DNA of 64,000 nucleotides from Agrococcus carbonis (GTDB taxonomy: Bacteria > Actinomycetota > Actinomycetes > Actinomycetales > Microbacteriaceae), in assembly GCF_900104705.1 (NCBI RefSeq), contig NZ_LT629734.1, positions 2,666,001 through 2,730,000 of the forward strand. Reading direction: 5' to 3'. The first letter of the stretch is position 1, and the number at the start of each line of letters is the position of its first letter. The translations under genes and the position numbers were made by a program. The notes beneath the pieces were generated by a model, which saw only the letters and a program-made list of their open reading frames with translations, made no database searches and had not been told where the DNA came from. This document shows, in pieces, positions 1-64,000 of this stretch.

Positions 1-467
1 AGCCGCTCGGCGATCTCGGTCTGGGTGAGCCCGCCGAAGTAGGCGAGCTCGATCGCCTGCCGCTGCACGTCGCTCAGCTCGGCGAGCGCCTGCCGGGCGC
101 GGGCCGACTCGAGCGCGACCTCCGCGTGCTCGGCGACCTCGTCGACCGGCACGGCGACGTCGCGGACGCCGATGCGCGCGTCGCGGTCGCGCTGCGCCTG
201 CGACGAGCGCACCCGGTCGACGGCGCGGGCGTGGGCGATCTGCAGCAGCCAGCTGATGGCCGCGCCGCGCGCGGGGTCGAAGCGCCGGGCGCTGCGCCAC
301 GCCTCGAGGTAGACCTCCTGCGCGACCTCCTCGGCCTGCGACCGGTCGACGAGGATGCGCAGCACGAGCCCGAACACGCGCGGCGCGGTGGCGTCGTAGA
401 GGTCGGCGAAGGCCCGCTCGTCGCCGTCGGCGGCGCGCACGAGGCACTGCTCGACGTCGATCTCCAC
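1..467 (-). CDS. ECF sigma factor, SigK-like (C-terminus cut by window edge)
   Basis: RNA polymerase sigma factor of the extracytoplasmic-function class. From the GTG at 467 the protein opens with region 2: an acidic start, then RAFADLYDATAPRVFGLVL, then AEEVAQEVYLEAWRSARRFD (about residues 16-60). Region 4 follows with the helix-turn-helix LTQTEIAERL just before the window edge at about residue 155. An in-frame ATG lies 20 codons upstream at 527. I prefer the GTG because a GATACT hexamer (475-480) sits 7 nt before it, which fits a leaderless mRNA. The gene diverges from tig. Its anti-sigma factor, normally downstream in this family, would lie beyond the left edge, so the regulon cannot be inferred. 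Confidence 0.85.
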   Translation of the reverse strand, partial: MEIDVEQCLVRAADGDERAFADLYDATAPRVFGLVLRILVDRSQAEEVAQEVYLEAWRSARRFDPARGAAISWLLQIAHARAVDRVRSSQAQRDRDARIGVRDVAVPVDEVAEHAEVALESARARQALAELSDVQRQAIELAYFGGLTQTEIAER

Positions 468-558
468 GATCGCGAGTATCGCAGGCCGTGCGATCACGGC
501 CTGCGCGTCGAGCAGCGCGGCGGGCATGTCGGTGGTTCGTCGCGGGCGAACGCCCGGA

Positions 559-589
559 TTGCGGCTCCGACGCGCCCGGCCGGTAGACT
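559..589 (+). promoter_or_regulatory. Probable housekeeping promoter of tig
   Basis: TTGCGG at 559-564 and TAGACT at 584-589, 19 nt apart, upstream of tig. The same TAGACT hexamer precedes rne. It implies a 5' leader of about 90 nt for tig. Assignment is by motif only. Confidence 0.5.
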
Positions 590-685
590 CGCAGGACAGC
601 CCGCCCGTCGTGGCGGTCTCGGCGTGCCATCGCGCTGACGGCCGGCAGGGCCGGCACATCCACGAACCACTCAGGAGACCACCTC

Positions 686-2047
686 GTGAAGACCACGGTC
701 GAGAAGATCGAGAACACGCGCACCAAGCTCGTCATCAACGTCGAGCCCGACGAGCTGCGGCCCGCCATCGACCAGGCCTACAAGGAGGTCGCCGAGCAGA
801 TCAGCGTGCCGGGCTTCCGCAAGGGCAAGGTGCCGGCCGCGATCATCGACCAGCGCGTCGGCCGCGAGCAGATCCTGAACCAGGCCGTCTCGGAGTCGAT
901 CGACGAGTTCTACCGGCAGGGCGTCGCCGAGGCCGGCATCCGCCCGCTCGGCCGCCCGCAGGCCGACGTGACCGCGTGGCCCGAGGTCAAGGACTTCTCG
1001 GGCGACCTCGTGCTCGAGATCGAGGTCGACGTGCGCCCCGACTTCGACCTCCCCGAGGTCGACGGCCGCACCATCACGGTCGACGCGATCGAGGTCGGCG
1101 ACGACGCGGTGCAGACCGAGCTCGACGAGCTCCGCAGCCGCTTCGGCACGCTCGTCACGGTCGACCGCCCGGCCGCCAAGGGCGACTTCGTGCAGCTCGA
1201 CCTCACCGCGACGATCGACGGCGAGGTCGTCGACTCGGCCTCCGGCATCTCGTACGAGGTCGGCTCGGGCGAGCTCATCGACGGCGTCGACGAGGCCGTC
1301 GAGTCGCTCACCGCCGGTGAGGAGACCACCTTCACCTCGACCCTCGTCGGCGGCGACCACGCCGGCAAGGACGCCGAGGTGAGCGTCACCGTGCAGGCCG
1401 TCAAGGAGCGCGAGCTGCCCGAGGCCGACGACGACTTCGCCCAGATGGCGAGCCAGTTCGACACCATCGACGAGCTCAAGGCCGACCTCGCCGAGCAGGC
1501 GGGCCGCTCGAAGCGCCTCGGCCAGGCCGAGCAGGCGCGCCAGCGCCTCCAGGACGAGCTCATCGAGGCCGTCGAGATCGAGGTCCCCTCGCAGGTCGTC
1601 GAGGACGAGGTCGTTCGCCACCTCGAGGCCGAGAACCGCGCCGAGGACGCCGAGCACGGCGAGGAGGTGCGCCAGGAGACCCGCAAGCTGCTCAAGCAGC
1701 AGATGCTCTTCGACCGCTTCGCCGAGGAGGAGAACCTCCAGGTCACCCAGCAGGAGCTGACCCAGATCATCGTGCAGCAGGCCGCGCAGTACGGCATGTC
1801 GCCGCAGGACCTCGTGCAGGCGCTCGAGCAGAACGGCCAGCTGCCGGTGCTGCTCGGCGACATCCTGCGCGGCAAGACCCTCTCGACGCTGCTCGGCCGC
1901 GTGACGGTCGTCGACGACAAGGGCGAGACGGTCGACCTGTCGGACTTCCTGCCGCCGGCGGAGTCGGACGAGATCGGCGAGGACGACGTCGAGGCAGCCA
2001 TCAAGGAGACCGAGGCGAAGCTCGCGGCGCAGCACGCCGAGGACTGA
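686..2047 (+). CDS. tig: Trigger factor (ribosome-bound chaperone and peptidyl-prolyl isomerase)
   Basis: Binds near the ribosomal exit tunnel and shields nascent chains; cytoplasmic. The 453-residue protein has the three expected parts: an N-terminal ribosome-binding domain with the signature-like segment VPGFRKGKVP (about residue 37), an FKBP-like isomerase domain (about 160-240, around KGDFVQLDLTATIDG), and a long charged helical C-terminal substrate-binding domain. Start is GTG 686, preceded by AGGAG at 673-677. The tail after residue 425 is acidic and alanine-rich, as is common in actinobacteria. It lies just upstream of clpP-clpP-clpX, the classic arrangement linking nascent-chain folding and Clp proteolysis, but a strong terminator separates it from clpP. 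Confidence 0.97.
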   Translation: MKTTVEKIENTRTKLVINVEPDELRPAIDQAYKEVAEQISVPGFRKGKVPAAIIDQRVGREQILNQAVSESIDEFYRQGVAEAGIRPLGRPQADVTAWPEVKDFSGDLVLEIEVDVRPDFDLPEVDGRTITVDAIEVGDDAVQTELDELRSRFGTLVTVDRPAAKGDFVQLDLTATIDGEVVDSASGISYEVGSGELIDGVDEAVESLTAGEETTFTSTLVGGDHAGKDAEVSVTVQAVKERELPEADDDFAQMASQFDTIDELKADLAEQAGRSKRLGQAEQARQRLQDELIEAVEIEVPSQVVEDEVVRHLEAENRAEDAEHGEEVRQETRKLLKQQMLFDRFAEEENLQVTQQELTQIIVQQAAQYGMSPQDLVQALEQNGQLPVLLGDILRGKTLSTLLGRVTVVDDKGETVDLSDFLPPAESDEIGEDDVEAAIKETEAKLAAQHAED

Positions 2048-2068
2048 TCCGGCGCCTCCAGCAGGCGT

Positions 2069-2096
2069 GAGAGGCCGGGCGCGAGCCCGGCCTCTC
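2069..2096 (+). terminator. Intrinsic terminator-like hairpin after tig
   Basis: Twelve-base-pair perfect GC-rich stem (2069-2080 with 2085-2096), loop GCGA, 22 nt after the tig stop. There is no U tract, as is usual in high-GC actinobacteria. It separates tig from clpP transcription. Confidence 0.75.
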
Positions 2097-2181
2097 GCAT
2101 GCCTCCGCCTGCGGCGAACACGGCCCGGCGCGCGCCCTCCGCTCGCCTAGGGTTGAGAGCAACCGAGAGAAGGAGTCACCT

Positions 2182-2838
2182 GTGGCTGAACCCGTCTTCC
2201 CGCCGTCGGTCTTCGACCGGCTCCTGCGGGATCGCATCATCTGGCTCGGCGAGGAGGTGCGCGACGACAACGCGAACGAGATCTGCGCGAAGATCCTGCT
2301 GCTCGCCGCAGAGGACCCGAACAAGGACATCTACCTCTACATCAACTCGCCCGGCGGATCGATCACGGCAGGCATGGCGATCTACGACACGATGCAGTTC
2401 GTGCCGAACGACATCGTCACCGTCGGCATCGGCATGGCCGCCTCGATGGGGCAGCTGCTGCTGACCTCGGGCACCGCGGGCAAGCGCTACATCACGCCGA
2501 ACGCGCGCGTGCTGCTGCACCAGCCGCACGGCGGCTTCGGCGGCACGTCGAGCGACATCCAGACGCAGGCGCAGCTCATCCTTGACATGAAGAAGCGCCT
2601 CGCCGAGATCACCGCGTCGCGCACCGGCAAGACGGTCGAGCAGATCAACGCCGACGGCGACCGCGACCGCTGGTTCACGGCGCAGCAGGCGCTCGAGTAC
2701 GGCTTCGTCGACCACGTGCGCGAGTCGGCGACCGACGTCGCCGGCGGCGGCGGCACCGACCACGACGGCGTCACGACGAGCGCGGCGGCAGACGACCGCA
2801 CGTCGGATGCGTCGACCGACCAGGAGGGCGGCAACTGA
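2182..2838 (+). CDS. clpP: ATP-dependent Clp protease proteolytic subunit, first paralogue
   Basis: Serine peptidase subunit of the Clp barrel, which degrades proteins unfolded and fed in by ClpX or ClpC. The catalytic triad is visible: Ser88 in GMAASMG, His113 in LLHQPHGG and Asp162 in DRDRWF. The core is standard length, but the protein carries a Gly/Asp/Ser-rich C-terminal extension of about 30 residues (to 218 aa) that looks disordered. Start GTG 2182 has AGGAG at 2171-2175; a TAGGGT hexamer at 2148-2153 is a candidate -10. The stop overlaps the start of the second clpP (TGATG), so the two subunits are translationally coupled. Actinobacterial ClpP1 and ClpP2 usually form mixed rings. Confidence 0.97.
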
Positions 2839-3506
2839 TGGAGACCCCCACGTTCCAGGCGGGCGGCAGCGCCCTCCAGATGCCCGGCTCGCGCTACATC
2901 CTGCCGAGCTTCGAGGAGCGCACCGCCTACGGCTTCAAGCGCCAGGACCCGTACGCGAAGCTGTTCGAGGATCGCATCATCTTCCTCGGCGTGCAGGTCG
3001 ACGACGCCTCGGCCGACGACATCATGGCCCAGCTGCTCGTGCTCGAGTCGCAGGACCCGGATCGCGACATCGTGATGTACATCAACTCGCCCGGCGGCTC
3101 GTTCACGGCCATGACGGCGATCTACGACACGATGCAGTACATCCGCCCCGCCGTGCAGACCGTGTGCCTCGGCCAGGCCGCTTCGGCGGCCGCGGTGCTG
3201 CTCGCCGCGGGCGAGCCCGGGAAGCGCCTCGCGCTCCCGAACGCGCGCATCCTCATCCACCAGCCGGCGACCTCGGACGCCGGCCGCGGCCAGGCCTCGG
3301 ACATCGAGATCCAGGCGCGCGAGGTGCTGCGCATGCGCGAGTGGCTCGAGGAGACGCTCTCGAAGCACTCGAACCACGACGTCGCCCGCGTCTCGAAGGA
3401 CATCGAGCGCGACACGTTCCTCTCGGCCGAGGAGGCGCTCGAGTACGGCCTCATCGACCAGGTGCTCTCGAGCCGCAAGACGTCGGTCGGCCAGCTGGCC
3501 GGCTGA
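2838..3506 (+). CDS. clpP: ATP-dependent Clp protease proteolytic subunit, second paralogue
   Basis: Second ClpP subunit, coupled to the first by a one-base stop/start overlap. Catalytic residues are Ser116 (GQAASAAA), His141 (ILIHQPA) and Asp192 (ERDTFLS). Compared with the first paralogue it has a longer N-terminal segment (about 35 residues before the DPYAKLFEDRIIF core) and lacks the C-terminal extension. The differing N-termini are consistent with the mycobacterial pattern of a hetero-tetradecamer in which the two rings have different jobs. It is followed by a strong hairpin terminator. Confidence 0.97.
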   Translation: METPTFQAGGSALQMPGSRYILPSFEERTAYGFKRQDPYAKLFEDRIIFLGVQVDDASADDIMAQLLVLESQDPDRDIVMYINSPGGSFTAMTAIYDTMQYIRPAVQTVCLGQAASAAAVLLAAGEPGKRLALPNARILIHQPATSDAGRGQASDIEIQAREVLRMREWLEETLSKHSNHDVARVSKDIERDTFLSAEEALEYGLIDQVLSSRKTSVGQLAG

Positions 3507-3520
3507 CGCGCCCGACGACG

Positions 3521-3553
3521 AGAGGGCCGGCACCATCGTGGTGCCGGCCCTCT
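3521..3553. terminator. Bidirectional terminator between clpP2 and the CopC-like gene
   Basis: Fifteen-base-pair perfect inverted repeat (3521-3535 with 3539-3553) with a TCG loop, placed between two convergent genes. It can stop transcription from either side. Confidence 0.8.
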
Positions 3554-3566
3554 TGTCGTGCCGGGC

Positions 3567-4265
3567 TCAGCCCTGGTCGCGCTGCTCGCGTTCGCGCCGC
3601 TCCTGCTCGAGCAGCCGCTGCTCCTCGTCGAGCGCGCTGCCCTCGTCGCGCCGCTCGCGGAGCTCCCCGCGCAGCCGGTTGGCGCGGAAGGCGATGACCG
3701 CGAGCACGGCGAGCACCGCGAGCACGCCGACGGCGAGGAAGGGGAACGCGCCGCCGTCGTCACCGCTCGGCGACTCCTCGCCGGGCACCGCGCCGGGCGC
3801 GACGGCCTCCGGGTCGGCGGATGCGGCGGCCGTCCCGCCGTCCGAGGTCGCGTCGGGCGCGGCCACGCCGCACACGGGCGCCTCGGCGGCGCCCGGCGCG
3901 CCGGCCTCGCCCTCGGCGGGCTCGAAGGAGAACGCGATCGTGTCGGAGACCGGGTGCCCGTCGGCCGAGACGACCTGGAACGTCATGGCGTAGTCGCCCG
4001 CCTCGCCGAGCTGCGCGTCGAGCGAGATCGTGTCGCCGTCGACGGCGACGCACCCGTCGCCGTAGAAGCGGCCCGACGCATCCGTCACCTGCAGCGCGTT
4101 CGCGCTGTCGGCGCCCTCGACCGAGAGGATCTCCTCGTTCATCACGACGCTGAACGTGCCCGGCTGCTCGGTCACGACGTCGCCCGCGGCGGGCGTGGTG
4201 CCGATGACGGATGCGTGGGCGGGCAGGGCGATGAGGGCCGCGATCGCGGCGACGTGGGCGAGCAT
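3567..4265 (-). CDS. CopC-domain exported protein with C-terminal membrane anchor
   Basis: Secreted copper-resistance-type CopC domain held to the membrane. The 232 aa show a short signal peptide (residues 1-16, ending LPAHA), the mature-end pattern [15 protein letters not shown] and the CopC hallmark [13 protein letters not shown] (about 103-115). A low-complexity Ala/Gly/Asp linker, one membrane helix (about 172-192) and a charged cytoplasmic tail rich in Arg and Glu follow. In CopC proteins the N-terminal His after signal cleavage and later His residues bind Cu(II). Here the first His lies at the predicted cleavage site, so copper binding is plausible but not certain. No CopD or YcnI gene is nearby; the gene is a loner between the Clp genes. 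Confidence 0.8.
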
Positions 4266-4386
4266 GCCTCCAGCCTATCGGCGGCGATTCCGGCCCCGGC
4301 GGCGTGGTCGACGGCGGTGTCGGCGGCCTGTTCTACCCTGGAGGCACGGGCGCAGCCTGCGTTCGACGACGATCAAGAGGTGCGAG

Positions 4387-5664
<1,278 letters not shown>

Positions 5665-5709
5665 CGCGCTGACGCTGCGGTGCCGCCCCGAATTGCGCGG
5701 GCGGGTGAG

Positions 5710-5725
5710 GTAAGGCTAGCCTTAC
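5710..5725. promoter_or_regulatory. DtxR/IdeR-type iron box overlapping the ABC importer promoter
   Basis: Perfect 16-bp palindrome GTAAGGCTAGCCTTAC, which matches the core of the DtxR/IdeR operator (TTAGG-TTAGCCTAACC type). It ends 3 nt before the GTG of the siderophore importer ATPase. A possible promoter, TTGCGC (5693-5698) and TAGCCT (5717-5722), lies inside it, so bound repressor would block RNA polymerase. Iron-dependent repression of the downstream operon is inferred. Confidence 0.85.
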
Positions 5726-5728
5726 TTC

Positions 5729-6544
5729 GTGATCACGGGTCCTGAGGCGCTGCGCGCGACCGACGTGTCGCTCGCGTACGGCCGAGAGCGGATCGTCCAC
5801 GACGCATCCGTCGCCCTGACGCCCGGCACCGTCACCGCGCTCGTCGGCCCCAACGGCAGCGGCAAGTCGACGCTGCTGCGCGGCCTCACGGCGCTGCACC
5901 GGCCCACCCACGGCAACGTCGTCTTCGCCGACGGCGCCGACGCGTCGGGCCTGGGGGAGCGCGAGCTCGCGCGCCGCATCGCGCTGCTCGCGCAGTCGCA
6001 TCCCGACCCCTCGGGCGTGAGCGTCCGCGAAGTCGTCGCGTACGGCCGCTTCGCGCACCGCGGGCGCTTCCGGTCGGGCGACCCCGACGGCGCCGACGTG
6101 ATCGACCGCGCCATGGCGGCGACGGGCATCGCCGATCTCTCGGGCCACCCCGTCGCGCAGCTCTCCGGCGGGCAGCGCCAGCGCGTCTGGCTCGCCACGT
6201 GCCTCGCGCAGCAGACGGGCATCGTGCTGCTCGACGAGCCCACGACCTACCTCGACGTGCGCTACCAGCGCGAGATCCTCGAGATCGTGCGCGACCTCGC
6301 CGACGACGGTGTCGCGGTGGGCATCGTGCTGCACGACCTCGAGCAGGCCGCCGAGGTCGCCGACGAGGTCGTGCTGCTCGTGCGCGGCCGCATCCAGGCC
6401 ACCGGCACCCCGCAGGAGGTGCTGACCGCCGAGCGGCTCAGCGCCGCCTACGAGGTGCCCATCGACGTCGAGCCCGTCTCCGACGGCTTGCGCATCCGGC
6501 CCCAGCGGCTCCGCCGCAGGCCGCTCGTGCCACGCGCCGCGTGA
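5729..6544 (+). CDS. Iron-siderophore ABC transporter ATP-binding protein
   Basis: FecE/FhuC-type ATPase that powers ferric-siderophore uptake. 271 aa with Walker [10 protein letters not shown] (40-48), signature LSGGQ (145-149), Walker B IVLLDEP (165-171) and the H-loop in [10 protein letters not shown]. Start GTG 5729 directly follows an iron box and is 6 nt after a TAGCCT hexamer, suggesting a leaderless transcript. The C-terminus is Arg-rich. Order ATPase, lipoprotein, permease in one direction points to a single operon. Which siderophore is carried cannot be told from sequence. Confidence 0.93.
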
Positions 6545-6599
6545 CGCGATCCACCATCGGGCTCGAGGGCTGCGCGCCCCGGGCCGAGGAAGGCTGACC

Positions 6600-7598
6600 A
6601 TGTCCCAGCGAACCCTGACGCGGCCGCTGCTCGCGGGCGCCGCGGTGCTCACCGCGCTCGCCCTCGCCGCGTGCGGCACCACCGAGGCCCCGGCCCAGAG
6701 CTCCGCCCCCGACGCGGCCGGCGAGGCCGTCACGGTCACGGATGCGCGTGGCGAAGCCGTCGAGATCCCGGCAGGCGTCGAGGACGTCGTCGCGCTCGAG
6801 TGGGTGGCCGTCGAGCACCTGCAGACGGTCGGCATCACGCCCGTCGGCGTCGCGGACGTCGCGGGCTACGAGGACTGGGCGGGCGTCGGCGCGCCGCTCG
6901 AGGGCGAGCCGGCCGACGTCGGCACGCGCATCGAGCCGTCGATCGACGCGATCGCGGGGCTCGCGCCCGACCTGATCGTCGCCGTCGCGGGGCGCGACGC
7001 CGGCGCCTACGCCGACCTCGAGGCCATCGCGCCCGTGCTCGTGCTGCAGGGCGCCGACGCATCCGCGCCGATCGAGACGATGTACGACGACCTCCGCCTG
7101 GTGGCCGAGGCCGTCGGGGCCGAGGACGCCGCCGAGACGGCGATCGCCGACTACGAGGCGCACGTCGAGGAGCTCGCGGGTGCCGTCGAGGAGGCCGGGC
7201 TCACCGGCACGCCCGTCGCGCAGCTCGACGGCTACGAGAACGGCGGCCAGGTCGAGATCCGTCCGTACGCCGACGGCGCGCTGCTGCCCGCCGCGTTCGA
7301 GTCGATCGGCTTCGTCAACGGCTGGCCGGGCGAGGGCGACCCGCAGTACGGGCTCGGCGTGACCGACGTCGAGGGCCTCACCGCGCTCGACGACGAGGCG
7401 CACATCGTCTACATGACGGTCGGCGACCGCGACGTCTTCACCCAGCAGCTCGCCTCCAACGCGATCTGGAACGAGCTGCCCTCGGTGCAGGCCGGCAAGG
7501 TGCACCGCCTGCCCGACGGCATCTGGCTGTTCGGCGGCGTGCACTCGCTGACCGCCTACCTCGACGCGCTCGTCGAGGCCCTCGCGCCCACGCCGTGA
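6600..7598 (+). CDS. Iron-siderophore ABC transporter substrate-binding lipoprotein
   Basis: Surface-anchored binding protein of the FecB/FepB (TroA-fold) type. The signal peptide ends in the lipobox ALAAC, with Cys25 as the lipidated residue. The mature part has the two-lobed pattern of the family: an early segment with VTDARGEAVEIPAGVEDVV and a middle segment (SIDAIAGLAPDLIVAV) typical of iron-siderophore binders. 332 aa. RBS GAGGAAGG lies just upstream of ATG 6600. The stop overlaps the permease start by four bases (GTGA), so lipoprotein and permease are coupled. Confidence 0.93.
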   Translation: MSQRTLTRPLLAGAAVLTALALAACGTTEAPAQSSAPDAAGEAVTVTDARGEAVEIPAGVEDVVALEWVAVEHLQTVGITPVGVADVAGYEDWAGVGAPLEGEPADVGTRIEPSIDAIAGLAPDLIVAVAGRDAGAYADLEAIAPVLVLQGADASAPIETMYDDLRLVAEAVGAEDAAETAIADYEAHVEELAGAVEEAGLTGTPVAQLDGYENGGQVEIRPYADGALLPAAFESIGFVNGWPGEGDPQYGLGVTDVEGLTALDDEAHIVYMTVGDRDVFTQQLASNAIWNELPSVQAGKVHRLPDGIWLFGGVHSLTAYLDALVEALAPTP

Positions 7599-9625
7599 CG
7601 CGCGTCCGACCGGGAGGGCTCACGCTCGGCGCGGCCCTCCTCGTCGCGCTCGTGCTGCTCTCGGGCTGGCACGCCACGCAGGGCACCACCGACCTCGGGG
7701 TCGACGAGCTGCTGGGCTGGCTCGGTGGTGAGCGCGGCCACGCCGCCGTCATCGTCGAGAGCCGGCTGCCGCGCATCGCCGCAGCGATCGTCGTCGGGCT
7801 CGCGCTCGGCGCCGCCGGCTATGCGATGCAGACGCTCACCGGCAACCCGCTCGCCTCGCCCGACACGCTCGCCGTCAACGGGGGAGCGGGGGCGGCGATC
7901 GCGTTCGCGGCGGTCGCGGGCATCAGCCTGCCGGGCATCGGCGGGGCAGGCATCGCGTTCGCGGGCGGGCTGCTCGCCGCCCTCGCGGTCGTGGCGATCG
8001 GGCGCGGCCGCGGGTCGACGACGCAGATGGTGCTCGTCGGCACCGCGCTCGCGCTCGCGCTGCAATCGGTCGTGACCGTCACGATCATCCTCAACGAGCA
8101 GGAGACGGCGGGCCTCTACGCGTGGGGCGTGGGCCGGCTGTCGCAGAACGGCATCGACACGGTCGCGCAGCTGCTGCCCGTCGTGCTCGCCGGCATCGCG
8201 GTGCTCCTGGTGCTCTCCCGTCGGCTCGACGTCCTCTCCCTCGGCGAGGAGGCGGCCACGACGATCGGCGTCGGCGTCGGCCGCCTGCGGCTCGGCACCC
8301 TCATCGCTGCCGTCGCGCTCGCCGCCGCTGCGGTCGCGATCGCCGGGCCCATCGGCTTCGTGGGGCTCGCGGCGCCCATCGTCGTGCGGATGCTCGCCGC
8401 TCGCATCCCCGGCGCCGCTCGGCACGTGGTGGCGATCCCGCTCGCCGCGCTCGCCGGCGCCGTGCTCGTCGTCGGCGCCGACGTCCTGCTGCGCGCCGTG
8501 CTGCCCGGCTCCGCCTCGCTCGACGTGCCCACGGGCGTCGTCACGAGCCTCGTCGGCGCAGTCTGCATCATCGTGCTCGCCCGCACGATGGCCGGCGCTG
8601 CCGAGACGGAGTCGATGACGGTGCTCGGTGCGCGCACGCTCGCCCGCCGGGCGTGGCCGCCGATCGCGATCGGGGCCGTCGTGCTCGCGGCGCTCGTCGT
8701 GGCAGCGGTGCTGCTCGGCGACCGCATGCTGCTGCTCGGCGACGTCGCCAACTGGCTCGCGGGCCGCGCCGGCGACGCGGTGCGGCTCTCGCTCGACTCG
8801 CGCGCGCCGCGCGTCGCCGCGGCTGTGCTCGCGGGCACGGCGCTCGCGCTCTCCGGCGCGCTCGTGCAGGCGGTCGCGCGGAACGCCCTCGCCGAGCCCT
8901 ACCTGCTCGGCGTCGCGGGCGGCGCGGGCCTCGGCGCGGTCGGGATCATCACGCTCGTGCCGGTCGCGACAGGCTGGGCGGTCGCGGGCAGCGCCCTCGC
9001 CGGCGGTGCGCTCGCCGGCGTCGTCGTGCTGCTGCTCGTCGGCTGGCGCCGGCTCGGGAGCCTGCGGCTCGTGCTCACCGGACTCGCGCTCTCGGCGGCG
9101 ACCGCCGCGCTCACGAGCATGCTCATCGTCGTCACCGACCCGTGGAACCGCGGCAAGGCGATCGTGTGGCTCGCCGGCAGCACCTACGGGCGCGGCTTCG
9201 AGGACGTCGCGCCGGTCGCGGTCGCGATCGTCGTCGCCGTGCTCGCGCTCGTGTGGATGCACCGCGACCTCGACCTCGCGCAGCTCGACGAGGCGACCCC
9301 GCGGCTGCTCGGCGTGCGGCTGACGGCCGTGCAGATCACCGCGCTCGCCCTCGCGGTCGTCCTCGCCTCGACGGCGGTCGCCGCGATCGGGGTCGTCGCG
9401 TTCGTGGGGCTCGTGGCCCCCCACGCGGCGCGCGCGCTCGTGGGCGCGCGGCACCGCGTGCTGCTGCCGCTCGCGGCGCTGCTCGGCGGCTCGCTCACGC
9501 TGCTCGCCGACACGCTCGGCCGCACCCTCATCGCGCCCGCGCAGCTGCCGGCGGGCATCATGACGGCCCTCGTCGGCATCCCCTACTTCATCTGGCTCGT
9601 GCTGCAGGCCGGCCGCGCGCGGTAG
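7595..9625 (+). CDS. Iron-siderophore ABC permease, two FecCD domains fused
   Basis: Integral membrane permease of the FecCD family in which two permease units are fused head to tail (676 aa), as in FhuB. The duplicated landmarks can be paired: NPLASPDTLAVNGGAG in the first half with NALAEPYLLGVAGGAG in the second, and GPIGFVGLAAPIVVRML with GVVAFVGLVAPHAARAL, the coupling loop that contacts the ATPase. About 18-20 membrane helices are expected. GTG 7595 overlaps the lipoprotein stop and is the start that gives the first transmembrane helix straight away. One polypeptide replaces the usual permease heterodimer. Confidence 0.93.
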   Translation: MTRVRPGGLTLGAALLVALVLLSGWHATQGTTDLGVDELLGWLGGERGHAAVIVESRLPRIAAAIVVGLALGAAGYAMQTLTGNPLASPDTLAVNGGAGAAIAFAAVAGISLPGIGGAGIAFAGGLLAALAVVAIGRGRGSTTQMVLVGTALALALQSVVTVTIILNEQETAGLYAWGVGRLSQNGIDTVAQLLPVVLAGIAVLLVLSRRLDVLSLGEEAATTIGVGVGRLRLGTLIAAVALAAAAVAIAGPIGFVGLAAPIVVRMLAARIPGAARHVVAIPLAALAGAVLVVGADVLLRAVLPGSASLDVPTGVVTSLVGAVCIIVLARTMAGAAETESMTVLGARTLARRAWPPIAIGAVVLAALVVAAVLLGDRMLLLGDVANWLAGRAGDAVRLSLDSRAPRVAAAVLAGTALALSGALVQAVARNALAEPYLLGVAGGAGLGAVGIITLVPVATGWAVAGSALAGGALAGVVVLLLVGWRRLGSLRLVLTGLALSAATAALTSMLIVVTDPWNRGKAIVWLAGSTYGRGFEDVAPVAVAIVVAVLALVWMHRDLDLAQLDEATPRLLGVRLTAVQITALALAVVLASTAVAAIGVVAFVGLVAPHAARALVGARHRVLLPLAALLGGSLTLLADTLGRTLIAPAQLPAGIMTALVGIPYFIWLVLQAGRAR

Positions 9626-9627
9626 CG

Positions 9628-9687
9628 GCTGCGGGTCACGGGGCAGCAAGTCACGGGGCTGCGGGTCACGGGCTGCGGGTCACGGGC
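9628..9687 (+). repeat. Four-fold tandem repeat of a 14-15 bp unit
   Basis: Four imperfect head-to-tail copies of a unit reading GCTGCGGGTCACGGG lie just after the permease stop. The last copy forms the stop and final codons of the convergent aspartate dehydrogenase gene, so copy-number change would alter that protein's C-terminus. Confidence 0.8.
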
Positions 9688-10501
9688 CAGCGGCGCCGTG
9701 ACCCCGCCGAGCGAGCCACGCGCGCACGTCGGCCGCCACCGCCTGCGCGGTCAGCGCGCTCGTCCGGGGGTTCGCGCGCGAGGGCCGGTTGCCGATCTCG
9801 AAGCGGTAGGCGCCGCTCGAGCCCTCGGCCCCGATGACGTGGGTGGAGGTGTCCGTGCGCGGGTCGGCGACGATGCGCACCCGGACCCTCGCGAGGCCGT
9901 CGGCGATGTCGCCGAGCCCGCGCGCCGCGATGCCGAGCGCGACCGCGACGTTGACGTTCCCGGGGAACCGCTCGATCGCCTCCGCGGGCGTGCCGTCGAA
10001 GAGCAGCTCCGGCTCGGCGAGACCACGGATGCGGGCGGCCTCCGCCGCACCCATCCACGGCTGCACGAGCGACGACGCGGTCTTCGTCGTCGTGATCGTC
10101 GCCCGGTCGAGGCCGCCGGCCTGCGCCGCCGCTCGGATGAGGTCGAGCCCGCCGATCGCGCCGCTCGTCAGCACGAGCTCGCCGGGCCCTCCGAGCAGCG
10201 CTCGCGCGACCTCCGCATCCGCGAGCGCGCCGACGCTCGTCACGAGCAGGGCGGTGCCGGCCGCGACGAGCGCCGGGCCGTGCTGCCGCGCGGCGGCCAC
10301 GCCGGCGCACTCGACGACCAGGTCGCGGGCCGCTGCCTCGCCGATCGGGACGAACCCGCCGGGCGGCGACGGGTGCCGCTCGGGGTGCCGCACGACGGCA
10401 CCCGCGAGCTCGACGACGCCTGCCTCGCGCTCGGGCGCGAGGTGCTCGACGAGCTCGCGGGCGATGGCCCCGTAGCCGATCAGGGCGATGCGTGCCGTCA
10501 T
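9680..10501 (-). CDS. Aspartate dehydrogenase (NadX/DUF108 family)
   Basis: NAD(P)-dependent L-aspartate dehydrogenase, which makes iminoaspartate for NAD synthesis or deaminates aspartate. 273 aa. An N-terminal Rossmann fold has IALIGYGAIARELVEHL. The second domain carries the family hallmark FPGNVNVAVALGIAARG (about residues 186-202) and the catalytic-region histidine in STHVIGAEG. The last residues (GHGAAGP) are encoded by a tandem repeat. It lies 37 nt downstream of the M3 peptidase on the same strand and may be co-transcribed. No nadA or nadC is near, so pathway placement is inferred from the family only. Confidence 0.85.
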   Translation of the reverse strand: MTARIALIGYGAIARELVEHLAPEREAGVVELAGAVVRHPERHPSPPGGFVPIGEAAARDLVVECAGVAAARQHGPALVAAGTALLVTSVGALADAEVARALLGGPGELVLTSGAIGGLDLIRAAAQAGGLDRATITTTKTASSLVQPWMGAAEAARIRGLAEPELLFDGTPAEAIERFPGNVNVAVALGIAARGLGDIADGLARVRVRIVADPRTDTSTHVIGAEGSSGAYRFEIGNRPSRANPRTSALTAQAVAADVRAWLARRGHGAAGP

Positions 10502-10509
10502 GGCTCTGT

Positions 10510-10556
10510 GCTACCCCTGGAGCCCGCGCTGCGCCGCGCTACCCCTGGAGCCCGCG
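10510..10556. repeat. Duplicated 19-bp end of the M3 peptidase gene
   Basis: The 19-mer GCTACCCCTGGAGCCCGCG occurs at 10510-10528 and again at 10538-10556. The second copy holds the stop and last codons of dcp; the first is in the short gap before the aspartate dehydrogenase start. This looks like a small tandem duplication of the gene end. Confidence 0.8.
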
Positions 10557-12572
10557 GCGCTCGAGCAGCGGCGCGATCTCGGCGTCGCGGCCGCGGAAGT
10601 CGCGGAACGCCTCGAGCGGATCCTTCGAGCCGCCGACGCCCAGCAGCCGCTCGCGGAACCGCTGCCCGGCCTCGCGGATGGACGGCTGCTGCTTGAACCA
10701 CTCGACGGTGTCGGCGTCCATGACCTCCGACCAGATGTAGGAGTAGTAGCCCGCCGAGTAGCCGCCCGAGAACACGTGCTGGAAGTAGCCGGTCGAGTAG
10801 CGCGTCGGCACCGTCTCGCTCAGCAGGCCCACGGCGTCGAGGGCGTCGCGCTCGAATGCCGCGACATCCGTCACCTCATCGCCCGCGGTGCGCGCGTGCC
10901 ACGCCTGGTCGAGCAGCGCGGCGGCGAGGTACTCGCTCGTGTCGTGCCCCTGGTTGAACGACTCCGACGCCTGCAGCCGCTCGATGACGTCGGCCGGCAG
11001 CGGCTCGCCCGTCTCGATGTGCTTGGCGTAGTGGTCGACGATGCCGGGCCACAGCATCCACATCTCGTTCACCTGGCTCGGGAACTCGACGAAGTCGCGG
11101 AAGACGTTCGTGCCGCCGAGCGACGGGTAGGTGACGCGCGCGAAGAGCCCGTGCAGCGCGTGCCCGAACTCGTGGAAGAGGGTCGTCGTCTCGTCGAACG
11201 TCAGCAGCGTCGGCGTGCCGGCCGGGGGCTTCGGCACGTTGAGGTTGTTCATCACGACGGTCGGCTGCCCCAGCAGCGCGTTCTGCTGGATGAGCGAGTT
11301 CATCCACGCGCCGCCGCGCTTCGAGTCGCGCGTGTAGAGGTCGAGCAGGTAGAGGCCGACCTCGGAGCCGTCCTCGTCGCGCACCTCGAACACCCGCACG
11401 TCCGGGTGGTAGCCGACGAGGTCGTGACGCTCCTCGAACGTGATGCCGTACACCTGGGTCGCGGCGTAGAAGACGCCGTCCCACAGCACGCGCTCGGCCT
11501 CGAAGTAGGGCCGCAGCGCCGCGGTGTCGACGTCGAAGCGGGCGGTGCGCTCCTTCTCGGTCCAGTAGTCCCAGTCCCACGCGGCGAGCTCGTACGACTC
11601 GCCCGCCGACTCGATCTGCGCCTGGAGCGCCGCCGCCTCTGCGCGCGCGTTGACAGCCGCGGGGGCGGCGAGCCGCGTGAGCATCGCCATGACGGCGTCG
11701 GGGGAGCCGGCGGTCTCGTCGGCGGTGATCGCGTGCGCGTGCGTGGCGAACCCCAGCAGCTGCGCGCGCTCGGCGCGGAGCGCGGTGAGCTCGAGCACGG
11801 TCGCGCGGTTGTCGTGCTCGTTGCCGCGCGTGCCGCGCGCGAGCGAGGCCTCCATGATGCGGCGCCGCACGTCGCGGTTCGTGAGCGACGCGAGCCACGG
11901 GTGGCCCGAGAACAGCGGGAGGGTGACGAGGTGCTTGCCCTCGAGGCCTCGGTCGGCGGCGGCGGCCGCGGCGGCCTGGATCTCACCGTCCGAGAGGCCG
12001 TCGAGCTCGGCGGCGTCGTCGATCACGACCGCGAGGTCGTTGGTGTCGGCCTGCAGGTGCTTGTCGAAGCGCGTCGTGAGCGTCGCGATCTGCTGGTTGA
12101 GCTCCTTGAGCCGCTCGCGCGCCGCATCGTCGAGGCCCGCGCCCGCCACGGTCATCTCGGTGTGCTGGCGCTGCACGAGGTAGCGCTGCTCCGCGGTCCA
12201 GGATGCGTCGGGCTGCTCGTGCAGGGCGCGCACGCGCGCGTAGAGGCGCGGGTCGAGCGTGATCGAGTCGGCGTGCGCGGCGAAGCGCGGCGCGTAGCGT
12301 TCCTCGAGCTCCTCGAGGAACGGCGTCGAATCGGTCGAGGTCATGCTCCAGAACACGTGCGCGACGCGCGAGAGCGTCTGGCCGCTGCGCTCGAGCGCCT
12401 CGATCGTGTTCTCGAACGTGGGCGCGTCGTCGGCCTCGACGATCGCCTGCACCTCGCGCGTCTGCTCCTCGAAGCCCGCCTCGAGCGCCTCCTCGTAGTG
12501 CTCGTCGCGGATGTCGGCGAACGGCGGCAGCTGGTAGGGGAGCGCGCTGGGCGTCAGGAAGGGGTTGGTCAT
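10539..12572 (-). CDS. dcp: Peptidyl-dipeptidase Dcp, M3 family metallopeptidase
   Basis: Zinc oligopeptidase that trims dipeptides or digests short peptides in the cytoplasm. 677 aa, the usual length. The zinc-binding HEFGHALHGLF motif lies near residues 465-475, followed by the third ligand region FVEFPSQVNEMW. The N-terminal PFLTPSALPYQLPPFADIRDEHY is typical of Dcp rather than PepF. The start is set at ATG 12572, which opens MTNPFL; longer frames add 30 residues overlapping the divergent methyltransferase promoter and are unlikely. No signal peptide is visible. Confidence 0.93.
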   Translation of the reverse strand: MTNPFLTPSALPYQLPPFADIRDEHYEEALEAGFEEQTREVQAIVEADDAPTFENTIEALERSGQTLSRVAHVFWSMTSTDSTPFLEELEERYAPRFAAHADSITLDPRLYARVRALHEQPDASWTAEQRYLVQRQHTEMTVAGAGLDDAARERLKELNQQIATLTTRFDKHLQADTNDLAVVIDDAAELDGLSDGEIQAAAAAAADRGLEGKHLVTLPLFSGHPWLASLTNRDVRRRIMEASLARGTRGNEHDNRATVLELTALRAERAQLLGFATHAHAITADETAGSPDAVMAMLTRLAAPAAVNARAEAAALQAQIESAGESYELAAWDWDYWTEKERTARFDVDTAALRPYFEAERVLWDGVFYAATQVYGITFEERHDLVGYHPDVRVFEVRDEDGSEVGLYLLDLYTRDSKRGGAWMNSLIQQNALLGQPTVVMNNLNVPKPPAGTPTLLTFDETTTLFHEFGHALHGLFARVTYPSLGGTNVFRDFVEFPSQVNEMWMLWPGIVDHYAKHIETGEPLPADVIERLQASESFNQGHDTSEYLAAALLDQAWHARTAGDEVTDVAAFERDALDAVGLLSETVPTRYSTGYFQHVFSGGYSAGYYSYIWSEVMDADTVEWFKQQPSIREAGQRFRERLLGVGGSKDPLEAFRDFRGRDAEIAPLLERRGLQG

Positions 12573-12625
12573 GCGATCCACCCTAAGCGGCGGCCGAGGC
12601 AGCGACTTGGCTATACAGTCTGCGT

Positions 12626-13420
12626 ATGACCGCTGCAACCTACACGCATGGCCACCACGCATCCGTGGTGGCCGCGCATGCCGCCCGCACCGTCGCGAAC
12701 TCCGCCGCCTACCTGTCGCCGCTCGTGGAGCCGGGCATGCGGATCCTCGACGTGGGCTGCGGGCCGGGGTCGATCACGATCGACCTCGCCCGTCGGGTGG
12801 GGGATGCGGGGCTCGTCGTGGGCATCGACGCGAGCGCCGAGGTGGTCGAGACCGCGCGTGCCGCGGCGGCGGAGGCCGGGATCGTCAACGCCGTCTTCGA
12901 GGTCGGCGACGCCTACGACCCCACGCCCGCCGAGCGCTACGACATCGTGCACGCGCACCAGGTGCTGCAGCATCTCGGCGACCCGGTCGCGGCGCTGCGC
13001 GCGTGGCGGGCGGTCGGCGAGGTGGTCGCGGCGCGCGACGTCGTCTACTCGGCGACCACGATCCATCCGCTCACGCCCGAGCTCGCGCGCTGGCGCGACC
13101 TCGTCGGCCGGCTGCAGTCGGCGAACGGCGGCGACGGCGACGCGGGAGCCAAGCTGAAGGCGTGGGCGCGGGCCGCGGGCTTCACGAGCATCGAGACCGA
13201 CGTCGAGACGTGGTGCTTCGAGACGCAGCGGGGCCGGGACTTCTGGGGCGGGCAGTGGGTCGAGCGCGCGCTGCACTCGGCCTTCGCCGACGGCACCGAG
13301 CGGCTCGGGCTCGCGGATGCGGCGGAGCGCCAGGCGATCTCCGACGCGTGGGCGGCGTGGCAGCGCGACGAGGACGGCTGGATGGCCATGCTGCACGGGT
13401 GGATCCTCGCGCGGGAGTGA
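12626..13420 (+). CDS. Class I SAM-dependent methyltransferase
   Basis: Methyltransferase of unknown substrate, 264 aa. The SAM-binding motif I is ILDVGCGPGSITIDLA (about residues 39-54), followed by motif II acid VVGIDASAEVVE and motif post-I/III segments YDIVHAHQVLQHLGDP. The C-terminal half is Trp-rich and resembles small-molecule (UbiE/biotin-like) methyltransferases. TATACA at 12612-12617 lies 8 nt before ATG 12626 with no RBS, indicating a leaderless mRNA. It diverges from dcp and converges on the 77-aa gene, with a repeat pair between. Confidence 0.85.
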   Translation: MTAATYTHGHHASVVAAHAARTVANSAAYLSPLVEPGMRILDVGCGPGSITIDLARRVGDAGLVVGIDASAEVVETARAAAAEAGIVNAVFEVGDAYDPTPAERYDIVHAHQVLQHLGDPVAALRAWRAVGEVVAARDVVYSATTIHPLTPELARWRDLVGRLQSANGGDGDAGAKLKAWARAAGFTSIETDVETWCFETQRGRDFWGGQWVERALHSAFADGTERLGLADAAERQAISDAWAAWQRDEDGWMAMLHGWILARE

Positions 13421-13430
13421 CGCCACGCTC

Positions 13431-13620
13431 GGTCGTCGAGTAGCCCCGAAGGGGCGTATCGAGACGCAGGTGATGGGTCTCGATACGGCCGGCTACGCCG
13501 GCCTACTCGACCAGCGTGACCACACTCGGTCGTCGAGGAGCCCCGAAGGGGCGTATCGAGACGCGGGTGGCGGGTCTCGATACGGCCGGCTGCGCCGACC
13601 TAGTCGACCAGCGTGGCGGA
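13431..13620. repeat. Two tandem copies of a 97-bp palindromic intergenic element
   Basis: Copies start at 13431 and 13528. Each has an arm reading GTCGAGTAGCCCCGAAGGGG then TATCGAGAC, a short spacer, then GTCTCGATA and a complementary arm ending CTACTCGAC, plus internal hairpins CCCCGAAGGGG and GCCGGCTACGCCGGC. It fills the gap between two convergent genes; a half element of the same family lies at 32733-32766 and a relative at 44597. Confidence 0.85.
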
Positions 13621-13621
13621 C

Positions 13622-13855
13622 CTACGGCTGCTCGCGCGTGACGAGCACGTCGTCCCCGTCGAGCCGGATCGTCGTGCCGTCGTCGAGCTCGACGACGGGC
13701 TGGCCCTCGAGGAAGGTGAGCGTCCACCGCCACGCGGCGGTGTCGGCGCCGAGCTCGACGAGCGTGCGCTCCTCGTCGGCGATCGCCGCGCGCATCGCGA
13801 CCGGCACCGCGGCCGGCGGCTCGCCGCCGACCGGCCAGCGGGTGCCGATCTGCAT
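13622..13855 (-). CDS. Hypothetical 77-aa protein coupled to valS
   Basis: Small cytoplasmic-looking protein of unknown function (77 aa). Its ATG at 13855 overlaps the valS stop (TGATG), so it is translationally coupled to valyl-tRNA synthetase. No signal peptide or membrane segment. The sequence alternates acidic and hydrophobic residues (WRWTLTFLEGQPVVELDDGTT), suggesting a beta-rich fold. Codon use matches its neighbours, supporting a real gene. Confidence 0.65.
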   Translation of the reverse strand: MQIGTRWPVGGEPPAAVPVAMRAAIADEERTLVELGADTAAWRWTLTFLEGQPVVELDDGTTIRLDGDDVLVTREQP

Positions 13856-16455
13856 CAGGCCTCCTCGAGCACGATCTCGCGCACGGCGAGCTCGTCCGCC
13901 TCGACGAGCTCGAGGTCCTGGATGCGGCCGACGGCGCGCAGGTCGCCGGCGGCGGCCTCGAGGTGCTCGCGGAGCGCCCCGGGGACGGCGATGACGGCCG
14001 ACGCGACGGGCGTCTTCTGGCTCGCCTTCGCATCCGTCTTCGCCCGGCGGATGCCGATGAGCGCGCGGCCCACCGTGTCGAGCATCCCGGTCGCCCCCGC
14101 GCCGAGCTCGCCGTTGCCGAGCTCCTCGGGCGTCGGCCACGCGCTCACGTGGATCGAGCCCTCGTGCGACCACGACCAGACCTCTTCGGTCGCGAACGGC
14201 AGGAATGGCGCGAGCAGGCGCAGCTGCACGTCGATCGCGAGGCGCAGCGCCGCGATCGCCGAGCCGCGTCCGGCCGCCTCGCCCGTGTAGGCGCGCTCCT
14301 TGACGAGCTCGAGGTAGTCGTCGCAGAACGTCCAGAAGAAGCCTTCCGTCACCTCGAGGGCCTTGGCGTGGTCGTACGACTCGAACGCGCGCGTCGCGGC
14401 GCGCACGACGTCGGCGAGCTCGGCGAGCATCTCGCGGTCGAGCCGCTCGGTCACGTCACCGGGCTGACCCTCCATCGAGAGCACGAACTTCGCGGCGTTC
14501 AGCACCTTCATCGCGAGGCGCCGGCCGATCTTGATCATCTTCGGGTTCTGCGGGTCGAGCGTCGCGTCGACGCCGAGCCGCGACGACGCCGCCCAGTAGC
14601 GCACGCCGTCGGAGCCGTGCTCCTCGAGCATGCCGAGGGGCGTGACGACGTTGCCCTTCGACTTCGACATCTTCTTGCGGTCGGGGTCGAGGATCCAGCC
14701 CGAGAGCGCCGCGTGCTTCCACGGGGCCCGGCCGTCCTCGAACATCGAGCGCAGCAGGGTCGAGAAGAGCCAGGTGCGGATGATGTCCTGGCCCTGCGGC
14801 CGCAGGTCGAACGGGGTGATCTGCTGCCACAGCGCCGAGTCGTCGGCCCAGCCGCCGGCGAGCTGCGGGGTGAGCGACGACGTCGCCCACGTGTCCATGA
14901 TGTCGACCTCGCCCTCGAAGCCGCCCGGTGCGCCGCGCTGCGACTCGTCGAAGCCCGCGGGCACGTCGGTCGAGGGGTCGAGGGGCAGCTGGTCGGGCGT
15001 CGGCAGCAGCACGTCGCCGGGGATGCGCTCGCCCGCCTCGTCGAGGCGGTACCAGACCGGGATCGGCACACCGAAGAAGCGCTGGCGCGAGATGAGCCAG
15101 TCGCCGTTGAGGCCCTGCACCCAGTTCTCGTAGCGCGTGCGCATGTGCTCGGGGTGCCACGCGATCTCGCGCCCGTGCCCGATGAGCCGCTCCTGCAGCT
15201 CGGTGTCGCGACCGCCGTTCTTGATGTACCACTGCAGCGTCGAGACGATCTCGAGCGGCTTGTCGCCCTTCTCGTAGAACTTCACCGGGTGCTGGATGGG
15301 CTTGGGGTCGCCCACCATGCGGCCGGCGGCCTGCAGCTGCTCGACCATCGCCTTCTTCGCGCTGAAGACGGTCTTCCCGGCGAGCTCCGCGTAGGCGGCC
15401 TTCGCCGCGTCGCTCGCGAGCGCCTCGGGGGCCTCGGCGACGAAGCGGCCGTCGAAGCCGATCACCGAGCGGCTCGGCAGGTCGAGCTCGCGCCACCAGA
15501 TGACGTCGGTCACGTCGCCGAACGTGCAGATCATCGCGACGCCCGTGCCCTTGTCGACCTGGGCGAGCTCGTGCGCGACGAACGGCACCTCGACGCCGAA
15601 CACCGGCGTCGTCACCGTCGTGCCGAACAGGTGGCGGTAGCGCTCGTCGTCGGGGTGCGCGACGACGGCGACGCACGAGGGCAGCAGCTCCGGCCGCGTC
15701 GTCTCGATGCGGAGGTCGCCCTCCTCGCTCGTGAAGAGCAGCGTGTGGTACGCGCCGGGCTGCTCGCGATCCTCGAGCTCGGCCTGGGCCACCGCGGTGC
15801 GGAACGTGACGTCCCACAGCGTCGGCGCATCCGCCTGGTACGCCTCGCCCCGCTCGAGGTTGCGCAGGAACGCGAGCTGCGACGTGCGCCGGGCGTCGTC
15901 GGAGATCGTGCGGTACGACTGCTGCCAGTCGACCGAGAGCCCGAGCGTGCGCCACAGGTGCTCGAACTTCTCCTCGTCCTCCTCGGTGAGGCGCTCGCAC
16001 AGCTCGATGAAGTTGCGGCGCGAGACGGGCACCTGGTCGGCGGCCTTCGCGCTCTTGCCCTCGCCGCCCTCCTGCGGGGGCGTGAAGTCGGGGTCGTACG
16101 CGAGCGTCGGGTCGACGCGCACGCCGTAGTAGTTCTGCACGCGGCGCTCGGTCGGGAGGCCGTTGTCGTCCCAGCCCATGGGGTAGAAGACGTGCTTGCC
16201 GCGCATGCGCTGGTAGCGCGCGATGAGGTCGGTGTGCGTGTAGGAGAACACGTGGCCGACGTGCAGCGAGCCCGATGCGGTCGGCGGCGGCGTGTCGATC
16301 GAGTAGATCGCGTCGCGCTCGAGCGGGGCGCCGTCGGCGCCGACGCCATCGAAGCGGTAGGTGCCGGCCTCCTCCCAGCGCTGGCCCCACTTCTCCTCGA
16401 GTCCTTCGAGGGCGGGCTTCTCGGGCATGCCGGATGCGGCGGGCTGGGCGCTCAT
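13855..16455 (-). CDS. valS: Valine-tRNA ligase
   Basis: Class I aminoacyl-tRNA synthetase that charges tRNA-Val and edits misactivated threonine. 866 aa from ATG 16455. The HIGH-type motif is SLHVGHV (about residue 54), the KMSKS motif is DRKKMSKSKGNV (about residue 598), and a CP1 editing domain lies between. The chain ends soon after the anticodon-binding domain without a long C-terminal coiled coil, so it belongs to the shorter ValRS type found in this group of actinobacteria. A small membrane protein is encoded just upstream and a 77-aa protein is coupled downstream. Confidence 0.97.
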   Translation of the reverse strand: MSAQPAASGMPEKPALEGLEEKWGQRWEEAGTYRFDGVGADGAPLERDAIYSIDTPPPTASGSLHVGHVFSYTHTDLIARYQRMRGKHVFYPMGWDDNGLPTERRVQNYYGVRVDPTLAYDPDFTPPQEGGEGKSAKAADQVPVSRRNFIELCERLTEEDEEKFEHLWRTLGLSVDWQQSYRTISDDARRTSQLAFLRNLERGEAYQADAPTLWDVTFRTAVAQAELEDREQPGAYHTLLFTSEEGDLRIETTRPELLPSCVAVVAHPDDERYRHLFGTTVTTPVFGVEVPFVAHELAQVDKGTGVAMICTFGDVTDVIWWRELDLPSRSVIGFDGRFVAEAPEALASDAAKAAYAELAGKTVFSAKKAMVEQLQAAGRMVGDPKPIQHPVKFYEKGDKPLEIVSTLQWYIKNGGRDTELQERLIGHGREIAWHPEHMRTRYENWVQGLNGDWLISRQRFFGVPIPVWYRLDEAGERIPGDVLLPTPDQLPLDPSTDVPAGFDESQRGAPGGFEGEVDIMDTWATSSLTPQLAGGWADDSALWQQITPFDLRPQGQDIIRTWLFSTLLRSMFEDGRAPWKHAALSGWILDPDRKKMSKSKGNVVTPLGMLEEHGSDGVRYWAASSRLGVDATLDPQNPKMIKIGRRLAMKVLNAAKFVLSMEGQPGDVTERLDREMLAELADVVRAATRAFESYDHAKALEVTEGFFWTFCDDYLELVKERAYTGEAAGRGSAIAALRLAIDVQLRLLAPFLPFATEEVWSWSHEGSIHVSAWPTPEELGNGELGAGATGMLDTVGRALIGIRRAKTDAKASQKTPVASAVIAVPGALREHLEAAAGDLRAVGRIQDLELVEADELAVREIVLEEA

Positions 16456-16534
16456 GGCGTCTCGCTTTCGATGTGCGCGGCTTCGCGTCTGCGCCGCTCG
16501 TGCGGCATGAAGCCTGGTTGTTGCTCGTCCGATC

Positions 16535-16729
16535 CTACGCGCGCTCGCGCCCGCTGCGGCGCATCCGCCACTGCACGAGCGCGGTGAGCCCGAGGGCGAC
16601 GGCGGCGATCCCGAACGCGACGCGGCCGAACGTGTCCTCCTGCAGCAGCGCGGCGAGCGCGAAGCAGACGGCGGCGACGATCGGCACCCACAGGGGCGCG
16701 GGCTTGGGGGAGCGGGCCATGCGATCCAC
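16535..16729 (-). CDS. Small two-helix membrane protein upstream of valS
   Basis: 64-aa protein (61 aa if ATG 16720 is used) with two hydrophobic helices, LWVPIVAAVCFALAALL and VAFGIAAVALGLTALV, and an Arg-rich C-terminus. Function unknown. It precedes valS by 79 nt on the same strand and diverges from the fructosamine kinase gene. Confidence 0.7.
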   Translation of the reverse strand: MDRMARSPKPAPLWVPIVAAVCFALAALLQEDTFGRVAFGIAAVALGLTALVQWRMRRSGRERA

Positions 16730-16773
16730 GCTAGCGGGGCGGATGCCGTGGGGCGCGCTCGTAGGGTCGGGGC

Positions 16774-17550
16774 ATGGACGTCGTCAAGACCGGCCCGGCC
16801 TCGGCCCTCGGCATGGAGGCCGCGGGCCTCGCGTGGCTCGCCGAGGCGGAGCCGCACGGGGGCACGCGCATCGCGCGGGCGCGACTGGACGGCGAGGCGC
16901 TGCGGGTCGCGCACGTCGCAGCGGCGCCGGCGACGGCGGAGCGCGCCGAGGCGCTCGGGCGCAGCCTCGCCGCGCTCCACGCGCACGGCGCCGTGTGGCA
17001 CTGCTGCCCGCCGAGCGGCGCCGTCGCGCCCTTCGAGGTCGGCTCGTCGCGCACGCCGCTCGCGCCCGAGCCCGCGGGCGAAGGGTGGGGCGAGGCGTGG
17101 GCGGCGACCGCCGTGCGGCCGATCCTCGAGCGCTGCATCGCGCTCGGCAGGTTCGACGCGGCGGATGCGCGGGTCGTCGCCCGCGCGGTCGACCGCATGG
17201 CCGAGGGCGCGTTCGACGCGCCGCAGCCCGCGCTCGTCGCGGGGGTCGCGCGCATCCACGGCGACCTGTGGAGCGGGAACGTGCTGTGGTCGGATGTCGA
17301 CACCGGGGCGGTGCTCATCGACCCGCACGCGCAGGGCGGGCACGCGGAGACCGACCTCGCGATGCTCGCGCTCTTCGGGCTGCCGAGGCTCGAGACGGTG
17401 CTCGCCGCGTACGACGAGGCGTCGCCGCTCGCCGACGGCTGGCGCGAGCGCGTGCCGATGCAGCAGCTGCAGCCGCTCCTCGTGCACACGATGCTCTTCG
17501 GCGGCGGCTACGGCGCGCAGGCGGTCGCGGTCGCCCGCGCGCTGCGCTGA
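16774..17550 (+). CDS. Fructosamine kinase family protein
   Basis: Aminoglycoside-phosphotransferase-fold kinase of the fructosamine/ketosamine-3-kinase family, which phosphorylates sugar adducts on lysines so that they decay. 258 aa. The catalytic loop ARIHGDLWSGNVLW (about residues 164-177) and metal-binding LIDPHAQGGHAETDLAM (about 187-203) are intact. It starts at ATG 16774, 6 nt after a TAGGGT hexamer (16762-16767), as in other apparently leaderless genes here. Single-gene unit. Confidence 0.88.
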   Translation: MDVVKTGPASALGMEAAGLAWLAEAEPHGGTRIARARLDGEALRVAHVAAAPATAERAEALGRSLAALHAHGAVWHCCPPSGAVAPFEVGSSRTPLAPEPAGEGWGEAWAATAVRPILERCIALGRFDAADARVVARAVDRMAEGAFDAPQPALVAGVARIHGDLWSGNVLWSDVDTGAVLIDPHAQGGHAETDLAMLALFGLPRLETVLAAYDEASPLADGWRERVPMQQLQPLLVHTMLFGGGYGAQAVAVARALR

Positions 17551-17589
17551 CTGCGGCCGGCGCGCAGCGCACGTCCCGGCAGGCCGGGC

Positions 17590-18213
17590 TCAGCGGGGTC
17601 CGGGCACCTCGAGCAGCAGCGCGCGGCCGCGCTCGTGCCGCACGCCGAGCTGCGCGAGGAGCGCCTCGGCGGCCGGGAGCGCCTCGTCCTCGACGGTGAT
17701 GCGCAGGCCTGCCTCGGCGGCCGCGTAGTCGAGCGCGGGCTCGTAGCCGCCGGCGCGCAGCGCGTGCTCGATGCGAGGGGCGTCGGCGATGGGCACGGCT
17801 CCTGCGAGCTCGGTCGCGGGCACGCGCGCGAGCCGCCCCGCGGCGTCGAGCGCGTCGGCCGCGATGCCGCCGTAGGCGCGCACGAGCCCGCCGGTGCCGA
17901 GCTTGACGCCGCCGAACCAGCGCACGACGAGCACCGCGACGTCGGTGAGGTCGCGGCCGGCGATCGCGGCGAGGATCGGCGCCCCGGCGGTGCTCGCGGG
18001 CTCGCCGTCGTCGTTCGAGCGGCTCGCCTCGCCGTGCGGTCCGGCGACGGCGGCGCTGCACACGTGCCGCGCGTCGGGGTGCGCGCGGCGCGCGGCGCGC
18101 ACGAGCTCGGGGAGGTCGTCGAGGGAGCCGATGCGGTGGGCGGTCGCGAGGAACCGCGAGCGGGAGATCTCGATCTCGGCGCTCGCGGTCCGCGCGATCG
18201 TGGGCCTCGCCAT
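17590..18213 (-). CDS. YigZ/IMPACT family protein
   Basis: Two-domain IMPACT/YigZ family protein (207 aa). The N-terminal domain carries the family core DARHVCSAAVAGPHGEASRSNDDGE, split by the conserved AGAPIL, then VAVLVVRWFGGVKLGTGGL (about 98-116). The C-terminal part is a DUF1949-like ferredoxin fold. Eukaryotic IMPACT controls translation through GCN1; the bacterial role is unresolved. Start ATG 18213 begins MARPTIA. It converges with the fructosamine kinase, with a short CCCGG/CCGGG hairpin between. Confidence 0.9.
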   Translation of the reverse strand: MARPTIARTASAEIEISRSRFLATAHRIGSLDDLPELVRAARRAHPDARHVCSAAVAGPHGEASRSNDDGEPASTAGAPILAAIAGRDLTDVAVLVVRWFGGVKLGTGGLVRAYGGIAADALDAAGRLARVPATELAGAVPIADAPRIEHALRAGGYEPALDYAAAEAGLRITVEDEALPAAEALLAQLGVRHERGRALLLEVPGPR

Positions 18214-18275
18214 GCGTCCATCCTCGCCGATCCGCCGTCGGCGCGACCGGCGGGGCGGCGGATGCGCGCCGCGCG

Positions 18276-19625
18276 TCAGGCGGGCTCGGGCACCGTCTCG
18301 GCGACGGCCGCCTGCGCGGCGTCGGCGTCCTCGTCGCCGAGCTTGCGCATCCGGCCCGCGATGACCGCGCCGACGAGCGTGAGCGCCGAGAGCAGCGCCA
18401 GCACGAGCCCCGGGTGCCACCACGCCTCGTCGGTCGCGGCGCCGAGGGCGGCTGTGATGGAGGGGATGAAGCCCGAGAGCACGGCGGCGAGCGCGTACGC
18501 GACCGAGAGCGCGGAGTAGGCGTGGCGGCCGCGGAAGAGCTCCTGCATCGTGCCGCCGAGCGCCGCCCACGACGCGGTCGGCAGGATGCCGCCGATGATC
18601 ATAAGCGCGACGAGCACCGCGAAGGTCGCCGAGCCGAGCAGCCAGTAGATCGGGAACGCGATGAGCAGCGTGCCGAGCGCGCCGAGCGCGACGACGCGGG
18701 CCGAGCCGATGCGGGTCGCGAGCACGCCGAACAGCGGCACGGTCACGAACTGCAGCAGGCCGCCGATCGTCGCCGCGGTGAGCAGCTGCATCTCGTCGAA
18801 GCCGAGCGCCGTGACGCCGTAGCCCATCGTGTACGTGTTCATGAGCGAGTACGAGCCGATGCCGAGGAGGGCCACGAGGATCGCGACGCCGAAGGCCGCC
18901 GGCTGCGTGCGGATGGCCGCCCACACCGGGTTCTTGGCACGCTCGCCGCGCTCGGCGAGCTCTTTGAACACCGGCGTCTCGTCGATCGACCAGCGCAGGT
19001 AGAGCGAGACGGCGATGAGCGGGATCGCGATGAGGAACGGCACGCGCCAGCCCCACGCCGCCATCGCCTCGGGGCCGAGCCCGAAGAACATCGCGAGCAT
19101 GAGGCCGCCCGCGGCGACCGAGCCGATGGGGGAGCCGAGCTGCGGCAGCGACGCGAAGAACGGGCGCCGGCGGGCGTCGGCGTGCTCGGTGGCCAGCAGC
19201 ACCGCCCCGCCCCATTCGCCGCCGAGCGAGAGGCCCTGCACGATGCGCAGCACGACGAGCGCGACGGCGCCGAACGCCGCCCAGCCCTCGCCGGTGGGCA
19301 GGAGGCCCACGAGGCCCGTGGCGATGCCCATGAGCGTGATCGTGATGAGCAGCGTCGAGCGGCGGCCGATGCGGTCGCCGAGGTGGCCGAAGAGCACGGC
19401 GCCGATCGGCCGCACGACGAAGGCGATGCCGATCGTCGCGAAGGAGGCCAGGAGGGCCCCGGTCTCGCCGAGGGCCGAGAAGAAGAACGGCCCGGCGAAG
19501 AACGCCGCGAAGTACGAGTAGGCGTAGAAGTCGTACGACTCGAGCGCGGTGCCGACGGTCGCCGCGGCGGCGACGCGGCGCGTCGAGGTCGGCTGCCGCA
19601 GCGGTGCGGCTGGGATGGTGCTCAC
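18276..19625 (-). CDS. MFS transporter, metabolite:H+ symporter (MHS) type
   Basis: Twelve-helix major facilitator of the MHS/ProP-like branch (449 aa), a proton symporter for small organic acids or osmolytes. Markers: ALESYDFYAYSYFAAFF in helix 1, the loop 2-3 motif GHLGDRIGRRSTL and RIVQGLSLGGEWGGA in helix 4. GTG 19625 is chosen because GAGGAG stands 6 nt upstream; a longer frame lacks an RBS. It diverges from a TetR regulator that probably controls it. Substrate unknown. Confidence 0.9.
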   Translation of the reverse strand: MSTIPAAPLRQPTSTRRVAAAATVGTALESYDFYAYSYFAAFFAGPFFFSALGETGALLASFATIGIAFVVRPIGAVLFGHLGDRIGRRSTLLITITLMGIATGLVGLLPTGEGWAAFGAVALVVLRIVQGLSLGGEWGGAVLLATEHADARRRPFFASLPQLGSPIGSVAAGGLMLAMFFGLGPEAMAAWGWRVPFLIAIPLIAVSLYLRWSIDETPVFKELAERGERAKNPVWAAIRTQPAAFGVAILVALLGIGSYSLMNTYTMGYGVTALGFDEMQLLTAATIGGLLQFVTVPLFGVLATRIGSARVVALGALGTLLIAFPIYWLLGSATFAVLVALMIIGGILPTASWAALGGTMQELFRGRHAYSALSVAYALAAVLSGFIPSITAALGAATDEAWWHPGLVLALLSALTLVGAVIAGRMRKLGDEDADAAQAAVAETVPEPA

Positions 19626-19652
19626 GGATGCTCCTCGGTGCGCGGGTCGGCA

Positions 19653-19666
19653 CGATATCGGTACCG
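19653..19666. promoter_or_regulatory. Candidate operator between MFS transporter and TetR regulator
   Basis: Two overlapping 8-bp palindromes, CGATATCG and CGGTACCG, lie in the 72-bp divergent intergenic region. TetR proteins bind short palindromes in such positions. No second copy was seen, so this is a weak candidate. Confidence 0.35.
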
Positions 19667-19697
19667 GGTGCAACAATAGTCCTCAGGAGGGATTCCC

Positions 19698-20300
19698 ATG
19701 GCATCGTCGAGAGGTCCCGGGCGTCCGCGCGCCTCGAGCGCGGCGACGATCCACGAGGCGGCGCTCGAGCTCTTCCTCGAGCGCGGCTACGACGCGGTGA
19801 GCGTCGACGACATCGCACGCCGCGCCGGCGTCTCGCGCGGCACCGTCTTCGCGTACTGCGACTCGAAGGCCGACGCCCTCTGGGTCGGGCTCGACGCCGC
19901 GATCGAGCGCGCCGCCGCCGCGCTCGAGGCGGGTGAGGGGGACGCGCTGCACCGGCTCGTCGAGGCGCTCGCGCTCGCGGTCGAGCCGTGGGGCAGCGCC
20001 CCGCCCACGGCGCTGCGCGACGCGGCGGCGATGGGCGCGGTCGAGGCGCTCCGCGACGGTGCGCCGGCACGGCTGCAGCCGCTCGTCGATCGCGCGGCGC
20101 TCGCGCTCGCGCTCGAGCGCGACGCGCTGCCCGAGTCGGCGGATGCGGCGGTCGCCCCGGTCGCGATCGTGGCGGCCGCGTGCGCGGCCCTCGTCGCGTG
20201 GGCGGGCACGCCGGGCAGGCCCGCGGCGGCCGACGCGGTGCGGGCGGCGATCGCGCCGCTCGCGGCGGCGTCGCGCGCGCCCGACGGATCCCGCGGCTGA
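19698..20300 (+). CDS. TetR family transcriptional regulator
   Basis: 200-aa regulator. The N-terminal helix-turn-helix is clear: AALELFLERGYDAVSVDDIA then RAGVSRGTVFAYCDSKADAL (about residues 17-58). The C-terminal ligand domain is Ala-rich and not assignable. Start ATG 19698 follows AGGAGG. It is divergent from the MHS transporter, the usual arrangement for a local repressor that responds to the transported compound. Confidence 0.88.
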   Translation: MASSRGPGRPRASSAATIHEAALELFLERGYDAVSVDDIARRAGVSRGTVFAYCDSKADALWVGLDAAIERAAAALEAGEGDALHRLVEALALAVEPWGSAPPTALRDAAAMGAVEALRDGAPARLQPLVDRAALALALERDALPESADAAVAPVAIVAAACAALVAWAGTPGRPAAADAVRAAIAPLAAASRAPDGSRG

Positions 20301-20340
20301 CGGCCGCGTCGCACGGCGCGTCCAGCGTGGTGGGCGCATC

Positions 20341-21240
20341 ATGGGTGGCATGCGACCCGGGCCGATCGCCGTCAGGATCGCCGCGGGCGTGCTCGCAGCC
20401 GCGGCGCTGACGGGCTGCGGCCTGCAGCCGGCCCCGCAGCAGCTGCCCGACGCGCCGAGCGCGAGCCCGCCGACCGCCGTCGTCGCGCCGCCGGTCGTGC
20501 TCGAGCCCGCGCCGCTCTCGCCGCCGGTGGAGGTGCCGATGCCGGAGGTGCCGACGGTCGTCGGCCCGTACGTGCCGCCGCCGCCCCCGTCCGACGCGCC
20601 CCGGCCGCCGGGCTCGACGCCGCCTGCGGCGACACCCGCGCCCGCCGTGACGCCCACGCCCACGCCTCGGCCGACGGCCGCGCCGTCGCCCGAGCCGACT
20701 CCGCCCGCGGCTGCCGGGCTCGCGGCACGGCTGCCGGCGGCGGCCTCGCTGCCGCCGCTCGCCTGGCACGACGGCGACCGCGAGCGCACCGCGGCCTGGA
20801 GCGCCGTGCTGCCCGCGCGCGAGCTGCCCGCGGCGCTCGCGATCGCGCCGGTCGCCGCCGCCCGCGACGCGAGCGCCGAGTGCGCCGCGATCGCCGACGC
20901 CGCGGTCGCCGGGAGCCTCGAGGCGGCCAGCGCGTCCTACGCCGCCGACCCCGCGCCGGGAGCGCCGTTCGACCTCGCGCTCGTGCGCTACCCGAGCGAC
21001 ACCGTCGCGCGGGAGGCGCTCACGGCGCTGCGCGCCCTCGGCGTCGCGTGCGCGGGCGTCCCGACCGCCGACGGGACGCTCGGGACCGGCGTCGGCGCGC
21101 ACGGCGCGATCGTGCTGCTGCGCGCCGGCGACGCCGCGCTCGTCGTCGAGTCGGCGGTGCGCGGCGAGCTGCTCGTGGTCGTGCAGCACGAGGGCGCGCC
21201 GCCCGAGGCGGTCACGGCGCTCCTGGCCGCGGTGCGGTGA
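20341..21240 (+). CDS. Lipoprotein with long Pro/Thr-rich linker, function unknown
   Basis: 299-aa exported lipoprotein. A signal peptide ends in AAALTGC (Cys27 from ATG 20341), then comes an extended Pro/Ala/Thr-rich stretch of about 110 residues that probably spans the cell wall, then a C-terminal globular domain of about 150 residues with paired Cys (SAECAAIAD and GVACAGV). A second ATG at 20350 gives a signal peptide three residues shorter. No family recognised. It converges with the PLP lyase gene with only 3 nt between. Confidence 0.75.
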   Translation: MGGMRPGPIAVRIAAGVLAAAALTGCGLQPAPQQLPDAPSASPPTAVVAPPVVLEPAPLSPPVEVPMPEVPTVVGPYVPPPPPSDAPRPPGSTPPAATPAPAVTPTPTPRPTAAPSPEPTPPAAAGLAARLPAAASLPPLAWHDGDRERTAAWSAVLPARELPAALAIAPVAAARDASAECAAIADAAVAGSLEAASASYAADPAPGAPFDLALVRYPSDTVAREALTALRALGVACAGVPTADGTLGTGVGAHGAIVLLRAGDAALVVESAVRGELLVVVQHEGAPPEAVTALLAAVR

Positions 21241-21243
21241 GGC

Positions 21244-22098
21244 TCAGACGCCGAGCACGCGGCGCAGCGCCGCATCGAGCGGCGAGGTCGGCAGCGGCCG
21301 GCCGTCGACGCTCGTGACGCGTGCCAGCAGGCGCCCCGACGACAGGAGCCACGCGCCGTCGGCGCTCGTGAGGTCCTCGGGCTCGAGCGCCGCGAACGCG
21401 ACGTCGAGGCCCGCCGCAGGCGCGTCGCGCATGAGGTGGTCGAGCGTGATGGAGGCGAGGATGCCGTCCTGCCGCGGCGTCAGCAGCCGCCCGCCCCGGT
21501 CGACCACGAGGGTCGACGTCGGGCCCTCGAGCAGCAGCCCGGCGGGGGAGACGAAGACGACGTCGTCGAAGCCGTGCTGCGCCGCATGCCGCTTCGCGGC
21601 CATGTTGATCGAGTACGAGAGGCTCTTCGCGCCGGGCAGCAGCCACGGCATCGCCGCGACCTCGTCGCCGTCGTGGCCCCGGCCGAGCAGGGTGACCGAT
21701 ACGCCCCGGTCGCGCTCGGCGATCGCGGATGCGCCGAGCGGCGCCATGAGCGCGAAGGCCGTGGGGTCGCCCCCGCCCTCGGGCCCGCGCGTGAGCACGA
21801 GCCGGATGATCGCCTCGGGTGCGGCGTCGAAGTCCCACGCGGCGACGAGCGCGTCCATGGCGCGCTCGAACCCGGCCCGGTCGGGCACCGGCAGCTGCAG
21901 GATCTGCGCGGAGCGCTCGAGGCGGTCGAGGTGCGCCTCGCGGTCGCGCACCTCCGGCACCCCGTCCGCGCCCCGGCGGGCGAGCGTCGCGTCGAAGACG
22001 CCGTCGCCGCGCACGACGCCGAGGTCGTCGGCGCGCACGATCGGCTGCGTCACGTCGACGATCGAGCCGTCGAGCAGGGCCAGCAGCGGCGCGCTCAT
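21244..22098 (-). CDS. Class IV PLP enzyme, probable aminodeoxychorismate lyase
   Basis: Fold-type IV pyridoxal-phosphate enzyme, 284 aa. Most like aminodeoxychorismate lyase (PabC), which makes 4-aminobenzoate for folate. The PLP lysine lies in GAKSLSYSINMAAKR (about residue 159), the phosphate-cup part in LLEGPTSTLVV (about 192-202), and RGDGVFDATL marks the N-domain. A branched-chain or D-amino-acid aminotransferase cannot be excluded from sequence alone. ATG 22098 overlaps the upstream lipoprotein stop (ATGA), so the two are coupled. Confidence 0.8.
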   Translation of the reverse strand: MSAPLLALLDGSIVDVTQPIVRADDLGVVRGDGVFDATLARRGADGVPEVRDREAHLDRLERSAQILQLPVPDRAGFERAMDALVAAWDFDAAPEAIIRLVLTRGPEGGGDPTAFALMAPLGASAIAERDRGVSVTLLGRGHDGDEVAAMPWLLPGAKSLSYSINMAAKRHAAQHGFDDVVFVSPAGLLLEGPTSTLVVDRGGRLLTPRQDGILASITLDHLMRDAPAAGLDVAFAALEPEDLTSADGAWLLSSGRLLARVTSVDGRPLPTSPLDAALRRVLGV

Positions 22099-22604
22099 GC
22101 CGTCCCCGCGCACAGCTCCTGGAGCGCGGTCACCTGCTCGCCGAGCTGCGTCAGGCCGTCGGTCGCGCGCTGCAGGGCCTCGGGGTCGCCCGACGTCGCG
22201 GCCCCGGCATCGGCGAACACGGCATCCCAGCCCGTCTGGATGCGCTCGATGCGGTCGAGCAGCTCGGGGTCGGTGACGCGCGCCTCGAGCCCGCCGATGC
22301 GGTCGGACATGCCGCGCACCAGCGCGAGCGCCCCGATCGGGTCGGTGCCCGCCGTGGTCGCGATGCGGCTCGCGTCGGCGGCGATGCCCTCGAGGTCGGC
22401 GATGACGCGGCGGCACTGCTCGGGCTGCGAGCCCTCCTGCTCGCCGCTCTGCTCGCCCTCGGGTGCGGGCTGCGCGGTCGCGGACGGCGTCGGCAGCGAC
22501 GGCGAGGGCAGCATCCCGCAGCCGCTCAGGAGGAGCGCGGCGGCCATGGCGACGGCGGCGGTGACGGCGCGGAGCCGGGGGCCGGTGCGGTGCGGATCGG
22601 TCAT
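22095..22604 (-). CDS. Small lipoprotein, function unknown
   Basis: 169-aa lipoprotein with signal peptide ending LLLSGC (Cys28), a Ser/Pro/Glu-rich spacer, then a helical domain with two cysteines (EQCRRV and QELCAGT) that could form a disulfide. The domain is heptad-like (ADLEGIAADASRIATT; LLDRIERIQTGWD). Not assigned to a family. Its stop overlaps the PLP lyase start. It diverges from the histidine kinase gene. Confidence 0.75.
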   Translation of the reverse strand: MTDPHRTGPRLRAVTAAVAMAAALLLSGCGMLPSPSLPTPSATAQPAPEGEQSGEQEGSQPEQCRRVIADLEGIAADASRIATTAGTDPIGALALVRGMSDRIGGLEARVTDPELLDRIERIQTGWDAVFADAGAATSGDPEALQRATDGLTQLGEQVTALQELCAGTA

Positions 22605-22623
22605 GCGGCGAGGGTACCGGCGC

Positions 22624-22653
22624 GGGCTATGGGGCACCGGTGGGGGATAGCCC
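22624..22653. promoter_or_regulatory. Nested palindrome in the divergent region before the histidine kinase
   Basis: GGGCTAT (22624-22630) and ATAGCCC (22647-22653) form a 7-bp inverted repeat whose centre coincides exactly with a second palindrome, CACCGGTG (22635-22642). The doubly symmetric site lies 50 bp before the TAGCGT hexamer of the histidine kinase gene and is a good candidate for a dimeric regulator, perhaps the adjacent response regulator. Confidence 0.5.
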
Positions 22654-22712
22654 CCAGAAGGCTTCCGGATCTCCGCCGGTGCGCGGGCTCGGGCGCGTCC
22701 TAGCGTGGAGCC

Positions 22713-23951
22713 ATGCACCGCACCGGCTCCCTCCTCGCCACCGTCGCGCACCTCGCGCTGCTCGGCAGCATCGGCATCCCCGTCCTCATCGGCATCGTCA
22801 CGATCGCCGCCGTCGGCGTCGGCACGCTCGTCGTGCTCGTCGGCTTCCTCCTGCTCGCGCTCGCGATGCTCGCGATGCTCGGCGTCGCCTGGTTCGAGCG
22901 CGAGCGCGTCGCCGGCCTCTACGGCGAGCCCGTGCCGCCCGCCGTCTGGCGCGAGTCGCCCCGCAGCGACTGGCTCCGCGTGCCGCACCGCCTGCTGCGC
23001 ATCGTCAGCGACGGCGAGCACTGGAAGGCGCTGCTCAGCTTCTTCCTCGCGAGCCTCTTCGGCGCGTTCACGCTGCCGCTGCTGGGCCTCGTCGGCCTCG
23101 GCATCCCGCTCGCGCTCGCGGGCCTCGGCGCCGCAGAGTCGATCGCCATCCCGCTCACGACGATCGCCGTGCCGGTCGCCTGGGCGCCGCTCGTCGGCCC
23201 GCTCGCGTTCGCCGCCGGCGTCGCCGGCACCATCGGGCTCGCGCTCGCGCACCGCAACATCACCGTGGGCCTGCTCGTGCCCGACGAGCGCGAGCGACTC
23301 GAGGGCGAGGCTCGTGCCGAGCGCGAGCGCCGCCACGGAGCCGTGCGCGCCGCCGACTTCGATCGCACCCGCATCGAGCGCGACCTCCACGACGGCGTGC
23401 AGCCCCGCCTCGTCTCCATCGCGATGCAGCTCGGCATGGCGCGCGACAAGATCGAGTCCGACCCCGCTGCGGCCATGCGGCTCATCGACGAGGCTCACGC
23501 GTCGTCCAAGTCGGCGGTCACGGAGCTGCGCCAGGTCGCGCGCGGCATCCACGTCGCCGTGCTCGACGACCGCGGCCTCGACGCCGCCGTGTCGGCGCTC
23601 GCCGCCCGCAGCGTCGTCCCGGTCGAGATCGACGCCCGCATCGAGGGCCGCTGCAGCCGCGACGCCGAGACCGCCGTCTACTTCGCCATCGCCGAGGGCA
23701 TCACGAACGCCCAGAAGCACGCACGCGCGAGCCGCATCCGCATCGCCATCCGCACCCGCCACGCCGAGGGCGCGCCCGCGACCCTGTGGGCGCGCGTCGA
23801 GGACGACGGCGTCGGCGGCGCCGAGCGGCTGCCCGGCGGCGGCATCGACGGCCTCGCGCACCGCATCGCGGGCGTCGGCGGCACCCTCACCCTCTCCAGC
23901 CCCGCCGGGGGCCCGACCGCGATCGAGGTGGACGTCCCGTGCGCATCCTGA
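22713..23951 (+). CDS. Sensor histidine kinase, HisKA_3 (NarL/LiaS type)
   Basis: Membrane histidine kinase, 412 aa. There are four to six hydrophobic segments in residues 5-60 and 108-180 and no large external loop, so it probably senses within the membrane. The phosphoacceptor is His226 in RIERDLHDGVQPRLV, followed by a dimerisation helix and an ATP-binding domain with AIAEGITNAQKHA (N box) and VEDDGVGG (G1). Start ATG 22713 lies 6 nt after TAGCGT. The last 13 bases overlap the response regulator gene. Confidence 0.92.
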   Translation: MHRTGSLLATVAHLALLGSIGIPVLIGIVTIAAVGVGTLVVLVGFLLLALAMLAMLGVAWFERERVAGLYGEPVPPAVWRESPRSDWLRVPHRLLRIVSDGEHWKALLSFFLASLFGAFTLPLLGLVGLGIPLALAGLGAAESIAIPLTTIAVPVAWAPLVGPLAFAAGVAGTIGLALAHRNITVGLLVPDERERLEGEARAERERRHGAVRAADFDRTRIERDLHDGVQPRLVSIAMQLGMARDKIESDPAAAMRLIDEAHASSKSAVTELRQVARGIHVAVLDDRGLDAAVSALAARSVVPVEIDARIEGRCSRDAETAVYFAIAEGITNAQKHARASRIRIAIRTRHAEGAPATLWARVEDDGVGGAERLPGGGIDGLAHRIAGVGGTLTLSSPAGGPTAIEVDVPCAS

Positions 23952-24631
23952 TCTGCGAGGACAGCGTCCTCCTCCGCGAGGGCATCGCCCGCCTCCTCAC
24001 CGACGCCGGCCACGACGTGGTCGCCCAGCTGCCCGACGCGACGGCCCTCGAGGCCGCGATCAGGGCCACCGACCCCGATCTCGCGATCCTCGACGTGCGG
24101 ATGCCGCCGACGCGCACGAACGAGGGCATCCTCGCCGCGATCGGCATCCGCTCGCGCGGCGACCGCCCCCGCGTGCTCGTGCTCTCGCAGTACGTCGAGG
24201 AGCGCTACGCGGCCGACCTCATCGCCGCGGGCCCCGCGGGCTTCGGCTACCTGCTGAAGGACCGCGTCGCCGACGTGGCCGACTTCCTGCGGGCCGTCGA
24301 CCAGGTCGCCGGTGGCGGCACGGTGCTCGACCCCGAGGTCGTCAGCCAGCTGCTCGCCAGGCGCCGGCGCGACACCCGCATGGAGCGGCTCACGCCGCGC
24401 GAGCGCCAGGTGCTCGCCCTCATGGCGGAGGGCGCGTCGAACCAGACGATCGCCGACCGCCTGTACGTCTCCGCCGGCAGCGTCGAGAAGCACATCTCGG
24501 CGGTGTTCCAGAAGCTCGAGCTCGACCCCGAGGACGGCAACCGCCGCGTGCTCGCGGTGCTCGCCCACCTCGACGCCCCCACCCTCACCGACCCGCCCAG
24601 CGCGCCCCACGCCACCGGAGGCCCCCGATGA
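23939..24631 (+). CDS. Response regulator, NarL/LuxR type
   Basis: 230-aa regulator. Receiver domain: acidic pocket CEDS, phosphoacceptor Asp52 in LAILDVRMPP and conserved Lys in GYLLKDR. LuxR helix-turn-helix near residues 150-200 (LTPRERQVLALMAEGASNQT then AGSVEKHISAVFQKL). GTG 23939 lies inside the end of the kinase gene, and its stop overlaps the next gene (ATGA), so kinase, regulator and membrane protein form one tight operon. Confidence 0.93.
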   Translation: MRILICEDSVLLREGIARLLTDAGHDVVAQLPDATALEAAIRATDPDLAILDVRMPPTRTNEGILAAIGIRSRGDRPRVLVLSQYVEERYAADLIAAGPAGFGYLLKDRVADVADFLRAVDQVAGGGTVLDPEVVSQLLARRRRDTRMERLTPRERQVLALMAEGASNQTIADRLYVSAGSVEKHISAVFQKLELDPEDGNRRVLAVLAHLDAPTLTDPPSAPHATGGPR

Positions 24632-25518
24632 CCGTCCCCAACCCGACCGCTGCCCAGCCGTCGCCCGCACCCCAGCCGTCGCCCGCGTGGCAGCCGGCAC
24701 CCCCGTCCTCCAACCGGCCCGGCCGCTGGATCGCCGTCCTGCTCATCGTGCTCGGCGCCATCGGTGCCCTGTGGGCGATCGCCGGCGGGCTCGTACAGGG
24801 CTTCTCGTCGCACGCGGCGACGAGCAGCAGCGCGACCGCCGACGCCGCCGGCGTCGAGGAGCTGCGCATCGACAGCTCCGCAGCCGCGTTCGAGATCCGC
24901 TTCGCCGACGTCGAGGAGGCCACCCTCGACGTCACGACGGCGGGCGGCCCCGCCCAGCAGTGGCGCCTCGAGCGCTCGGGCGACGCCCTCGTGGTCGACA
25001 GCGACCGCGGCTGGCGCTGGTTCGGCTTCGGCATCATGTTCGGCGACCGCGTCGGCGAGGAGCAGGCCGTGCTCACCCTCCCCGCTGCGCTCGAGCACGA
25101 CGGCGTCGACCTCACCGCGACCGTCTCGGCCGGCAGCCTCGACGCATCCGCCGACTGGGGCACCGCATCCGTCGACCTCAGCGCCGGCAACGTCGACATC
25201 GGCGGCACGGCCGACGACCTCACCGTGCAGGTCGCCGCGGGCGAGGCGCGCCTCGACGTCGCCGACGTCGGCACCGTCGGCATCGACGTGAGCGCGGGCC
25301 GCGTGGTCGGTGCGATCTCGGGCGACCAGCCCGACGCGATCGACGCGACGGTGAGCGCAGGCAGTGTCGAGCTGACGATCCCCGACGGCGAGTACGCCGT
25401 CACCGAGGACGCCTCCGCCGGCAGCTCCGACGTGCGCGTCGTCGACGACCCGAGCGCGACCTCGACGATCGACGTCGAGGTGAGCGCCGGCAGCGTGCGC
25501 CTGAGCGGCCAGGACTGA
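24628..25518 (+). CDS. Membrane protein with DUF4097-type beta-helix domain
   Basis: 296-aa protein: Pro-rich cytoplasmic N-terminus, one membrane helix (about 34-55, WIAVLLIVLGAIGALWAI), then an outward repetitive beta domain (about 70-296). Short runs such as VSAGSLDAS, LSAGNVDIG, VSAGRVVGA and VSAGSVELT recur every 18-25 residues, the pattern of a DUF4097/adhesin-like beta-helix. Coupled to the two-component genes, it is probably either the output or a modulator of an envelope-stress system of LiaFSR style. Inference rests on context. Confidence 0.82.
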   Translation: MTVPNPTAAQPSPAPQPSPAWQPAPPSSNRPGRWIAVLLIVLGAIGALWAIAGGLVQGFSSHAATSSSATADAAGVEELRIDSSAAAFEIRFADVEEATLDVTTAGGPAQQWRLERSGDALVVDSDRGWRWFGFGIMFGDRVGEEQAVLTLPAALEHDGVDLTATVSAGSLDASADWGTASVDLSAGNVDIGGTADDLTVQVAAGEARLDVADVGTVGIDVSAGRVVGAISGDQPDAIDATVSAGSVELTIPDGEYAVTEDASAGSSDVRVVDDPSATSTIDVEVSAGSVRLSGQD

Positions 25519-25570
25519 CGCACCCGGCCGCACGAGCGACGTGACGACGGCCGGATCGGCGCGGTAGGAT

Positions 25571-25790
25571 CGACCTACACGCACCGATCCGGCCATCACC
25601 GGGGAGCGGTCGGGAGAACGGCGGCTGACGCACCGAGAGGGGCGGCGGCCGCTCAGTAGATCCGAACGGGGCAGGCCCGTCACAGCCGGAGCGCCTGCGC
25701 AGCTGCAGGCACGAAGCGGCGACCCGAGCGATCGGGCCGCAAGCGGGGTGGTACCGCGCGAGAGCGTCCCCGCATCCGAGGAACGACAGG
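25571..25790 (+). ncRNA. Translational T-box riboswitch of ileS
   Basis: tRNA-Ile-sensing leader. The T-box AAGCGGGGTGGTACCGCG is at 25741-25758; its TGGT (25749-25752) pairs with the uncharged tRNA acceptor end. The upstream actinobacterial stem I region GCCATCACCGGGGAGC contains the isoleucine specifier ATC at 25595-25597. GCGGGG (25743-25748) can pair with CCCCGC (25768-25773). Near the start codon, GCATCC (25772-25777) and GGATGC (25789-25794) can form a hairpin that holds AGGAA in its loop and the ATG in its stem. A TAGGAT hexamer at 25565-25570 is the likely -10. No terminator is seen, so control is at translation initiation. Confidence 0.93.
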
Positions 25791-28700
25791 ATGCAGGAGA
25801 CCGCAGTGACCGATCAGCAGCGCTACCCGCTCTCGAGCGACGAGCCCGTCGTCGCGAGCCCGAACCTGCCCGCCGTCGAGCGCGGCATCCTCGCCTTCTG
25901 GAAGGGCGACGACACCTTCCGCGCCTCGGTCGAGCAGCGCAAGGGCTGCGAGGAGTGGGTCTTCTACGACGGCCCGCCCTTCGCCAACGGCCTGCCGCAC
26001 TACGGCCACCTGCTCACGGGCTACGCGAAGGACGTCTTCCCGCGGTTCCAGACCATGCGCGGCAAGTACGTGCCGCGCGTGTTCGGCTGGGACACGCACG
26101 GGCTGCCCGCCGAGCTCGAGGCGATGAAGCAGCTCGGCATCACCGAGAAGGCCGAGATCGAGGCCATGGGCGTCGACGTCTTCAACGGCAAGGCGCGCGA
26201 GTCGGTGCTGCGCTACGTGGACGAGTGGGAGGACTACGTCACCCGCCAGGCCCGCTGGGTCGACTTCGACGGCGGCTACAAGACGCTCGACCTCGACTAC
26301 ATGGAGAGCGTCATCTGGGCGTTCAAGACCCTCTACGACAAGGGCCTCGCATACCAGGGCTACCGCGTGCTGCCGTACTGCTGGCGCGACGAGACGCCGC
26401 TGTCGAACCACGAGCTCCGCATGGACGACGACGTCTACCAGGATCGCCAGGACACGACGCTCACCGTCACGTTCCCGCTCACGGGCGAGCGGGCGGATGC
26501 GCTGGGGCTGTCGGGCGTGCAGGCGCTCGCGTGGACGACGACGCCGTGGACGCTGCCGACCAACCTCGCGCTCGCGGTCGGCCCCGCGATCGACTACGCC
26601 GTCGTGCCCGCGGGCACGAACGGCACGACCGCCGGCTCGGGCGCCTTCCTGCTCGCCGCCGACACGGTGCCGGCCTACTTCAAGGACCTCGGCTACGACT
26701 CCGCCGAGGAGGCGATCGCCGCGACCGCGCGCACGCTCGCCGGCGCCGAGCTCGCAGGGCTCACGTACGAGCCCCTGTTCGACTTCTTCGCCGACGCATC
26801 CGTCTGGGGCACCGAGCACGCCTTCCAGATCCTCGTCGACGACTACGTCGCCACCGGCGAGGGCACGGGCATCGTGCACCAGGCACCCGCCTACGGCGAG
26901 GACGACCAGCGCGTCGCGACCGCCGCGGGCATCCCCACGATCCTCTCGGTCGACGACGGCGGGCGGTTCCTCGACGTCGTCGCGCCCGTCGCGGGCCAGC
27001 AGGTCTTCGACGCCAACAAGCAGCTCTCGAAGATGCTCAAGGAGGCCGGCCGCGTGCTGCGGCAGGCGAGCTACGTGCACTCCTACCCGCACTGCTGGCG
27101 CTGCCGCACGCCGCTGATCTACAAGGCGGTCTCGAGCTGGTTCGTGCGCGTCACCGACATCAAGGACGACCTGCTCGCCGCGAACGAGCAGATCACCTGG
27201 GTGCCCGAGAACGTCAAGCACGGGCAGTTCGGCAAGTGGCTCGAGGGCGCGCGCGACTGGTCGATCAGCCGCAACCGCTACTGGGGCAGCCCCATCCCGG
27301 TGTGGGTGAGCGACGACCCGAACCACCCGCGCACCGACGTGTACGGCTCGCTCGACGAGCTCGAGCGCGACTTCGGCGTGCGGCCCACCGACCTGCACCG
27401 CCCGGCGATCGACGAGCTCACGCGGCCGAACCCCGACGACCCGACCGGCAAGAGCACGATGCGGCGCATCCCCGACGTGCTCGACGTGTGGTTCGACTCG
27501 GGCTCGATGCCGTTCGCGCAGTTCCACTACCCGTTCGAGAACGAGCAGTGGTTCGCCGAGCACAGCCCCGCCGACTACATCGTCGAGTACATCGGGCAGA
27601 CGCGCGGCTGGTTCTACGTCATGCACGTGCTGTCGGTCGCGCTCTTCGGGCGGCCGGCGTTCGAGAACGTCATCAGCCACGGCATCATCCTCGGCGACGA
27701 CGGCTTCAAGGCGTCGAAGTCGCGCCGCAACTACCCCGACGTCAACGAGTCGTTCGACGCGTACGGATCGGATGCGGTGCGCTGGAACCTGCTGCAGGGC
27801 TCGATCCTCAGGGGCGGCAACTTCGTCGTCTCGGAGGAGGGCATCCGCGAGGCGCTCCGGCAGTTCCACCTGCCGCTGTGGTCGACGTGGTACTTCTTCG
27901 CGACCTACGCCAACCGCGCCGCCGATGGCGAGCCCTACCTCGCGAAGCACTCCACCGCATCCGACGACGTGCTCGACCGCTACATCCTCGCGAAGCTGCG
28001 CGGGACGGTCGAGACCGCGACGGCCGCGCTCGACCGGCTCGACGCGACCGGGGCGACGCTCGCGGTGCGCGAGTTCCTCGACGTGCTCACCAACTGGTAC
28101 GTGCGGCGCTCGCGCGACCGCTTCTGGGAGGGCGTGGCCGCCGACGGCTCGGGATCCGGCGCCTTCGACACGCTCTACACGGTGCTCGAGACGCTCACGC
28201 GCCTCGCCGCGCCGCTGTCGCCGCTCGTGACGGAGGAGGTCTGGCGGGGGCTGACGGGCGGGCGCTCGGTGCACCTGACCGACTGGCCGGATGCGTCGGC
28301 GCTGCCCGCCGACGACGCGCTCGTCGCGCAGATGGACGCGGTGCGCTCGATCGCCTCGATCGGGAACGCCCTGCGCAAGCAGGCGCGCAAGCGCGTGCGC
28401 CTGCCGCTGCCGACGCTCACCGTGGTCGGCGCGGAGGACGTGACGGCGTTCACGGGCGTGCTGCGCGACGAGCTCAACGTGCGCGAGGTCGTGCTCGAGG
28501 CCGCGGGCGACGACGCGCTCGAGCGCTACGGCATCTCGCGCCGCCTGCAGGTCAACGCCCGCGCGGCGGGGCCGCGCCTCGGCAAGGACGTGCAGCAGGC
28601 CATCCAGGCGGCGCGCGCGGGCGACTGGTCGGTCGAGGGCGAGTCGGTCGTCGCGGGCGGCATCGGGCTCGTCGAGGGCGAGTACGAGCTCGCGCTCGAG

Positions 28701-29084
28701 GTCGCCGACGAGACAGCGGCGGTCGGGTTCTTGCCCGGCGGCGGCTTCGTCGTGCTCGACACCGCCACGACGCCCGAGCTCGAGGCCGAGGGCCTCGCGC
28801 GCGACGTCGTGCGTGCCGTGCAGTCGGCGCGGAAGGACGCGGGCCTCGACGTGAGCGACCGCATCCGCCTCACCCTCGGCAGCGACGCCCACGGCGTGGC
28901 AGCGCTCGAGGCGAACCGCGAGCTCGTGATGGCCGAGACCCTCGCGGTCGAACTCGTGCTCGACCGGGTCGACGACACGATGGGCGAGCTCGCCGACGGC
29001 CGCACGGCGCACCGCGTGGGCGACGGCTCGCCGCTCGCGATCGCGCTCGAGCGCGTCGAGGCGCGGGCGGAGGCGCAGGCATGA
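25791..29084 (+). CDS. ileS: Isoleucine-tRNA ligase, eukaryote-like type
   Basis: Charges tRNA-Ile. 1097 aa. The HIGH motif is GLPHYGH (about residue 67), editing-domain landmarks such as [11 protein letters not shown] follow, and the Trp-rich catalytic segments ([11 protein letters not shown]) are intact. The second motif reads KASKSRRN instead of KMSKS, an unusual Met-to-Ala change. Start: ATG 25791 lies in the predicted sequestering hairpin with GAGGAA 7 nt upstream; GTG 25806 with AGGAGA five bases before it is the main alternative. Regulated by the T-box leader; the stop overlaps folC (ATGA). Confidence 0.97.
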
Positions 29085-30565
29085 CCGACGACCGGCCGGG
29101 CGACGAGCCCGACGTCGACGACCGCATCCTCGAGTCGCTCGGGCACGCCGACGCGGCCCGCGCGGCGTACGAGGCGCTGCTCGAGCGCGCGGGGGAGCAG
29201 GCCGTCGAGCCGCGCATCGAGGCGACGCGCCGGGCCGTCGAGCTGCTCGGCGATCCGCAGCGCTCGTTCCGGGTCGTGCACATCACCGGCACGAACGGCA
29301 AGGGCTCGACCGCCCGCATCGCCGACGCGCTGCTGCGCGCCCACGGGCTGCGCACCGGCATGCTCACGAGCCCGCACCTCGAGCGCGTCAACGAGCGCAT
29401 CATGATCGACGGCGAGCCGGTCTCCGACGAGGCGTTCGCGCGCGGCTACGACGACATCGCACCGTTCCTCGAGATGGTCGACGCCGAGCTCGCGGCGAAG
29501 GGGGAGCGCCGGCTGACGTTCTTCGAGGCGTTCACGGTGCTCGCGTTCGCGATCATGGCGGATGCGCCGGTCGACGTGGCCGTCGTCGAGGTCGGCATGG
29601 GCGGCACGTGGGACTCGACGAACGTGGCCGATGGCGACGTCGCGGTCATCACGCCGATCGCGCTCGACCACACGAACCGGCTCGGCACGACCGTCGGGGC
29701 GATCGCGCGCGAGAAGGCCGGGATCATCAAGCCCGACGCGATCGTCGTCTCGGCCGCGCAGGCGCCCGAGGCGCTCGCGGCGCTCGAGGAGCGGGCCGCG
29801 GAGGTGGGCGCGCGGCTGCTCGTCGACGGGCGCGACTTCTCGCTCGAGGAGCAGTCGGTCGCGGTCGGCGGGCAGCTCATCAGCGTGCGCGGCCTCGCCG
29901 CCGAGTACCTCGACCAGCTCGTGCCGCTCATGGGGGCGCACCAGGGGCGCAACGCCGCGCTCGCGCTCATCGCCGTCGAGGCGTTCCTCGGCGGCGGCGC
30001 GCAGGCGATGACGGCGCACGTGCTCGCCGACGGCCTCGCGGCGGCGACGTCGCCCGGCCGCCTCGACACGATCGGCGCGCATCCGCTCGTCGTCATCGAC
30101 GCCGCGCACAACCCGCACGGCGCGGCGGCGCTGCGCGCGGCGCTCGGGGAGTACTTCGGGCTCGAGCGCGTGACGCTCGTGCTCGGCGTGCTCGCCGGCA
30201 AGGACGCCGTCGGCGTGCTCACCGAGCTCGAGCCGGTGATCGACGAGGTCGTGGTGACCCAGTCGACCTCCGAGCGGGCGCTCGACGCCGACGACCTCGC
30301 CGCGCACGCGGTCGCGGTGCTCGGTGCCGACCGCGTGCTCGTCGAGCCCGACCTCGCGACCGCGGTCGAGACGGCGCGCGACGCGGCGAGCGACCGCGGC
30401 GGCGCCGTCGTCGTGACGGGATCGATCACGCTGCTCGGCGACGTGCTCGCCCAGGCGCGCGAGGCCGGCTGGCTCGTGCGGCCCGATGCGCGCCGCCAGG
30501 CGGCGACCGTGCAGCTGGACGCGCCCGAGCTCGAGGAGCAGCTGGGGCTGGAGGAGGAGCAGTGA
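29081..30565 (+). CDS. folC: Folylpolyglutamate/dihydrofolate synthase
   Basis: Mur-ligase-fold enzyme that adds glutamate to folates (and to dihydropteroate if bifunctional). 494 aa, slightly long owing to an acidic N-terminal extension of about 25 residues. The ATP loop is GTNGKGS (70-76), the SPHL substrate loop is [14 protein letters not shown], metal-binding [14 protein letters not shown] follows, and the C-domain has [13 protein letters not shown]. Coupled to ileS upstream and to the DUF4233 gene downstream by overlapping stop/start codons. The ileS-folC-DUF4233-ndk order is characteristic of actinobacteria. Confidence 0.95.
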
Positions 30566-30981
30566 GCAAGGCCGACCCGACGCCCGAGCCCGCGGAGGCT
30601 GCGAAGGCACGTAAGCCGCGCCCGCAGCGGGGCGCGATGGAGGCGCTGCTGCGCATCGTGCACGGCCTGCAGGCATCCGGCATCGCCTTCGGCACGCTCG
30701 CGGTGTGGGGCGTGACGCGCGACTGGCCGGCGCCCGTGGCGTTCGCTGCGGTCGGCGTGCTGCTCGTCGCGACGATGCCGCTGCTGCGCCACGCGTGGGG
30801 CTGGATCGTGAGCCTCGTCGCGCAGGTCGCGGTCGCGGCGCTGGCCTTCGTCGAGCCGGTGTGGGGCGTCGTCGCCGCCGTGCTCATCGGCCTGTGGCTC
30901 TACTGCTTCGCCAAGGCACGCGGCATCGAGCGCTCGCGCCGCGCCGCCGGCCTCGACCCCCGCGGCGCCCCCGGCCAGTAG
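30562..30981 (+). CDS. DUF4233 membrane protein
   Basis: 139-aa integral membrane protein with four hydrophobic helices (from ASGIAFGTLAVWGV to VVAAVLIGLWLYCFA) between basic N- and C-termini. DUF4233 proteins are regularly found between folC and ndk; function unknown. GTG 30562 overlaps the folC stop (GTGA). Followed at once by a tandem repeat array instead of ndk. Confidence 0.85.
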   Translation: MSKADPTPEPAEAAKARKPRPQRGAMEALLRIVHGLQASGIAFGTLAVWGVTRDWPAPVAFAAVGVLLVATMPLLRHAWGWIVSLVAQVAVAALAFVEPVWGVVAAVLIGLWLYCFAKARGIERSRRAAGLDPRGAPGQ

Positions 30982-30983
30982 CC

Positions 30984-31323
30984 GCCCTGTCCGTAGATCG
31001 AGGAGCGCGCGGCCTCCGGCCGCCCGCGTCACGAGATCGAAGGAGCGAGCGGCCCTGTCCGCAGATCGAGGAGCGCGCGGCCTCAGGCCGCTCGCGTGCC
31101 GAGATCGCAGGAGCGAGCGGCCCTGTCCGCAGATCGAGGAGCGCGCGGCCTGCGGCCGCTCGCGTCACGAGATCGGAGGAGCGAGTTGCCCTGTCCGTAG
31201 ATCGAGGAGCGCGCGGCCTCCGACCGCTCGCGTCACGAGATCGCAGGAGCGAGTTGCCCTGTCCGTAGATCGAGGAGCGCGCGGCCTGCGGCCGCTCGCG
31301 TCACGAGATCGCAGGAGCGAGCC
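30984..31323 (+). repeat. Five perfect-phase tandem copies of a 68-bp unit
   Basis: Units begin at 30984, 31052, 31120, 31188 and 31256, each exactly 68 bp, starting GCCCTGTCC and containing GATCGAGGAGCGCGCGGCC, a GGCC...GGCC hairpin and CACGAGATCG. Differences between units are single bases. There is no spacer, so it is not a CRISPR array. Frames read through the units but show no recognisable protein. Confidence 0.9.
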
Positions 31324-31605
31324 GCCGGTGCAAGGGGCCTCGTGACGGCAGCGGGCTGCGCCCGCGGCCTCCTCGACCGGCGGGTGAACGGAGCGCGCGA
31401 CGCGGCAGCTCGCCCTGTCCGCAGATCGAGGAGCGCGCGGCCTCGGGCCGCTCGCGTCACGAGATCGCAGGAGCGAGCGGCCCTGTCCGTAGATCGAGGA
31501 GCGCGCGGCCTGCGGCCGCACGCGTCACGAGATCGGAGGAGCGAGCCGCCGGCGCAAGGGGTCTCGTGACGGCAGCGGGCTGCGCCCGCGGCCTCCTCGA
31601 CCTTC
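31324..31605 (+). repeat. Second block: two more 68-bp units bracketed by a repeated spacer segment
   Basis: Two further 68-bp units start at 31412 and 31480. Each run of units is followed by the same segment of about 58 bp (starting near 31324 and again near 31548), which contains CTCGTGACGGCAGCGGGCTG and CCTCCTCGACC. The higher-order pattern is five units, segment, two units, segment. The second segment ends 66 bp before the GIY-YIG gene. Confidence 0.8.
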
Positions 31606-31670
31606 GGGGCCATCCACAGCCGCGACGCCCGCATCCGCGCCCGCTGCACCGCAGCCGCTTCACTGCCGCG

Positions 31671-31976
31671 ATGCCGTTCATGTACATCGTCCGCTGCGCC
31701 GACGGCTCGCTGTACGTCGGTAGCTCGTGGGATGCCGACCGACGCGTTGCCGAGCACAACCAGGGCATCGGCGCCGCGTACACCCGCCGGCGACGGCCGG
31801 TCGAGCTCGTCTACGCCGAGTGGTTCGACCGCATCGAGGACGCCTACCTGGCCGAGAAGCAGGTGCAGGGATGGGGGAGGCGCAAGCGGCTGATGCTGAT
31901 CGAGGGGCGGGCGGACGAGCTGCCGGGATCGGGGTCGCGCGCGAGGCGGCGCAAGGGAGGGGAGCCGGTCTCGTGA
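31671..31976 (+). CDS. GIY-YIG nuclease family protein (UPF0213 type)
   Basis: 101-aa single-domain GIY-YIG endonuclease. The core is MYIVRCADGSLYVGSS (the YIV...YVG variant), then DADRRVAEHNQG, the conserved Tyr in AAYTRRR and Glu in AEWFDRIEDAYLAEKQVQGW. Stand-alone UPF0213 proteins have no settled function; relatives act in homing, repair or restriction. ATG 31671 is chosen as the first residue of the domain; no clear RBS. Its last codons (GEPVS) are made from the start of a downstream repeat array, so the gene lies between two arrays. Confidence 0.85.
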   Translation: MPFMYIVRCADGSLYVGSSWDADRRVAEHNQGIGAAYTRRRRPVELVYAEWFDRIEDAYLAEKQVQGWGRRKRLMLIEGRADELPGSGSRARRRKGGEPVS

Positions 31977-32263
31977 CGCGTTCGGGCTTCGCCCGAGCGC
32001 TCCTCGACCTACGAAGTGGGGCGGCGCGAGGGAGGGGAGCCGGTCTCCTAGGAAAAACGTGTACCCCAACACGTTGTTCGCCCATCCAGGGCGCGCGCCA
32101 GCGCGCTGAACAGCTCGTGACGCGTTCGGGCTTTGCCCGAGCGCTCCTCGACCTACGAAGTAGGGCGGCGCGAGGGAGGGGAGCCGGTCTCGTGACGCGT
32201 TCGGGCTTCGCCCGAGCGCTCCTCGACCTGCCAGGGTGGGCGGCGCGCTCCTCGACGTGCGGA
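31970..32263 (+). repeat. Three copies of a 75-bp unit between the GIY-YIG gene and ndk
   Basis: Copies begin at 31970, 32114 and 32189 with CTCGTGACGCGTTCGGGCT, contain the hairpin TTCGGGCTTCGCCCGA and CGCTCCTCGACCTACGAAGT, and end GGGAGGGGAGCCGGT. The first and second copies are separated by a 69-bp insertion. The CTCGTGACG and CTCCTCGACC words are shared with the arrays upstream of the GIY-YIG gene and at 44 kb. Confidence 0.85.
32048..32116. other. 69-bp insertion in the repeat array, with 3-bp direct repeats
   Basis: The 75-bp phase is interrupted here. The trinucleotide CTC stands on both sides (32045-32047 and 32114-32116), as a target duplication would. The insert is AT-richer than its surroundings and holds a hairpin AACGTGT (32056-32062) / ACACGTT (32069-32075), plus a GCGCGC pair. 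It may be a tiny non-autonomous element or a leftover of one. Confidence 0.5.
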
Positions 32264-32314
32264 GACCGTCTCGGGCGGCCATCGGGGGCGGCGGCGCTCG
32301 GTAGGGTTGCTGGC

Positions 32315-32725
32315 ATGCAGAGCACCCTCGTCCTCATCAAGCCCGACGGCGTCAAGCGCCAGCTGACGGGCGCCATCCTCGCCCGCATCGAGGCCAAGGG
32401 CTACGTCGTCACCGACCTGCGGCTCGTGCAGCCCGACCGGGCGCGCCTCGAGGAGCACTACGACGAGCACCGCGGCAAGCCGTTCTTCGAGCCGCTCGTC
32501 GAGTTCATGCTCTCGGGCCCGTCGGTCGCGATCCGCCTCGAGGGCGACCGCGTCATCGAGGGCTTCCGCACGCTCGCCGGTACGACCGACCCGACGACCG
32601 CGGCTCCCGGCACCATCCGCGGCGACTTCGGCCGCGACTGGGGCCTCAAGGTGCAGCAGAACCTCGTGCACGGCTCCGACTCCGAGGAGTCGGCCGCGCG
32701 CGAGCTCGCGCTCTGGTTCGACTGA
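32315..32725 (+). CDS. ndk: Nucleoside diphosphate kinase
   Basis: Transfers phosphate between nucleoside di- and triphosphates through a phospho-histidine. 136 aa, full length. Active-site His119 lies in NLVHGSDS; LVLIKPDGVKR is the start of the fold and the P-loop-like FRTLAGTTDP is present. TAGGGT at 32302-32307 is 7 nt before ATG 32315 and no RBS is visible, so the mRNA is probably leaderless. Normally it follows DUF4233 directly; here about 1.3 kb of repeats and a GIY-YIG gene have come between. Confidence 0.96.
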   Translation: MQSTLVLIKPDGVKRQLTGAILARIEAKGYVVTDLRLVQPDRARLEEHYDEHRGKPFFEPLVEFMLSGPSVAIRLEGDRVIEGFRTLAGTTDPTTAAPGTIRGDFGRDWGLKVQQNLVHGSDSEESAARELALWFD

Positions 32726-32732
32726 GCGAGTC

Positions 32733-32766
32733 GTCTCGATACGCCCCTTCGGGGCTACTCGACGAC
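32733..32766. repeat. Half copy of the 13.4-kb palindromic element
   Basis: GTCTCGATACGCCCC, TTC, GGGGCTACTCGACGAC: one arm of the element seen twice at 13431-13620, between the convergent ndk and VKOR genes. It can fold into a GCCCC/GGGGC hairpin and may act as terminator. Confidence 0.75.
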
Positions 32767-32783
32767 CGCAGCGCACCCGTCGG

Positions 32784-33404
32784 TCAGAAGCCGCTGAAGA
32801 GGAACCGGGGGATGCCGGGCAGCACGACCATGATCGTCACCACGACGATCACGGCGAGCGCGAGCGAGAGCACCCAGCCCCACGACGAGACCTTCGCGGC
32901 GGTGCGGCGGAGGCCGCTCGGCGCCGGCAGCGCGCCGGAGCCGAAGCCCCACACCCACAGAGGGAACGACATGGCGTACATCGCCATCCACACCAGGAAG
33001 CACCAGGGGCACACGAACCCGAGGAAGAAGATCGACTGCTGGGCGAGCCACAGCACGAACACGAGGCCGCCCAGCACGCCGATCGAGAAGACCGTCCACA
33101 CCCAGCGCGGCATCGCGACGCGCCCGAGCGTGAGCGCCCCCATGATGATCGGAGCCGGGAACGCCATGAGCCCGATGAACGGGTTCGGGAACCCGAACGC
33201 GGAGCCCTGCGCCGACTCCATCGCGCCTGAGCAGGTCAGGAACGGGTTGAGGTCGCAGCCGAGCGTGTGCTGCGGATCGAGCAGCAGCTCGACGCGCTCG
33301 ACCGAGAGCGAGAACGCGCCGAGCAGCCCTGCGGCTCCCGTGACGATGAGCAGGACGCCGAGCCAGATCGGCGCGGCGTGGACCGCAGGGCGAGTGTCGT
33401 TCAT
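32784..33404 (-). CDS. Vitamin K epoxide reductase (VKOR) family protein
   Basis: Integral membrane thiol oxidase that reoxidises an extracytoplasmic disulfide-forming partner using quinone. 206 aa with five hydrophobic helices. Shuttle pair Cys50 and Cys58 (GCDLNPFLTCSGAM) and active-site Cys132-x-x-Cys135 (CPWC) are all present, with the conserved Ser between. No DsbA-like partner is adjacent. Start ATG 33404 with AGGAGG upstream. Divergent from the LysE-family gene. Confidence 0.9.
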   Translation of the reverse strand: MNDTRPAVHAAPIWLGVLLIVTGAAGLLGAFSLSVERVELLLDPQHTLGCDLNPFLTCSGAMESAQGSAFGFPNPFIGLMAFPAPIIMGALTLGRVAMPRWVWTVFSIGVLGGLVFVLWLAQQSIFFLGFVCPWCFLVWMAMYAMSFPLWVWGFGSGALPAPSGLRRTAAKVSSWGWVLSLALAVIVVVTIMVVLPGIPRFLFSGF

Positions 33405-33446
33405 GAGACCTCCTGCGCATCATTCAACCAGCGGGCGAGGCCTCCG

Positions 33447-34130
33447 ATGAGCCTCGACGCCGCGACGCTGGCGGCATTCATAGGCGGCGTCATCGTCATC
33501 GTGCTGCTGCCGGGCGCCAACAGCCTCTACGTCGCGACGACGGCGCTGCGCGGCGGGCGCCCGGCCGGCTTCCGCGCGATGCTCGGCGTCTTCCTCGGCG
33601 ACGCGATCCTCATGGTGCTCGCCGTGCTGTCGGCGCAGGCGCTCTCCGCCAACCCCGTGATCTACCGGATCCTCATCTGGGCGGGCGCCGCCTACCTGTG
33701 CTGGCTCGCGCTCGGGCTCGTCCGCAGCGCCGTGGCGCGCATCCGCGCGAAGCGGCGCCGCACGGCCGAGCCCGCCCCGACCGAGAACCCGACGCATCCG
33801 CTCACCGCCCCCAACCCGATCATCGCCCAGCCGCGGCTCGCGCCGTTCCGCACCGCGCTCGTGACGAGCCTGCTCAACCCGAAGGCGATCCTGTTCTTCG
33901 CGTCGTACTTCGTGCAGTTCATCGACCCGGATTCGCCGACGCCGCTCGGCGACCTCGCGGTGCTCATGCTCATCCTCGAGGTGTGCTCGGCCGCCTACCT
34001 CACGCTGCTCGTGCTCGTCGGAGCGCGCATCGGCAAGCGCGTGCAGCCGCAGGGCTGGCTCGCGATCGTCGGCACGCTCGTGGCGGCGGCGGCGTTCGTC
34101 GCGCTCGCCGTGCGCGTCGTGGTTCCCTGA
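33447..34130 (+). CDS. LysE/RhtB family amino acid exporter
   Basis: 227-aa membrane exporter of the LysE superfamily. The signature GANSLYVATTALRGGRPAGF (about 23-42) follows the first helix, and FRTALVTSLLNPKAILFFASYFVQF (about 132-156) marks the second half; six helices. The central cytoplasmic loop (about 95-130) is longer than usual and basic. Probably exports an amino acid; the specific one is unknown. Its end is close to the rne promoter. Confidence 0.87.
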   Translation: MSLDAATLAAFIGGVIVIVLLPGANSLYVATTALRGGRPAGFRAMLGVFLGDAILMVLAVLSAQALSANPVIYRILIWAGAAYLCWLALGLVRSAVARIRAKRRRTAEPAPTENPTHPLTAPNPIIAQPRLAPFRTALVTSLLNPKAILFFASYFVQFIDPDSPTPLGDLAVLMLILEVCSAAYLTLLVLVGARIGKRVQPQGWLAIVGTLVAAAAFVALAVRVVVP

Positions 34131-34155
34131 CCGCCTCGCGCGCGTGCGGTAGACT
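34127..34155 (+). promoter_or_regulatory. Promoter of rne
   Basis: CTGACC (34127-34132) and TAGACT (34150-34155) with a 17-nt spacer, partly inside the end of the LysE-family gene. The -10 is identical to that proposed for tig. Confidence 0.6.
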
Positions 34156-34161
34156 GCACCC

Positions 34162-34320
34162 CAGCGCGCCCGACGGGCGCACGCACAGGTTTTTCCGGGC
34201 GGCGAGACTGGCCCGGGCCGCCCCCGCGAGGGGGTGACAGGGAGGATTCGCACGGGGCACGCCCCGATCGCGAGCGAGATGGTGACCGGCGGCGCCGGTC
34301 GCGACAGGAGTACGCCAGCG
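34162..34320 (+). other. Long structured 5' leader of rne
   Basis: About 160 nt between the proposed start of transcription and the rne ATG. It holds TTTTT (34190-34194) and several GC hairpins, including ACCGGCGGCGCCGGT just before AGGAG. RNase E leaders are autoregulated in enterobacteria; whether this one is cannot be told from sequence. Confidence 0.45.
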
Positions 34321-36897
34321 ATGGCCGACAACACCACAGCCCCCGAGGGCACCCAGCCGGCGGAGCACGCCGAGCAGACCGAGATCGAGACGCAGCAGGC
34401 ACCGGCGCCCGAGGCTGAGCCCGCGGCCGCCGAGAAGCCCAAGCGCAAGCGCGTCTCGACGCGCAGGAAGGCGCCCGCCGAGGCGCAGGCGACGGATGCG
34501 TCGGCCGACGCGGCCGTCGACGCCGCGGCCGAGCACGGCACGGCCGGCGCCGCCGGCGCAGCGCCCGTGGAGACGGGGGAGCAGCCGTCCGCCGCAGAGG
34601 TGCCCGCCGCGCCGCCCGCGGCAGCGCTGCCCGGGGAGGCCTCGCAGCCCGCCGCGCCCGCCGCGCAGCCGCGCGCCGACCTCGCACCGGGCGAGCTCGA
34701 GCCCGGCCACGAGCCCGGCCTCACCGACCCCGCGACGTCGGCTCCCGACGCGGCCGAGGCGGACGCATCCGCCACCGATGCCGACGACCCGCTCGCCGCC
34801 GCGATGGTGCTGCCCGAGGTGCCGGAGGGCCCCTTCGGCCTGCTGTTCCACGCGCCCGACCTCTCGGCGCTGCCGACGCTGCCCTCGCTGCACGTCGACG
34901 ACGACCGCGAGGACGACGACGAGGATGACGACGAGTCGCAGCGCGGCTCGCGCCGCTCGCGTCGGTCGCGCCGCTCGCGCCGCACCGTCGAGGACGAGAA
35001 GCCGCTCATCACCGAGCCGCAGAAGGTCAAGGGCTCGACGCGCCTCGAGGCCAAGCGCCAGCGCCGCCGCGAGGGCCGCGACGCCGGCCGCCGCCGCACC
35101 GTGGTGACCGAGACCGAGTTCCTCGCCCGCCGCGAGGCGGTCGAGCGCCAGATGATCGTGCGCTCGAAGCACGACCGCGTGCAGCTCGCCGTGCTCGAGG
35201 ACGGCGTGCTCGTCGAGCACTACGTCGCGAAGTCGTCGGAGTCGAGCCTCATCGGCAACGTCTACCTCGGCCGTGTGCAGAACGTGCTGCCGAGCATGGA
35301 GGCGGCCTTCGTCGACATCGGCCGCGGCCGCAACGCCGTGCTCTACTCGGGCGAGGTCGACTGGGACGCCGCCGAGCTCGAGGGCCAGCCGCGCAAGATC
35401 GAGCTCGCGCTCAAGCCCGGCGACACCGTGCTCGTGCAGGTCACGAAGGATCCGGTCGGCCACAAGGGCGCCCGCCTCACGAGCCAGATCTCGCTGCCTG
35501 GCCGCTACCTCGTGTCGGTGCCCGGCGGCTCGATGAACGGCATCTCGCGGAAGCTCCCCGACACCGAGCGCGCGCGCCTCAAGAAGATCCTCAAGCAGGT
35601 GCTGCCCGACGGCGTCGGCGTCATCGTGCGCACCGCCGCCGAGGGCGCGACCGAGGAGCAGCTGACGAACGACGTCGAGCGCCTCACGCGCCAGTGGGAG
35701 CGCATCCAGCAGCAGAAGCAGTCCGGCAGCGCCCCGCAGCGCCTGCACGCCGAGCCCGACCTGCTCGTGAAGATCGTGCGGGATGTCTTCAACGAGGACT
35801 TCCACAAGCTCGTCATCCAGGGCTCCGAGGCGCTCAGCACCATCCGCGAGTACCTCGAGGCGATCGCGCCCGACCTGCTCGACCGCGTCGAGGCGTTCGA
35901 GGGCGACGACGACCCGTTCGACCGCTTCCGCATCGCCGAGCAGATCGACAAGGCGCTCGACCGCAAGGTGTGGCTCCCCTCCGGCGGCTCGCTCGTGATC
36001 GACCGCACGGAGGCGATGACGGTCGTCGACGTTAACACCGGCCGCTTCGTCGGCGCGGGCGGCAACCTCGAGGAGACGGTCACCAAGAACAACCTCGAGG
36101 CGGCCGAGGAGATCGTGCGCCAGCTGCGGCTGCGCGACATCGGCGGCATCATCGTGATCGACTTCATCGACATGGTGCTCGAGTCCAACCGCGACCTCGT
36201 GCAGCGCCGCCTGATCGAGTGCCTCTCGCGCGACCGCACGAAGCACCAGGTCGCCGAGGTCACGAGCCTCGGGCTCGTGCAGATGACGCGCAAGAAGCTG
36301 GGCCTGGGCCTGCTCGAGTCGTACTCCGAGCCGTGCGAGGTGTGCGCGGGCCGCGGCATCATCGTGCACCACGAGCCGATCGCCAAGCCGCAGCGCGCGC
36401 AGGGCGAGAGCGGCGGAGGCAGCGGTCGCCGCCGCGGCCGCGGCGGCGGCAAGGGCGAGCAGCAGCAGCACCAGCAGGCGCCGCAGCAGCAGACCAACGG
36501 CGGCGGCACGCACGCGATCACCGAGGACATGCGCAAGGGCCTGTCGCAGATCGCCTCCGCCGCGAAGGGCAAGCCCGCCGAGCACCACGAGCAGCAGGCC
36601 CACGAGCAGCCGGCCGCCGAGCAGCGCGACGCGGCCACGAAGTCGGGCATCGTCGAACCGTCGAAGCAGGCGGTCGAGGCGGTCGCGGCCGAGCCGGTCG
36701 TGACGATCCTCGACATCCCGGTCGAGCCCAAGCAGGAGCCGCAGGCGCCTCGCACGAGCGCCGACCTCGACGGGCTGCTCGGCAGCGCGCTCGACGCCCT
36801 CGCGGCGCCCGCGCCCGGCACCGGCAAGGCGGCCCGCCGCTCGCGCCGCGCCTCGTCGGGCGTCATCACCGCGAAGCCGGAGGACGACGCGCGCTGA
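34321..36897 (+). CDS. rne: Ribonuclease E/G
   Basis: Endoribonuclease for mRNA decay and rRNA/tRNA processing. 858 aa. The catalytic core is central, in the actinobacterial layout: disordered acidic/Ala-Pro N-terminal arm (1 to about 270, with Arg/Asp-rich stretches near 200-250), S1 domain from about 290 (IGNVYLGRVQNVLPSMEAAF), 5'-sensor and DNase I-like domain (VVDVNTGRFVGAGGNLEETV then GIIVIDFIDM, near 570-620), the zinc-link Cys pair in EPCEVCAGRG, then a Gln/Ala-rich disordered C-arm. Start ATG 34321 follows AGGAG. Disordered arms on both sides probably recruit partners. Confidence 0.95.
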   Translation: MADNTTAPEGTQPAEHAEQTEIETQQAPAPEAEPAAAEKPKRKRVSTRRKAPAEAQATDASADAAVDAAAEHGTAGAAGAAPVETGEQPSAAEVPAAPPAAALPGEASQPAAPAAQPRADLAPGELEPGHEPGLTDPATSAPDAAEADASATDADDPLAAAMVLPEVPEGPFGLLFHAPDLSALPTLPSLHVDDDREDDDEDDDESQRGSRRSRRSRRSRRTVEDEKPLITEPQKVKGSTRLEAKRQRRREGRDAGRRRTVVTETEFLARREAVERQMIVRSKHDRVQLAVLEDGVLVEHYVAKSSESSLIGNVYLGRVQNVLPSMEAAFVDIGRGRNAVLYSGEVDWDAAELEGQPRKIELALKPGDTVLVQVTKDPVGHKGARLTSQISLPGRYLVSVPGGSMNGISRKLPDTERARLKKILKQVLPDGVGVIVRTAAEGATEEQLTNDVERLTRQWERIQQQKQSGSAPQRLHAEPDLLVKIVRDVFNEDFHKLVIQGSEALSTIREYLEAIAPDLLDRVEAFEGDDDPFDRFRIAEQIDKALDRKVWLPSGGSLVIDRTEAMTVVDVNTGRFVGAGGNLEETVTKNNLEAAEEIVRQLRLRDIGGIIVIDFIDMVLESNRDLVQRRLIECLSRDRTKHQVAEVTSLGLVQMTRKKLGLGLLESYSEPCEVCAGRGIIVHHEPIAKPQRAQGESGGGSGRRRGRGGGKGEQQQHQQAPQQQTNGGGTHAITEDMRKGLSQIASAAKGKPAEHHEQQAHEQPAAEQRDAATKSGIVEPSKQAVEAVAAEPVVTILDIPVEPKQEPQAPRTSADLDGLLGSALDALAAPAPGTGKAARRSRRASSGVITAKPEDDAR

Positions 36898-36911
36898 TGG
36901 CCGGCGGGCGG

Positions 36912-37181
36912 TCAGTGCCGCCGGTCGCGCTCCTTCACGCGCAGCCCGCTCGCGATGAGCCGGCGCACGAGCTCCTTCGGGGGCACGTGCTCGGCGCCCA
37001 TCGCGACGAGCGAGGGTACGCGCTCCTCGGGCACGTCGTAGTGGTCGTGGTCGAAGCCGCGCTCGGGGATGCCGGCGCGGCGCGCGAACTCGTGCAGCTC
37101 GTCGAGGCTCGTGTCGCTCACGAGGTGCGCCCACATGCGCCCGTGCGCGGGCCAGAGCGGGTCGTCGACCAGGATCGCCAT
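36912..37181 (-). CDS. DUF4031 domain protein
   Basis: 89-aa protein with the DUF4031 pattern: MAILVDDPLWPAHGRMWAHL at the start, then SLDELHEFARRAGIP and the central FDHDHYDVP. Cytoplasmic, basic C-terminus. Function unknown. It is convergent with rne (14-nt gap) and divergent from rplU. Start set at ATG 37181, where the conserved domain begins. Confidence 0.85.
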   Translation of the reverse strand: MAILVDDPLWPAHGRMWAHLVSDTSLDELHEFARRAGIPERGFDHDHYDVPEERVPSLVAMGAEHVPPKELVRRLIASGLRVKERDRRH

Positions 37182-37250
37182 CCCGCCACCGTAGCCCGCC
37201 CGCGACGCGCGCGTGCGGCCGGCGGATGCGCGACGCGCGGGGCGGTCGTG

Positions 37251-37280
37251 TTGACCGAGGGTGCTCGGTGCCTGTATCGT
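37251..37280 (+). promoter_or_regulatory. Strong sigma-70-type promoter of rplU-rpmA
   Basis: TTGACC (37251-37256), 18-nt spacer, TATCGT (37275-37280): the best consensus match in the window. The implied leader of about 80 nt contains a 7-bp hairpin, TCCCGAC/GTCGGGA (37326-37342), that could serve in ribosomal-protein feedback. Confidence 0.75.
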
Positions 37281-37367
37281 TGTTCGCTGGCGCAAGTCGC
37301 ACTATCGCGCGCGCCGCAAGCTTCGTCCCGACCCGGTCGGGAGTCGTTCCAACAGTGAGGATCCAAC

Positions 37368-37676
37368 GTGGTGTACGCAATCGTGCGCGCCGGCGGCCGG
37401 CAGGAGAAGGTCGAGGTCGGCTCGGTGCTCGTCGTCGACCGCATCGCCGGTGACGACAACGGCAACGTCGAGCTCGCCCCCGTGCTGCTCGTCGACGGCG
37501 ACAAGGTGACGTCGGACGCCGATGCGCTCGCCAAGGTGAAGGTGACCGCCGAGGTCGTGACCGACCTGCGCGGCCCGAAGATCCGCATCCAGCACTACCG
37601 CAACAAGACCGGCTACAAGCGCCGCATGGGCCACCGCTCGGAGCTCACGCGCCTCAAGGTCACCGAGATCAAGTAA
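37368..37676 (+). CDS. rplU: 50S ribosomal protein L21
   Basis: Large-subunit protein, 102 aa, intact. Family core: [16 protein letters not shown] at the start and [21 protein letters not shown] near the C-terminus. GTG 37368 and GTG 37371 stand in tandem; the first is taken. Followed 14 nt later by rpmA, the usual L21-L27-Obg order. Confidence 0.97.
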
Positions 37677-37690
37677 GGGGCTGACCAGAC

Positions 37691-37945
37691 ATGGCACACA
37701 AGAAGGGCGCATCGTCCACCCGCAACGGTCGTGACTCGAACGCGCAGCGCCTCGGCGTGAAGCGCTTCGGCGGCCAGGTCGTCAAGGCCGGCGAGATCAT
37801 CGTCCGCCAGCGCGGCACCCACTTCCACCCCGGCGCCGGCGTCGGCCGCGGCGGCGACGACACCCTGTTCGCCCTCGAGGCGGGCTCGGTGGAGTTCGGC
37901 ACCAAGGGCGGCCGCAAGGTCGTCAACATCGTCGCCGCGCAGTAG
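37691..37945 (+). CDS. rpmA: 50S ribosomal protein L27
   Basis: 84-aa protein whose N-terminus [10 protein letters not shown] reaches the peptidyl-transferase centre; no cleavable extension of the Firmicute type. The conserved [11 protein letters not shown] and [16 protein letters not shown] are intact. Co-transcribed with rplU and followed by a hairpin before obgE. Confidence 0.97.
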
Positions 37946-37977
37946 GCGACGCCGCTGACGCGGACACACGATTTCCG

Positions 37978-38007
37978 GAACGGGGCGGGCTTCGGCTCGC
38001 CCCGTTC
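37978..38007 (+). terminator. Hairpin between rpmA and obgE
   Basis: Thirteen-base-pair stem with one G-U pair (37978-37990 with 37995-38007), TTCG tetraloop. Either a terminator or an attenuator that lowers obgE relative to the ribosomal protein genes; obgE starts only 20 nt later. Confidence 0.75.
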
Positions 38008-38027
38008 TCGTATCTGAGGAGGCATCC

Positions 38028-39560
38028 ATGGCGACGTTCGTCGATCAGGTGACGCTGCACCTGCGCGCCGGCAACGGTGGCCACGGCTGCGTCTCCGTCA
38101 AGCGAGAGAAGTTCAAGCCGCTCGCCGGCCCCGACGGCGGCAACGGCGGCGACGGCGGCGACATCGTGCTCGTCGCCGACCCGCAGGTCACGACGCTCCT
38201 CGGCTACCACCGCTCGCCGCACCGCACGAGCGAGAACGGCCAGCCGGGCATGGGCGACCACCGCTCGGGCACCACCGGCGCCGACCTCGAGCTGCCGGTG
38301 CCCGTCGGCACCGTGGTGCGGGATGCGCAGGGCGAGCAGCTCGCGGATCTCGCGCACGCGGGCATGCGGGTCGTCGTCGCCGCGGGCGGCCAGGGCGGGC
38401 TCGGCAACGCCGCGCTCTCGAACCAGAAGCGCCGCGCCCCTGGCTTCGCGCTGCTCGGCACGCCCGGCTTCGAGGGCGACGTCACGCTCGAGCTCAAGAC
38501 CGTCGCCGACGTGGCGCTCGTGGGCTTCCCGAGCGCCGGCAAGTCGAGCCTCGTCGCCGCGATGAGCGCCGCGCGGCCGAAGATCGCCGACTACCCGTTC
38601 ACGACGCTGCACCCCAACCTCGGCGTCGTCGAGTCGGGGCAGACGCGCTACACGATCGCCGACGTGCCGGGCCTCATCGAGGGCGCGAGCGAGGGCAAGG
38701 GCCTGGGGCTCGAGTTCCTGCGGCACGTCGAGCGCGCCTCGGCGCTGCTGCACGTGATCGACTGCGCGACGCTCGAGCCGGGCCGCGACCCGGTGAGCGA
38801 CCTGCAGGTCATCCTGCGCGAGCTCGAGGCGTACGACGTGCCCGCGGGCCACACGCCGCTGCTCGAGCGGCAGCAGCTCGTCGCGCTCAACAAGATCGAC
38901 GTGCCCGAGGCCGAGGAGCTCGCCGAGTTCGTTCGCGCCGACATCGAGGCGATGGGCTTCCGCGTCTTCGAGATCTCGACGGTCGCCCGCAAGGGCCTGC
39001 GCGAGCTGTCGTTCGCGCTCGCCGAGATCGTCGAGGCCGACCGCGCCGCCAAGGCCGTCGAGCCCGAGCCCGAGCGCATCGTGCTGCGGCCGAAGGCGAT
39101 CGACGACGCCGGCTTCGAGATCAAGGTCGAGGGCTCGCACGAGGGGCCGGTCTACCGCATCCTCGGCGCCAAGCCCGAGCGCTGGGTCGCGCAGACCGAC
39201 TTCCGCAACGACGAGGCCGTCGGCTACCTCGCCGACCGCCTCGCGAAGCTCGGCACCGAGGAGGCCCTGCTGAAGGCTGGTGCCGTCGCGGGCGCGACCG
39301 TCGTGATCGGCCCGGGCGCCGGCATCGTCTTCGACTGGGAGCCGACGATCGCCTCCGCCGCCGAGCTCGTCGGCAACCGCGGCACCGACCCGCGCCTCGA
39401 CCAGAGCTCGCGCCGCACGACGCAGGAGCGCCGCGACGAGTACCACCGCCGCATGGACGCGAAGCAGGCCGCCCGCGACGACCTCGCGAGCGAGCGCGAG
39501 GCGGGCCTCTGGAACGACGACGAGGGCTTCGAGGTGCAGCGCTGGGACGAGGAGGCATGA
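38028..39560 (+). CDS. obgE: GTPase ObgE/CgtA
   Basis: Ribosome-assembly and stress GTPase, 510 aa. Glycine-rich Obg domain (1-158, with [16 protein letters not shown]), GTPase domain with G1 GFPSAGKS (166-173), G3 [10 protein letters not shown] and G4 NKID, then the C-terminal OCT domain (about 345-425, [19 protein letters not shown]) and a charged tail. All switch motifs are intact. Its stop overlaps proB (ATGA). Confidence 0.97.
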
Positions 39561-40336
39561 CGACGCTCGACCGCGCCGCGGCCGAGCTGATCGTCATCAA
39601 GGTCGGCTCCTCGTCGATCTCGGGCGAGCGCCGCGGCCAGATCGAGCCGCTCGTCGACGCGCTCGCCGCCCTGCACCGCACCGGCCGCGTCATCCTCGTC
39701 TCCTCCGGTGCGATCTCGACCGGGATGCCGTTCCTCGGGCTCGACGAGCGCCCCGCCGACCTGCCGATGCAGCAGGCGGCCGCGGCGGTCGGGCAGAACG
39801 TGCTGATGAACCGCTACCAGCGCAGCCTCTCGCGCCACGAGGTGATCGCGGCGCAGATCCTCCTCACCGCATCCGACATGGACATGGACTCGCACCGCGT
39901 CAACGCGCGGAACGCCCTCGAGCGCCTGCTCGAGCTGCGGATGCTGCCGATCGTCAACGAGAACGACACGGTCGCGACGCACGAGATCCGCTTCGGCGAC
40001 AACGACCGGCTCGCGGCGCTCGTCGCGAAGCTCGTCGGCGCCGACCGCCTCATCCTGCTGAGTGACATCGAGGCGCTGCGCACGGCGCCGCCGGGGGAGC
40101 CGGGCTCCGAGCCGATCGGCGTCGTGCCCTACGGCGACCCGCTCGAGGGCGTGCGCCTCGGCGCATCGGGCTCGCACATCGGGTCCGGCGGCGCGATGAC
40201 GAAGGTGGATGCGGCGAGGCTCGCCGCCGACGCCGGCGTGCGCGTGACGGTCACCGCGACGCCGCTGCTCGCGCGGCTCGTCGCGGGGGAGCGGCTCGGC
40301 ACCGAGTTCGAGCCGAACCCCGCGCCCGAGCGCTGA
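39557..40336 (+). CDS. proB: Glutamate 5-kinase
   Basis: First enzyme of proline synthesis; phosphorylates glutamate. 259 aa, only the amino-acid-kinase domain: [10 protein letters not shown] at the N-terminus, [41 protein letters not shown] and the late [19 protein letters not shown]. The C-terminal PUA domain of E. coli ProB is absent; single-domain forms are known and the end PER is followed by a normal stop. Coupled to obgE; proA follows 129 nt later with its own promoter. Confidence 0.94.
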
Positions 40337-40465
40337 GCGGCGGGCGGCTGGCCGAACGGGCGCGTGTTGCGCGGTGCCGATCCGGTGGGCGTGCGGGGAC
40401 GTGCGGAAGCCGGGGCGGGCCGGCCGGGCCGAGCCCAGCATCCGCCGCGGCCTAGGATCAGAGGC

Positions 40466-41716
40466 ATGGCCGACGACGACTTCGAGCAGCTGCTGACCGC
40501 ATCGCAGCGCGCCGCGCGCGCGCTCGGCGTCGCCCCTGCCGAGCGCCGCCACGCGGCGATCCAGGCAATCGCCGAGGCGATCGAGCGCTCCGCCGGCGCC
40601 ATCCTCGCGGCCAACGCCGAGGACATCGCGCGCGGTCGCGAGAGCGGTCTCGCCGAGGGGCTGCTCGACCGCCTGCTGCTCGACGACGCCCGCATCGCCT
40701 CGCTCGCCGCCGCGGCGCGACAGCTCGCCGAGCTGCCCGACCCGGTCGGCGAGGTGCTGCGCCACCGCACGCTGCCCAACGGGCTCGACCTCACCGAGGT
40801 GCGGGTGCCCTTCGGCGTGATCGGGGTCATCTACGAGGCGCGCCCGAACGTCACGGTCGACCTCGCGTGCATCGCGCTCGGCTCCGGCAACGCGGTCGTG
40901 CTGCGCGGCGGATCGGCCGCCGAGCGCACGAACGCCGTGCTCGTCGAGGCGATGCAGGGCGCGATCGAGGGCGCCGGCCTCCCGCGCGAGTCGGTGCAGA
41001 CGATCGACCGCTTCGGCCGCGACGGCGCCGGCCGCCTCATGCGCGCCCGCGGCCTCGTCGACCTGCTCGTGCCGCGCGGCAGCGCCGCCCTCATCGAGCG
41101 CGTCGTCACCGAGTCGACGGTGCCGGTCATCGAGACCGGCGCCGGCGTCGTGCACGCCTTCGTCGACCGTGCCGCCCAGCTGCCGATGGCGCTCGAGATC
41201 GTGCTGAACGCGAAGGCGCAGCGCACGAGCGTGTGCAACGCGCTCGAGACGGTGCTCGTGCACCGCGAGATCGCCGAGACCGCCGTCCCCGCGCTCGCGG
41301 AGGCGCTCCGCGAAGCAGGCGTCACCGTGCACGCCGACGCGCCGCTGCCGGGCGTCGAGGGCGCCGAGCCGCTCGGCGAGGGCGGCTGGTCGACCGAGCA
41401 CCTCTCGATGGACATCGCGATCGGCGTCGTCGACGACCTCGACGCCGCGATCGAGCACGTCAACCGCTTCGGCACGCACCACACCGACACGATCGTCACC
41501 GACGACCCGGATGCGGCGGGCCGGTTCCTCGCGGAGGTGGACTCGGCGGTCGTGATGCACAACGCATCCACGCGCTTCACCGACGGCGGCGAGTTCGGCT
41601 TCGGCGCCGAGGTCGGCATCTCGACCCAGAAGGCGCACGCGCGCGGCCCCATGGGCCTGCCGGAGCTCACGAGCACGAAGTGGATCGTGCGGGGCACCGG
41701 GCAGGTGCGGGCCTGA
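40466..41716 (+). CDS. proA: Glutamate-5-semialdehyde dehydrogenase (gamma-glutamyl phosphate reductase)
   Basis: Second enzyme of proline synthesis, NADPH-dependent, 416 aa. Catalytic Cys257 in AQRTSVCNALE; the NVTVDLACIALGSGNAVVLR segment and the late FGFGAEVGISTQK are typical. TAGGAT (40453-40458) ends 7 nt before ATG 40466 and there is no spaced RBS, so a leaderless mRNA is likely, giving proA control separate from obgE-proB. Confidence 0.96.
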   Translation: MADDDFEQLLTASQRAARALGVAPAERRHAAIQAIAEAIERSAGAILAANAEDIARGRESGLAEGLLDRLLLDDARIASLAAAARQLAELPDPVGEVLRHRTLPNGLDLTEVRVPFGVIGVIYEARPNVTVDLACIALGSGNAVVLRGGSAAERTNAVLVEAMQGAIEGAGLPRESVQTIDRFGRDGAGRLMRARGLVDLLVPRGSAALIERVVTESTVPVIETGAGVVHAFVDRAAQLPMALEIVLNAKAQRTSVCNALETVLVHREIAETAVPALAEALREAGVTVHADAPLPGVEGAEPLGEGGWSTEHLSMDIAIGVVDDLDAAIEHVNRFGTHHTDTIVTDDPDAAGRFLAEVDSAVVMHNASTRFTDGGEFGFGAEVGISTQKAHARGPMGLPELTSTKWIVRGTGQVRA

Positions 41717-41802
41717 GGGGCCCCGCCGCCGCATCCCGCCGCATCCGCCGCATCCCGCCGCGCCTGAGCCCGCCGCCCCGCCGACCGCGCTAGGCTGGAG
41801 GC

Positions 41803-41988
41803 ATGCACCTGCTTCTGCTCGCGACCGCCGCTGAGGCCGAATCGGCCGGCGCCGAGTTCGCCCCCTACATCGCTGGCGCGATCACCGCTTCGGTCTTCAT
41901 CATCTCGGCCATCGTGCTGCGCTCCTTCCGCGACGTCGCCCACCGCTCCGCCGGCAACGCGACGACCGCCGCCGACCCGCACCACTGA
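41803..41988 (+). CDS. Small single-helix membrane protein
   Basis: 61-aa protein with one clear membrane helix (about 21-40, [18 protein letters not shown]) and a polar C-terminus with histidines. Unknown function; small proteins of this kind are often found between proA and nadD in the family. TAGGCT (41791-41796) lies 6 nt before ATG 41803. Confidence 0.75.
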
Positions 41989-41998
41989 CGCCCGGCTC

Positions 41999-42595
41999 GT
42001 GGCAGACCGCCGCCGCCGCCTCGGCATCATGGGCGGCACCTTCGACCCCATCCATCACGGTCACCTCGTGGCCGCGAGCGAGGTGGCGCAGCACTTCGAG
42101 CTCGACGGTGTCGTCTTCGTGCCGACCGGAGAGCCGTACCAGAAGCGCGCCGTCTCGTGGAGCGAGCACCGCTACCTCATGACGGTCGTCGCGACCGCGT
42201 CGAACCCGCGCTTCACCGTGAGCCGCGCCGACATCGAGCGCAGCGGGCCCACCTACACGATCGACACGCTGCGCGACATGCGCGCGCAGCACCCCGACGC
42301 CGATCTCTTCTTCATCACGGGTGCGGATGCGTTCGCGTCGATCGTCGAGTGGAAGGATGCGGACGAGCTCTGGCAGCTCGCGCACTTCGTCGCGGTCACC
42401 CGCCCGGGGCACCAGCTCTCGTTGTCGGAGTACCCCCGCGAGCGAGTCTCACTGCTGGAGATCCCCGCACTTGCGATATCCTCGACCGATTGCCGAGCGC
42501 GCGTCCGCGCCGGGTATCCCGTCTGGTATCTCGTGCCCGACGGGGTGGTTCAATACATCAGCAAGCACGATCTGTACCGGAGACTGTCAGCATGA
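41999..42595 (+). CDS. nadD: Nicotinate-nucleotide adenylyltransferase
   Basis: Joins NaMN and ATP to form deamido-NAD. 198 aa. Nucleotidyltransferase motif [16 protein letters not shown] (8-23), then [16 protein letters not shown] and the late [13 protein letters not shown] (ISSTxxR type). GTG 41999 is 10 nt after the preceding stop. The stop overlaps the next gene (ATGA). It sits in the usual obg-proBA-nadD-rsfS neighbourhood. Confidence 0.95.
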
Positions 42596-43752
42596 CCGAC
42601 GCGAACGAGGATCGGCCGCTCACGCGGCGGGAGCTTCGCGCGCGCGAACGCGCTGCTGAGCTCGCCAAGTCGGGCGGCACGCCGCCCGTGCCCGACGCCG
42701 AGCAGCGTCGCGCAGCCGACGAGATGCCCGCGCGCGTCGGCCGCCACTCCACGCCGAGCGTGCCTGCGGCCGAGTCCGACGTGCGCGCGCTCGACGCGCA
42801 GACCGCGGCGCCCGCGCGCCCCGCTCCGGCGGCGCCGCAGCAGGACGACACGGCGACCAAGCCGATCGGCCGCTTCTTCGGCCGCAAGAAGGACAAGGGC
42901 GGCGACGTCACCGAAGCGACCGTCGCCATGGAGCGCGTCGACCCGGCCGCGCAGGGCCTCGACATCGTCGAGGCGCAGCTGCACGAGCCGCCCGCTCCCG
43001 CGTCGCCCAGCGCGCCCGGCCGCGGTGGCGCATCCGTGCCCGCGCCCTGGTCGGCGCGCCGCTCGAGCGCGCAGATCGACGACGTGCAGGGCCTCGACAC
43101 CGTCGACGACGCCCAGGTCGACTCGCTCGAGATCGACGAGGTGCTCGTCGAGCAGCCGCGCGTCTCGTCGCGCCGCATCGCCGACGTCACGCCCGCCGAG
43201 CTCGAGGACCGCCGCGCCAAGCAGGCCGACGCCGACGAGATCATCGTCACCGGGCCGAGCCGCGGCCAGTCGCAGCGCCTGCCCGTCATCGTCAACGTCG
43301 TGCCCGACACCTCCGAGCACCACATCGCCGACCTGCGCGAGCAGGGCGTCGCGGGCTCGGGCGGTGCATCGACGTCGTCGATCACCGCGAACGCGCTCGT
43401 GCTGCCCGCCGGGAGCGAGAGCCCCGACTTCACGCTCGAGGGCGACGACGGCCTGCTCGTCACCGGCTCGATCGACGTGCCCGACGGCTTCGCCTCGAGC
43501 GGCCGCGGCCGCGCCTCGATCGACGGCAACGACGTCGACTCCGATGTCGCCGAGGGCGAGGTGTCGAGCCCCGAGACGGCGCCGGTGCGCGCCTCGAAGG
43601 CGGTCTCGTCCTACGCGAACGCACGCGTGCAGATCGCGCCGCAGAAGCAGCGCTCCAACGCCTGGCCCGTCGCGATCGGCGTCGGCGCCGGTGCGTTCGT
43701 GGTCGGCGTCGGCGGCGTGCTCATCTGGGCGCTGACCCAGGGGATCCTCTGA
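42592..43752 (+). CDS. Large disordered protein with C-terminal membrane helix
   Basis: 386-aa protein with no recognised enzymatic domain. N-terminus is basic and helical ([18 protein letters not shown]). The middle (about 40-350) is Ala/Asp/Ser/Pro-rich and looks disordered. One membrane helix lies at the very end (about 363-383, [22 protein letters not shown]). It is probably tail-anchored with the bulk in the cytoplasm. Coupled to nadD and followed by rsfS; similar disordered proteins occur at this locus in related genera. Function unknown. Confidence 0.8.
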
Positions 43753-43766
43753 ATGCAGCACACACG

Positions 43767-44144
43767 ATGAGCGCGGACGACAAGGCGATCGCGCTCGCGC
43801 GCGCCGCCGCCCGCGCGGCGGACAGGGCACTCGGCGTCGACCAGGTGGCGCTCGACGTGTCGGGGCAGCTGCCGCTGACCGATGTGTTCCTGCTCGTCAC
43901 CGGCCGCAACGAGCGTCAGGTGAGCGCGATCGCGCGCGAGATCGAGGATGCGCTGCTGCTCGAGGGCGCGAAGCCCGTGCGGCGCGAGGGCCGGGCGGAC
44001 GGCCGCTGGGTGCTGCTCGACTTCTCCGACATCGTCGTGCACATCTTCCACGAGGAGGAGCGCACCTACTACCAGCTCGAGCGGCTGTGGCGGGATGCGC
44101 CCGTCGTCGACCTCGAGCTGCCCGAGCACCCCGCCGCGCCGTAG
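43767..44144 (+). CDS. rsfS: Ribosomal silencing factor RsfS
   Basis: Binds L14 on the free 50S subunit and blocks joining with 30S in starvation. 125 aa. Core LPLTDVFLLVTGRNERQVSAI (about 33-53) and GRWVLLDFSDIVVHIFHEEER followed by YYQLERLWRDAP are the RsfS signature. 14 nt after the previous gene, so the last member of the nadD operon. A repeat array starts on its final base. Confidence 0.95.
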   Translation: MSADDKAIALARAAARAADRALGVDQVALDVSGQLPLTDVFLLVTGRNERQVSAIAREIEDALLLEGAKPVRREGRADGRWVLLDFSDIVVHIFHEEERTYYQLERLWRDAPVVDLELPEHPAAP

Positions 44145-44589
44145 GTTGAGGAGGCCGCGAGCCGTCCCCGCAGGTTGAGGAGGCCGCGAGCCGGAGGCTC
44201 GCTGCCGTCACGCAACCGGAGGGTCAGCGAACCGCTCCTCCGTCTCGTGACGCGTGCCGGCTGCGCCGGCGCGCTCCTCGACCAGCGGACAGAGCGGCGA
44301 GGAGCCCCGCAGGTTGAGGAGGCCGCGAGCCGGAGGCTCGCTGCCGTCACGAAACCGGAGGGTCGGCGGTTCGCTCCTCGGTCTCGTGACGCGTGCCGGC
44401 TGCGCCGGCGCGCTCCTCGACCAGCGGACAGGGCGGCGAGGAGCCCCGTAGGTTGAGGAGGCCGCGAGCCGGAGGCTCGCTGCCGTCACGAAACCGGAGG
44501 GTCGGCGGTTCGCTCCTCGGTCTCGTGACGCGTGCCGGCTGCGCCGGCGCGCTCCTCGACCAGCGGACAGAGCGGCGAGCCCCCACCAC
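44144..44589 (+). repeat. Three perfect-phase tandem copies of a 139-bp unit
   Basis: Full units start at 44173, 44312 and 44451, each exactly 139 bp; a 29-bp stub starts at 44144. Each begins AGGTTGAGGAGGCCGCGAG, contains the hairpins GAGCCGGAGGCTC and GCCGGCTGCGCCGGC, CTCGTGACGCG and CGCTCCTCGACCAGCGGACA. Units differ by only a few bases. Located between the convergent rsfS and VOC genes. Confidence 0.9.
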
Positions 44590-44596
44590 CCTCGTC

Positions 44597-44682
44597 CAGT
44601 AGCGCGACGCAGTCGCGCGTATCGAGACCCTGGCGTGCGTCTCGATACGCGCCTACGGCGCTCCTCGACGAGCGGAGAAGAC
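44597..44682. repeat. Palindromic TATCGAGAC/GTCTCGATA element
   Basis: CGCGCGTATCGAGACC and GGTCTCGATACGCGCC-like arms face each other at about 44610-44660, flanked by CTCCTCGACGAGCGG. It belongs to the same family as the copies at 13.4 and 32.7 kb, with different inner hairpins (GCGCGACGCAGTCGCGC). Sits next to the 139-bp array. Confidence 0.7.
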
Positions 44683-44688
44683 GCGGCG

Positions 44689-45567
44689 CTACGCCGCCGG
44701 CGTCAGCGTGATGACGTTCGCCCAGGGGTCGTCGAAGCGCAGGCTGCGGCCGTCGTCGGCGACCGCGACGCCCTTCGCCGTGAGCCGCTCGCGGGCCGCG
44801 CCGAGCGCATCCGCATCGGGCACCCGGATCTCGACCCGGCCGAGGCCGAGGGTGTCGGCGCGACGGCTGGCGCCGCGCGAGTTCCACACGTTCATCGCCA
44901 TGTGGTGGTGGTAGCCGCCGGCGCTCACGAAGAGCGCCGTGTTGCCGAGCGAGGTGGTCTCGGCGAAGCCGAGCGCGTCGACGTAGAACGCGCGCGCCGT
45001 GTCGACGTCGCCGACCTGCAGGTGCACGTGGCCGACCTTCGCCTCGATCGGCGCGGTCGCCGACTGGCCGGCGCCGAACGCGCCGCGGTCGAGGTGCTGC
45101 TGCACGAAGCGGTTGGGGTCGATGAACTCGGTGGTCATGTAGACCTGGCCGTTCGACCAGTGCCACTGGTCGCGGGGCCGGTCGACGTAGAGCTCGACGC
45201 CGTTGCCGTCGGGGTCGGCGAAGTAGAACGCCTCGGACACGTGATGGTCGCCGGTGCCGGCGAACTGGATGTTGGGGATCTGCGTCATCCGCACGACGGC
45301 GGCCGCGAGGGCGGCGTGCGTGGGGTAGAGGATCGCGGTGTGGAACAGGCCCGCGTCGGCGGGGTTCGGGCCGCGCAGGTCGGGCGCCTCCTCGAGCACG
45401 AGGATCGTGCGGCCGTCGACGCCGAGTTCGACGACGCCCGGGCGCTCGGCGACGTGCTCGAGGCCGACGCCGGCGGTGTACCAGTGCACGAGCCGCGACA
45501 GCTTCGCGGTCTTCAGCATCACAGGCCCCATGTCGGTGGCGTCGGGCAGCAGGTCGATCGTGGTCAT
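44689..45567 (-). CDS. VOC family protein, probable extradiol ring-cleavage dioxygenase
   Basis: 292-aa protein with two vicinal-oxygen-chelate modules, the layout of catechol-2,3-dioxygenase-like enzymes (CatE/YfiE type). Metal-ligand regions: HTAILYPTH and HVSEAFYFADPDGNGVELYVDRP in the first module, VGHVHLQVGDVDTARAFYVD and YHHHMAMNVWNSRG in the second. Substrate unknown. ATG 45567 is used; longer frames start only 12 residues earlier. Divergent from the cyclodeaminase-like gene. Confidence 0.85.
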   Translation of the reverse strand: MTTIDLLPDATDMGPVMLKTAKLSRLVHWYTAGVGLEHVAERPGVVELGVDGRTILVLEEAPDLRGPNPADAGLFHTAILYPTHAALAAAVVRMTQIPNIQFAGTGDHHVSEAFYFADPDGNGVELYVDRPRDQWHWSNGQVYMTTEFIDPNRFVQQHLDRGAFGAGQSATAPIEAKVGHVHLQVGDVDTARAFYVDALGFAETTSLGNTALFVSAGGYHHHMAMNVWNSRGASRRADTLGLGRVEIRVPDADALGAARERLTAKGVAVADDGRSLRFDDPWANVITLTPAA

Positions 45568-45656
45568 GGCATCCCTTCCGGTGGATGCAACGCCCCGGCG
45601 CACCGGGCATTCCGAACGCCGGGCATTCCGAGCCGCCCCGGCTACGCTCGCCGACC

Positions 45657-46244
45657 ATGAGCGAGAGCCTGTGGTCGCTGCCCGCCGAGGCGCTGCTGCG
45701 CCGCACCGCGTCCGATGAGCCGGCCCCCGGCAGCGGCGCGGCCGCCTCGGTCGCGGGCGCCTTCGGCCTCGCGCTCGTCGTGAAGGCGCTCGTCATCACC
45801 GACGACGACGGATGCGCTGCGGTGCGCGCGCGGGCCGAGGCGCTGCTCGAGCGCGTGGTCGCGTCGGCCGACCGCGACGCCGAGGCGTTCGCTGCGCTCG
45901 TCGAGGCGCGCGGGGCGGAGGCCGACGATGGCGGCAGCGACACGGCGACCGACGCCGCGACCGCGCGGGCCGCCGCCGTGCCGCTCGACCTCGCCGACGC
46001 GCTCGTGGAGGCGATCGCGCTCGCCGAGGCGGCGGCGCCGCTCGTGAAGGAGGCGCTCGTGAGCGATGCGCGCGCGGGCGCCGAGCTGCTGCGGGCGGCC
46101 GCGCGCACGGCGCTGCTCGCCGCGTCGCTCAACGTCGACGCGCTCGAGTCGCGCGACGCGTCCGGGGCGGGGGAGCTGCGCACGACGACCACGCGCCTCG
46201 ACGACGCCCTGCGCCCGAGGGACGCCGCCCCGGAGCGCCCCTAG
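45657..46244 (+). CDS. Cyclodeaminase/cyclohydrolase family protein
   Basis: 195-aa all-helical protein of the formiminotransferase-cyclodeaminase C-terminal family (also FchA), acting on formimino- or methenyl-tetrahydrofolate. The start SLWSLPAEALLRRTASDEPA then PGSGAAASVAGAFGLALV is the family hallmark, and DAFAAL-like and LNVDALES segments follow. TACGCT (45643-45648) ends 8 nt before ATG 45657. No formiminotransferase partner is nearby, so exact reaction uncertain. Confidence 0.82.
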   Translation: MSESLWSLPAEALLRRTASDEPAPGSGAAASVAGAFGLALVVKALVITDDDGCAAVRARAEALLERVVASADRDAEAFAALVEARGAEADDGGSDTATDAATARAAAVPLDLADALVEAIALAEAAAPLVKEALVSDARAGAELLRAAARTALLAASLNVDALESRDASGAGELRTTTTRLDDALRPRDAAPERP

Positions 46245-46250
46245 GAGCGC

Positions 46251-46724
46251 CTAGCGCCGCCCCAGGTCGCGCTCGAGCACGGGTGCCAGGCGGAAGGGGA
46301 TGAGCTCGCCCATCGACAGCCACGTCTCGGTGCGCTCGACGCCGTCGCACGCGAGCACGAGCTTGTTGACGCGGTAGAGGTCCTCGGCGTCGCGGCACAC
46401 GACCCGCACGAGCACATCCGCCTGACCGGAGAGCCCGAAGGCCTGCACGACCTCGGGGATCTGCCGCAACTGCTCGACGACCTCGTCGATGCGGGGCTGG
46501 TCGACGTGCGTCGCCATGAAGACCGTGAGCGGGTAGCCGAGGGCCGCCGCGTGGAACCTGCGGTCGAAGCCCTGCAGCGCATCCGACGCCTCGAGCGCCG
46601 CGACCCGGTTCTGCACCGTGTTGCGCGCGAGGCCCAGCTGCTCGGCGATCGCGGCGTTCGTGATCCGCGGATGCCGCGTGAGCTCGAGGAGGATCCTCCG
46701 GTCGGTGTCATCGACGATGCGCAT
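46251..46724 (-). CDS. Lrp/AsnC family regulator
   Basis: 157-aa feast/famine regulator. N-terminal helix-turn-helix (VDDTDRRILLELTRHPRITN, then AIAEQLGLARNTVQNRVAAL), C-terminal ligand-binding RAM domain with LSGQADVLVRVVCRDAEDLY. ATG 46724 is chosen over the upstream TTG (46733). TAGATT is 7 nt upstream. Divergent from the branched-chain dehydrogenase operon, so most likely its regulator responding to leucine, isoleucine or valine. Confidence 0.9.
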   Translation of the reverse strand: MRIVDDTDRRILLELTRHPRITNAAIAEQLGLARNTVQNRVAALEASDALQGFDRRFHAAALGYPLTVFMATHVDQPRIDEVVEQLRQIPEVVQAFGLSGQADVLVRVVCRDAEDLYRVNKLVLACDGVERTETWLSMGELIPFRLAPVLERDLGRR

Positions 46725-46726
46725 GG

Positions 46727-46820
46727 TGCGCAATCTAGCGCAGGTGCGGCGCGCGAGGAATGCGCTCGATGCGCAGCAAGCGTGTCGCTGATTGCGCGAA
46801 GTGCGACTCGGGGCTAGCGT
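46727..46820. promoter_or_regulatory. Divergent control region of lrp and the branched-chain operon
   Basis: TGCGC and its complement GCGCA recur: TGCGC/GCGCA around TAGATT (46727-46742), TGCGCTCGATGCGCA (46761-46775) and TTGCGCGAAGTGCGA (46792-46806). The promoter of the operon is TTGCGC (46792-46797), 17 nt, TAGCGT (46815-46820). Multiple phased sites are usual for Lrp proteins; autoregulation is likely since one site covers the lrp promoter. Confidence 0.55.
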
Positions 46821-46900
46821 GACTGCACAGACCCGCGGGCGACCCCGCTCCGCGGATCCGACCGGCGCCCACGAAGCGCTTCGAACGAGGAGGTTCGACC

Positions 46901-48019
46901 GTGTCGATCACCGTGCCAGCCCCCGACCCCGAGCTCGCCGTCGGCCTCGACTGCCCGCTGACCGTGCTCGACCTCGACGGCACCCGCCTGCCGAACGAGC
47001 TGCTCGACCCGCACCTCACCGACATCGACGAGCACGCGCTCACGAACCTCTACGTCGACCTCGTGCGCGTGCGCCGGCTCGACACCGAGGCGTTCGCGCT
47101 CACGCGCCAGGGCCACCTCGTGCTGTGGCCGCCGCTGCTGGGCCAGGAGGCCGCGCAGGTCGGCCCCGCCCGCGCGCTCGCGCCGCAGGACTGGGTGTTC
47201 GGCTCCTACCGCGAGCACGGCTTCGCGCTGCTGCGCGGCGCGGACATGGCCGAGTTCGCGCGCATCTGGAAGGCGTACGCGCACGGCGGCTGGGATCCGC
47301 AGGAGATCCGCATGGCCCCGTCGCAGATCATCATCGGCGCGCAGACGCTGCACGGCACCGGCTACGCGATGGCCGCGAAGATGGACGGCGCCGACGAGGT
47401 CGCGCTCACGACCTTCGGCGACGGCGCGACGAGCGAGGGCGACGTCAACGAGGCGCTCGTGTGGGCCTCCGCGTTCCAGGCGCCCGTCGTCTTCCTCTGC
47501 CAGAACAACCAGTACGCGATCTCCGAGCCCGTCGCGGTGCAGTCGGGCGTGCCGCTCGCCCTGCGCCCCACCGGCTTCGGCATCCCGTCGATGCGCGTCG
47601 ACGGCAACGACGTGCTCGCGATGCACGCCGCAGCCCGCATCGCCTTCGACCGCGCCCGCAGCGGCGGCGGCCCCACCTTCATCGAGGCCGTCACCTACCG
47701 CCGCGGCCCCCACACGACGACCGACGACCCCAAGCGCTACCGCGACGAGGCCGAGGTCGAGGCGTGGACGGCGAAGGACCCGATCGACCGCGTCGAGCGG
47801 GCGCTGACCCGCATGGGCGCGAACATGGACGCCGTGCGCGAGGAGGCGAAGATCCGCGCCGACGAGCTCGCGAAGGAGTTCCGCGCCGCCGCCGAGCACG
47901 CCGAGCCGCCGGCCGCCGACGAGATCTTCGACAACGTCTACGCGCAGCCGACGAAGCGCCTCGAGCGCCAGCGCCTCGAGCACCGCGCGTTCCGCAGCAG
48001 CATCGAGGGAGCCCAGTGA
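46901..48019 (+). CDS. Branched-chain 2-oxo acid dehydrogenase E1 alpha subunit
   Basis: Thiamine-diphosphate-binding half of E1, 372 aa. The ThDP motif TTFGDGATSEGDVNEALVWA then CQNNQYAIS is intact; the phosphorylation-loop-like YRRGPHTTTDDPKRYR fits the branched-chain/pyruvate E1 alpha family. The branched-chain role is inferred from the carboxylase genes downstream and the Lrp regulator. GTG 46901 follows AGGAGG. Coupled to E1 beta by a GTGA overlap. Confidence 0.92.
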   Translation: MSITVPAPDPELAVGLDCPLTVLDLDGTRLPNELLDPHLTDIDEHALTNLYVDLVRVRRLDTEAFALTRQGHLVLWPPLLGQEAAQVGPARALAPQDWVFGSYREHGFALLRGADMAEFARIWKAYAHGGWDPQEIRMAPSQIIIGAQTLHGTGYAMAAKMDGADEVALTTFGDGATSEGDVNEALVWASAFQAPVVFLCQNNQYAISEPVAVQSGVPLALRPTGFGIPSMRVDGNDVLAMHAAARIAFDRARSGGGPTFIEAVTYRRGPHTTTDDPKRYRDEAEVEAWTAKDPIDRVERALTRMGANMDAVREEAKIRADELAKEFRAAAEHAEPPAADEIFDNVYAQPTKRLERQRLEHRAFRSSIEGAQ

Positions 48020-49077
48020 GCACCGCCACCACCGCCAGCACCACCACGGGCACCGAGACCCTCACCCTCGCGAAGGCCGTCAACGCCGCCCTCGCCGACT
48101 CGCTCGAGGACGACGACCGCGTGCTCCTCATGGGCGAGGACATCGGCAAGCTCGGCGGCGTCTTCCGCGTCACCGACGGCCTGCAGGATCGCTTCGGCCC
48201 GCAGCGCGTGATCGACTCGCCGCTCGCCGAGTCGGCGATCATCGGCACCGCGATCGGCATGAGCTACCGCGGCTTCCGGGTGGTCGCCGAGATCCAGTTC
48301 GACGGCTTCATCTACCCGGCGTTCGACCAGATCGTCGCCCAGGTCGCGAAGCTCCGCTACCGCTCGAAGGGGCGCGTGACCATGCCCCTGACGATCCGCG
48401 TGCCCTACGGCGGCGCGATCGGCTCGGTCGAGCACCACTCCGAGAGCCCCGAGTCGTACTTCGCGCACACCGCGGGCCTCCGCGTCGTCACCGCATCCAC
48501 CCCCCAGGAGGCGTACTCGACGCTGCGCGCGGCGATCGCGAGCGACGACCCGGTGCTGTTCTTCGAGCCGAAGGGCAAGTACTACACGAAGGGCGAGGTC
48601 GACCGGTCGATCGTGCGCGACCTCGAGACCGCGCACGTGGTCGCGAGCGGCCGCGACGTGACGATCGCCGCCTACGGGCCGACCGTCGACACGGCTCTCC
48701 GCGCCGCGGTCGCCGCCGCCGACGAGGGCATCGAGGTCGAGGTGATCGACCTGCGCTCCATCTCGCCGCTCGACGTCGACACCGTCGTCGAGTCGGTGCG
48801 CCGCACCGGCCGGCTCGTCGTCACGCACGAGGCGCCGAACGAGTCGTCCGTCTCGGCCGAGCTCATCGCCTCCGTCGCCGAGCGGGCCTTCCAGCACCTC
48901 GAGGCCGCACCCGAGCGCGTCACCGGCTACGACACGCCCTACCCGCCGTCGGCCGTCGAGCACGACTACCTGCCGAGCCTCGACCGGCTGCTCGACGCGG
49001 TCGACCGCACCCTCGGCCGCCGCAACTCGCGCACCGGGCTCGACTACGCATCCGTCACGACTGGGGGCGCCCGATGA
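48016..49077 (+). CDS. Branched-chain 2-oxo acid dehydrogenase E1 beta subunit
   Basis: 353-aa partner subunit. Core LLMGEDIGKLGGVFRVTDGL (with the ThDP-activating Glu), DSPLAESAIIGTAIGMSYRG, and the C-terminal transketolase domain IEVIDLRSISPLD-like with VTHEAPNESSV. A Thr/Ser-rich N-terminal tail of 15 residues. Starts inside the E1 alpha stop and overlaps E2 by four bases, so all three are translated together. Confidence 0.93.
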   Translation: MSTATTASTTTGTETLTLAKAVNAALADSLEDDDRVLLMGEDIGKLGGVFRVTDGLQDRFGPQRVIDSPLAESAIIGTAIGMSYRGFRVVAEIQFDGFIYPAFDQIVAQVAKLRYRSKGRVTMPLTIRVPYGGAIGSVEHHSESPESYFAHTAGLRVVTASTPQEAYSTLRAAIASDDPVLFFEPKGKYYTKGEVDRSIVRDLETAHVVASGRDVTIAAYGPTVDTALRAAVAAADEGIEVEVIDLRSISPLDVDTVVESVRRTGRLVVTHEAPNESSVSAELIASVAERAFQHLEAAPERVTGYDTPYPPSAVEHDYLPSLDRLLDAVDRTLGRRNSRTGLDYASVTTGGAR

Positions 49078-50483
49078 AGACCTTCCTGCTGCCCGACCTC
49101 GGCGAGGGCCTCACCGACAGCGAGATCGTCGCCTGGCGCGTCGCCGAGGGCGACACCGTCGAGCTCAACCAGCCGCTCGCCGACATCGAGACCGCCAAGG
49201 CCGTCGTCGAGCTGCCGAGCCCCTACGAGGGCCGCATCGCCAAGCTCTACGCGGGCGAGGGCGAGACGGTCGACGTCGGCGCCCCGCTCATCGACTTCGA
49301 CCTCGGCGACGACGCGGGCGCTCCGGCCCCGACGACGGATGCGTCGGCCCCGGCCGCGCAGGCGGGTGCGGCGGCCGAGACGGCCAAGCGGGCCACGCCC
49401 GAGCAGGCTCCGTCCGGCCAGGCTCCGTCCGACCAGGCACCGGACGCGCCCGGTCCCGTCGGCGACGAGCCCGACGTCGTGACCGCGCCCGCCGCCGCTC
49501 CCGAGGAGAACGTCGCCGCGCAGGCGGAGGCCGCCTCGGGCGCCGACGCGAAGCCCGAGAAGGTCTCGGTGCTCGTCGGCCACATCACCGTCCATGGCGG
49601 CAAGCCCACGCGCGCGAAGCGCACGTGGGAGGCCGAGCCGTTCGTGCGGCAGGAGCAGCGCGGCCCCAACCGCGCGATGCCGCCGGTGCGCAAGCTCGCG
49701 AAGGATCGCGGCATCGACCTGCAGTCGGTGCGCCCCTCGGGCGCCGACGGCCTCGTCACCCGCGCCGACGTCGAGGGCCACGGCACCGCATCCGCCGCGC
49801 CCGCGGCAGCGCCCGCCTCGACGCGCGAGAAGGTCACGGGCCTGCGGAAGCACACGGCCGCCGCGATGACGCAGTCGGCGCTCACCGTGCCGCACGCGGC
49901 GACGTTCCACCAGGTCGACGTGACCGAGACGCTCGCGCTCGCGAAGGGCGGCGACGCGTCGTTCCTCGCGCTCGCGAGCCGCGCGATCCTGCTCGCCGCG
50001 AAGCGCTGGCCCGACGTGACGGCCGCGTTCCACGCCGACACGAACGAGCTCGAGCGCTTCGCGCACGTCAACCTCGGCATCGCCGTCTCGACCGATCGCG
50101 GCCTCGTGGTCGCCTCGATCGACGAGGCCGAGGCGATGGATGCGGTCGAGCTCACCGCGCAGATCAAGGACCGGGCCGTGCGGGCGCGCGAGGGCAAGCT
50201 CACGATGGAGGAGCTGACCTCGTCGAACATCACGATCTCGAACGTGGGCGTCTTCGGCGTCGACGGCGGCATCCCGATCCTGAACCCGGGGGAGTCGGCG
50301 ATCATCGCGCTCGGCGCGATCCGCAAGCTGCCCTGGAACCTCGACGGCGAGATCGTGCTGCGCGACGTGTGCACGGTGACGGTGTCGTTCGACCACCGGG
50401 TGCTCGACGGCCGCGAGGCCGCCGGATTCCTCGCCGACATCGCCGCGGTGCTGGAGAAGCCCAGCCTGGCGCTGGCACGGTAG
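49074..50483 (+). CDS. Dihydrolipoamide acyltransferase (E2) of the branched-chain complex
   Basis: 469 aa. One lipoyl domain (1-80) with lipoylated Lys42 in [13 protein letters not shown], an Ala/Pro linker, the peripheral-subunit-binding domain ([20 protein letters not shown], about 203-222), a second linker, and the catalytic domain with His and Asp in [17 protein letters not shown] near the end. No E3 (dihydrolipoamide dehydrogenase) gene follows, so E3 must be supplied from elsewhere. Confidence 0.93.
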
Positions 50484-50487
50484 GGGC

Positions 50488-52175
50488 ATGCACGCACTCA
50501 CGAGCCACGTCGACGTCACCGCCGACGCGGCGAAGGCCAACCGCGCCGCCATGGAGGCGCTCGTCGCGCAGCTGCGCGAGCGCCTCCGCACCGCGGCGCT
50601 CGGCGGTCCCGAGGCGAGCCGCGAGCGGCACGTCGCGCGCGGCAAGCTGCTCGCGCGCGAGCGCATCGACCGGCTGCTCGACCCCGGGAGCCCCTTCCTC
50701 GAGGTCGCGCCGCTCGCGGCGTGGGGCGTCTACGGCGACCCCGCCGAGGGTGAGCCCGGCGACGCGCCCTCGGCCGGCATCGTCGCCGGTATCGGCCTCG
50801 TGCACGGCCGGCACGTGATGGTCATCGCGAACGACGCGACCGTGAAGGGCGGCACCTACTACCCGCTCACGGTGAAGAAGCACCTGCGCGCGCAGCAGAT
50901 CGCGCGCGAGAACCGCCTGCCGTGCATCGCGCTCGTCGACTCGGGCGGCGCGTTCCTGCCGATGCAGGATGAGGTGTTCCCGGACCGCGAGCACTTCGGC
51001 CGCATCTTCTTCAACCAGGCGCAGCTCTCGGCGCAGGGCATCCCGCAGCTCGCGGCCGTCATGGGCTCCTCGACCGCCGGCGGCGCCTACGTGCCGGCGA
51101 TGAGCGACGAGACGGTGATCGTGCGCGAGCAGGGCACGATCTTCCTCGGCGGCCCGCCGCTCGTGAAGGCCGCCACCGGCGAGGTGATCGACGCCGAGTC
51201 GCTCGGCGGCGGGCAGCTGCACGCCGAGGTCTCGGGCGTCGTCGACCACCTCGCCGACGACGACGAGCACGCGCTCGAGATCGTGCGCGATATGGTCGCG
51301 GCGCTCCCGCCCGAGGATCGCGCCGCGCAGCCGGGCGTCGTGCCCGCGAAGCGGCAGGCGTTCGGCTGGTTCGCGTACGCGCCGCTCAGCGCGCTCGAGG
51401 ACGACGCGGCCCCGGCGGTCGACCCTTCGACGCTCTACGACGTCGTGCCGCCCGACCTGCAGACGCCCTACGACGTGCGCGAGGTGATCGCGCGCATCGT
51501 CGACCGCAGCGAGTTCCACGAGTTCAAGGCCGGCTACGGCGACACGCTCGTCACGGGCTTCGCCGAGCTGCACGGCCACACGGTCGGCATCGTCGCCAAC
51601 AACGGCGTGCTCTTCAGCGAGTCGGCGATGAAGGGCGCGCACTTCATCGAGCTGTGCGACCAGCGCGGCGTGCCGCTCGTGTTCCTCCAGAACATCACCG
51701 GCTTCATGGTCGGTTCCGAGGCCGAGCGCGGCGGCATCGCCAAGCACGGCGCCAAGATGGTCACGGCCGTCGCCACCACGCGCGTGCCCAAGCTCACCGT
51801 CGTCGTCGGCGGCTCCTTCGGCGCCGGCACCTACTCGATGTGCGGCCGCGCCTACGACCCCCGGTTCCTGTGGCTGTGGCCCAACGCCCGCGTGAGCGTG
51901 ATGGGCGGGCCGCAGGCCGCATCCGTGCTCTCCACCGTCAAGCGCGAGCAGCTCGAGGCGGCGGGGCAGGAGTGGTCGGCGGATGCGCAGGCCGAGTTCG
52001 AGCGCCCGGTGCGCGAGCAGTACGAGCGGCAGGGCAACCCCTACTACGCGTCGGCCCGGCTGTGGGACGACGGCGTGATCGACCCGGCCGACACCCGCCG
52101 CGTGCTCGGCATGGCGCTCGACGTCGTGACCGCCGTGCCGCTGCCCGAGCCGCGCTTCGGCGTGTTCCGGATGTG

Positions 52176-52176
<1 letters not shown>
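50488..52176 (+). CDS. Acyl-CoA carboxylase beta (carboxyltransferase) subunit, methylcrotonyl-CoA type
   Basis: Biotin-dependent carboxyltransferase, 562 aa. ClpP/crotonase-fold halves carry [40 protein letters not shown] and [20 protein letters not shown], closest in character to methylcrotonyl-CoA carboxylase beta; the second half has [19 protein letters not shown]. Context after the Bkd genes supports leucine breakdown. Starts 4 nt after the E2 stop; its own stop overlaps the alpha subunit start. Confidence 0.9.
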
Positions 52177-54235
<2,059 letters not shown>

Positions 54236-54239
<4 letters not shown>

Positions 54240-54784
54240 CCGAGGACCGCACCGCATCCGCCGCGCCCACCGGAGCCGCCGCATCCGAGCGCCGCATCAC
54301 GCAGCGCGGCCTCTACTTCGACGAGCTCGAGGAGGGCGTCGTCTACGAGCACCGGCCCGGCCGCACGATGACCGAGACCGACAACGTGCTGTTCACGACG
54401 CTCACGATGAACCCGCAGCCGCTGCACCTCGACCGCGCGTGGAGCGAGACGACCGAGTTCGGCGAGCCGCTCATGAACTCGATGCACACGCTCGCGACCA
54501 TGGTCGGGCTGTCGGTGGGGCAGCTGACGCAGGGCACGATCGTCGCCAACCTCGGCTTCAGCGAGGTGTCGTTCCCGGCGCCGGTGCGCCACGGCGACAC
54601 GATCTACTGCGAGACGCGCGTCACCGCCAAGCGCCCCTCGAAGTCGCGGCCCGGCCAGGGCATCGCGACCTTCGAGCACCTCGCGCGCAACCAGCACGGC
54701 GACGTCGTCGCGAAGGCGGTGCGGCAGGTGCTCATGCAGGGGAGCCCCGGCGCCTCGGGCGAGGCCGCGGGGGAGCAGGCATGA
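54236..54784 (+). CDS. MaoC family hydratase
   Basis: Hot-dog-fold enoyl-CoA hydratase, 182 aa. Catalytic Asp/His segment TLTMNPQPLHLDRAWSET, then FGEPLMNSMHTLATMVGLSV and VSFPAPVRHGDTIYCETRV. In leucine clusters of mycobacteria a MaoC protein stands between the carboxylase and a CitE-like lyase, as here; it probably hydrates methylglutaconyl-CoA or mesaconyl/itaconyl-type CoA esters. Coupled to both neighbours by ATGA overlaps. Confidence 0.88.
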
Positions 54785-55611
54785 CGCTCCTCGGCATGGG
54801 CCCCGCGCTGCTGTTCTGCCCCGGCGACCGGCCCGACAGGTTCCAGAATGCCGCAGACCGGGCGGATGCGGTGATCCTCGACCTCGAGGACGCCGTCGGG
54901 CCCGAGTCCAAGGCTGCCGCCCGCGAGGCGGTGCAGGCGGCGTCGCTCGACCCCGCGGGGACGATCGTGCGCGTGCAGGACGCGTCGGCCGACGGCTTCG
55001 AGGACGATCTCGCGGCGGTCGCCGCGTCGCCCTTCCGCACCGTGATGCTCGCGAAGGCCGAGTCGGCCGCGCAGGTCGACCGCGTGGTCGCCGCGGTGCC
55101 GGGCGCGCGCGTGGTGGTGCTCGTCGAGACGGCCCGCGGCGTGCTCGCCGTCGAGCCGCTCGTCGCGCACGAGGCGGTCGTCGGCGTCATGTGGGGCGCG
55201 GAGGACCTCGTCGCGTCGATCGGCGGCACCTCGAGCCGCGACGCGTCCGGCGCCTACCGCGACGTCGCCGTGCACGCCCGCAGCCGCATCCTGCTGGCCG
55301 CCGGCGCCTTCGGGAAGACGGCGATCGACGCGATCCGCACCGACATCGCCGACCTCGACGGCGCGCACGCCGAGGCGGTGGATGCGGCCGCCTCCGGCTT
55401 CGGCGCGAAGGCCGCGATCCACCCCAACCACGTCGAGCCGTACCGGCGCGCGTTCGCGCCGACGGCCGAGCAGCTCGACGAGGCGCGGCGCATCCTCGCA
55501 GCCGCCGAGGCGACGCCGGGTGTCTTCTCGTTCGAGGGCCGCATGGTCGACGAGCCGATCCTGCGGCACGCGCGCAGCGTCGTTGCGCGCGCCCATACGC
55601 TGGGGGCATGA
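54781..55611 (+). CDS. HpcH/HpaI (CitE-like) acyl-CoA lyase
   Basis: TIM-barrel lyase, 276 aa. LLFCPGDRPDRFQNA at the start, metal-binding VILDLEDAVGPESK, VVVLVETARG, and WGAEDLVASIGGTSS, ending with the family GAKAAIHPNHVEPYRRAF. It is not a citrate lyase since no other citrate lyase subunits are near. By synteny with the mycobacterial leucine cluster (Rv2498c type) it may cleave (R)-HMG-CoA and (S)-citramalyl-CoA. Last enzyme of the operon. Confidence 0.88.
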   Translation: MTLLGMGPALLFCPGDRPDRFQNAADRADAVILDLEDAVGPESKAAAREAVQAASLDPAGTIVRVQDASADGFEDDLAAVAASPFRTVMLAKAESAAQVDRVVAAVPGARVVVLVETARGVLAVEPLVAHEAVVGVMWGAEDLVASIGGTSSRDASGAYRDVAVHARSRILLAAGAFGKTAIDAIRTDIADLDGAHAEAVDAAASGFGAKAAIHPNHVEPYRRAFAPTAEQLDEARRILAAAEATPGVFSFEGRMVDEPILRHARSVVARAHTLGA

Positions 55612-55925
55612 GGAGGCTCGCCGCGGCAGCAGGAGCGCTTGTCGTCGCGGTGGCGCTCGCCGGTTGCGCCGACACGACGCAGGCCTACGAGCGCATCACC
55701 GTGCTCGAGGGCGGCGACGGGCTCGCGCTGCTGTGCCTCGACGGCACCGGCGGGGGAGAGCCGCCTGCGTGCAGCGACGACAACCCCGCGATCATGGGGT
55801 GGGACTGGATCGGCCTCGAGCACCAGGAGGCGGGCGGCGTCCGCTGGGGCGAGTTCCGCATCGTCGGCGAGCAGTACGGCGACATGTTCATGATGTTCGA
55901 GCCGCCCGCCGCTCCCACCCGCTGA
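55608..55925 (+). CDS. Small lipoprotein at the end of the branched-chain operon
   Basis: 105-aa lipoprotein with signal peptide ending ALAGC (Cys20) and a short mature domain with two more Cys (LLCLDG and PPACSDD), likely a disulfide. Contains WDWIGLEHQEAGGVRWGEF. No family recognised. Its ATG overlaps the lyase stop; TACGCT 8 nt upstream suggests it can also be transcribed alone. Confidence 0.75.
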   Translation: MRRLAAAAGALVVAVALAGCADTTQAYERITVLEGGDGLALLCLDGTGGGEPPACSDDNPAIMGWDWIGLEHQEAGGVRWGEFRIVGEQYGDMFMMFEPPAAPTR

Positions 55926-55928
55926 CCC

Positions 55929-56062
55929 GGCCGAGGGTGGTCACGACACGCCGCGCGCGCCGGCTGCGCCGGCCGAGGGTGGTCACGACACGCCGCGCGC
56001 AGGCGCCCGCCGGCGGCGCGTCGTGACCACGCTCACGGGCGCCGGCGGCGCGTCGTGACCAC
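55929..56062. repeat. Facing direct repeats able to form a long hairpin between convergent genes
   Basis: A 30-bp unit with GGTGGTCACGACACGCCGCG occurs at 55929-55958 and 55971-56000. Its inverted core GGCGCGTCGTGACCAC occurs at 56015-56030 and 56047-56062. Right-hand copies can pair with left-hand copies over about 15 bp. Placed between the lipoprotein and trkA ends, so a likely bidirectional terminator. Confidence 0.8.
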
Positions 56063-56077
56063 CCGGTACCCAGGCGT

Positions 56078-56791
56078 CTACGCCTGCTGCAGGCGCTGCT
56101 TCGCCATCGCCACCGCGAACGCCTCGACCTTGGGTGTGCGCCCGTGCACGAGCATCGTGTCGCCTGCCTCGAAGCGCGTCTCGGCGTTCGCCAGCACCCA
56201 CGCTCCCTCGCGCTTGACGGCGCCGATGCCGACGCCGTGCTGCTGCTGCAGGTTCAGCTCCCGCAGCGGCACCGCCGCGAGCGACGCCGGCACCTCGAGC
56301 CGCACCGCCGCGTAGCCCGGTTCGATCTCGATGAAGTCCTCGACGGCGCCGCGCACCATGTGGGCGACGCGCCGGCCCATGTCGGCCTCGGGCCGCACGA
56401 CGTGGGTGACGCCGAGCTGGTCGAGGATGACCGCGTGCCGCTCGTCGACGGCCTTCGCCCACACCTGTCGCACGCCCACCCGCAGCAGCTGGCTCGTGCA
56501 GAGGATGGAGGCGGTCACGTCGGTGCCGATCGCCACGACGACCCGATCGAAATCCGCGAGCCCGAGCTGCTCGATGAGCTCTGGCTGCGTCGCGTCGCCG
56601 GCCACGACGCCCGTGAGCCGTCCGTTGAGGGCCTGCACCGCATCCTCTCGGTCGTCGATGCCGAGCACCTCGGTGCCGTTGGCCATGAGCTCGAGCGCGA
56701 GCGCGCTGCCGAAGCGGCCGAGCCCGATGACGGCGACCGAGGTCGCCGAGCCGATCGTGCGCGGGTCGAAGGGGTTGCGGAGCCTAGCCAA
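56078..56791 (-). CDS. trkA: TrkA/KtrA family potassium channel regulatory protein
   Basis: 237-aa cytoplasmic gating ring subunit. Rossmann RCK_N domain VAVIGLGRFGSALALELM with acidic GIDDRED, then a TrkA_C domain in the last 80 residues (VPLRELNLQQQHGVGIGAVK; TMLVHG). The only suitable start is TTG 56791, which lies 8 nt inside the truncated trkH frame and has GGGGGAAAGG 7 nt before it. It looks intact while its normal channel partner is cut, so it may serve another channel or be on the way to decay. Confidence 0.85.
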   Translation of the reverse strand: MARLRNPFDPRTIGSATSVAVIGLGRFGSALALELMANGTEVLGIDDREDAVQALNGRLTGVVAGDATQPELIEQLGLADFDRVVVAIGTDVTASILCTSQLLRVGVRQVWAKAVDERHAVILDQLGVTHVVRPEADMGRRVAHMVRGAVEDFIEIEPGYAAVRLEVPASLAAVPLRELNLQQQHGVGIGAVKREGAWVLANAETRFEAGDTMLVHGRTPKVEAFAVAMAKQRLQQA

Positions 56792-57419
56792 TGACGGGCC
56801 TTTCCCCCATGAGGTTGTCGCTGAAGAGCGCGAAGCCCGCATTGTTGTAGCTCGAGACCGCATGGAAGACGGCGAGCCAAAGCGCGTGCAACGGATCCTC
56901 GCCGCGGCCGAGCCAGAAGCGCGCGAAGAGCGCGAGTGCCACGACGCCCTCGACGACGAGCGCGATGCGCAGGATGCTCACGACCACCGTGCGCACGCCG
57001 CCCGGGCCGTCGAGGTGCGTCTCCTGGGCGGTGGTGATGCGTGAGCCGAGCGTCAAGCGACGCACCACGAAGATGCCGATGAGGCTCGCGAAGACCATGA
57101 CGCCGAGGCCGCCGAGCTGGATGAGCAACAGGATGACGACCTGGCCGAACGGCGTCCAGTAGAGGGCGGTGTCGACGACCGTCAGGCCCGTCACGCAGGC
57201 GGCCGAGACCGCGGTGAAGAGCGCTTCGATCCAGGTGGCCGCGCCGCTGCCCTGACGGGAGACGGGCAGCATGAGCAGCGCCCAGCCGACGAGGTTGAGC
57301 AGCACGAAGCCGCCGAAGATGCGCCTGGCGGGATGCTGTCGCTCCCACAGCTGGATGAGACCCGGACGTGCCCGGCCTGTCGTCTGCACGAGCGCCGAGC
57401 ATACGCCTGTCGGCCGCAT
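56784..57419 (-). pseudogene. trkH: TrkH potassium uptake channel, C-terminally truncated
   Basis: N-terminal 211 residues of a TrkH/KtrB-type channel from ATG 57419 (GTG 57389 also possible). The first two pore repeats are present, with selectivity-filter regions TAVSAACVTGLTVVDT and FHAVSSYNNAGFALF. The frame then ends SDNLMGERPVIG and stop, just where trkA begins. The usual protein continues for about 250 more residues with two further pore repeats, all missing here. Neither of the other minus frames resumes TrkH, so this is a deletion and not a frameshift. A channel with two of four repeats cannot form a normal pore. Confidence 0.8.
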
Positions 57420-59228
57420 CCGGCGCACCTGCGGATGTGACACGCGGCTGTGCGGCCATGTATAGTGGCAGGGTTGCTCCGACAGCGTCGGAAGCGGCTC
57501 TGGGTCTGTGGCGCAGCTGGTAGCGCACCTGCATGGCATGCAGGGGGTCGGGGGTTCGAGTCCCCCCAGATCCACCGCACGCACAAGGCTCGAACCCTTG
57601 CCAACGGAAACGTTGGTCGAGGTTCGGGCCTTGTTCGCGTCTGCGGCCCAGGTCAGGGCGTTGGCGTTGACCTGCGGATCGAGGAGCATCTCGAAGGGCC
57701 GGTTGTGCTCGACGCGCAGCTCGTTGTCCTCGTCGATGAAGACCTTGGTGAAGAAGGCCTGGTTGCACAGGCGCCGGTTGGTGTCGTCGCAGCGGGTGTA
57801 GATGTTGGCGCAGTTGGCGAGTAGGCCGAGGGCGTCGTCGAGGTGGGCTCGGGCGTCGGCGTAGTCGCCGAAGTGGGCGTCGATGCGGCGGGTCACTTGG
57901 TTGAGTTCGACGACGATTCGGTCCTGCTCGCGCTTGAGCACGGAGAGCGGGATCGCGTCGGCGTAGTGCGCTTGCATGAGGCGGTCCTGCTCGCTTTCGA
58001 GCCGGTCACGGTTGGTGGTGAGGCGTTCCAGTTCCTCGGTTTCGACGGCCATGAGCCGGTCGAACTCGTGGTGGAGCATGCCCGCGAGGGCGTCCTGCTG
58101 GGCGGGCGTGATCTGGACGCGGGTGTAGTAGTCCTCGACGAGCTTCTCGACGTCTTCGATGAGCATCGCCTGGCGTGTGCAGTCGGTGCGCTTGGAGTGC
58201 CGACCGGAGCACACGAAGTAGCAGTAGACGTTGCCGTGGCGGTTCTTCGCGTTGGAGACGATGAGCCGGGAGCCGCACTGGCCGCAGTGGATGGTGCCTT
58301 TGAGGTAGTGGCCGTGGACTTGGGTTGCCTCGACGGCGCACTGGTGCGCGGTGAGCACGGACTGTACCTGGTACCAGACCTCGGCTGGCACGAGTGCCGG
58401 GTGGCTTCCCTTGTAGCGGGTGCCCCTGTAGATGACATCGCCCTTGTAGTACGGGTTGGTCAGGAGCCGATGGATGGTGGATACCGCCAGAGGCTTCGCC
58501 GGCCTCTTCGGCGTGGGCAGGCTGCGCAGCCCGCGCGAGGTGAGTTCGTCGTGGAGTTGGCTGACGCTCCAGTTGCCCGAGGCGTACGCCTTGAACGCCC
58601 ACTCGATCATCGGTGCTCGCTCGGGATCGAGCTCGATGGTGCGGACTTCGCGCCCGAGCTCGTCGCGCTTGCGGACGTTCAAGTAGCCGATGGGCGCGCG
58701 CCCGTTCGTGCCGCCGCCGATGGCCTTCTGGTTCATGCCCTTGGCGACCTCGGTGGCGAGGTTGCGGGAGTAGAACTCGGCGATGGTGGACATGATGCCG
58801 TGCAGCAGCATCCCGGAGGGGGTCTCGTCGATGTTCTCGGACGCAGACACGAGCATGACCCCGCACTGTTGGAGTGCGAGGTGGATACTCACGTCGTCGG
58901 CGCGGTTGCGGGCGAGCCGGTCGACCTTGTGAACGATGCAGTACGCGACCTTGTTGGCCTTGACATACTGGATCATCCGCATCAGCTCGGGCCGGTCGGA
59001 CGACTTGGCTGAGGCTCCCGCGTCGACGAACTCCTCGACGATGCCGGCGCCGAGCTGTTCGGCCTTACGCCGGGTCGCTTCGCGCTGGGCAGGGATCGAG
59101 AAGCCTTCGTCGGTCCCGCCCTTCTCGGCCTGCTCGCGGGTGGAGACCCGCAGGTACGACACGGCGGCAGCCGCAGTCTTGGGCGGGTCGATGAGGCTGG
59201 CTGCCGGATCGTCGGCAATGGTGGTCAT
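56784..59228 (-). CDS. Large serine recombinase, frame running on through tRNA-Ala into trkH
   Basis: Site-specific recombinase that probably excises and integrates the element. Catalytic Ser29 in SYLRVSTREQ; resolvase domain to about 165 (HKVDRLARNRADD), recombinase domain about 190-300 (GRAPIGYLN to PYYKGDVIYRGTRYK), zinc ribbon CGQCGSRL...C about 315-350, coiled coil about 390-450. The recombinase part covers 57575-59228 (about 551 residues). It meets no stop before the tRNA, so the open frame continues antisense through tRNA-Ala and through trkH to the TAG at 56784, 814 codons in all. Whether the long product is made is unknown; the natural stop may have been lost on integration. Confidence 0.85.
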   Translation of the reverse strand: MTTIADDPAASLIDPPKTAAAAVSYLRVSTREQAEKGGTDEGFSIPAQREATRRKAEQLGAGIVEEFVDAGASAKSSDRPELMRMIQYVKANKVAYCIVHKVDRLARNRADDVSIHLALQQCGVMLVSASENIDETPSGMLLHGIMSTIAEFYSRNLATEVAKGMNQKAIGGGTNGRAPIGYLNVRKRDELGREVRTIELDPERAPMIEWAFKAYASGNWSVSQLHDELTSRGLRSLPTPKRPAKPLAVSTIHRLLTNPYYKGDVIYRGTRYKGSHPALVPAEVWYQVQSVLTAHQCAVEATQVHGHYLKGTIHCGQCGSRLIVSNAKNRHGNVYCYFVCSGRHSKRTDCTRQAMLIEDVEKLVEDYYTRVQITPAQQDALAGMLHHEFDRLMAVETEELERLTTNRDRLESEQDRLMQAHYADAIPLSVLKREQDRIVVELNQVTRRIDAHFGDYADARAHLDDALGLLANCANIYTRCDDTNRRLCNQAFFTKVFIDEDNELRVEHNRPFEMLLDPQVNANALTWAADANKARTSTNVSVGKGSSLVRAVDLGGLEPPTPCMPCRCATSCATDPEPLPTLSEQPCHYTWPHSRVSHPQVRRMRPTGVCSALVQTTGRARPGLIQLWERQHPARRIFGGFVLLNLVGWALLMLPVSRQGSGAATWIEALFTAVSAACVTGLTVVDTALYWTPFGQVVILLLIQLGGLGVMVFASLIGIFVVRRLTLGSRITTAQETHLDGPGGVRTVVVSILRIALVVEGVVALALFARFWLGRGEDPLHALWLAVFHAVSSYNNAGFALFSDNLMGERPVIG
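57437..57466 (+). promoter_or_regulatory. Promoter of tRNA-Ala
   Basis: GTGACA (57437-57442), 18 nt, TATAGT (57461-57466), about 36 nt before the tRNA. On the opposite strand TATACAT overlaps, a possible -10 for trkH. Confidence 0.65.
57502..57574 (+). tRNA. tRNA-Ala (anticodon GGC)
   Basis: 73-nt cloverleaf: acceptor GGGTCTG/CAGATCC (one G-U pair), D arm GCGC-AGCTGGTA-GCGC, anticodon arm CCTGC-ATGGCAT-GCAGG with GGC at 57535-57537, T arm GGGGG-TTCGAGT-CCCCC, discriminator A. The CCA end is not encoded. Its 3' end marks the left limit of the mobile element. Confidence 0.97.
57584..57633. other. 50-bp interrupted palindrome at the element border
   Basis: Three nested arms share one centre: CAAGGC/GCCTTG, GAACC/GGTTC and CCAACG/CGTTGG around a GAAA loop. 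It lies 10 bp from the tRNA 3' end, at the 3' end of the recombinase. It could be the attachment half-site or a terminator for the recombinase gene; on the minus strand it also encodes the last recombinase-side residues. Confidence 0.55.
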
Positions 59229-59238
59229 CGGGGGCTCA

Positions 59239-59299
59239 CTCTCACGCGGTTCGACCCTCGCGCTCCCACTGTTGGTGGGAGGGGTGTTGATCGTGAGAG
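59239..59299. promoter_or_regulatory. Nested inverted repeats upstream of the recombinase
   Basis: CTCTCACG (59239-59246) pairs with CGTGAGAG (59292-59299), and inside them CTCCCAC (59263-59269) pairs with GTGGGAG (59275-59281). Two smaller hairpins, CAGCC/GGCTG and CGAGACC/GGTCTCG (59321-59338), follow. The gap of 181 bp before the recombinase start codon thus holds a possible operator and a terminator for the gene at 59410. Confidence 0.5.
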
Positions 59300-59409
59300 C
59301 AGCCGTTGAAGGCTGTAGGGCGAGACCCGATGGTCTCGGTGCGTGTCGCCCGCCGAGCGGCGAGGTTTAGGCCACAACACCCCGCATCGCGAGGCTTGCA
59401 CAGTTCATT

Positions 59410-59637
59410 CTACCGGGCGGCTTCAGAGGCGGCCAGGCCATCCGGCGCCGCCCGGTAGGTGTCGGGCACCCGCTCGGCCGCGCGGGCCGCGCGGCTCTCG
59501 CCGGTCTCCTGCAATGTCAGCCGGATGAGAACCTCGGCGAGCTTGTGCAGGTCGGCGCGTTCGCGGTGGACGGCCCGGACGGAGAACGACCGCTCCTCGT
59601 AGGGGCGACGGTCGGTCTTCTTGGCGTAGCGGCTCAT
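59410..59637 (-). CDS. Hypothetical 75-aa element protein
   Basis: Short basic protein beginning MSRYAKKTDRRPYEERSFSV, then a helical middle (ADLHKLAEVLIRLTLQETG). No signal or membrane segment. It stands next to the recombinase, where excisionases or directionality factors are often encoded, but no helix-turn-helix is obvious. It starts 4 nt after the stop of the next upstream gene, so it is in the same operon. Confidence 0.7.
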   Translation of the reverse strand: MSRYAKKTDRRPYEERSFSVRAVHRERADLHKLAEVLIRLTLQETGESRAARAAERVPDTYRAAPDGLAASEAAR

Positions 59638-59641
59638 CGGT

Positions 59642-60199
59642 CTACTGCGCTTCGTCGTCGTCCAGGCCGGCGTAGAACTCGTCTTCGGCCTCCTGGCGCT
59701 TGCGGACTTGGGCGATGACGAACTCGACGAACTCGGCGTCCCGGTCGGTGAAGGTGAAGTCCTGGATCGTGGGTGCCGGGTCCTCACCGGGCCACGCAGC
59801 TTGCCGGGTCGGGCGGTCGCGGTCCCCACGAGTACCGCAGGCCGTGACCCAGTAGCGAAGCCGCTCTCGAGCGTCGGCGAAGTCGCGGTGCCAACCGAGC
59901 GGCGCGGATGCGTTCTGCTCGGGGTCGTAGGCCGCGAGCCAATGCAGGTGCAGCGCCGACAGCTCCCAGACCATCTCCGGGTGGTGGTGCCAGAACGGCG
60001 GCACCACCGCGACCGGGAGGCCATAGGTGCGCCGCAGCCAGTCAACCCACCGGTTCAGCGCGAGCCATTCCTGCTCCAGCTCGTGCGCCGTCAGCAGGTT
60101 CCAGTTCACGGGGTGCGGCGGTTCGGGCATGTCCGCGTTCGTGACGCGGGGCGGTCCGTCGAAGACGTCCGGCTCATCCATCTCATGCTGATCGTTCAT
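59642..60199 (-). CDS. DUF4913-like protein
   Basis: 185-aa cytoplasmic protein. The central part LNRWVDWLRRTYGLPVAVVP, PFWHHHPEMVWELSALHLHW and LGWHRDFADARERL has the DUF4913 pattern of Trp and His residues. DUF4913 genes are typical of actinobacterial conjugative plasmids and elements; function unknown. Acidic C-terminus. ATG 60199 is chosen; the upstream frame has no RBS. Confidence 0.75.
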   Translation of the reverse strand: MNDQHEMDEPDVFDGPPRVTNADMPEPPHPVNWNLLTAHELEQEWLALNRWVDWLRRTYGLPVAVVPPFWHHHPEMVWELSALHLHWLAAYDPEQNASAPLGWHRDFADARERLRYWVTACGTRGDRDRPTRQAAWPGEDPAPTIQDFTFTDRDAEFVEFVIAQVRKRQEAEDEFYAGLDDDEAQ

Positions 60200-60218
60200 G
60201 GTGCTTCGACTCCCGAAC

Positions 60219-60659
60219 TCACATGCTGACCGGGGCGTGCGCCGCGGTCGCTGCTCGCTGCGTCGGCTCGTACGTTGCTGCGTCCCGGCCCACTCCATTG
60301 CGCGGCGTCCGGTCGACCTCGTAGCGGGTTCGCGCGGCGTCGTGGCCGATCTTCTTGGCGACGAACTCTTCGCCCTCGATTGCCTGACCGTTGCGCTCGT
60401 AGTTGACCGGCCGCGTGTAGCCCTCGGCGACGAAGTTGTCGCCCTGGGCGAAGCTCGCGTGCGCGTGCTCAGCGGAACGCCCGAACATCACCAAGTGGTG
60501 GTAGGTCGTCCCGGTCTGCGTGAACGAGCCGTCGTCCTCGCGGCGGAAGTGCTCCTTGCCGATACGGGCGAAGAACCTGGCGTCTCCCTTTGCCGTCTCG
60601 GTGAGCAACGGCTCCGAAGCGATGAAGCCTGACAGCGATTCCTGGGTGTGAATGGCCAT
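60219..60659 (-). CDS. ssb: Single-stranded DNA-binding protein (element-encoded)
   Basis: 146-aa OB-fold protein: ETAKGDARFFARIGKEHF, TTYHHLVMFGRSAEHAHASF, then GDNFVAEGYTRPVNYERNGQ fits the SSB core. The C-terminus ends APVSM rather than the acidic DDDIPF tip used by chromosomal SSB to recruit partners, so it probably coats transferred strands only. AGGAGG precedes ATG 60659. Twenty nt from the DUF4913 gene. Confidence 0.82.
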   Translation of the reverse strand: MAIHTQESLSGFIASEPLLTETAKGDARFFARIGKEHFRREDDGSFTQTGTTYHHLVMFGRSAEHAHASFAQGDNFVAEGYTRPVNYERNGQAIEGEEFVAKKIGHDAARTRYEVDRTPRNGVGRDAATYEPTQRAATAAHAPVSM

Positions 60660-60739
60660 GATGGCCTCCTCCTGACTCGGGCGACCAACTGCGTGTGGGT
60701 CGCTCTGTCAGGCAGGTGCACTGGAGCTTCCAAGCGTCG

Positions 60740-62518
60740 TCAGGAGGCGGGACGGTGGCGCAGAAGCGCTTCGAGTTCGTCGCGGTCAGTGCGGAGCTGC
60801 GCTGCGTCGGGCCGGGTCGGCCAGGCGCGCAGGTCGGTGACGATGGGCGGCGCAGAGCGCAGCATCGTGATGCCGGTGCCGAACGGCAGTGTTCGGATGC
60901 GGTCTGGCGGCAGGATCGGGACGCGGCGGATCGAGCGCTGATTCGAGCGGGTGCCGTGGTCGCCGAGGGTCACGCTGTCGGTGTGCTCGTCGCGCTCTCC
61001 GATGAGCGTGGAGAGGTCTTGGAGGTCACGGCTGTTGGATGCGCCGCCGAGGATGATCTTGACGATGCTGGCGTCCCAGATCGCGCCGGCCTGATGCTCA
61101 CTCCACCTGTCGCGAGCCTGGGCGAGGGACTGCAAGACCGGCATGGTCGTGATCCCGGTGCCGCCACCTTCGGCCATGAGCGTCGGCAGTGACGGCAGCG
61201 GCGCGAGGTTTCCGATCTCGTCGAGCGCGAGCAACAGCGGCGGGTCGAGCCGGGCTCCCGGTGAGCGTGCCGCGAGTCGGCGGGCGGTTTCGATGAGGTC
61301 TTCGACGAACGCCGCGACCAGCGACGTGGGGGCTCCCGCTCCGGCACCGGTGGCGAGCAGGTAGAGGGTGCCTTGTTCGGTGAGGAAGGTCTCGGGGTCG
61401 AAGTGTTCGTGCGGTCCTGGCGTGACAGCATCGAGTACGCGCGGGTCGGCGAGGGCTGCGAGCGCGAGGGAGACGCCTTGCCAGATGCTGTCGCGGGTCT
61501 TGGGGTCGGCGTCGATCATCGCGGCTAGCGAGTCGTCCCAGCCCATCGCGGCGTTCGGGTGCGAGTTGAGGATCGCGACGGCCTCCGACGCCGCGCTGGG
61601 ATCAAGAGTCCACCTGAACAGCTCGGCCGGCTGGCGGCCGTCGAGCGCGGCAGCGTGCAGCAGGCTCTGGAGTGCTGTGCGGGTCTTGCCCTCCCAGAAC
61701 CCGCCGGACTCGACCCCGCCAGCACTGAGGCCTGTGGCGGCGGCGAGGCCGTTGGCGCGGATCATCGCGGTCAGCGGATCGTCGCACCCGCGAATGGGCG
61801 ACCAGCGCAGCCCGGCGGGGATGCCCTCGGCGAGGTGTTGCGGGTCGAACACGGCGACCGGCCCGCCCTTGCGGCGTCGGTCGCGGAGGGTCGCGGTGAG
61901 GTTATCGGGCCTGGTGCTGGTGGTGACGACCGCTCCGGGTGCGTCGAGGATCGCGTTGATGACGACATGCAGGCCCTTGCCTGAGCGGGGCGGGCCGATC
62001 AGCAGGATCGAGTCTTCGACCGATGCCCAGACCTTCGTTCCACGACTGGCACCGAGCAGGTAGCCGACATCCTGCGGTGCTGGCGACTCCAAGGAGGGCC
62101 GCAGCGTGGCCGCGCGGTGAAGCAGTGCTTTCGCGGATGCGGCGGTCTTGACCTCGTGGCTGGTCGCGATCCCCGCCAGTCGGTGCGGGTCGGTCTCTGT
62201 CTTCCGCGTGTGGCGGCGCAGCACGATCCACACCCAGACGATCCCGGCAGCGAGTCCGCCGAGCAGTGCCGTGCTGACAAGCCAGTAGACGACCGGGTTG
62301 AGTCCGTCGGCACCGAGCGCGGTCGCTGGATCGCCGGGGTTGAACAGTACGGCGAGCCCCGCCGCTGCGCCGGCGTCTGGTTGCGGTGTGCCGGTGAGGA
62401 ACGCGGCGACGCTACCAGCGGCGCGGAGGGCGAGAGCGATCCCGAACATGCCGATCAGGCCAATGAGGGCGGCATTGGTGAGTTCGTCGCCCATGCCCGC
62501 GGCTTGCCGCTGGTTCAT
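60740..62518 (-). CDS. Type IV coupling protein (VirD4/TraG-like ATPase)
   Basis: Inner-membrane ATPase that passes DNA-relaxase complexes to the conjugation channel. 592 aa. Two membrane helices (about 15-42 and 75-100), Walker A GPPRSGKG (175-182), Walker B LLALDEIGNLAPLP with Asp433 and Glu434, then the TraM-recognition segment QSLAQARDRWSEHQAGAIWD. ATG 62518 overlaps the stop of the preceding gene (ATGA). Confidence 0.9.
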   Translation of the reverse strand: MNQRQAAGMGDELTNAALIGLIGMFGIALALRAAGSVAAFLTGTPQPDAGAAAGLAVLFNPGDPATALGADGLNPVVYWLVSTALLGGLAAGIVWVWIVLRRHTRKTETDPHRLAGIATSHEVKTAASAKALLHRAATLRPSLESPAPQDVGYLLGASRGTKVWASVEDSILLIGPPRSGKGLHVVINAILDAPGAVVTTSTRPDNLTATLRDRRRKGGPVAVFDPQHLAEGIPAGLRWSPIRGCDDPLTAMIRANGLAAATGLSAGGVESGGFWEGKTRTALQSLLHAAALDGRQPAELFRWTLDPSAASEAVAILNSHPNAAMGWDDSLAAMIDADPKTRDSIWQGVSLALAALADPRVLDAVTPGPHEHFDPETFLTEQGTLYLLATGAGAGAPTSLVAAFVEDLIETARRLAARSPGARLDPPLLLALDEIGNLAPLPSLPTLMAEGGGTGITTMPVLQSLAQARDRWSEHQAGAIWDASIVKIILGGASNSRDLQDLSTLIGERDEHTDSVTLGDHGTRSNQRSIRRVPILPPDRIRTLPFGTGITMLRSAPPIVTDLRAWPTRPDAAQLRTDRDELEALLRHRPAS

Positions 62519-63063
62519 GTCAGCCGCCGCACCGCGAGCGTGCCCGAGATGCGCCCGAACAGGATCACCTCGTGTGTGCCGTCCGGCAGGTCGTCGAGGT
62601 CAATGAGCGTCCGGGTTTCGCCGGTTCCGGTGGCGTCGGTGTGGGAGACGATCGTCGCGACGGCGACATCCTCGCCGGGGACGAACCCGCCCGCGGTGAC
62701 CTCGGCCAAGCGCGGCATCCGTCGGGCGTGACGGCTCCGACGAGTCTCCGGCACCGGGTTCTCGGTCGGTGCCGCTGCGCGTCGGGGCTTGCGGGTGCGG
62801 AGGATCTCGATGAAGACGCCGCCATCGTTCTCGCGCACTTCGACCCGGACCGTGATGGTGCGGTCCTTGGTGATGGCATCCATGAGCGGCCCGAACGTCG
62901 CCCGCGTCCAAGCGCTCCCGTCCGGCGACGCGAACGGTGTCCCATCGACCATCGCGGCGAGGGTGCCGTCTTCGGCGACGGTCACGAGGACATGCGGCAG
63001 CTCGACGGGAGCCGTGTTCTCGTCGTCGGTCGTGGTGGATCGGCGTGGGCCATTGAGGTTCAT
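62515..63063 (-). CDS. Hypothetical conjugation-module protein
   Basis: 182-aa soluble protein coupled on both sides by stop/start overlaps to the VirB4-type and VirD4-type ATPase genes. N-terminal half has VTVAEDGTLAAMVDGTPFAS and IFIEILRTRK-like beta segments; a basic linker (RRSRHARRMPRL) and a C-terminal beta domain (VIVSHTDATG, HEVILFGRISGTLAVRRLT) follow. No family recognised; position implies a transfer role. Confidence 0.75.
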   Translation of the reverse strand: MNLNGPRRSTTTDDENTAPVELPHVLVTVAEDGTLAAMVDGTPFASPDGSAWTRATFGPLMDAITKDRTITVRVEVRENDGGVFIEILRTRKPRRAAAPTENPVPETRRSRHARRMPRLAEVTAGGFVPGEDVAVATIVSHTDATGTGETRTLIDLDDLPDGTHEVILFGRISGTLAVRRLT

Positions 63064-64000
63064 CGGTGGCCTCCGGCTGCACGGCTGCTGGTGTCGAATA
63101 GTGCGAGTTCGTCGGGGTGGAGTTGGTGTTGGCAGACGAAGCTTCTGGCCTTGATCCGCCATAGGCCTTGTCCGACGCCGAGGTTTGGCAAGAGTTGCTG
63201 CTCGGTGCCGGTCAGGCCGAGAGCGGTAGCGGTCGGTCCGAGTTGGTCGGACTCCTGCCGGTACACGATCCGCGTCTCGGCGTTCGCAAGCAGTGAGTTG
63301 GCCAGCGAGCGCATGGCGGAGCCCTGGTCGCCCACGTTGTCGAGGTCGGTGAGCTTGTGGAAGATCAGCATGTTCGCGATCCCGTAGTGCCTGGCGAGTC
63401 GCCAGTGCGCATCCATCCGCCGCAACAGAGCCGGGTGGGACATGAGCCGCCAGGCCTCGTCGTAGATCACCCACCGCTGCCCACCGTTCGGGTCGAGCAG
63501 CGCAGACTCCATCCACGCCGACGAGCACGTCATCAACACCGAAATGAGCGTCGAGTTCTCGGTGACCCGCGAGAGATCGAGCGAGATCATCGGCAACGAC
63601 GGATCGAACGCGACCGTCGAAGGGCCATCGAACAGCCCGGCCAGGTCACCGGCCACGAGGCGGCGCAGCGCATGGCCGACAAGCCTGCCGTCCTCGGCCA
63701 ACCTGTCGTCGGCATCCGCACTCGGGGCGAGGATGCGATCAACGACCATCGGCAGGATCGGCACGTCGTTCTCCCGCACCGTCTGAGTCAGGGCGATGTC
63801 GATCGCGGTGTGCTCCAACGGCGACAAGCCGCGCGCGAGCACGGTCTCCGCGAGGGCGCCGATCAGGTCACGGCGTCGCGCAGCGACGGTCGAGGCCCAC
63901 TGCTCATCCGAGAGTCCGCTGGGCCGGTGGCCTTCGTCGAGTGGATTCAGGCGAGTGTTGAGTCCGTGGCCGAGGACGATGGCGCGTCCGCCGACGGCGT
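63060..64000 (-). CDS. VirB4/TraC-type conjugation ATPase (N-terminus beyond window)
   Basis: C-terminal 313 residues of the motor ATPase of a type IV secretion system. Walker B WVIYDEAWRLMSHPALLRRM (about 170 residues from the end), followed by sensor-like HYGIANMLIFHKLTDLDNVG and NAETRIVYRQESDQ. The frame is open to the right edge (GLNTRLNPLDEG lies near it), so Walker A and the N-domain are outside. Coupled to the 182-aa gene. Confidence 0.85.
   Translation of the reverse strand, partial: AVGGRAIVLGHGLNTRLNPLDEGHRPSGLSDEQWASTVAARRRDLIGALAETVLARGLSPLEHTAIDIALTQTVRENDVPILPMVVDRILAPSADADDRLAEDGRLVGHALRRLVAGDLAGLFDGPSTVAFDPSLPMISLDLSRVTENSTLISVLMTCSSAWMESALLDPNGGQRWVIYDEAWRLMSHPALLRRMDAHWRLARHYGIANMLIFHKLTDLDNVGDQGSAMRSLANSLLANAETRIVYRQESDQLGPTATALGLTGTEQQLLPNLGVGQGLWRIKARSFVCQHQLHPDELALFDTSSRAAGGHR

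What the first reader, a model, noticed from the sequence alone, without database searches (positions are those of the whole stretch)
56784..59228. Serine recombinase frame has no stop and runs through antisense tRNA-Ala into trkH
The recombinase (about 551 residues) meets no stop at its end. The same frame passes antisense through the whole tRNA-Ala gene and joins TrkH in frame to the TAG at 56784. Either the recombinase lost its stop on integration, or the element enters so that its C-terminus is completed by host DNA, which would give it different ends in integrated and excised forms.
Basis: partly seen in the sequence, partly recalled or inferred. Interest (0 to 1): 0.75.

Follow-up and report, generated by a model that had tools for sequence, protein, structure and literature searches.

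The report
Integrase gene completed by host DNA
A mobile element in an actinobacterium carries its DNA-joining site inside its own integrase gene, so that inserting into a tRNA gene swaps a DNA-binding tail of the enzyme for a tail read from host DNA, which may give the enzyme one form for each state of the element.

Summary
In detail: the minus-strand frame is open from 59228 to the TAG at 56784 (814 aa), antisense through tRNA-Ala and into trkH. The trkH join is chance; the missing recombinase stop is not. The recombinase is the large serine integrase (LSR) of a conjugative-type element of about 61.9 kb in tRNA-Ala(GGC). I located its other end across the contig ends. The core is TCCAC, and attP lies inside the integrase frame. 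With the ends joined in silico, the frame runs 164 codons past the core into a tandem helix-turn-helix (HTH) domain (715 aa). Natural unsplit LSR-HTH loci and proteins exist. In 11 loci the linker after the core has no stop in the LSR frame (0/11; other frames 9/11 and 10/11), and linker dN/dS is below 1 in the seven pairs that could be scored. In 63 of 82 related loci an antisense tRNA lies at the LSR end; in 60 of these the first stop lies at or beyond the tRNA 3' end. Integration thus replaces the HTH by host-encoded residues. The kind is known (Mx8 and SSV tyrosine integrases; suspected for serine recombinase DsiB). New here: the circle-form junction of an LSR, the HTH, and the breadth. 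What the HTH does is inferred.

The parts
57576..59228 (-). Large serine integrase, 551 codons up to the att core (start ATG at 59228)
   Evidence: Pfam Resolvase 3.3e-30, Recombinase 5.1e-13, Zn_ribbon_recom 2.4e-09; core position
57502..57576 (+). tRNA-Ala(GGC), the attB gene; crossed in antisense by the integrase frame
   Evidence: ARAGORN; empty sites in relatives
57571..57575 (.). att core TCCAC (GTGGA on the integrase strand), shared by attL and attR
   Evidence: own attR at C1:34697-34701 and the G014 attR
57553..57600 (.). attL: host half with the tRNA T-arm motif and element (P) half with GGGTTCGAG
   Evidence: motif positions -22 (P) and +18 (B) from the core on the integrase strand; +23 for P' in the joined attP
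57583..57634 (.). Inverted repeat in the integrase 3' end next to attL (ACAAGGC..GCCTTGT), overlapping the P arm
   Evidence: read from the sequence; not folded or tested
56784..57389 (-). N-terminal part of trkH, entered by the integrase frame by chance; lacks 762 bp found in relatives; start codon tentative
60740..62518 (-). TraG/VirD4-type coupling protein of the element
   Evidence: Pfam TraG-D_C 6.3e-28, T4SS-DNA_transf 9.4e-23

Best explanation
SHOWN from sequence: the recombinase is the serine integrase of a conjugative-type element of about 61.9 kb inserted at the 3' end of tRNA-Ala(GGC). Its attP lies inside one open frame: 551 integrase codons, the core, a linker of about 50 codons and a C-terminal HTH domain (715 aa in the joined circle). 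Integration cuts this frame at the core. The integrase then runs into antisense tRNA and whatever host DNA follows (here 814 aa, by chance), and the HTH part stays at the other end of the element, cut off from the integrase start. INFERRED: the circle makes an integrase-HTH protein that favours integration and/or regulates the circular element; once integrated, only the HTH-less, host-tailed integrase is made, which serves excision (probably with a directionality factor) or stays quiet. The element's state is so written into its integrase gene. I hold the anatomy at about 0.9, translation as one protein at about 0.75 and the two-state role at about 0.45.
For: attL and attR located; G014 carries the same right end beside other host DNA, breaking at the same core. 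Joined frame runs 164 codons past the core into an HTH, and likewise with the G014 ends. Natural in-frame LSR-HTH proteins: 6 of 120 listed homologues (P0010, P0011, P0025, P0036, P0054, P0087) plus P0122; natural loci L110, L115, L155, L166, L037. Linker: 0 of 11 loci with a stop in the LSR phase, 9 and 10 of 11 in the others; dN below dS in seven scored pairs (own-L131 0.02/0.22). L064 has no in-frame start codon before its HTH. 63 of 82 loci end at an antisense tRNA. A 5-bp inward shift of the T-arm motif relative to attP fits the rule in PMC3783163 (passages).
Against: No transcript, protein or recombination data. Only 11 loci, related to each other; the first linker codons overlap the P' arm, which is constrained as DNA (ratios stay below 1 beyond 13 codons). 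Some pairs are weak: L155-L087 0.71/1.17, L064-L150 0.54/1.05; own-L064 is saturated in dS. The HTH frame seems lost part-way in L110, L132 and probably L166. In-frame start codons precede the HTH in 10 of 11 loci, so a separate gene is possible there. No HTH relative was found in the 60 kb upstream of the integrases of G004 and G011. G014's two ends are on separate contigs and its integrase is only 88% identical. The L155 integrase is interrupted upstream.
Confidence: 0.8

Rival explanations
1. The HTH is a separate gene that the int promoter reaches only in the circle; the open frame between them is incidental or reflects translational coupling, and the integrase tail does not matter in either state.
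For: In-frame start codons precede the HTH in 10 of 11 loci, including a Met just after the core in three type-B loci; tails after integration vary from 4 to 384 residues, so the tail itself looks unselected in the integrated state.
Against: No start codon at all in L064; linker open in the LSR phase in 11 of 11 loci but in 2 and 1 of 11 in the other phases, with dN below dS; the phase is kept across HTH tails of different sequence types.
Confidence: 0.14
2. The recombinase lost its stop by mutation on or after integration in this genome, and the long frame is an accident.
For: GC-rich DNA gives long open frames by chance; the join to trkH is such a case.
Against: The same stop-less end recurs in 60 of 63 loci, and the joined circle has no stop there either.
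Confidence: 0.03
3. The integrase-TrkH fusion is a functional, membrane-tethered integrase.
For: One uninterrupted frame of 814 codons.
Against: trkH was in the integrase phase in 1 of 7 scored relatives and closed by a stop there; 35% of shuffles are open; the trkH copy is partly deleted.
Confidence: 0.01
4. The ends or the junction are assembly artefacts.
For: The contig has untrimmed overlapping ends and a fold-back copy.
Against: attL lies well inside the contig; the right end recurs in G014 and, at 83% amino-acid identity, in L131; attL-type ends recur in 63 of 82 loci.
Confidence: 0.02

Closest known systems
Myxococcus phage Mx8 integrase (attP inside int)
   Same: attP within the integrase coding sequence; integration creates a new 3' end of int and changes the enzyme's specificity (PMC6070905, passages; cited also in PMC4383910).
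   Different: I recall Mx8 Int as a tyrosine recombinase of a phage; here a serine integrase of a conjugative-type element, with a lost HTH domain and many tRNA targets.
SSV-type 'suicidal' archaeal integrases
   Same: Recombination site inside the integrase gene, which is split on integration (PMC8371274, passages).
   Different: Tyrosine recombinases; the split separates off the part with the catalytic domain. Here the catalytic integrase stays whole and loses only an accessory HTH.
Dehalococcoides DsiB (ssrA islands)
   Same: Serine recombinase whose frame overlaps attL, with a stop only outside the island; the authors suggest it may be fully functional only on the circle (PMC3146451, section 11).
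   Different: CcrB-like, targets ssrA; the authors left the circle-form 3' end open. Here the junction is reconstructed and the extra domain identified. I did not compare the DsiB sequence.
Actinobacterial AICEs with serine recombinases in tRNA-Leu, and phage phiRSM1 in tRNA-Ser
   Same: Serine recombinases inserting in tRNA genes (PMC3218068, passages).
   Different: Described there as rare; no split integrase is mentioned in the passages I saw. This family uses six tRNA isotypes.
Engineered serine integrase-RDF fusions
   Same: An extra domain fused to a serine integrase can set its direction (PMC5737554, abstract).
   Different: Artificial, and the fused RDF promotes excision; the natural fusion here exists when the element is excised or in tandem.

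Membership tests
Large serine recombinase | Resolvase, Recombinase and zinc-ribbon domains in order | tested here: met
   Pfam above gathering scores
Large serine recombinase | attP half-sites symmetric, attB zinc-ribbon motif shifted 5 bp inward | tested here: inconclusive
   Met for P, P' and the tRNA half of attB (+23 against +18); no clear motif seen in the other attB half
Integrative conjugative element | Integrase, relaxase and coupling protein between att sites | tested here: met
   Integrase and TraG, TrwC relaxase 9.7e-89, attL and attR
Integrative conjugative element | Complete transfer machinery and actual transfer | not testable with these tools
   Mating apparatus only partly annotated (18 ORFs scanned)
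Integrase with attP inside its own gene (Mx8/SSV kind, by mode of working) | Recombination site lies within the coding frame, so integration changes the protein | tested here: met
   translation itself not shown
Mx8/SSV integrase families (by descent) | Tyrosine recombinase | tested here: not met
   Serine recombinase domains; so it works like them but is not a member
Recombination directionality factor (for the HTH) | Alters the direction of the cognate integrase | not testable with these tools
   Only an HTH fold was seen

The most novel reading that the evidence does not exclude
A widespread family of actinobacterial serine integrases is a two-state enzyme: the circular element makes an integrase-HTH fusion that integrates and/or controls the circle, and each integration turns the gene into an HTH-less form whose tail is read from the antisense of a host tRNA gene, so that the integration state is recorded in the protein and sets its direction of action.
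Probability: 0.45. Interest if true: 0.85.

Novelty: new variant of a known kind. Interest (0 to 1): 0.7.

Why it matters
How serine integrases choose between integration and excision is central to their biology and to their use as tools. A natural enzyme that loses a DNA-binding domain exactly on integration makes state-dependent control testable with two proteins and four att sites. For another serine family it answers the question left open for DsiB in 2011: what the circle-form end is. It runs against the 2014 Islander statement that serine integrases are not known to target tRNA genes and shows one family using six tRNA isotypes. It also explains odd C-termini of database recombinases ('GLEPLTP..') as antisense tRNA peptides, so the annotated end of such an integrase should not be taken for its circle-form end.

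Tried and rejected
Functional integrase-TrkH fusion: rejected. attR sought as a displaced tRNA fragment, the tyrosine-integrase signature: none found near the element. attR sought in the last 50 kb of the contig failed until the contig ends proved to overlap. tblastx of high-GC flanks gave noise. attR of the G004 and G011 elements was not found. Plasmid and phage collections: no record with one place covering 80% of the query, every best place below 60% identity, so no named circle record of this family came from there. Viral contigs gave 2 loci. A search with the P0011 tail found only P0011 itself and P0122. Foldseek of the HTH model: no match at E <= 0.001; best E 0.017, query TM 0.24; several top hits are tandem-HTH transposase or paired domains; model mean pLDDT 65.9. 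In one search the script anchored on an upstream GTGC in most loci, so its offsets across loci show only a constant spacing (modal value in 46 and 45 of 48 loci; L146 missed). The G014 attR flank did not match the tRNA-Ala(CGC) locus of the own genome, while its attL flank did (74% over 940 bp). The tail classes rest on regular expressions.

Literature: searches (CC-licensed PMC only, ranked lists cut at 2-20 rows) showed no title or abstract about a serine integrase whose frame crosses attP into an HTH. The Mx8 paper of Tojo et al. 1996 is not held; I saw it only in reference lists and a review.
Full report
1. Observation. The minus-strand frame from ATG 59228 is open for 814 codons to the TAG at 56784. 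It holds Resolvase, Recombinase and zinc-ribbon domains, then the whole tRNA-Ala(GGC) gene (57502-57576) in antisense, then the N-terminal part of TrkH. The run into trkH is chance: 35% of 20,000 mononucleotide shuffles of the 155-bp core-to-trkH stretch have no stop; of 8 relatives' regions tested, 7 could be scored, trkH was in the integrase phase in 1, and that one has a stop after 39 codons. This trkH also lacks 762 bp, in frame, that G019 and G013 carry. The missing stop at the recombinase end is different.

2. The element and its ends. The window is C1:2666001-2730000 of a one-contig genome of 2.77 Mb. A same-genus contig, G010:C4, has the length of the Agrococcus baldri record FOZN01000003.1, so the genus is most likely Agrococcus. 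The contig is circular but untrimmed: 1-15151 repeats 2750754-2765901 at 99.9%, followed by a fold-back copy. Across this join, host synteny with relatives resumes at about contig position 35.4 kb, and the right end is at 34701: GGGGTTCTCAAACTCTCTACGGAGGTCCAC then CAAAACCCCCTCCTGAGG. The host side matches the tRNA-Ala terminator of an uninterrupted relative (L027, CCACCA AAACCCCCG). G014 carries the same right end (98.7-99.7% over 17 kb) beside other host DNA, and an integrase end in tRNA-Ala(CGC); own and G014 right ends are identical up to TCCAC and then part. G014's ends lie on separate contigs and its integrase piece is 88% identical, so its element is a mosaic. Size: (2750753-2723575)+34701 = 61,879 bp, give or take assembly errors in the overlap. 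Of 18 ORFs scanned beyond the window (one HTH aside), hits include a TrwC relaxase, the TraG coupling protein, an ArdC-like protein, a heavy-metal P-type ATPase, a mercuric-reductase-like protein and an Nramp transporter; a ParB match is below its cut-off.

3. att geometry. On the integrase strand, counted from the first G of the core GTGGA, the joined attP has GGGTTC at -22 and its inverse GAACCC at +23; in attL the tRNA T-arm motif GAACCC is at +18. A 5-bp inward shift of the zinc-ribbon motif in attB is the rule reported for serine integrases (PMC3783163, passages). The conserved T-arm is thus the likely recognition sequence (inference), which would explain one family using many tRNAs. The other attB half shows no clear motif.

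4. The circle form. With the ends joined in silico the frame passes the core at codon 551 and continues for 164 codons (VDLRREFENPC...MAQTLLRPEQVDDLVAQYREGATLVELASRFGVNRRTV...), 715 aa in all; the G014 ends give the same tail. The tail of the close relative L131 matches HTH families weakly, below Pfam cut-offs, and AlphaFold gives two three-helix units (mean pLDDT 65.9, most HTH blocks 70-86). Foldseek hits are weak.

5. Natural unsplit copies. Of 120 listed homologues (4738 passed, best 120 shown), 73 end in antisense-tRNA-like peptides, 37 in the tRNA-His-type way, 6 carry an in-frame HTH and 4 are other, by regular expressions and eye. A second search added P0122, whose integrase is 53% identical over 522 residues. 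At DNA level L110 (Propionicimonas MAG) runs from an own-like left end through the junction into an own-like right end. L115 (Sediminivirga) matches the own left end to within 2 bases of the core and then carries an HTH. L155 (Tessaracoccus) reads as a tandem array: integrase, junction, HTH, second integrase, tRNA-Ala. L166 and L037 also carry an HTH after the core. L118 ends 27 bases past the aligned integrase inside a P'-like arm (VDLRRDF).

6. Coding test. In 11 loci with the core-to-HTH stretch (own, L131, L132, L064, L150, L110, L115, L155, L166, L037, L087) none has a stop in the integrase phase within 120 nt, against 9 and 10 in the other phases. Linker dN/dS: own-L131 0.02/0.22, own-L132 0.36/1.05, own-L110 0.45/1.32, L064-L150 0.54/1.05, L155-L037 0.25/0.52, L155-L166 0.31/1.30, L155-L087 0.71/1.17; own-L064 dN 0.69 with dS saturated. 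L064 has no start codon in frame before its HTH; the other 10 have at least one. For L131, L132 and L064 the phase is judged from the core; L150 and L087 have no paired integrase end here. Against: the HTH frame seems lost part-way in L110, L132 and probably L166; the L155 integrase is interrupted upstream; the loci are related; the P' arm is constrained as DNA; no HTH was found in 60 kb upstream of the G004 and G011 integrases.

7. Breadth. Genome contigs gave 109 relatives, of which 80 were kept; viral contigs gave 2. In 63 of these 82 an antisense tRNA has its 3' end within -20 to +120 nt of the aligned integrase end: Ala 36, His 12, Lys 6, Arg 4, Val 3, Leu 2. In 60 of the 63 the first stop lies at or beyond the tRNA 3' end (32 inside the tRNA, 28 past it), in L157 before it, and 2 run off or stay open for 400 codons. 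Of 49 such loci aligned to residue 548 or further, 47 have a readable tail of 4 to 384 residues. The other 19 loci are unsplit forms, contig ends, broken copies or unresolved. In the tRNA-His elements of G004 and G010 the stop is a TGA read from the tRNA acceptor sequence, and in the tRNA-Lys elements from the 5' part of the tRNA. Tails depend on the host site and look unselected.

8. Mechanism. Shown: attP within one frame; integration replaces the HTH codons by host codons. Inferred: the circle makes integrase-HTH, the integrated element makes integrase without it. I favour a state-dependent enzyme at about 0.45. If the HTH were a directionality factor it would be fused in the wrong state, as engineered integrase-RDF fusions favour excision (PMC5737554, abstract).

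9. Known systems. Mx8 (PMC6070905, passages) and SSV integrases (PMC8371274, passages) work alike but are, to my recall for Mx8 and by that review for SSV, tyrosine recombinases. DsiB is nearest: a serine recombinase overlapping attL without a stop of its own, circle form unknown (PMC3146451, section 11). Islander says serine integrases are not known to target tRNA genes (PMC4383910, passages); the AICE survey had rare cases (PMC3218068, passages). Hence a new variant of a known kind.

Noticed in passing
56805/56806: trkH carries a 762-bp in-frame deletion compared with G019 and G013, leaving only the N-terminal part just before trkA; only a couple of G's are shared at the junction.
   Followed up: partly
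G000:C1:1-15151 and 2750754-2773210: The contig's two ends repeat each other (99.9%) and the right end then folds back on itself: an untrimmed circular chromosome with an assembly artefact.
   Followed up: yes
57571-57580; G000:C1:34702-34730: Insertion removes the encoded CCA end of tRNA-Ala (now CCG) and moves its terminator about 62 kb away; the tRNA must rely on CCA addition.
   Followed up: no
57583-57634: A strong inverted repeat (ACAAGGC..GCCTTGT) lies in the last codons of the integrase beside attL; other elements have similar ones. It could be a terminator for the displaced tRNA.
   Followed up: no
L045:8484-8834: In G018 an HTH tail of the same kind lies about 8.4 kb downstream of tRNA-Ala(GGC), pointing to another element at the same site.
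   Followed up: no
L131:2243-11650 and L132:2710-11650: Small relatives (about 9 kb) seem to carry the same HTH end and integrase end.
   Followed up: partly
L087:4361-5736: Nesterenkonia sphaerica: an HTH-type right end lies 1.4 kb beyond an integrase end, suggesting two elements side by side.
   Followed up: no
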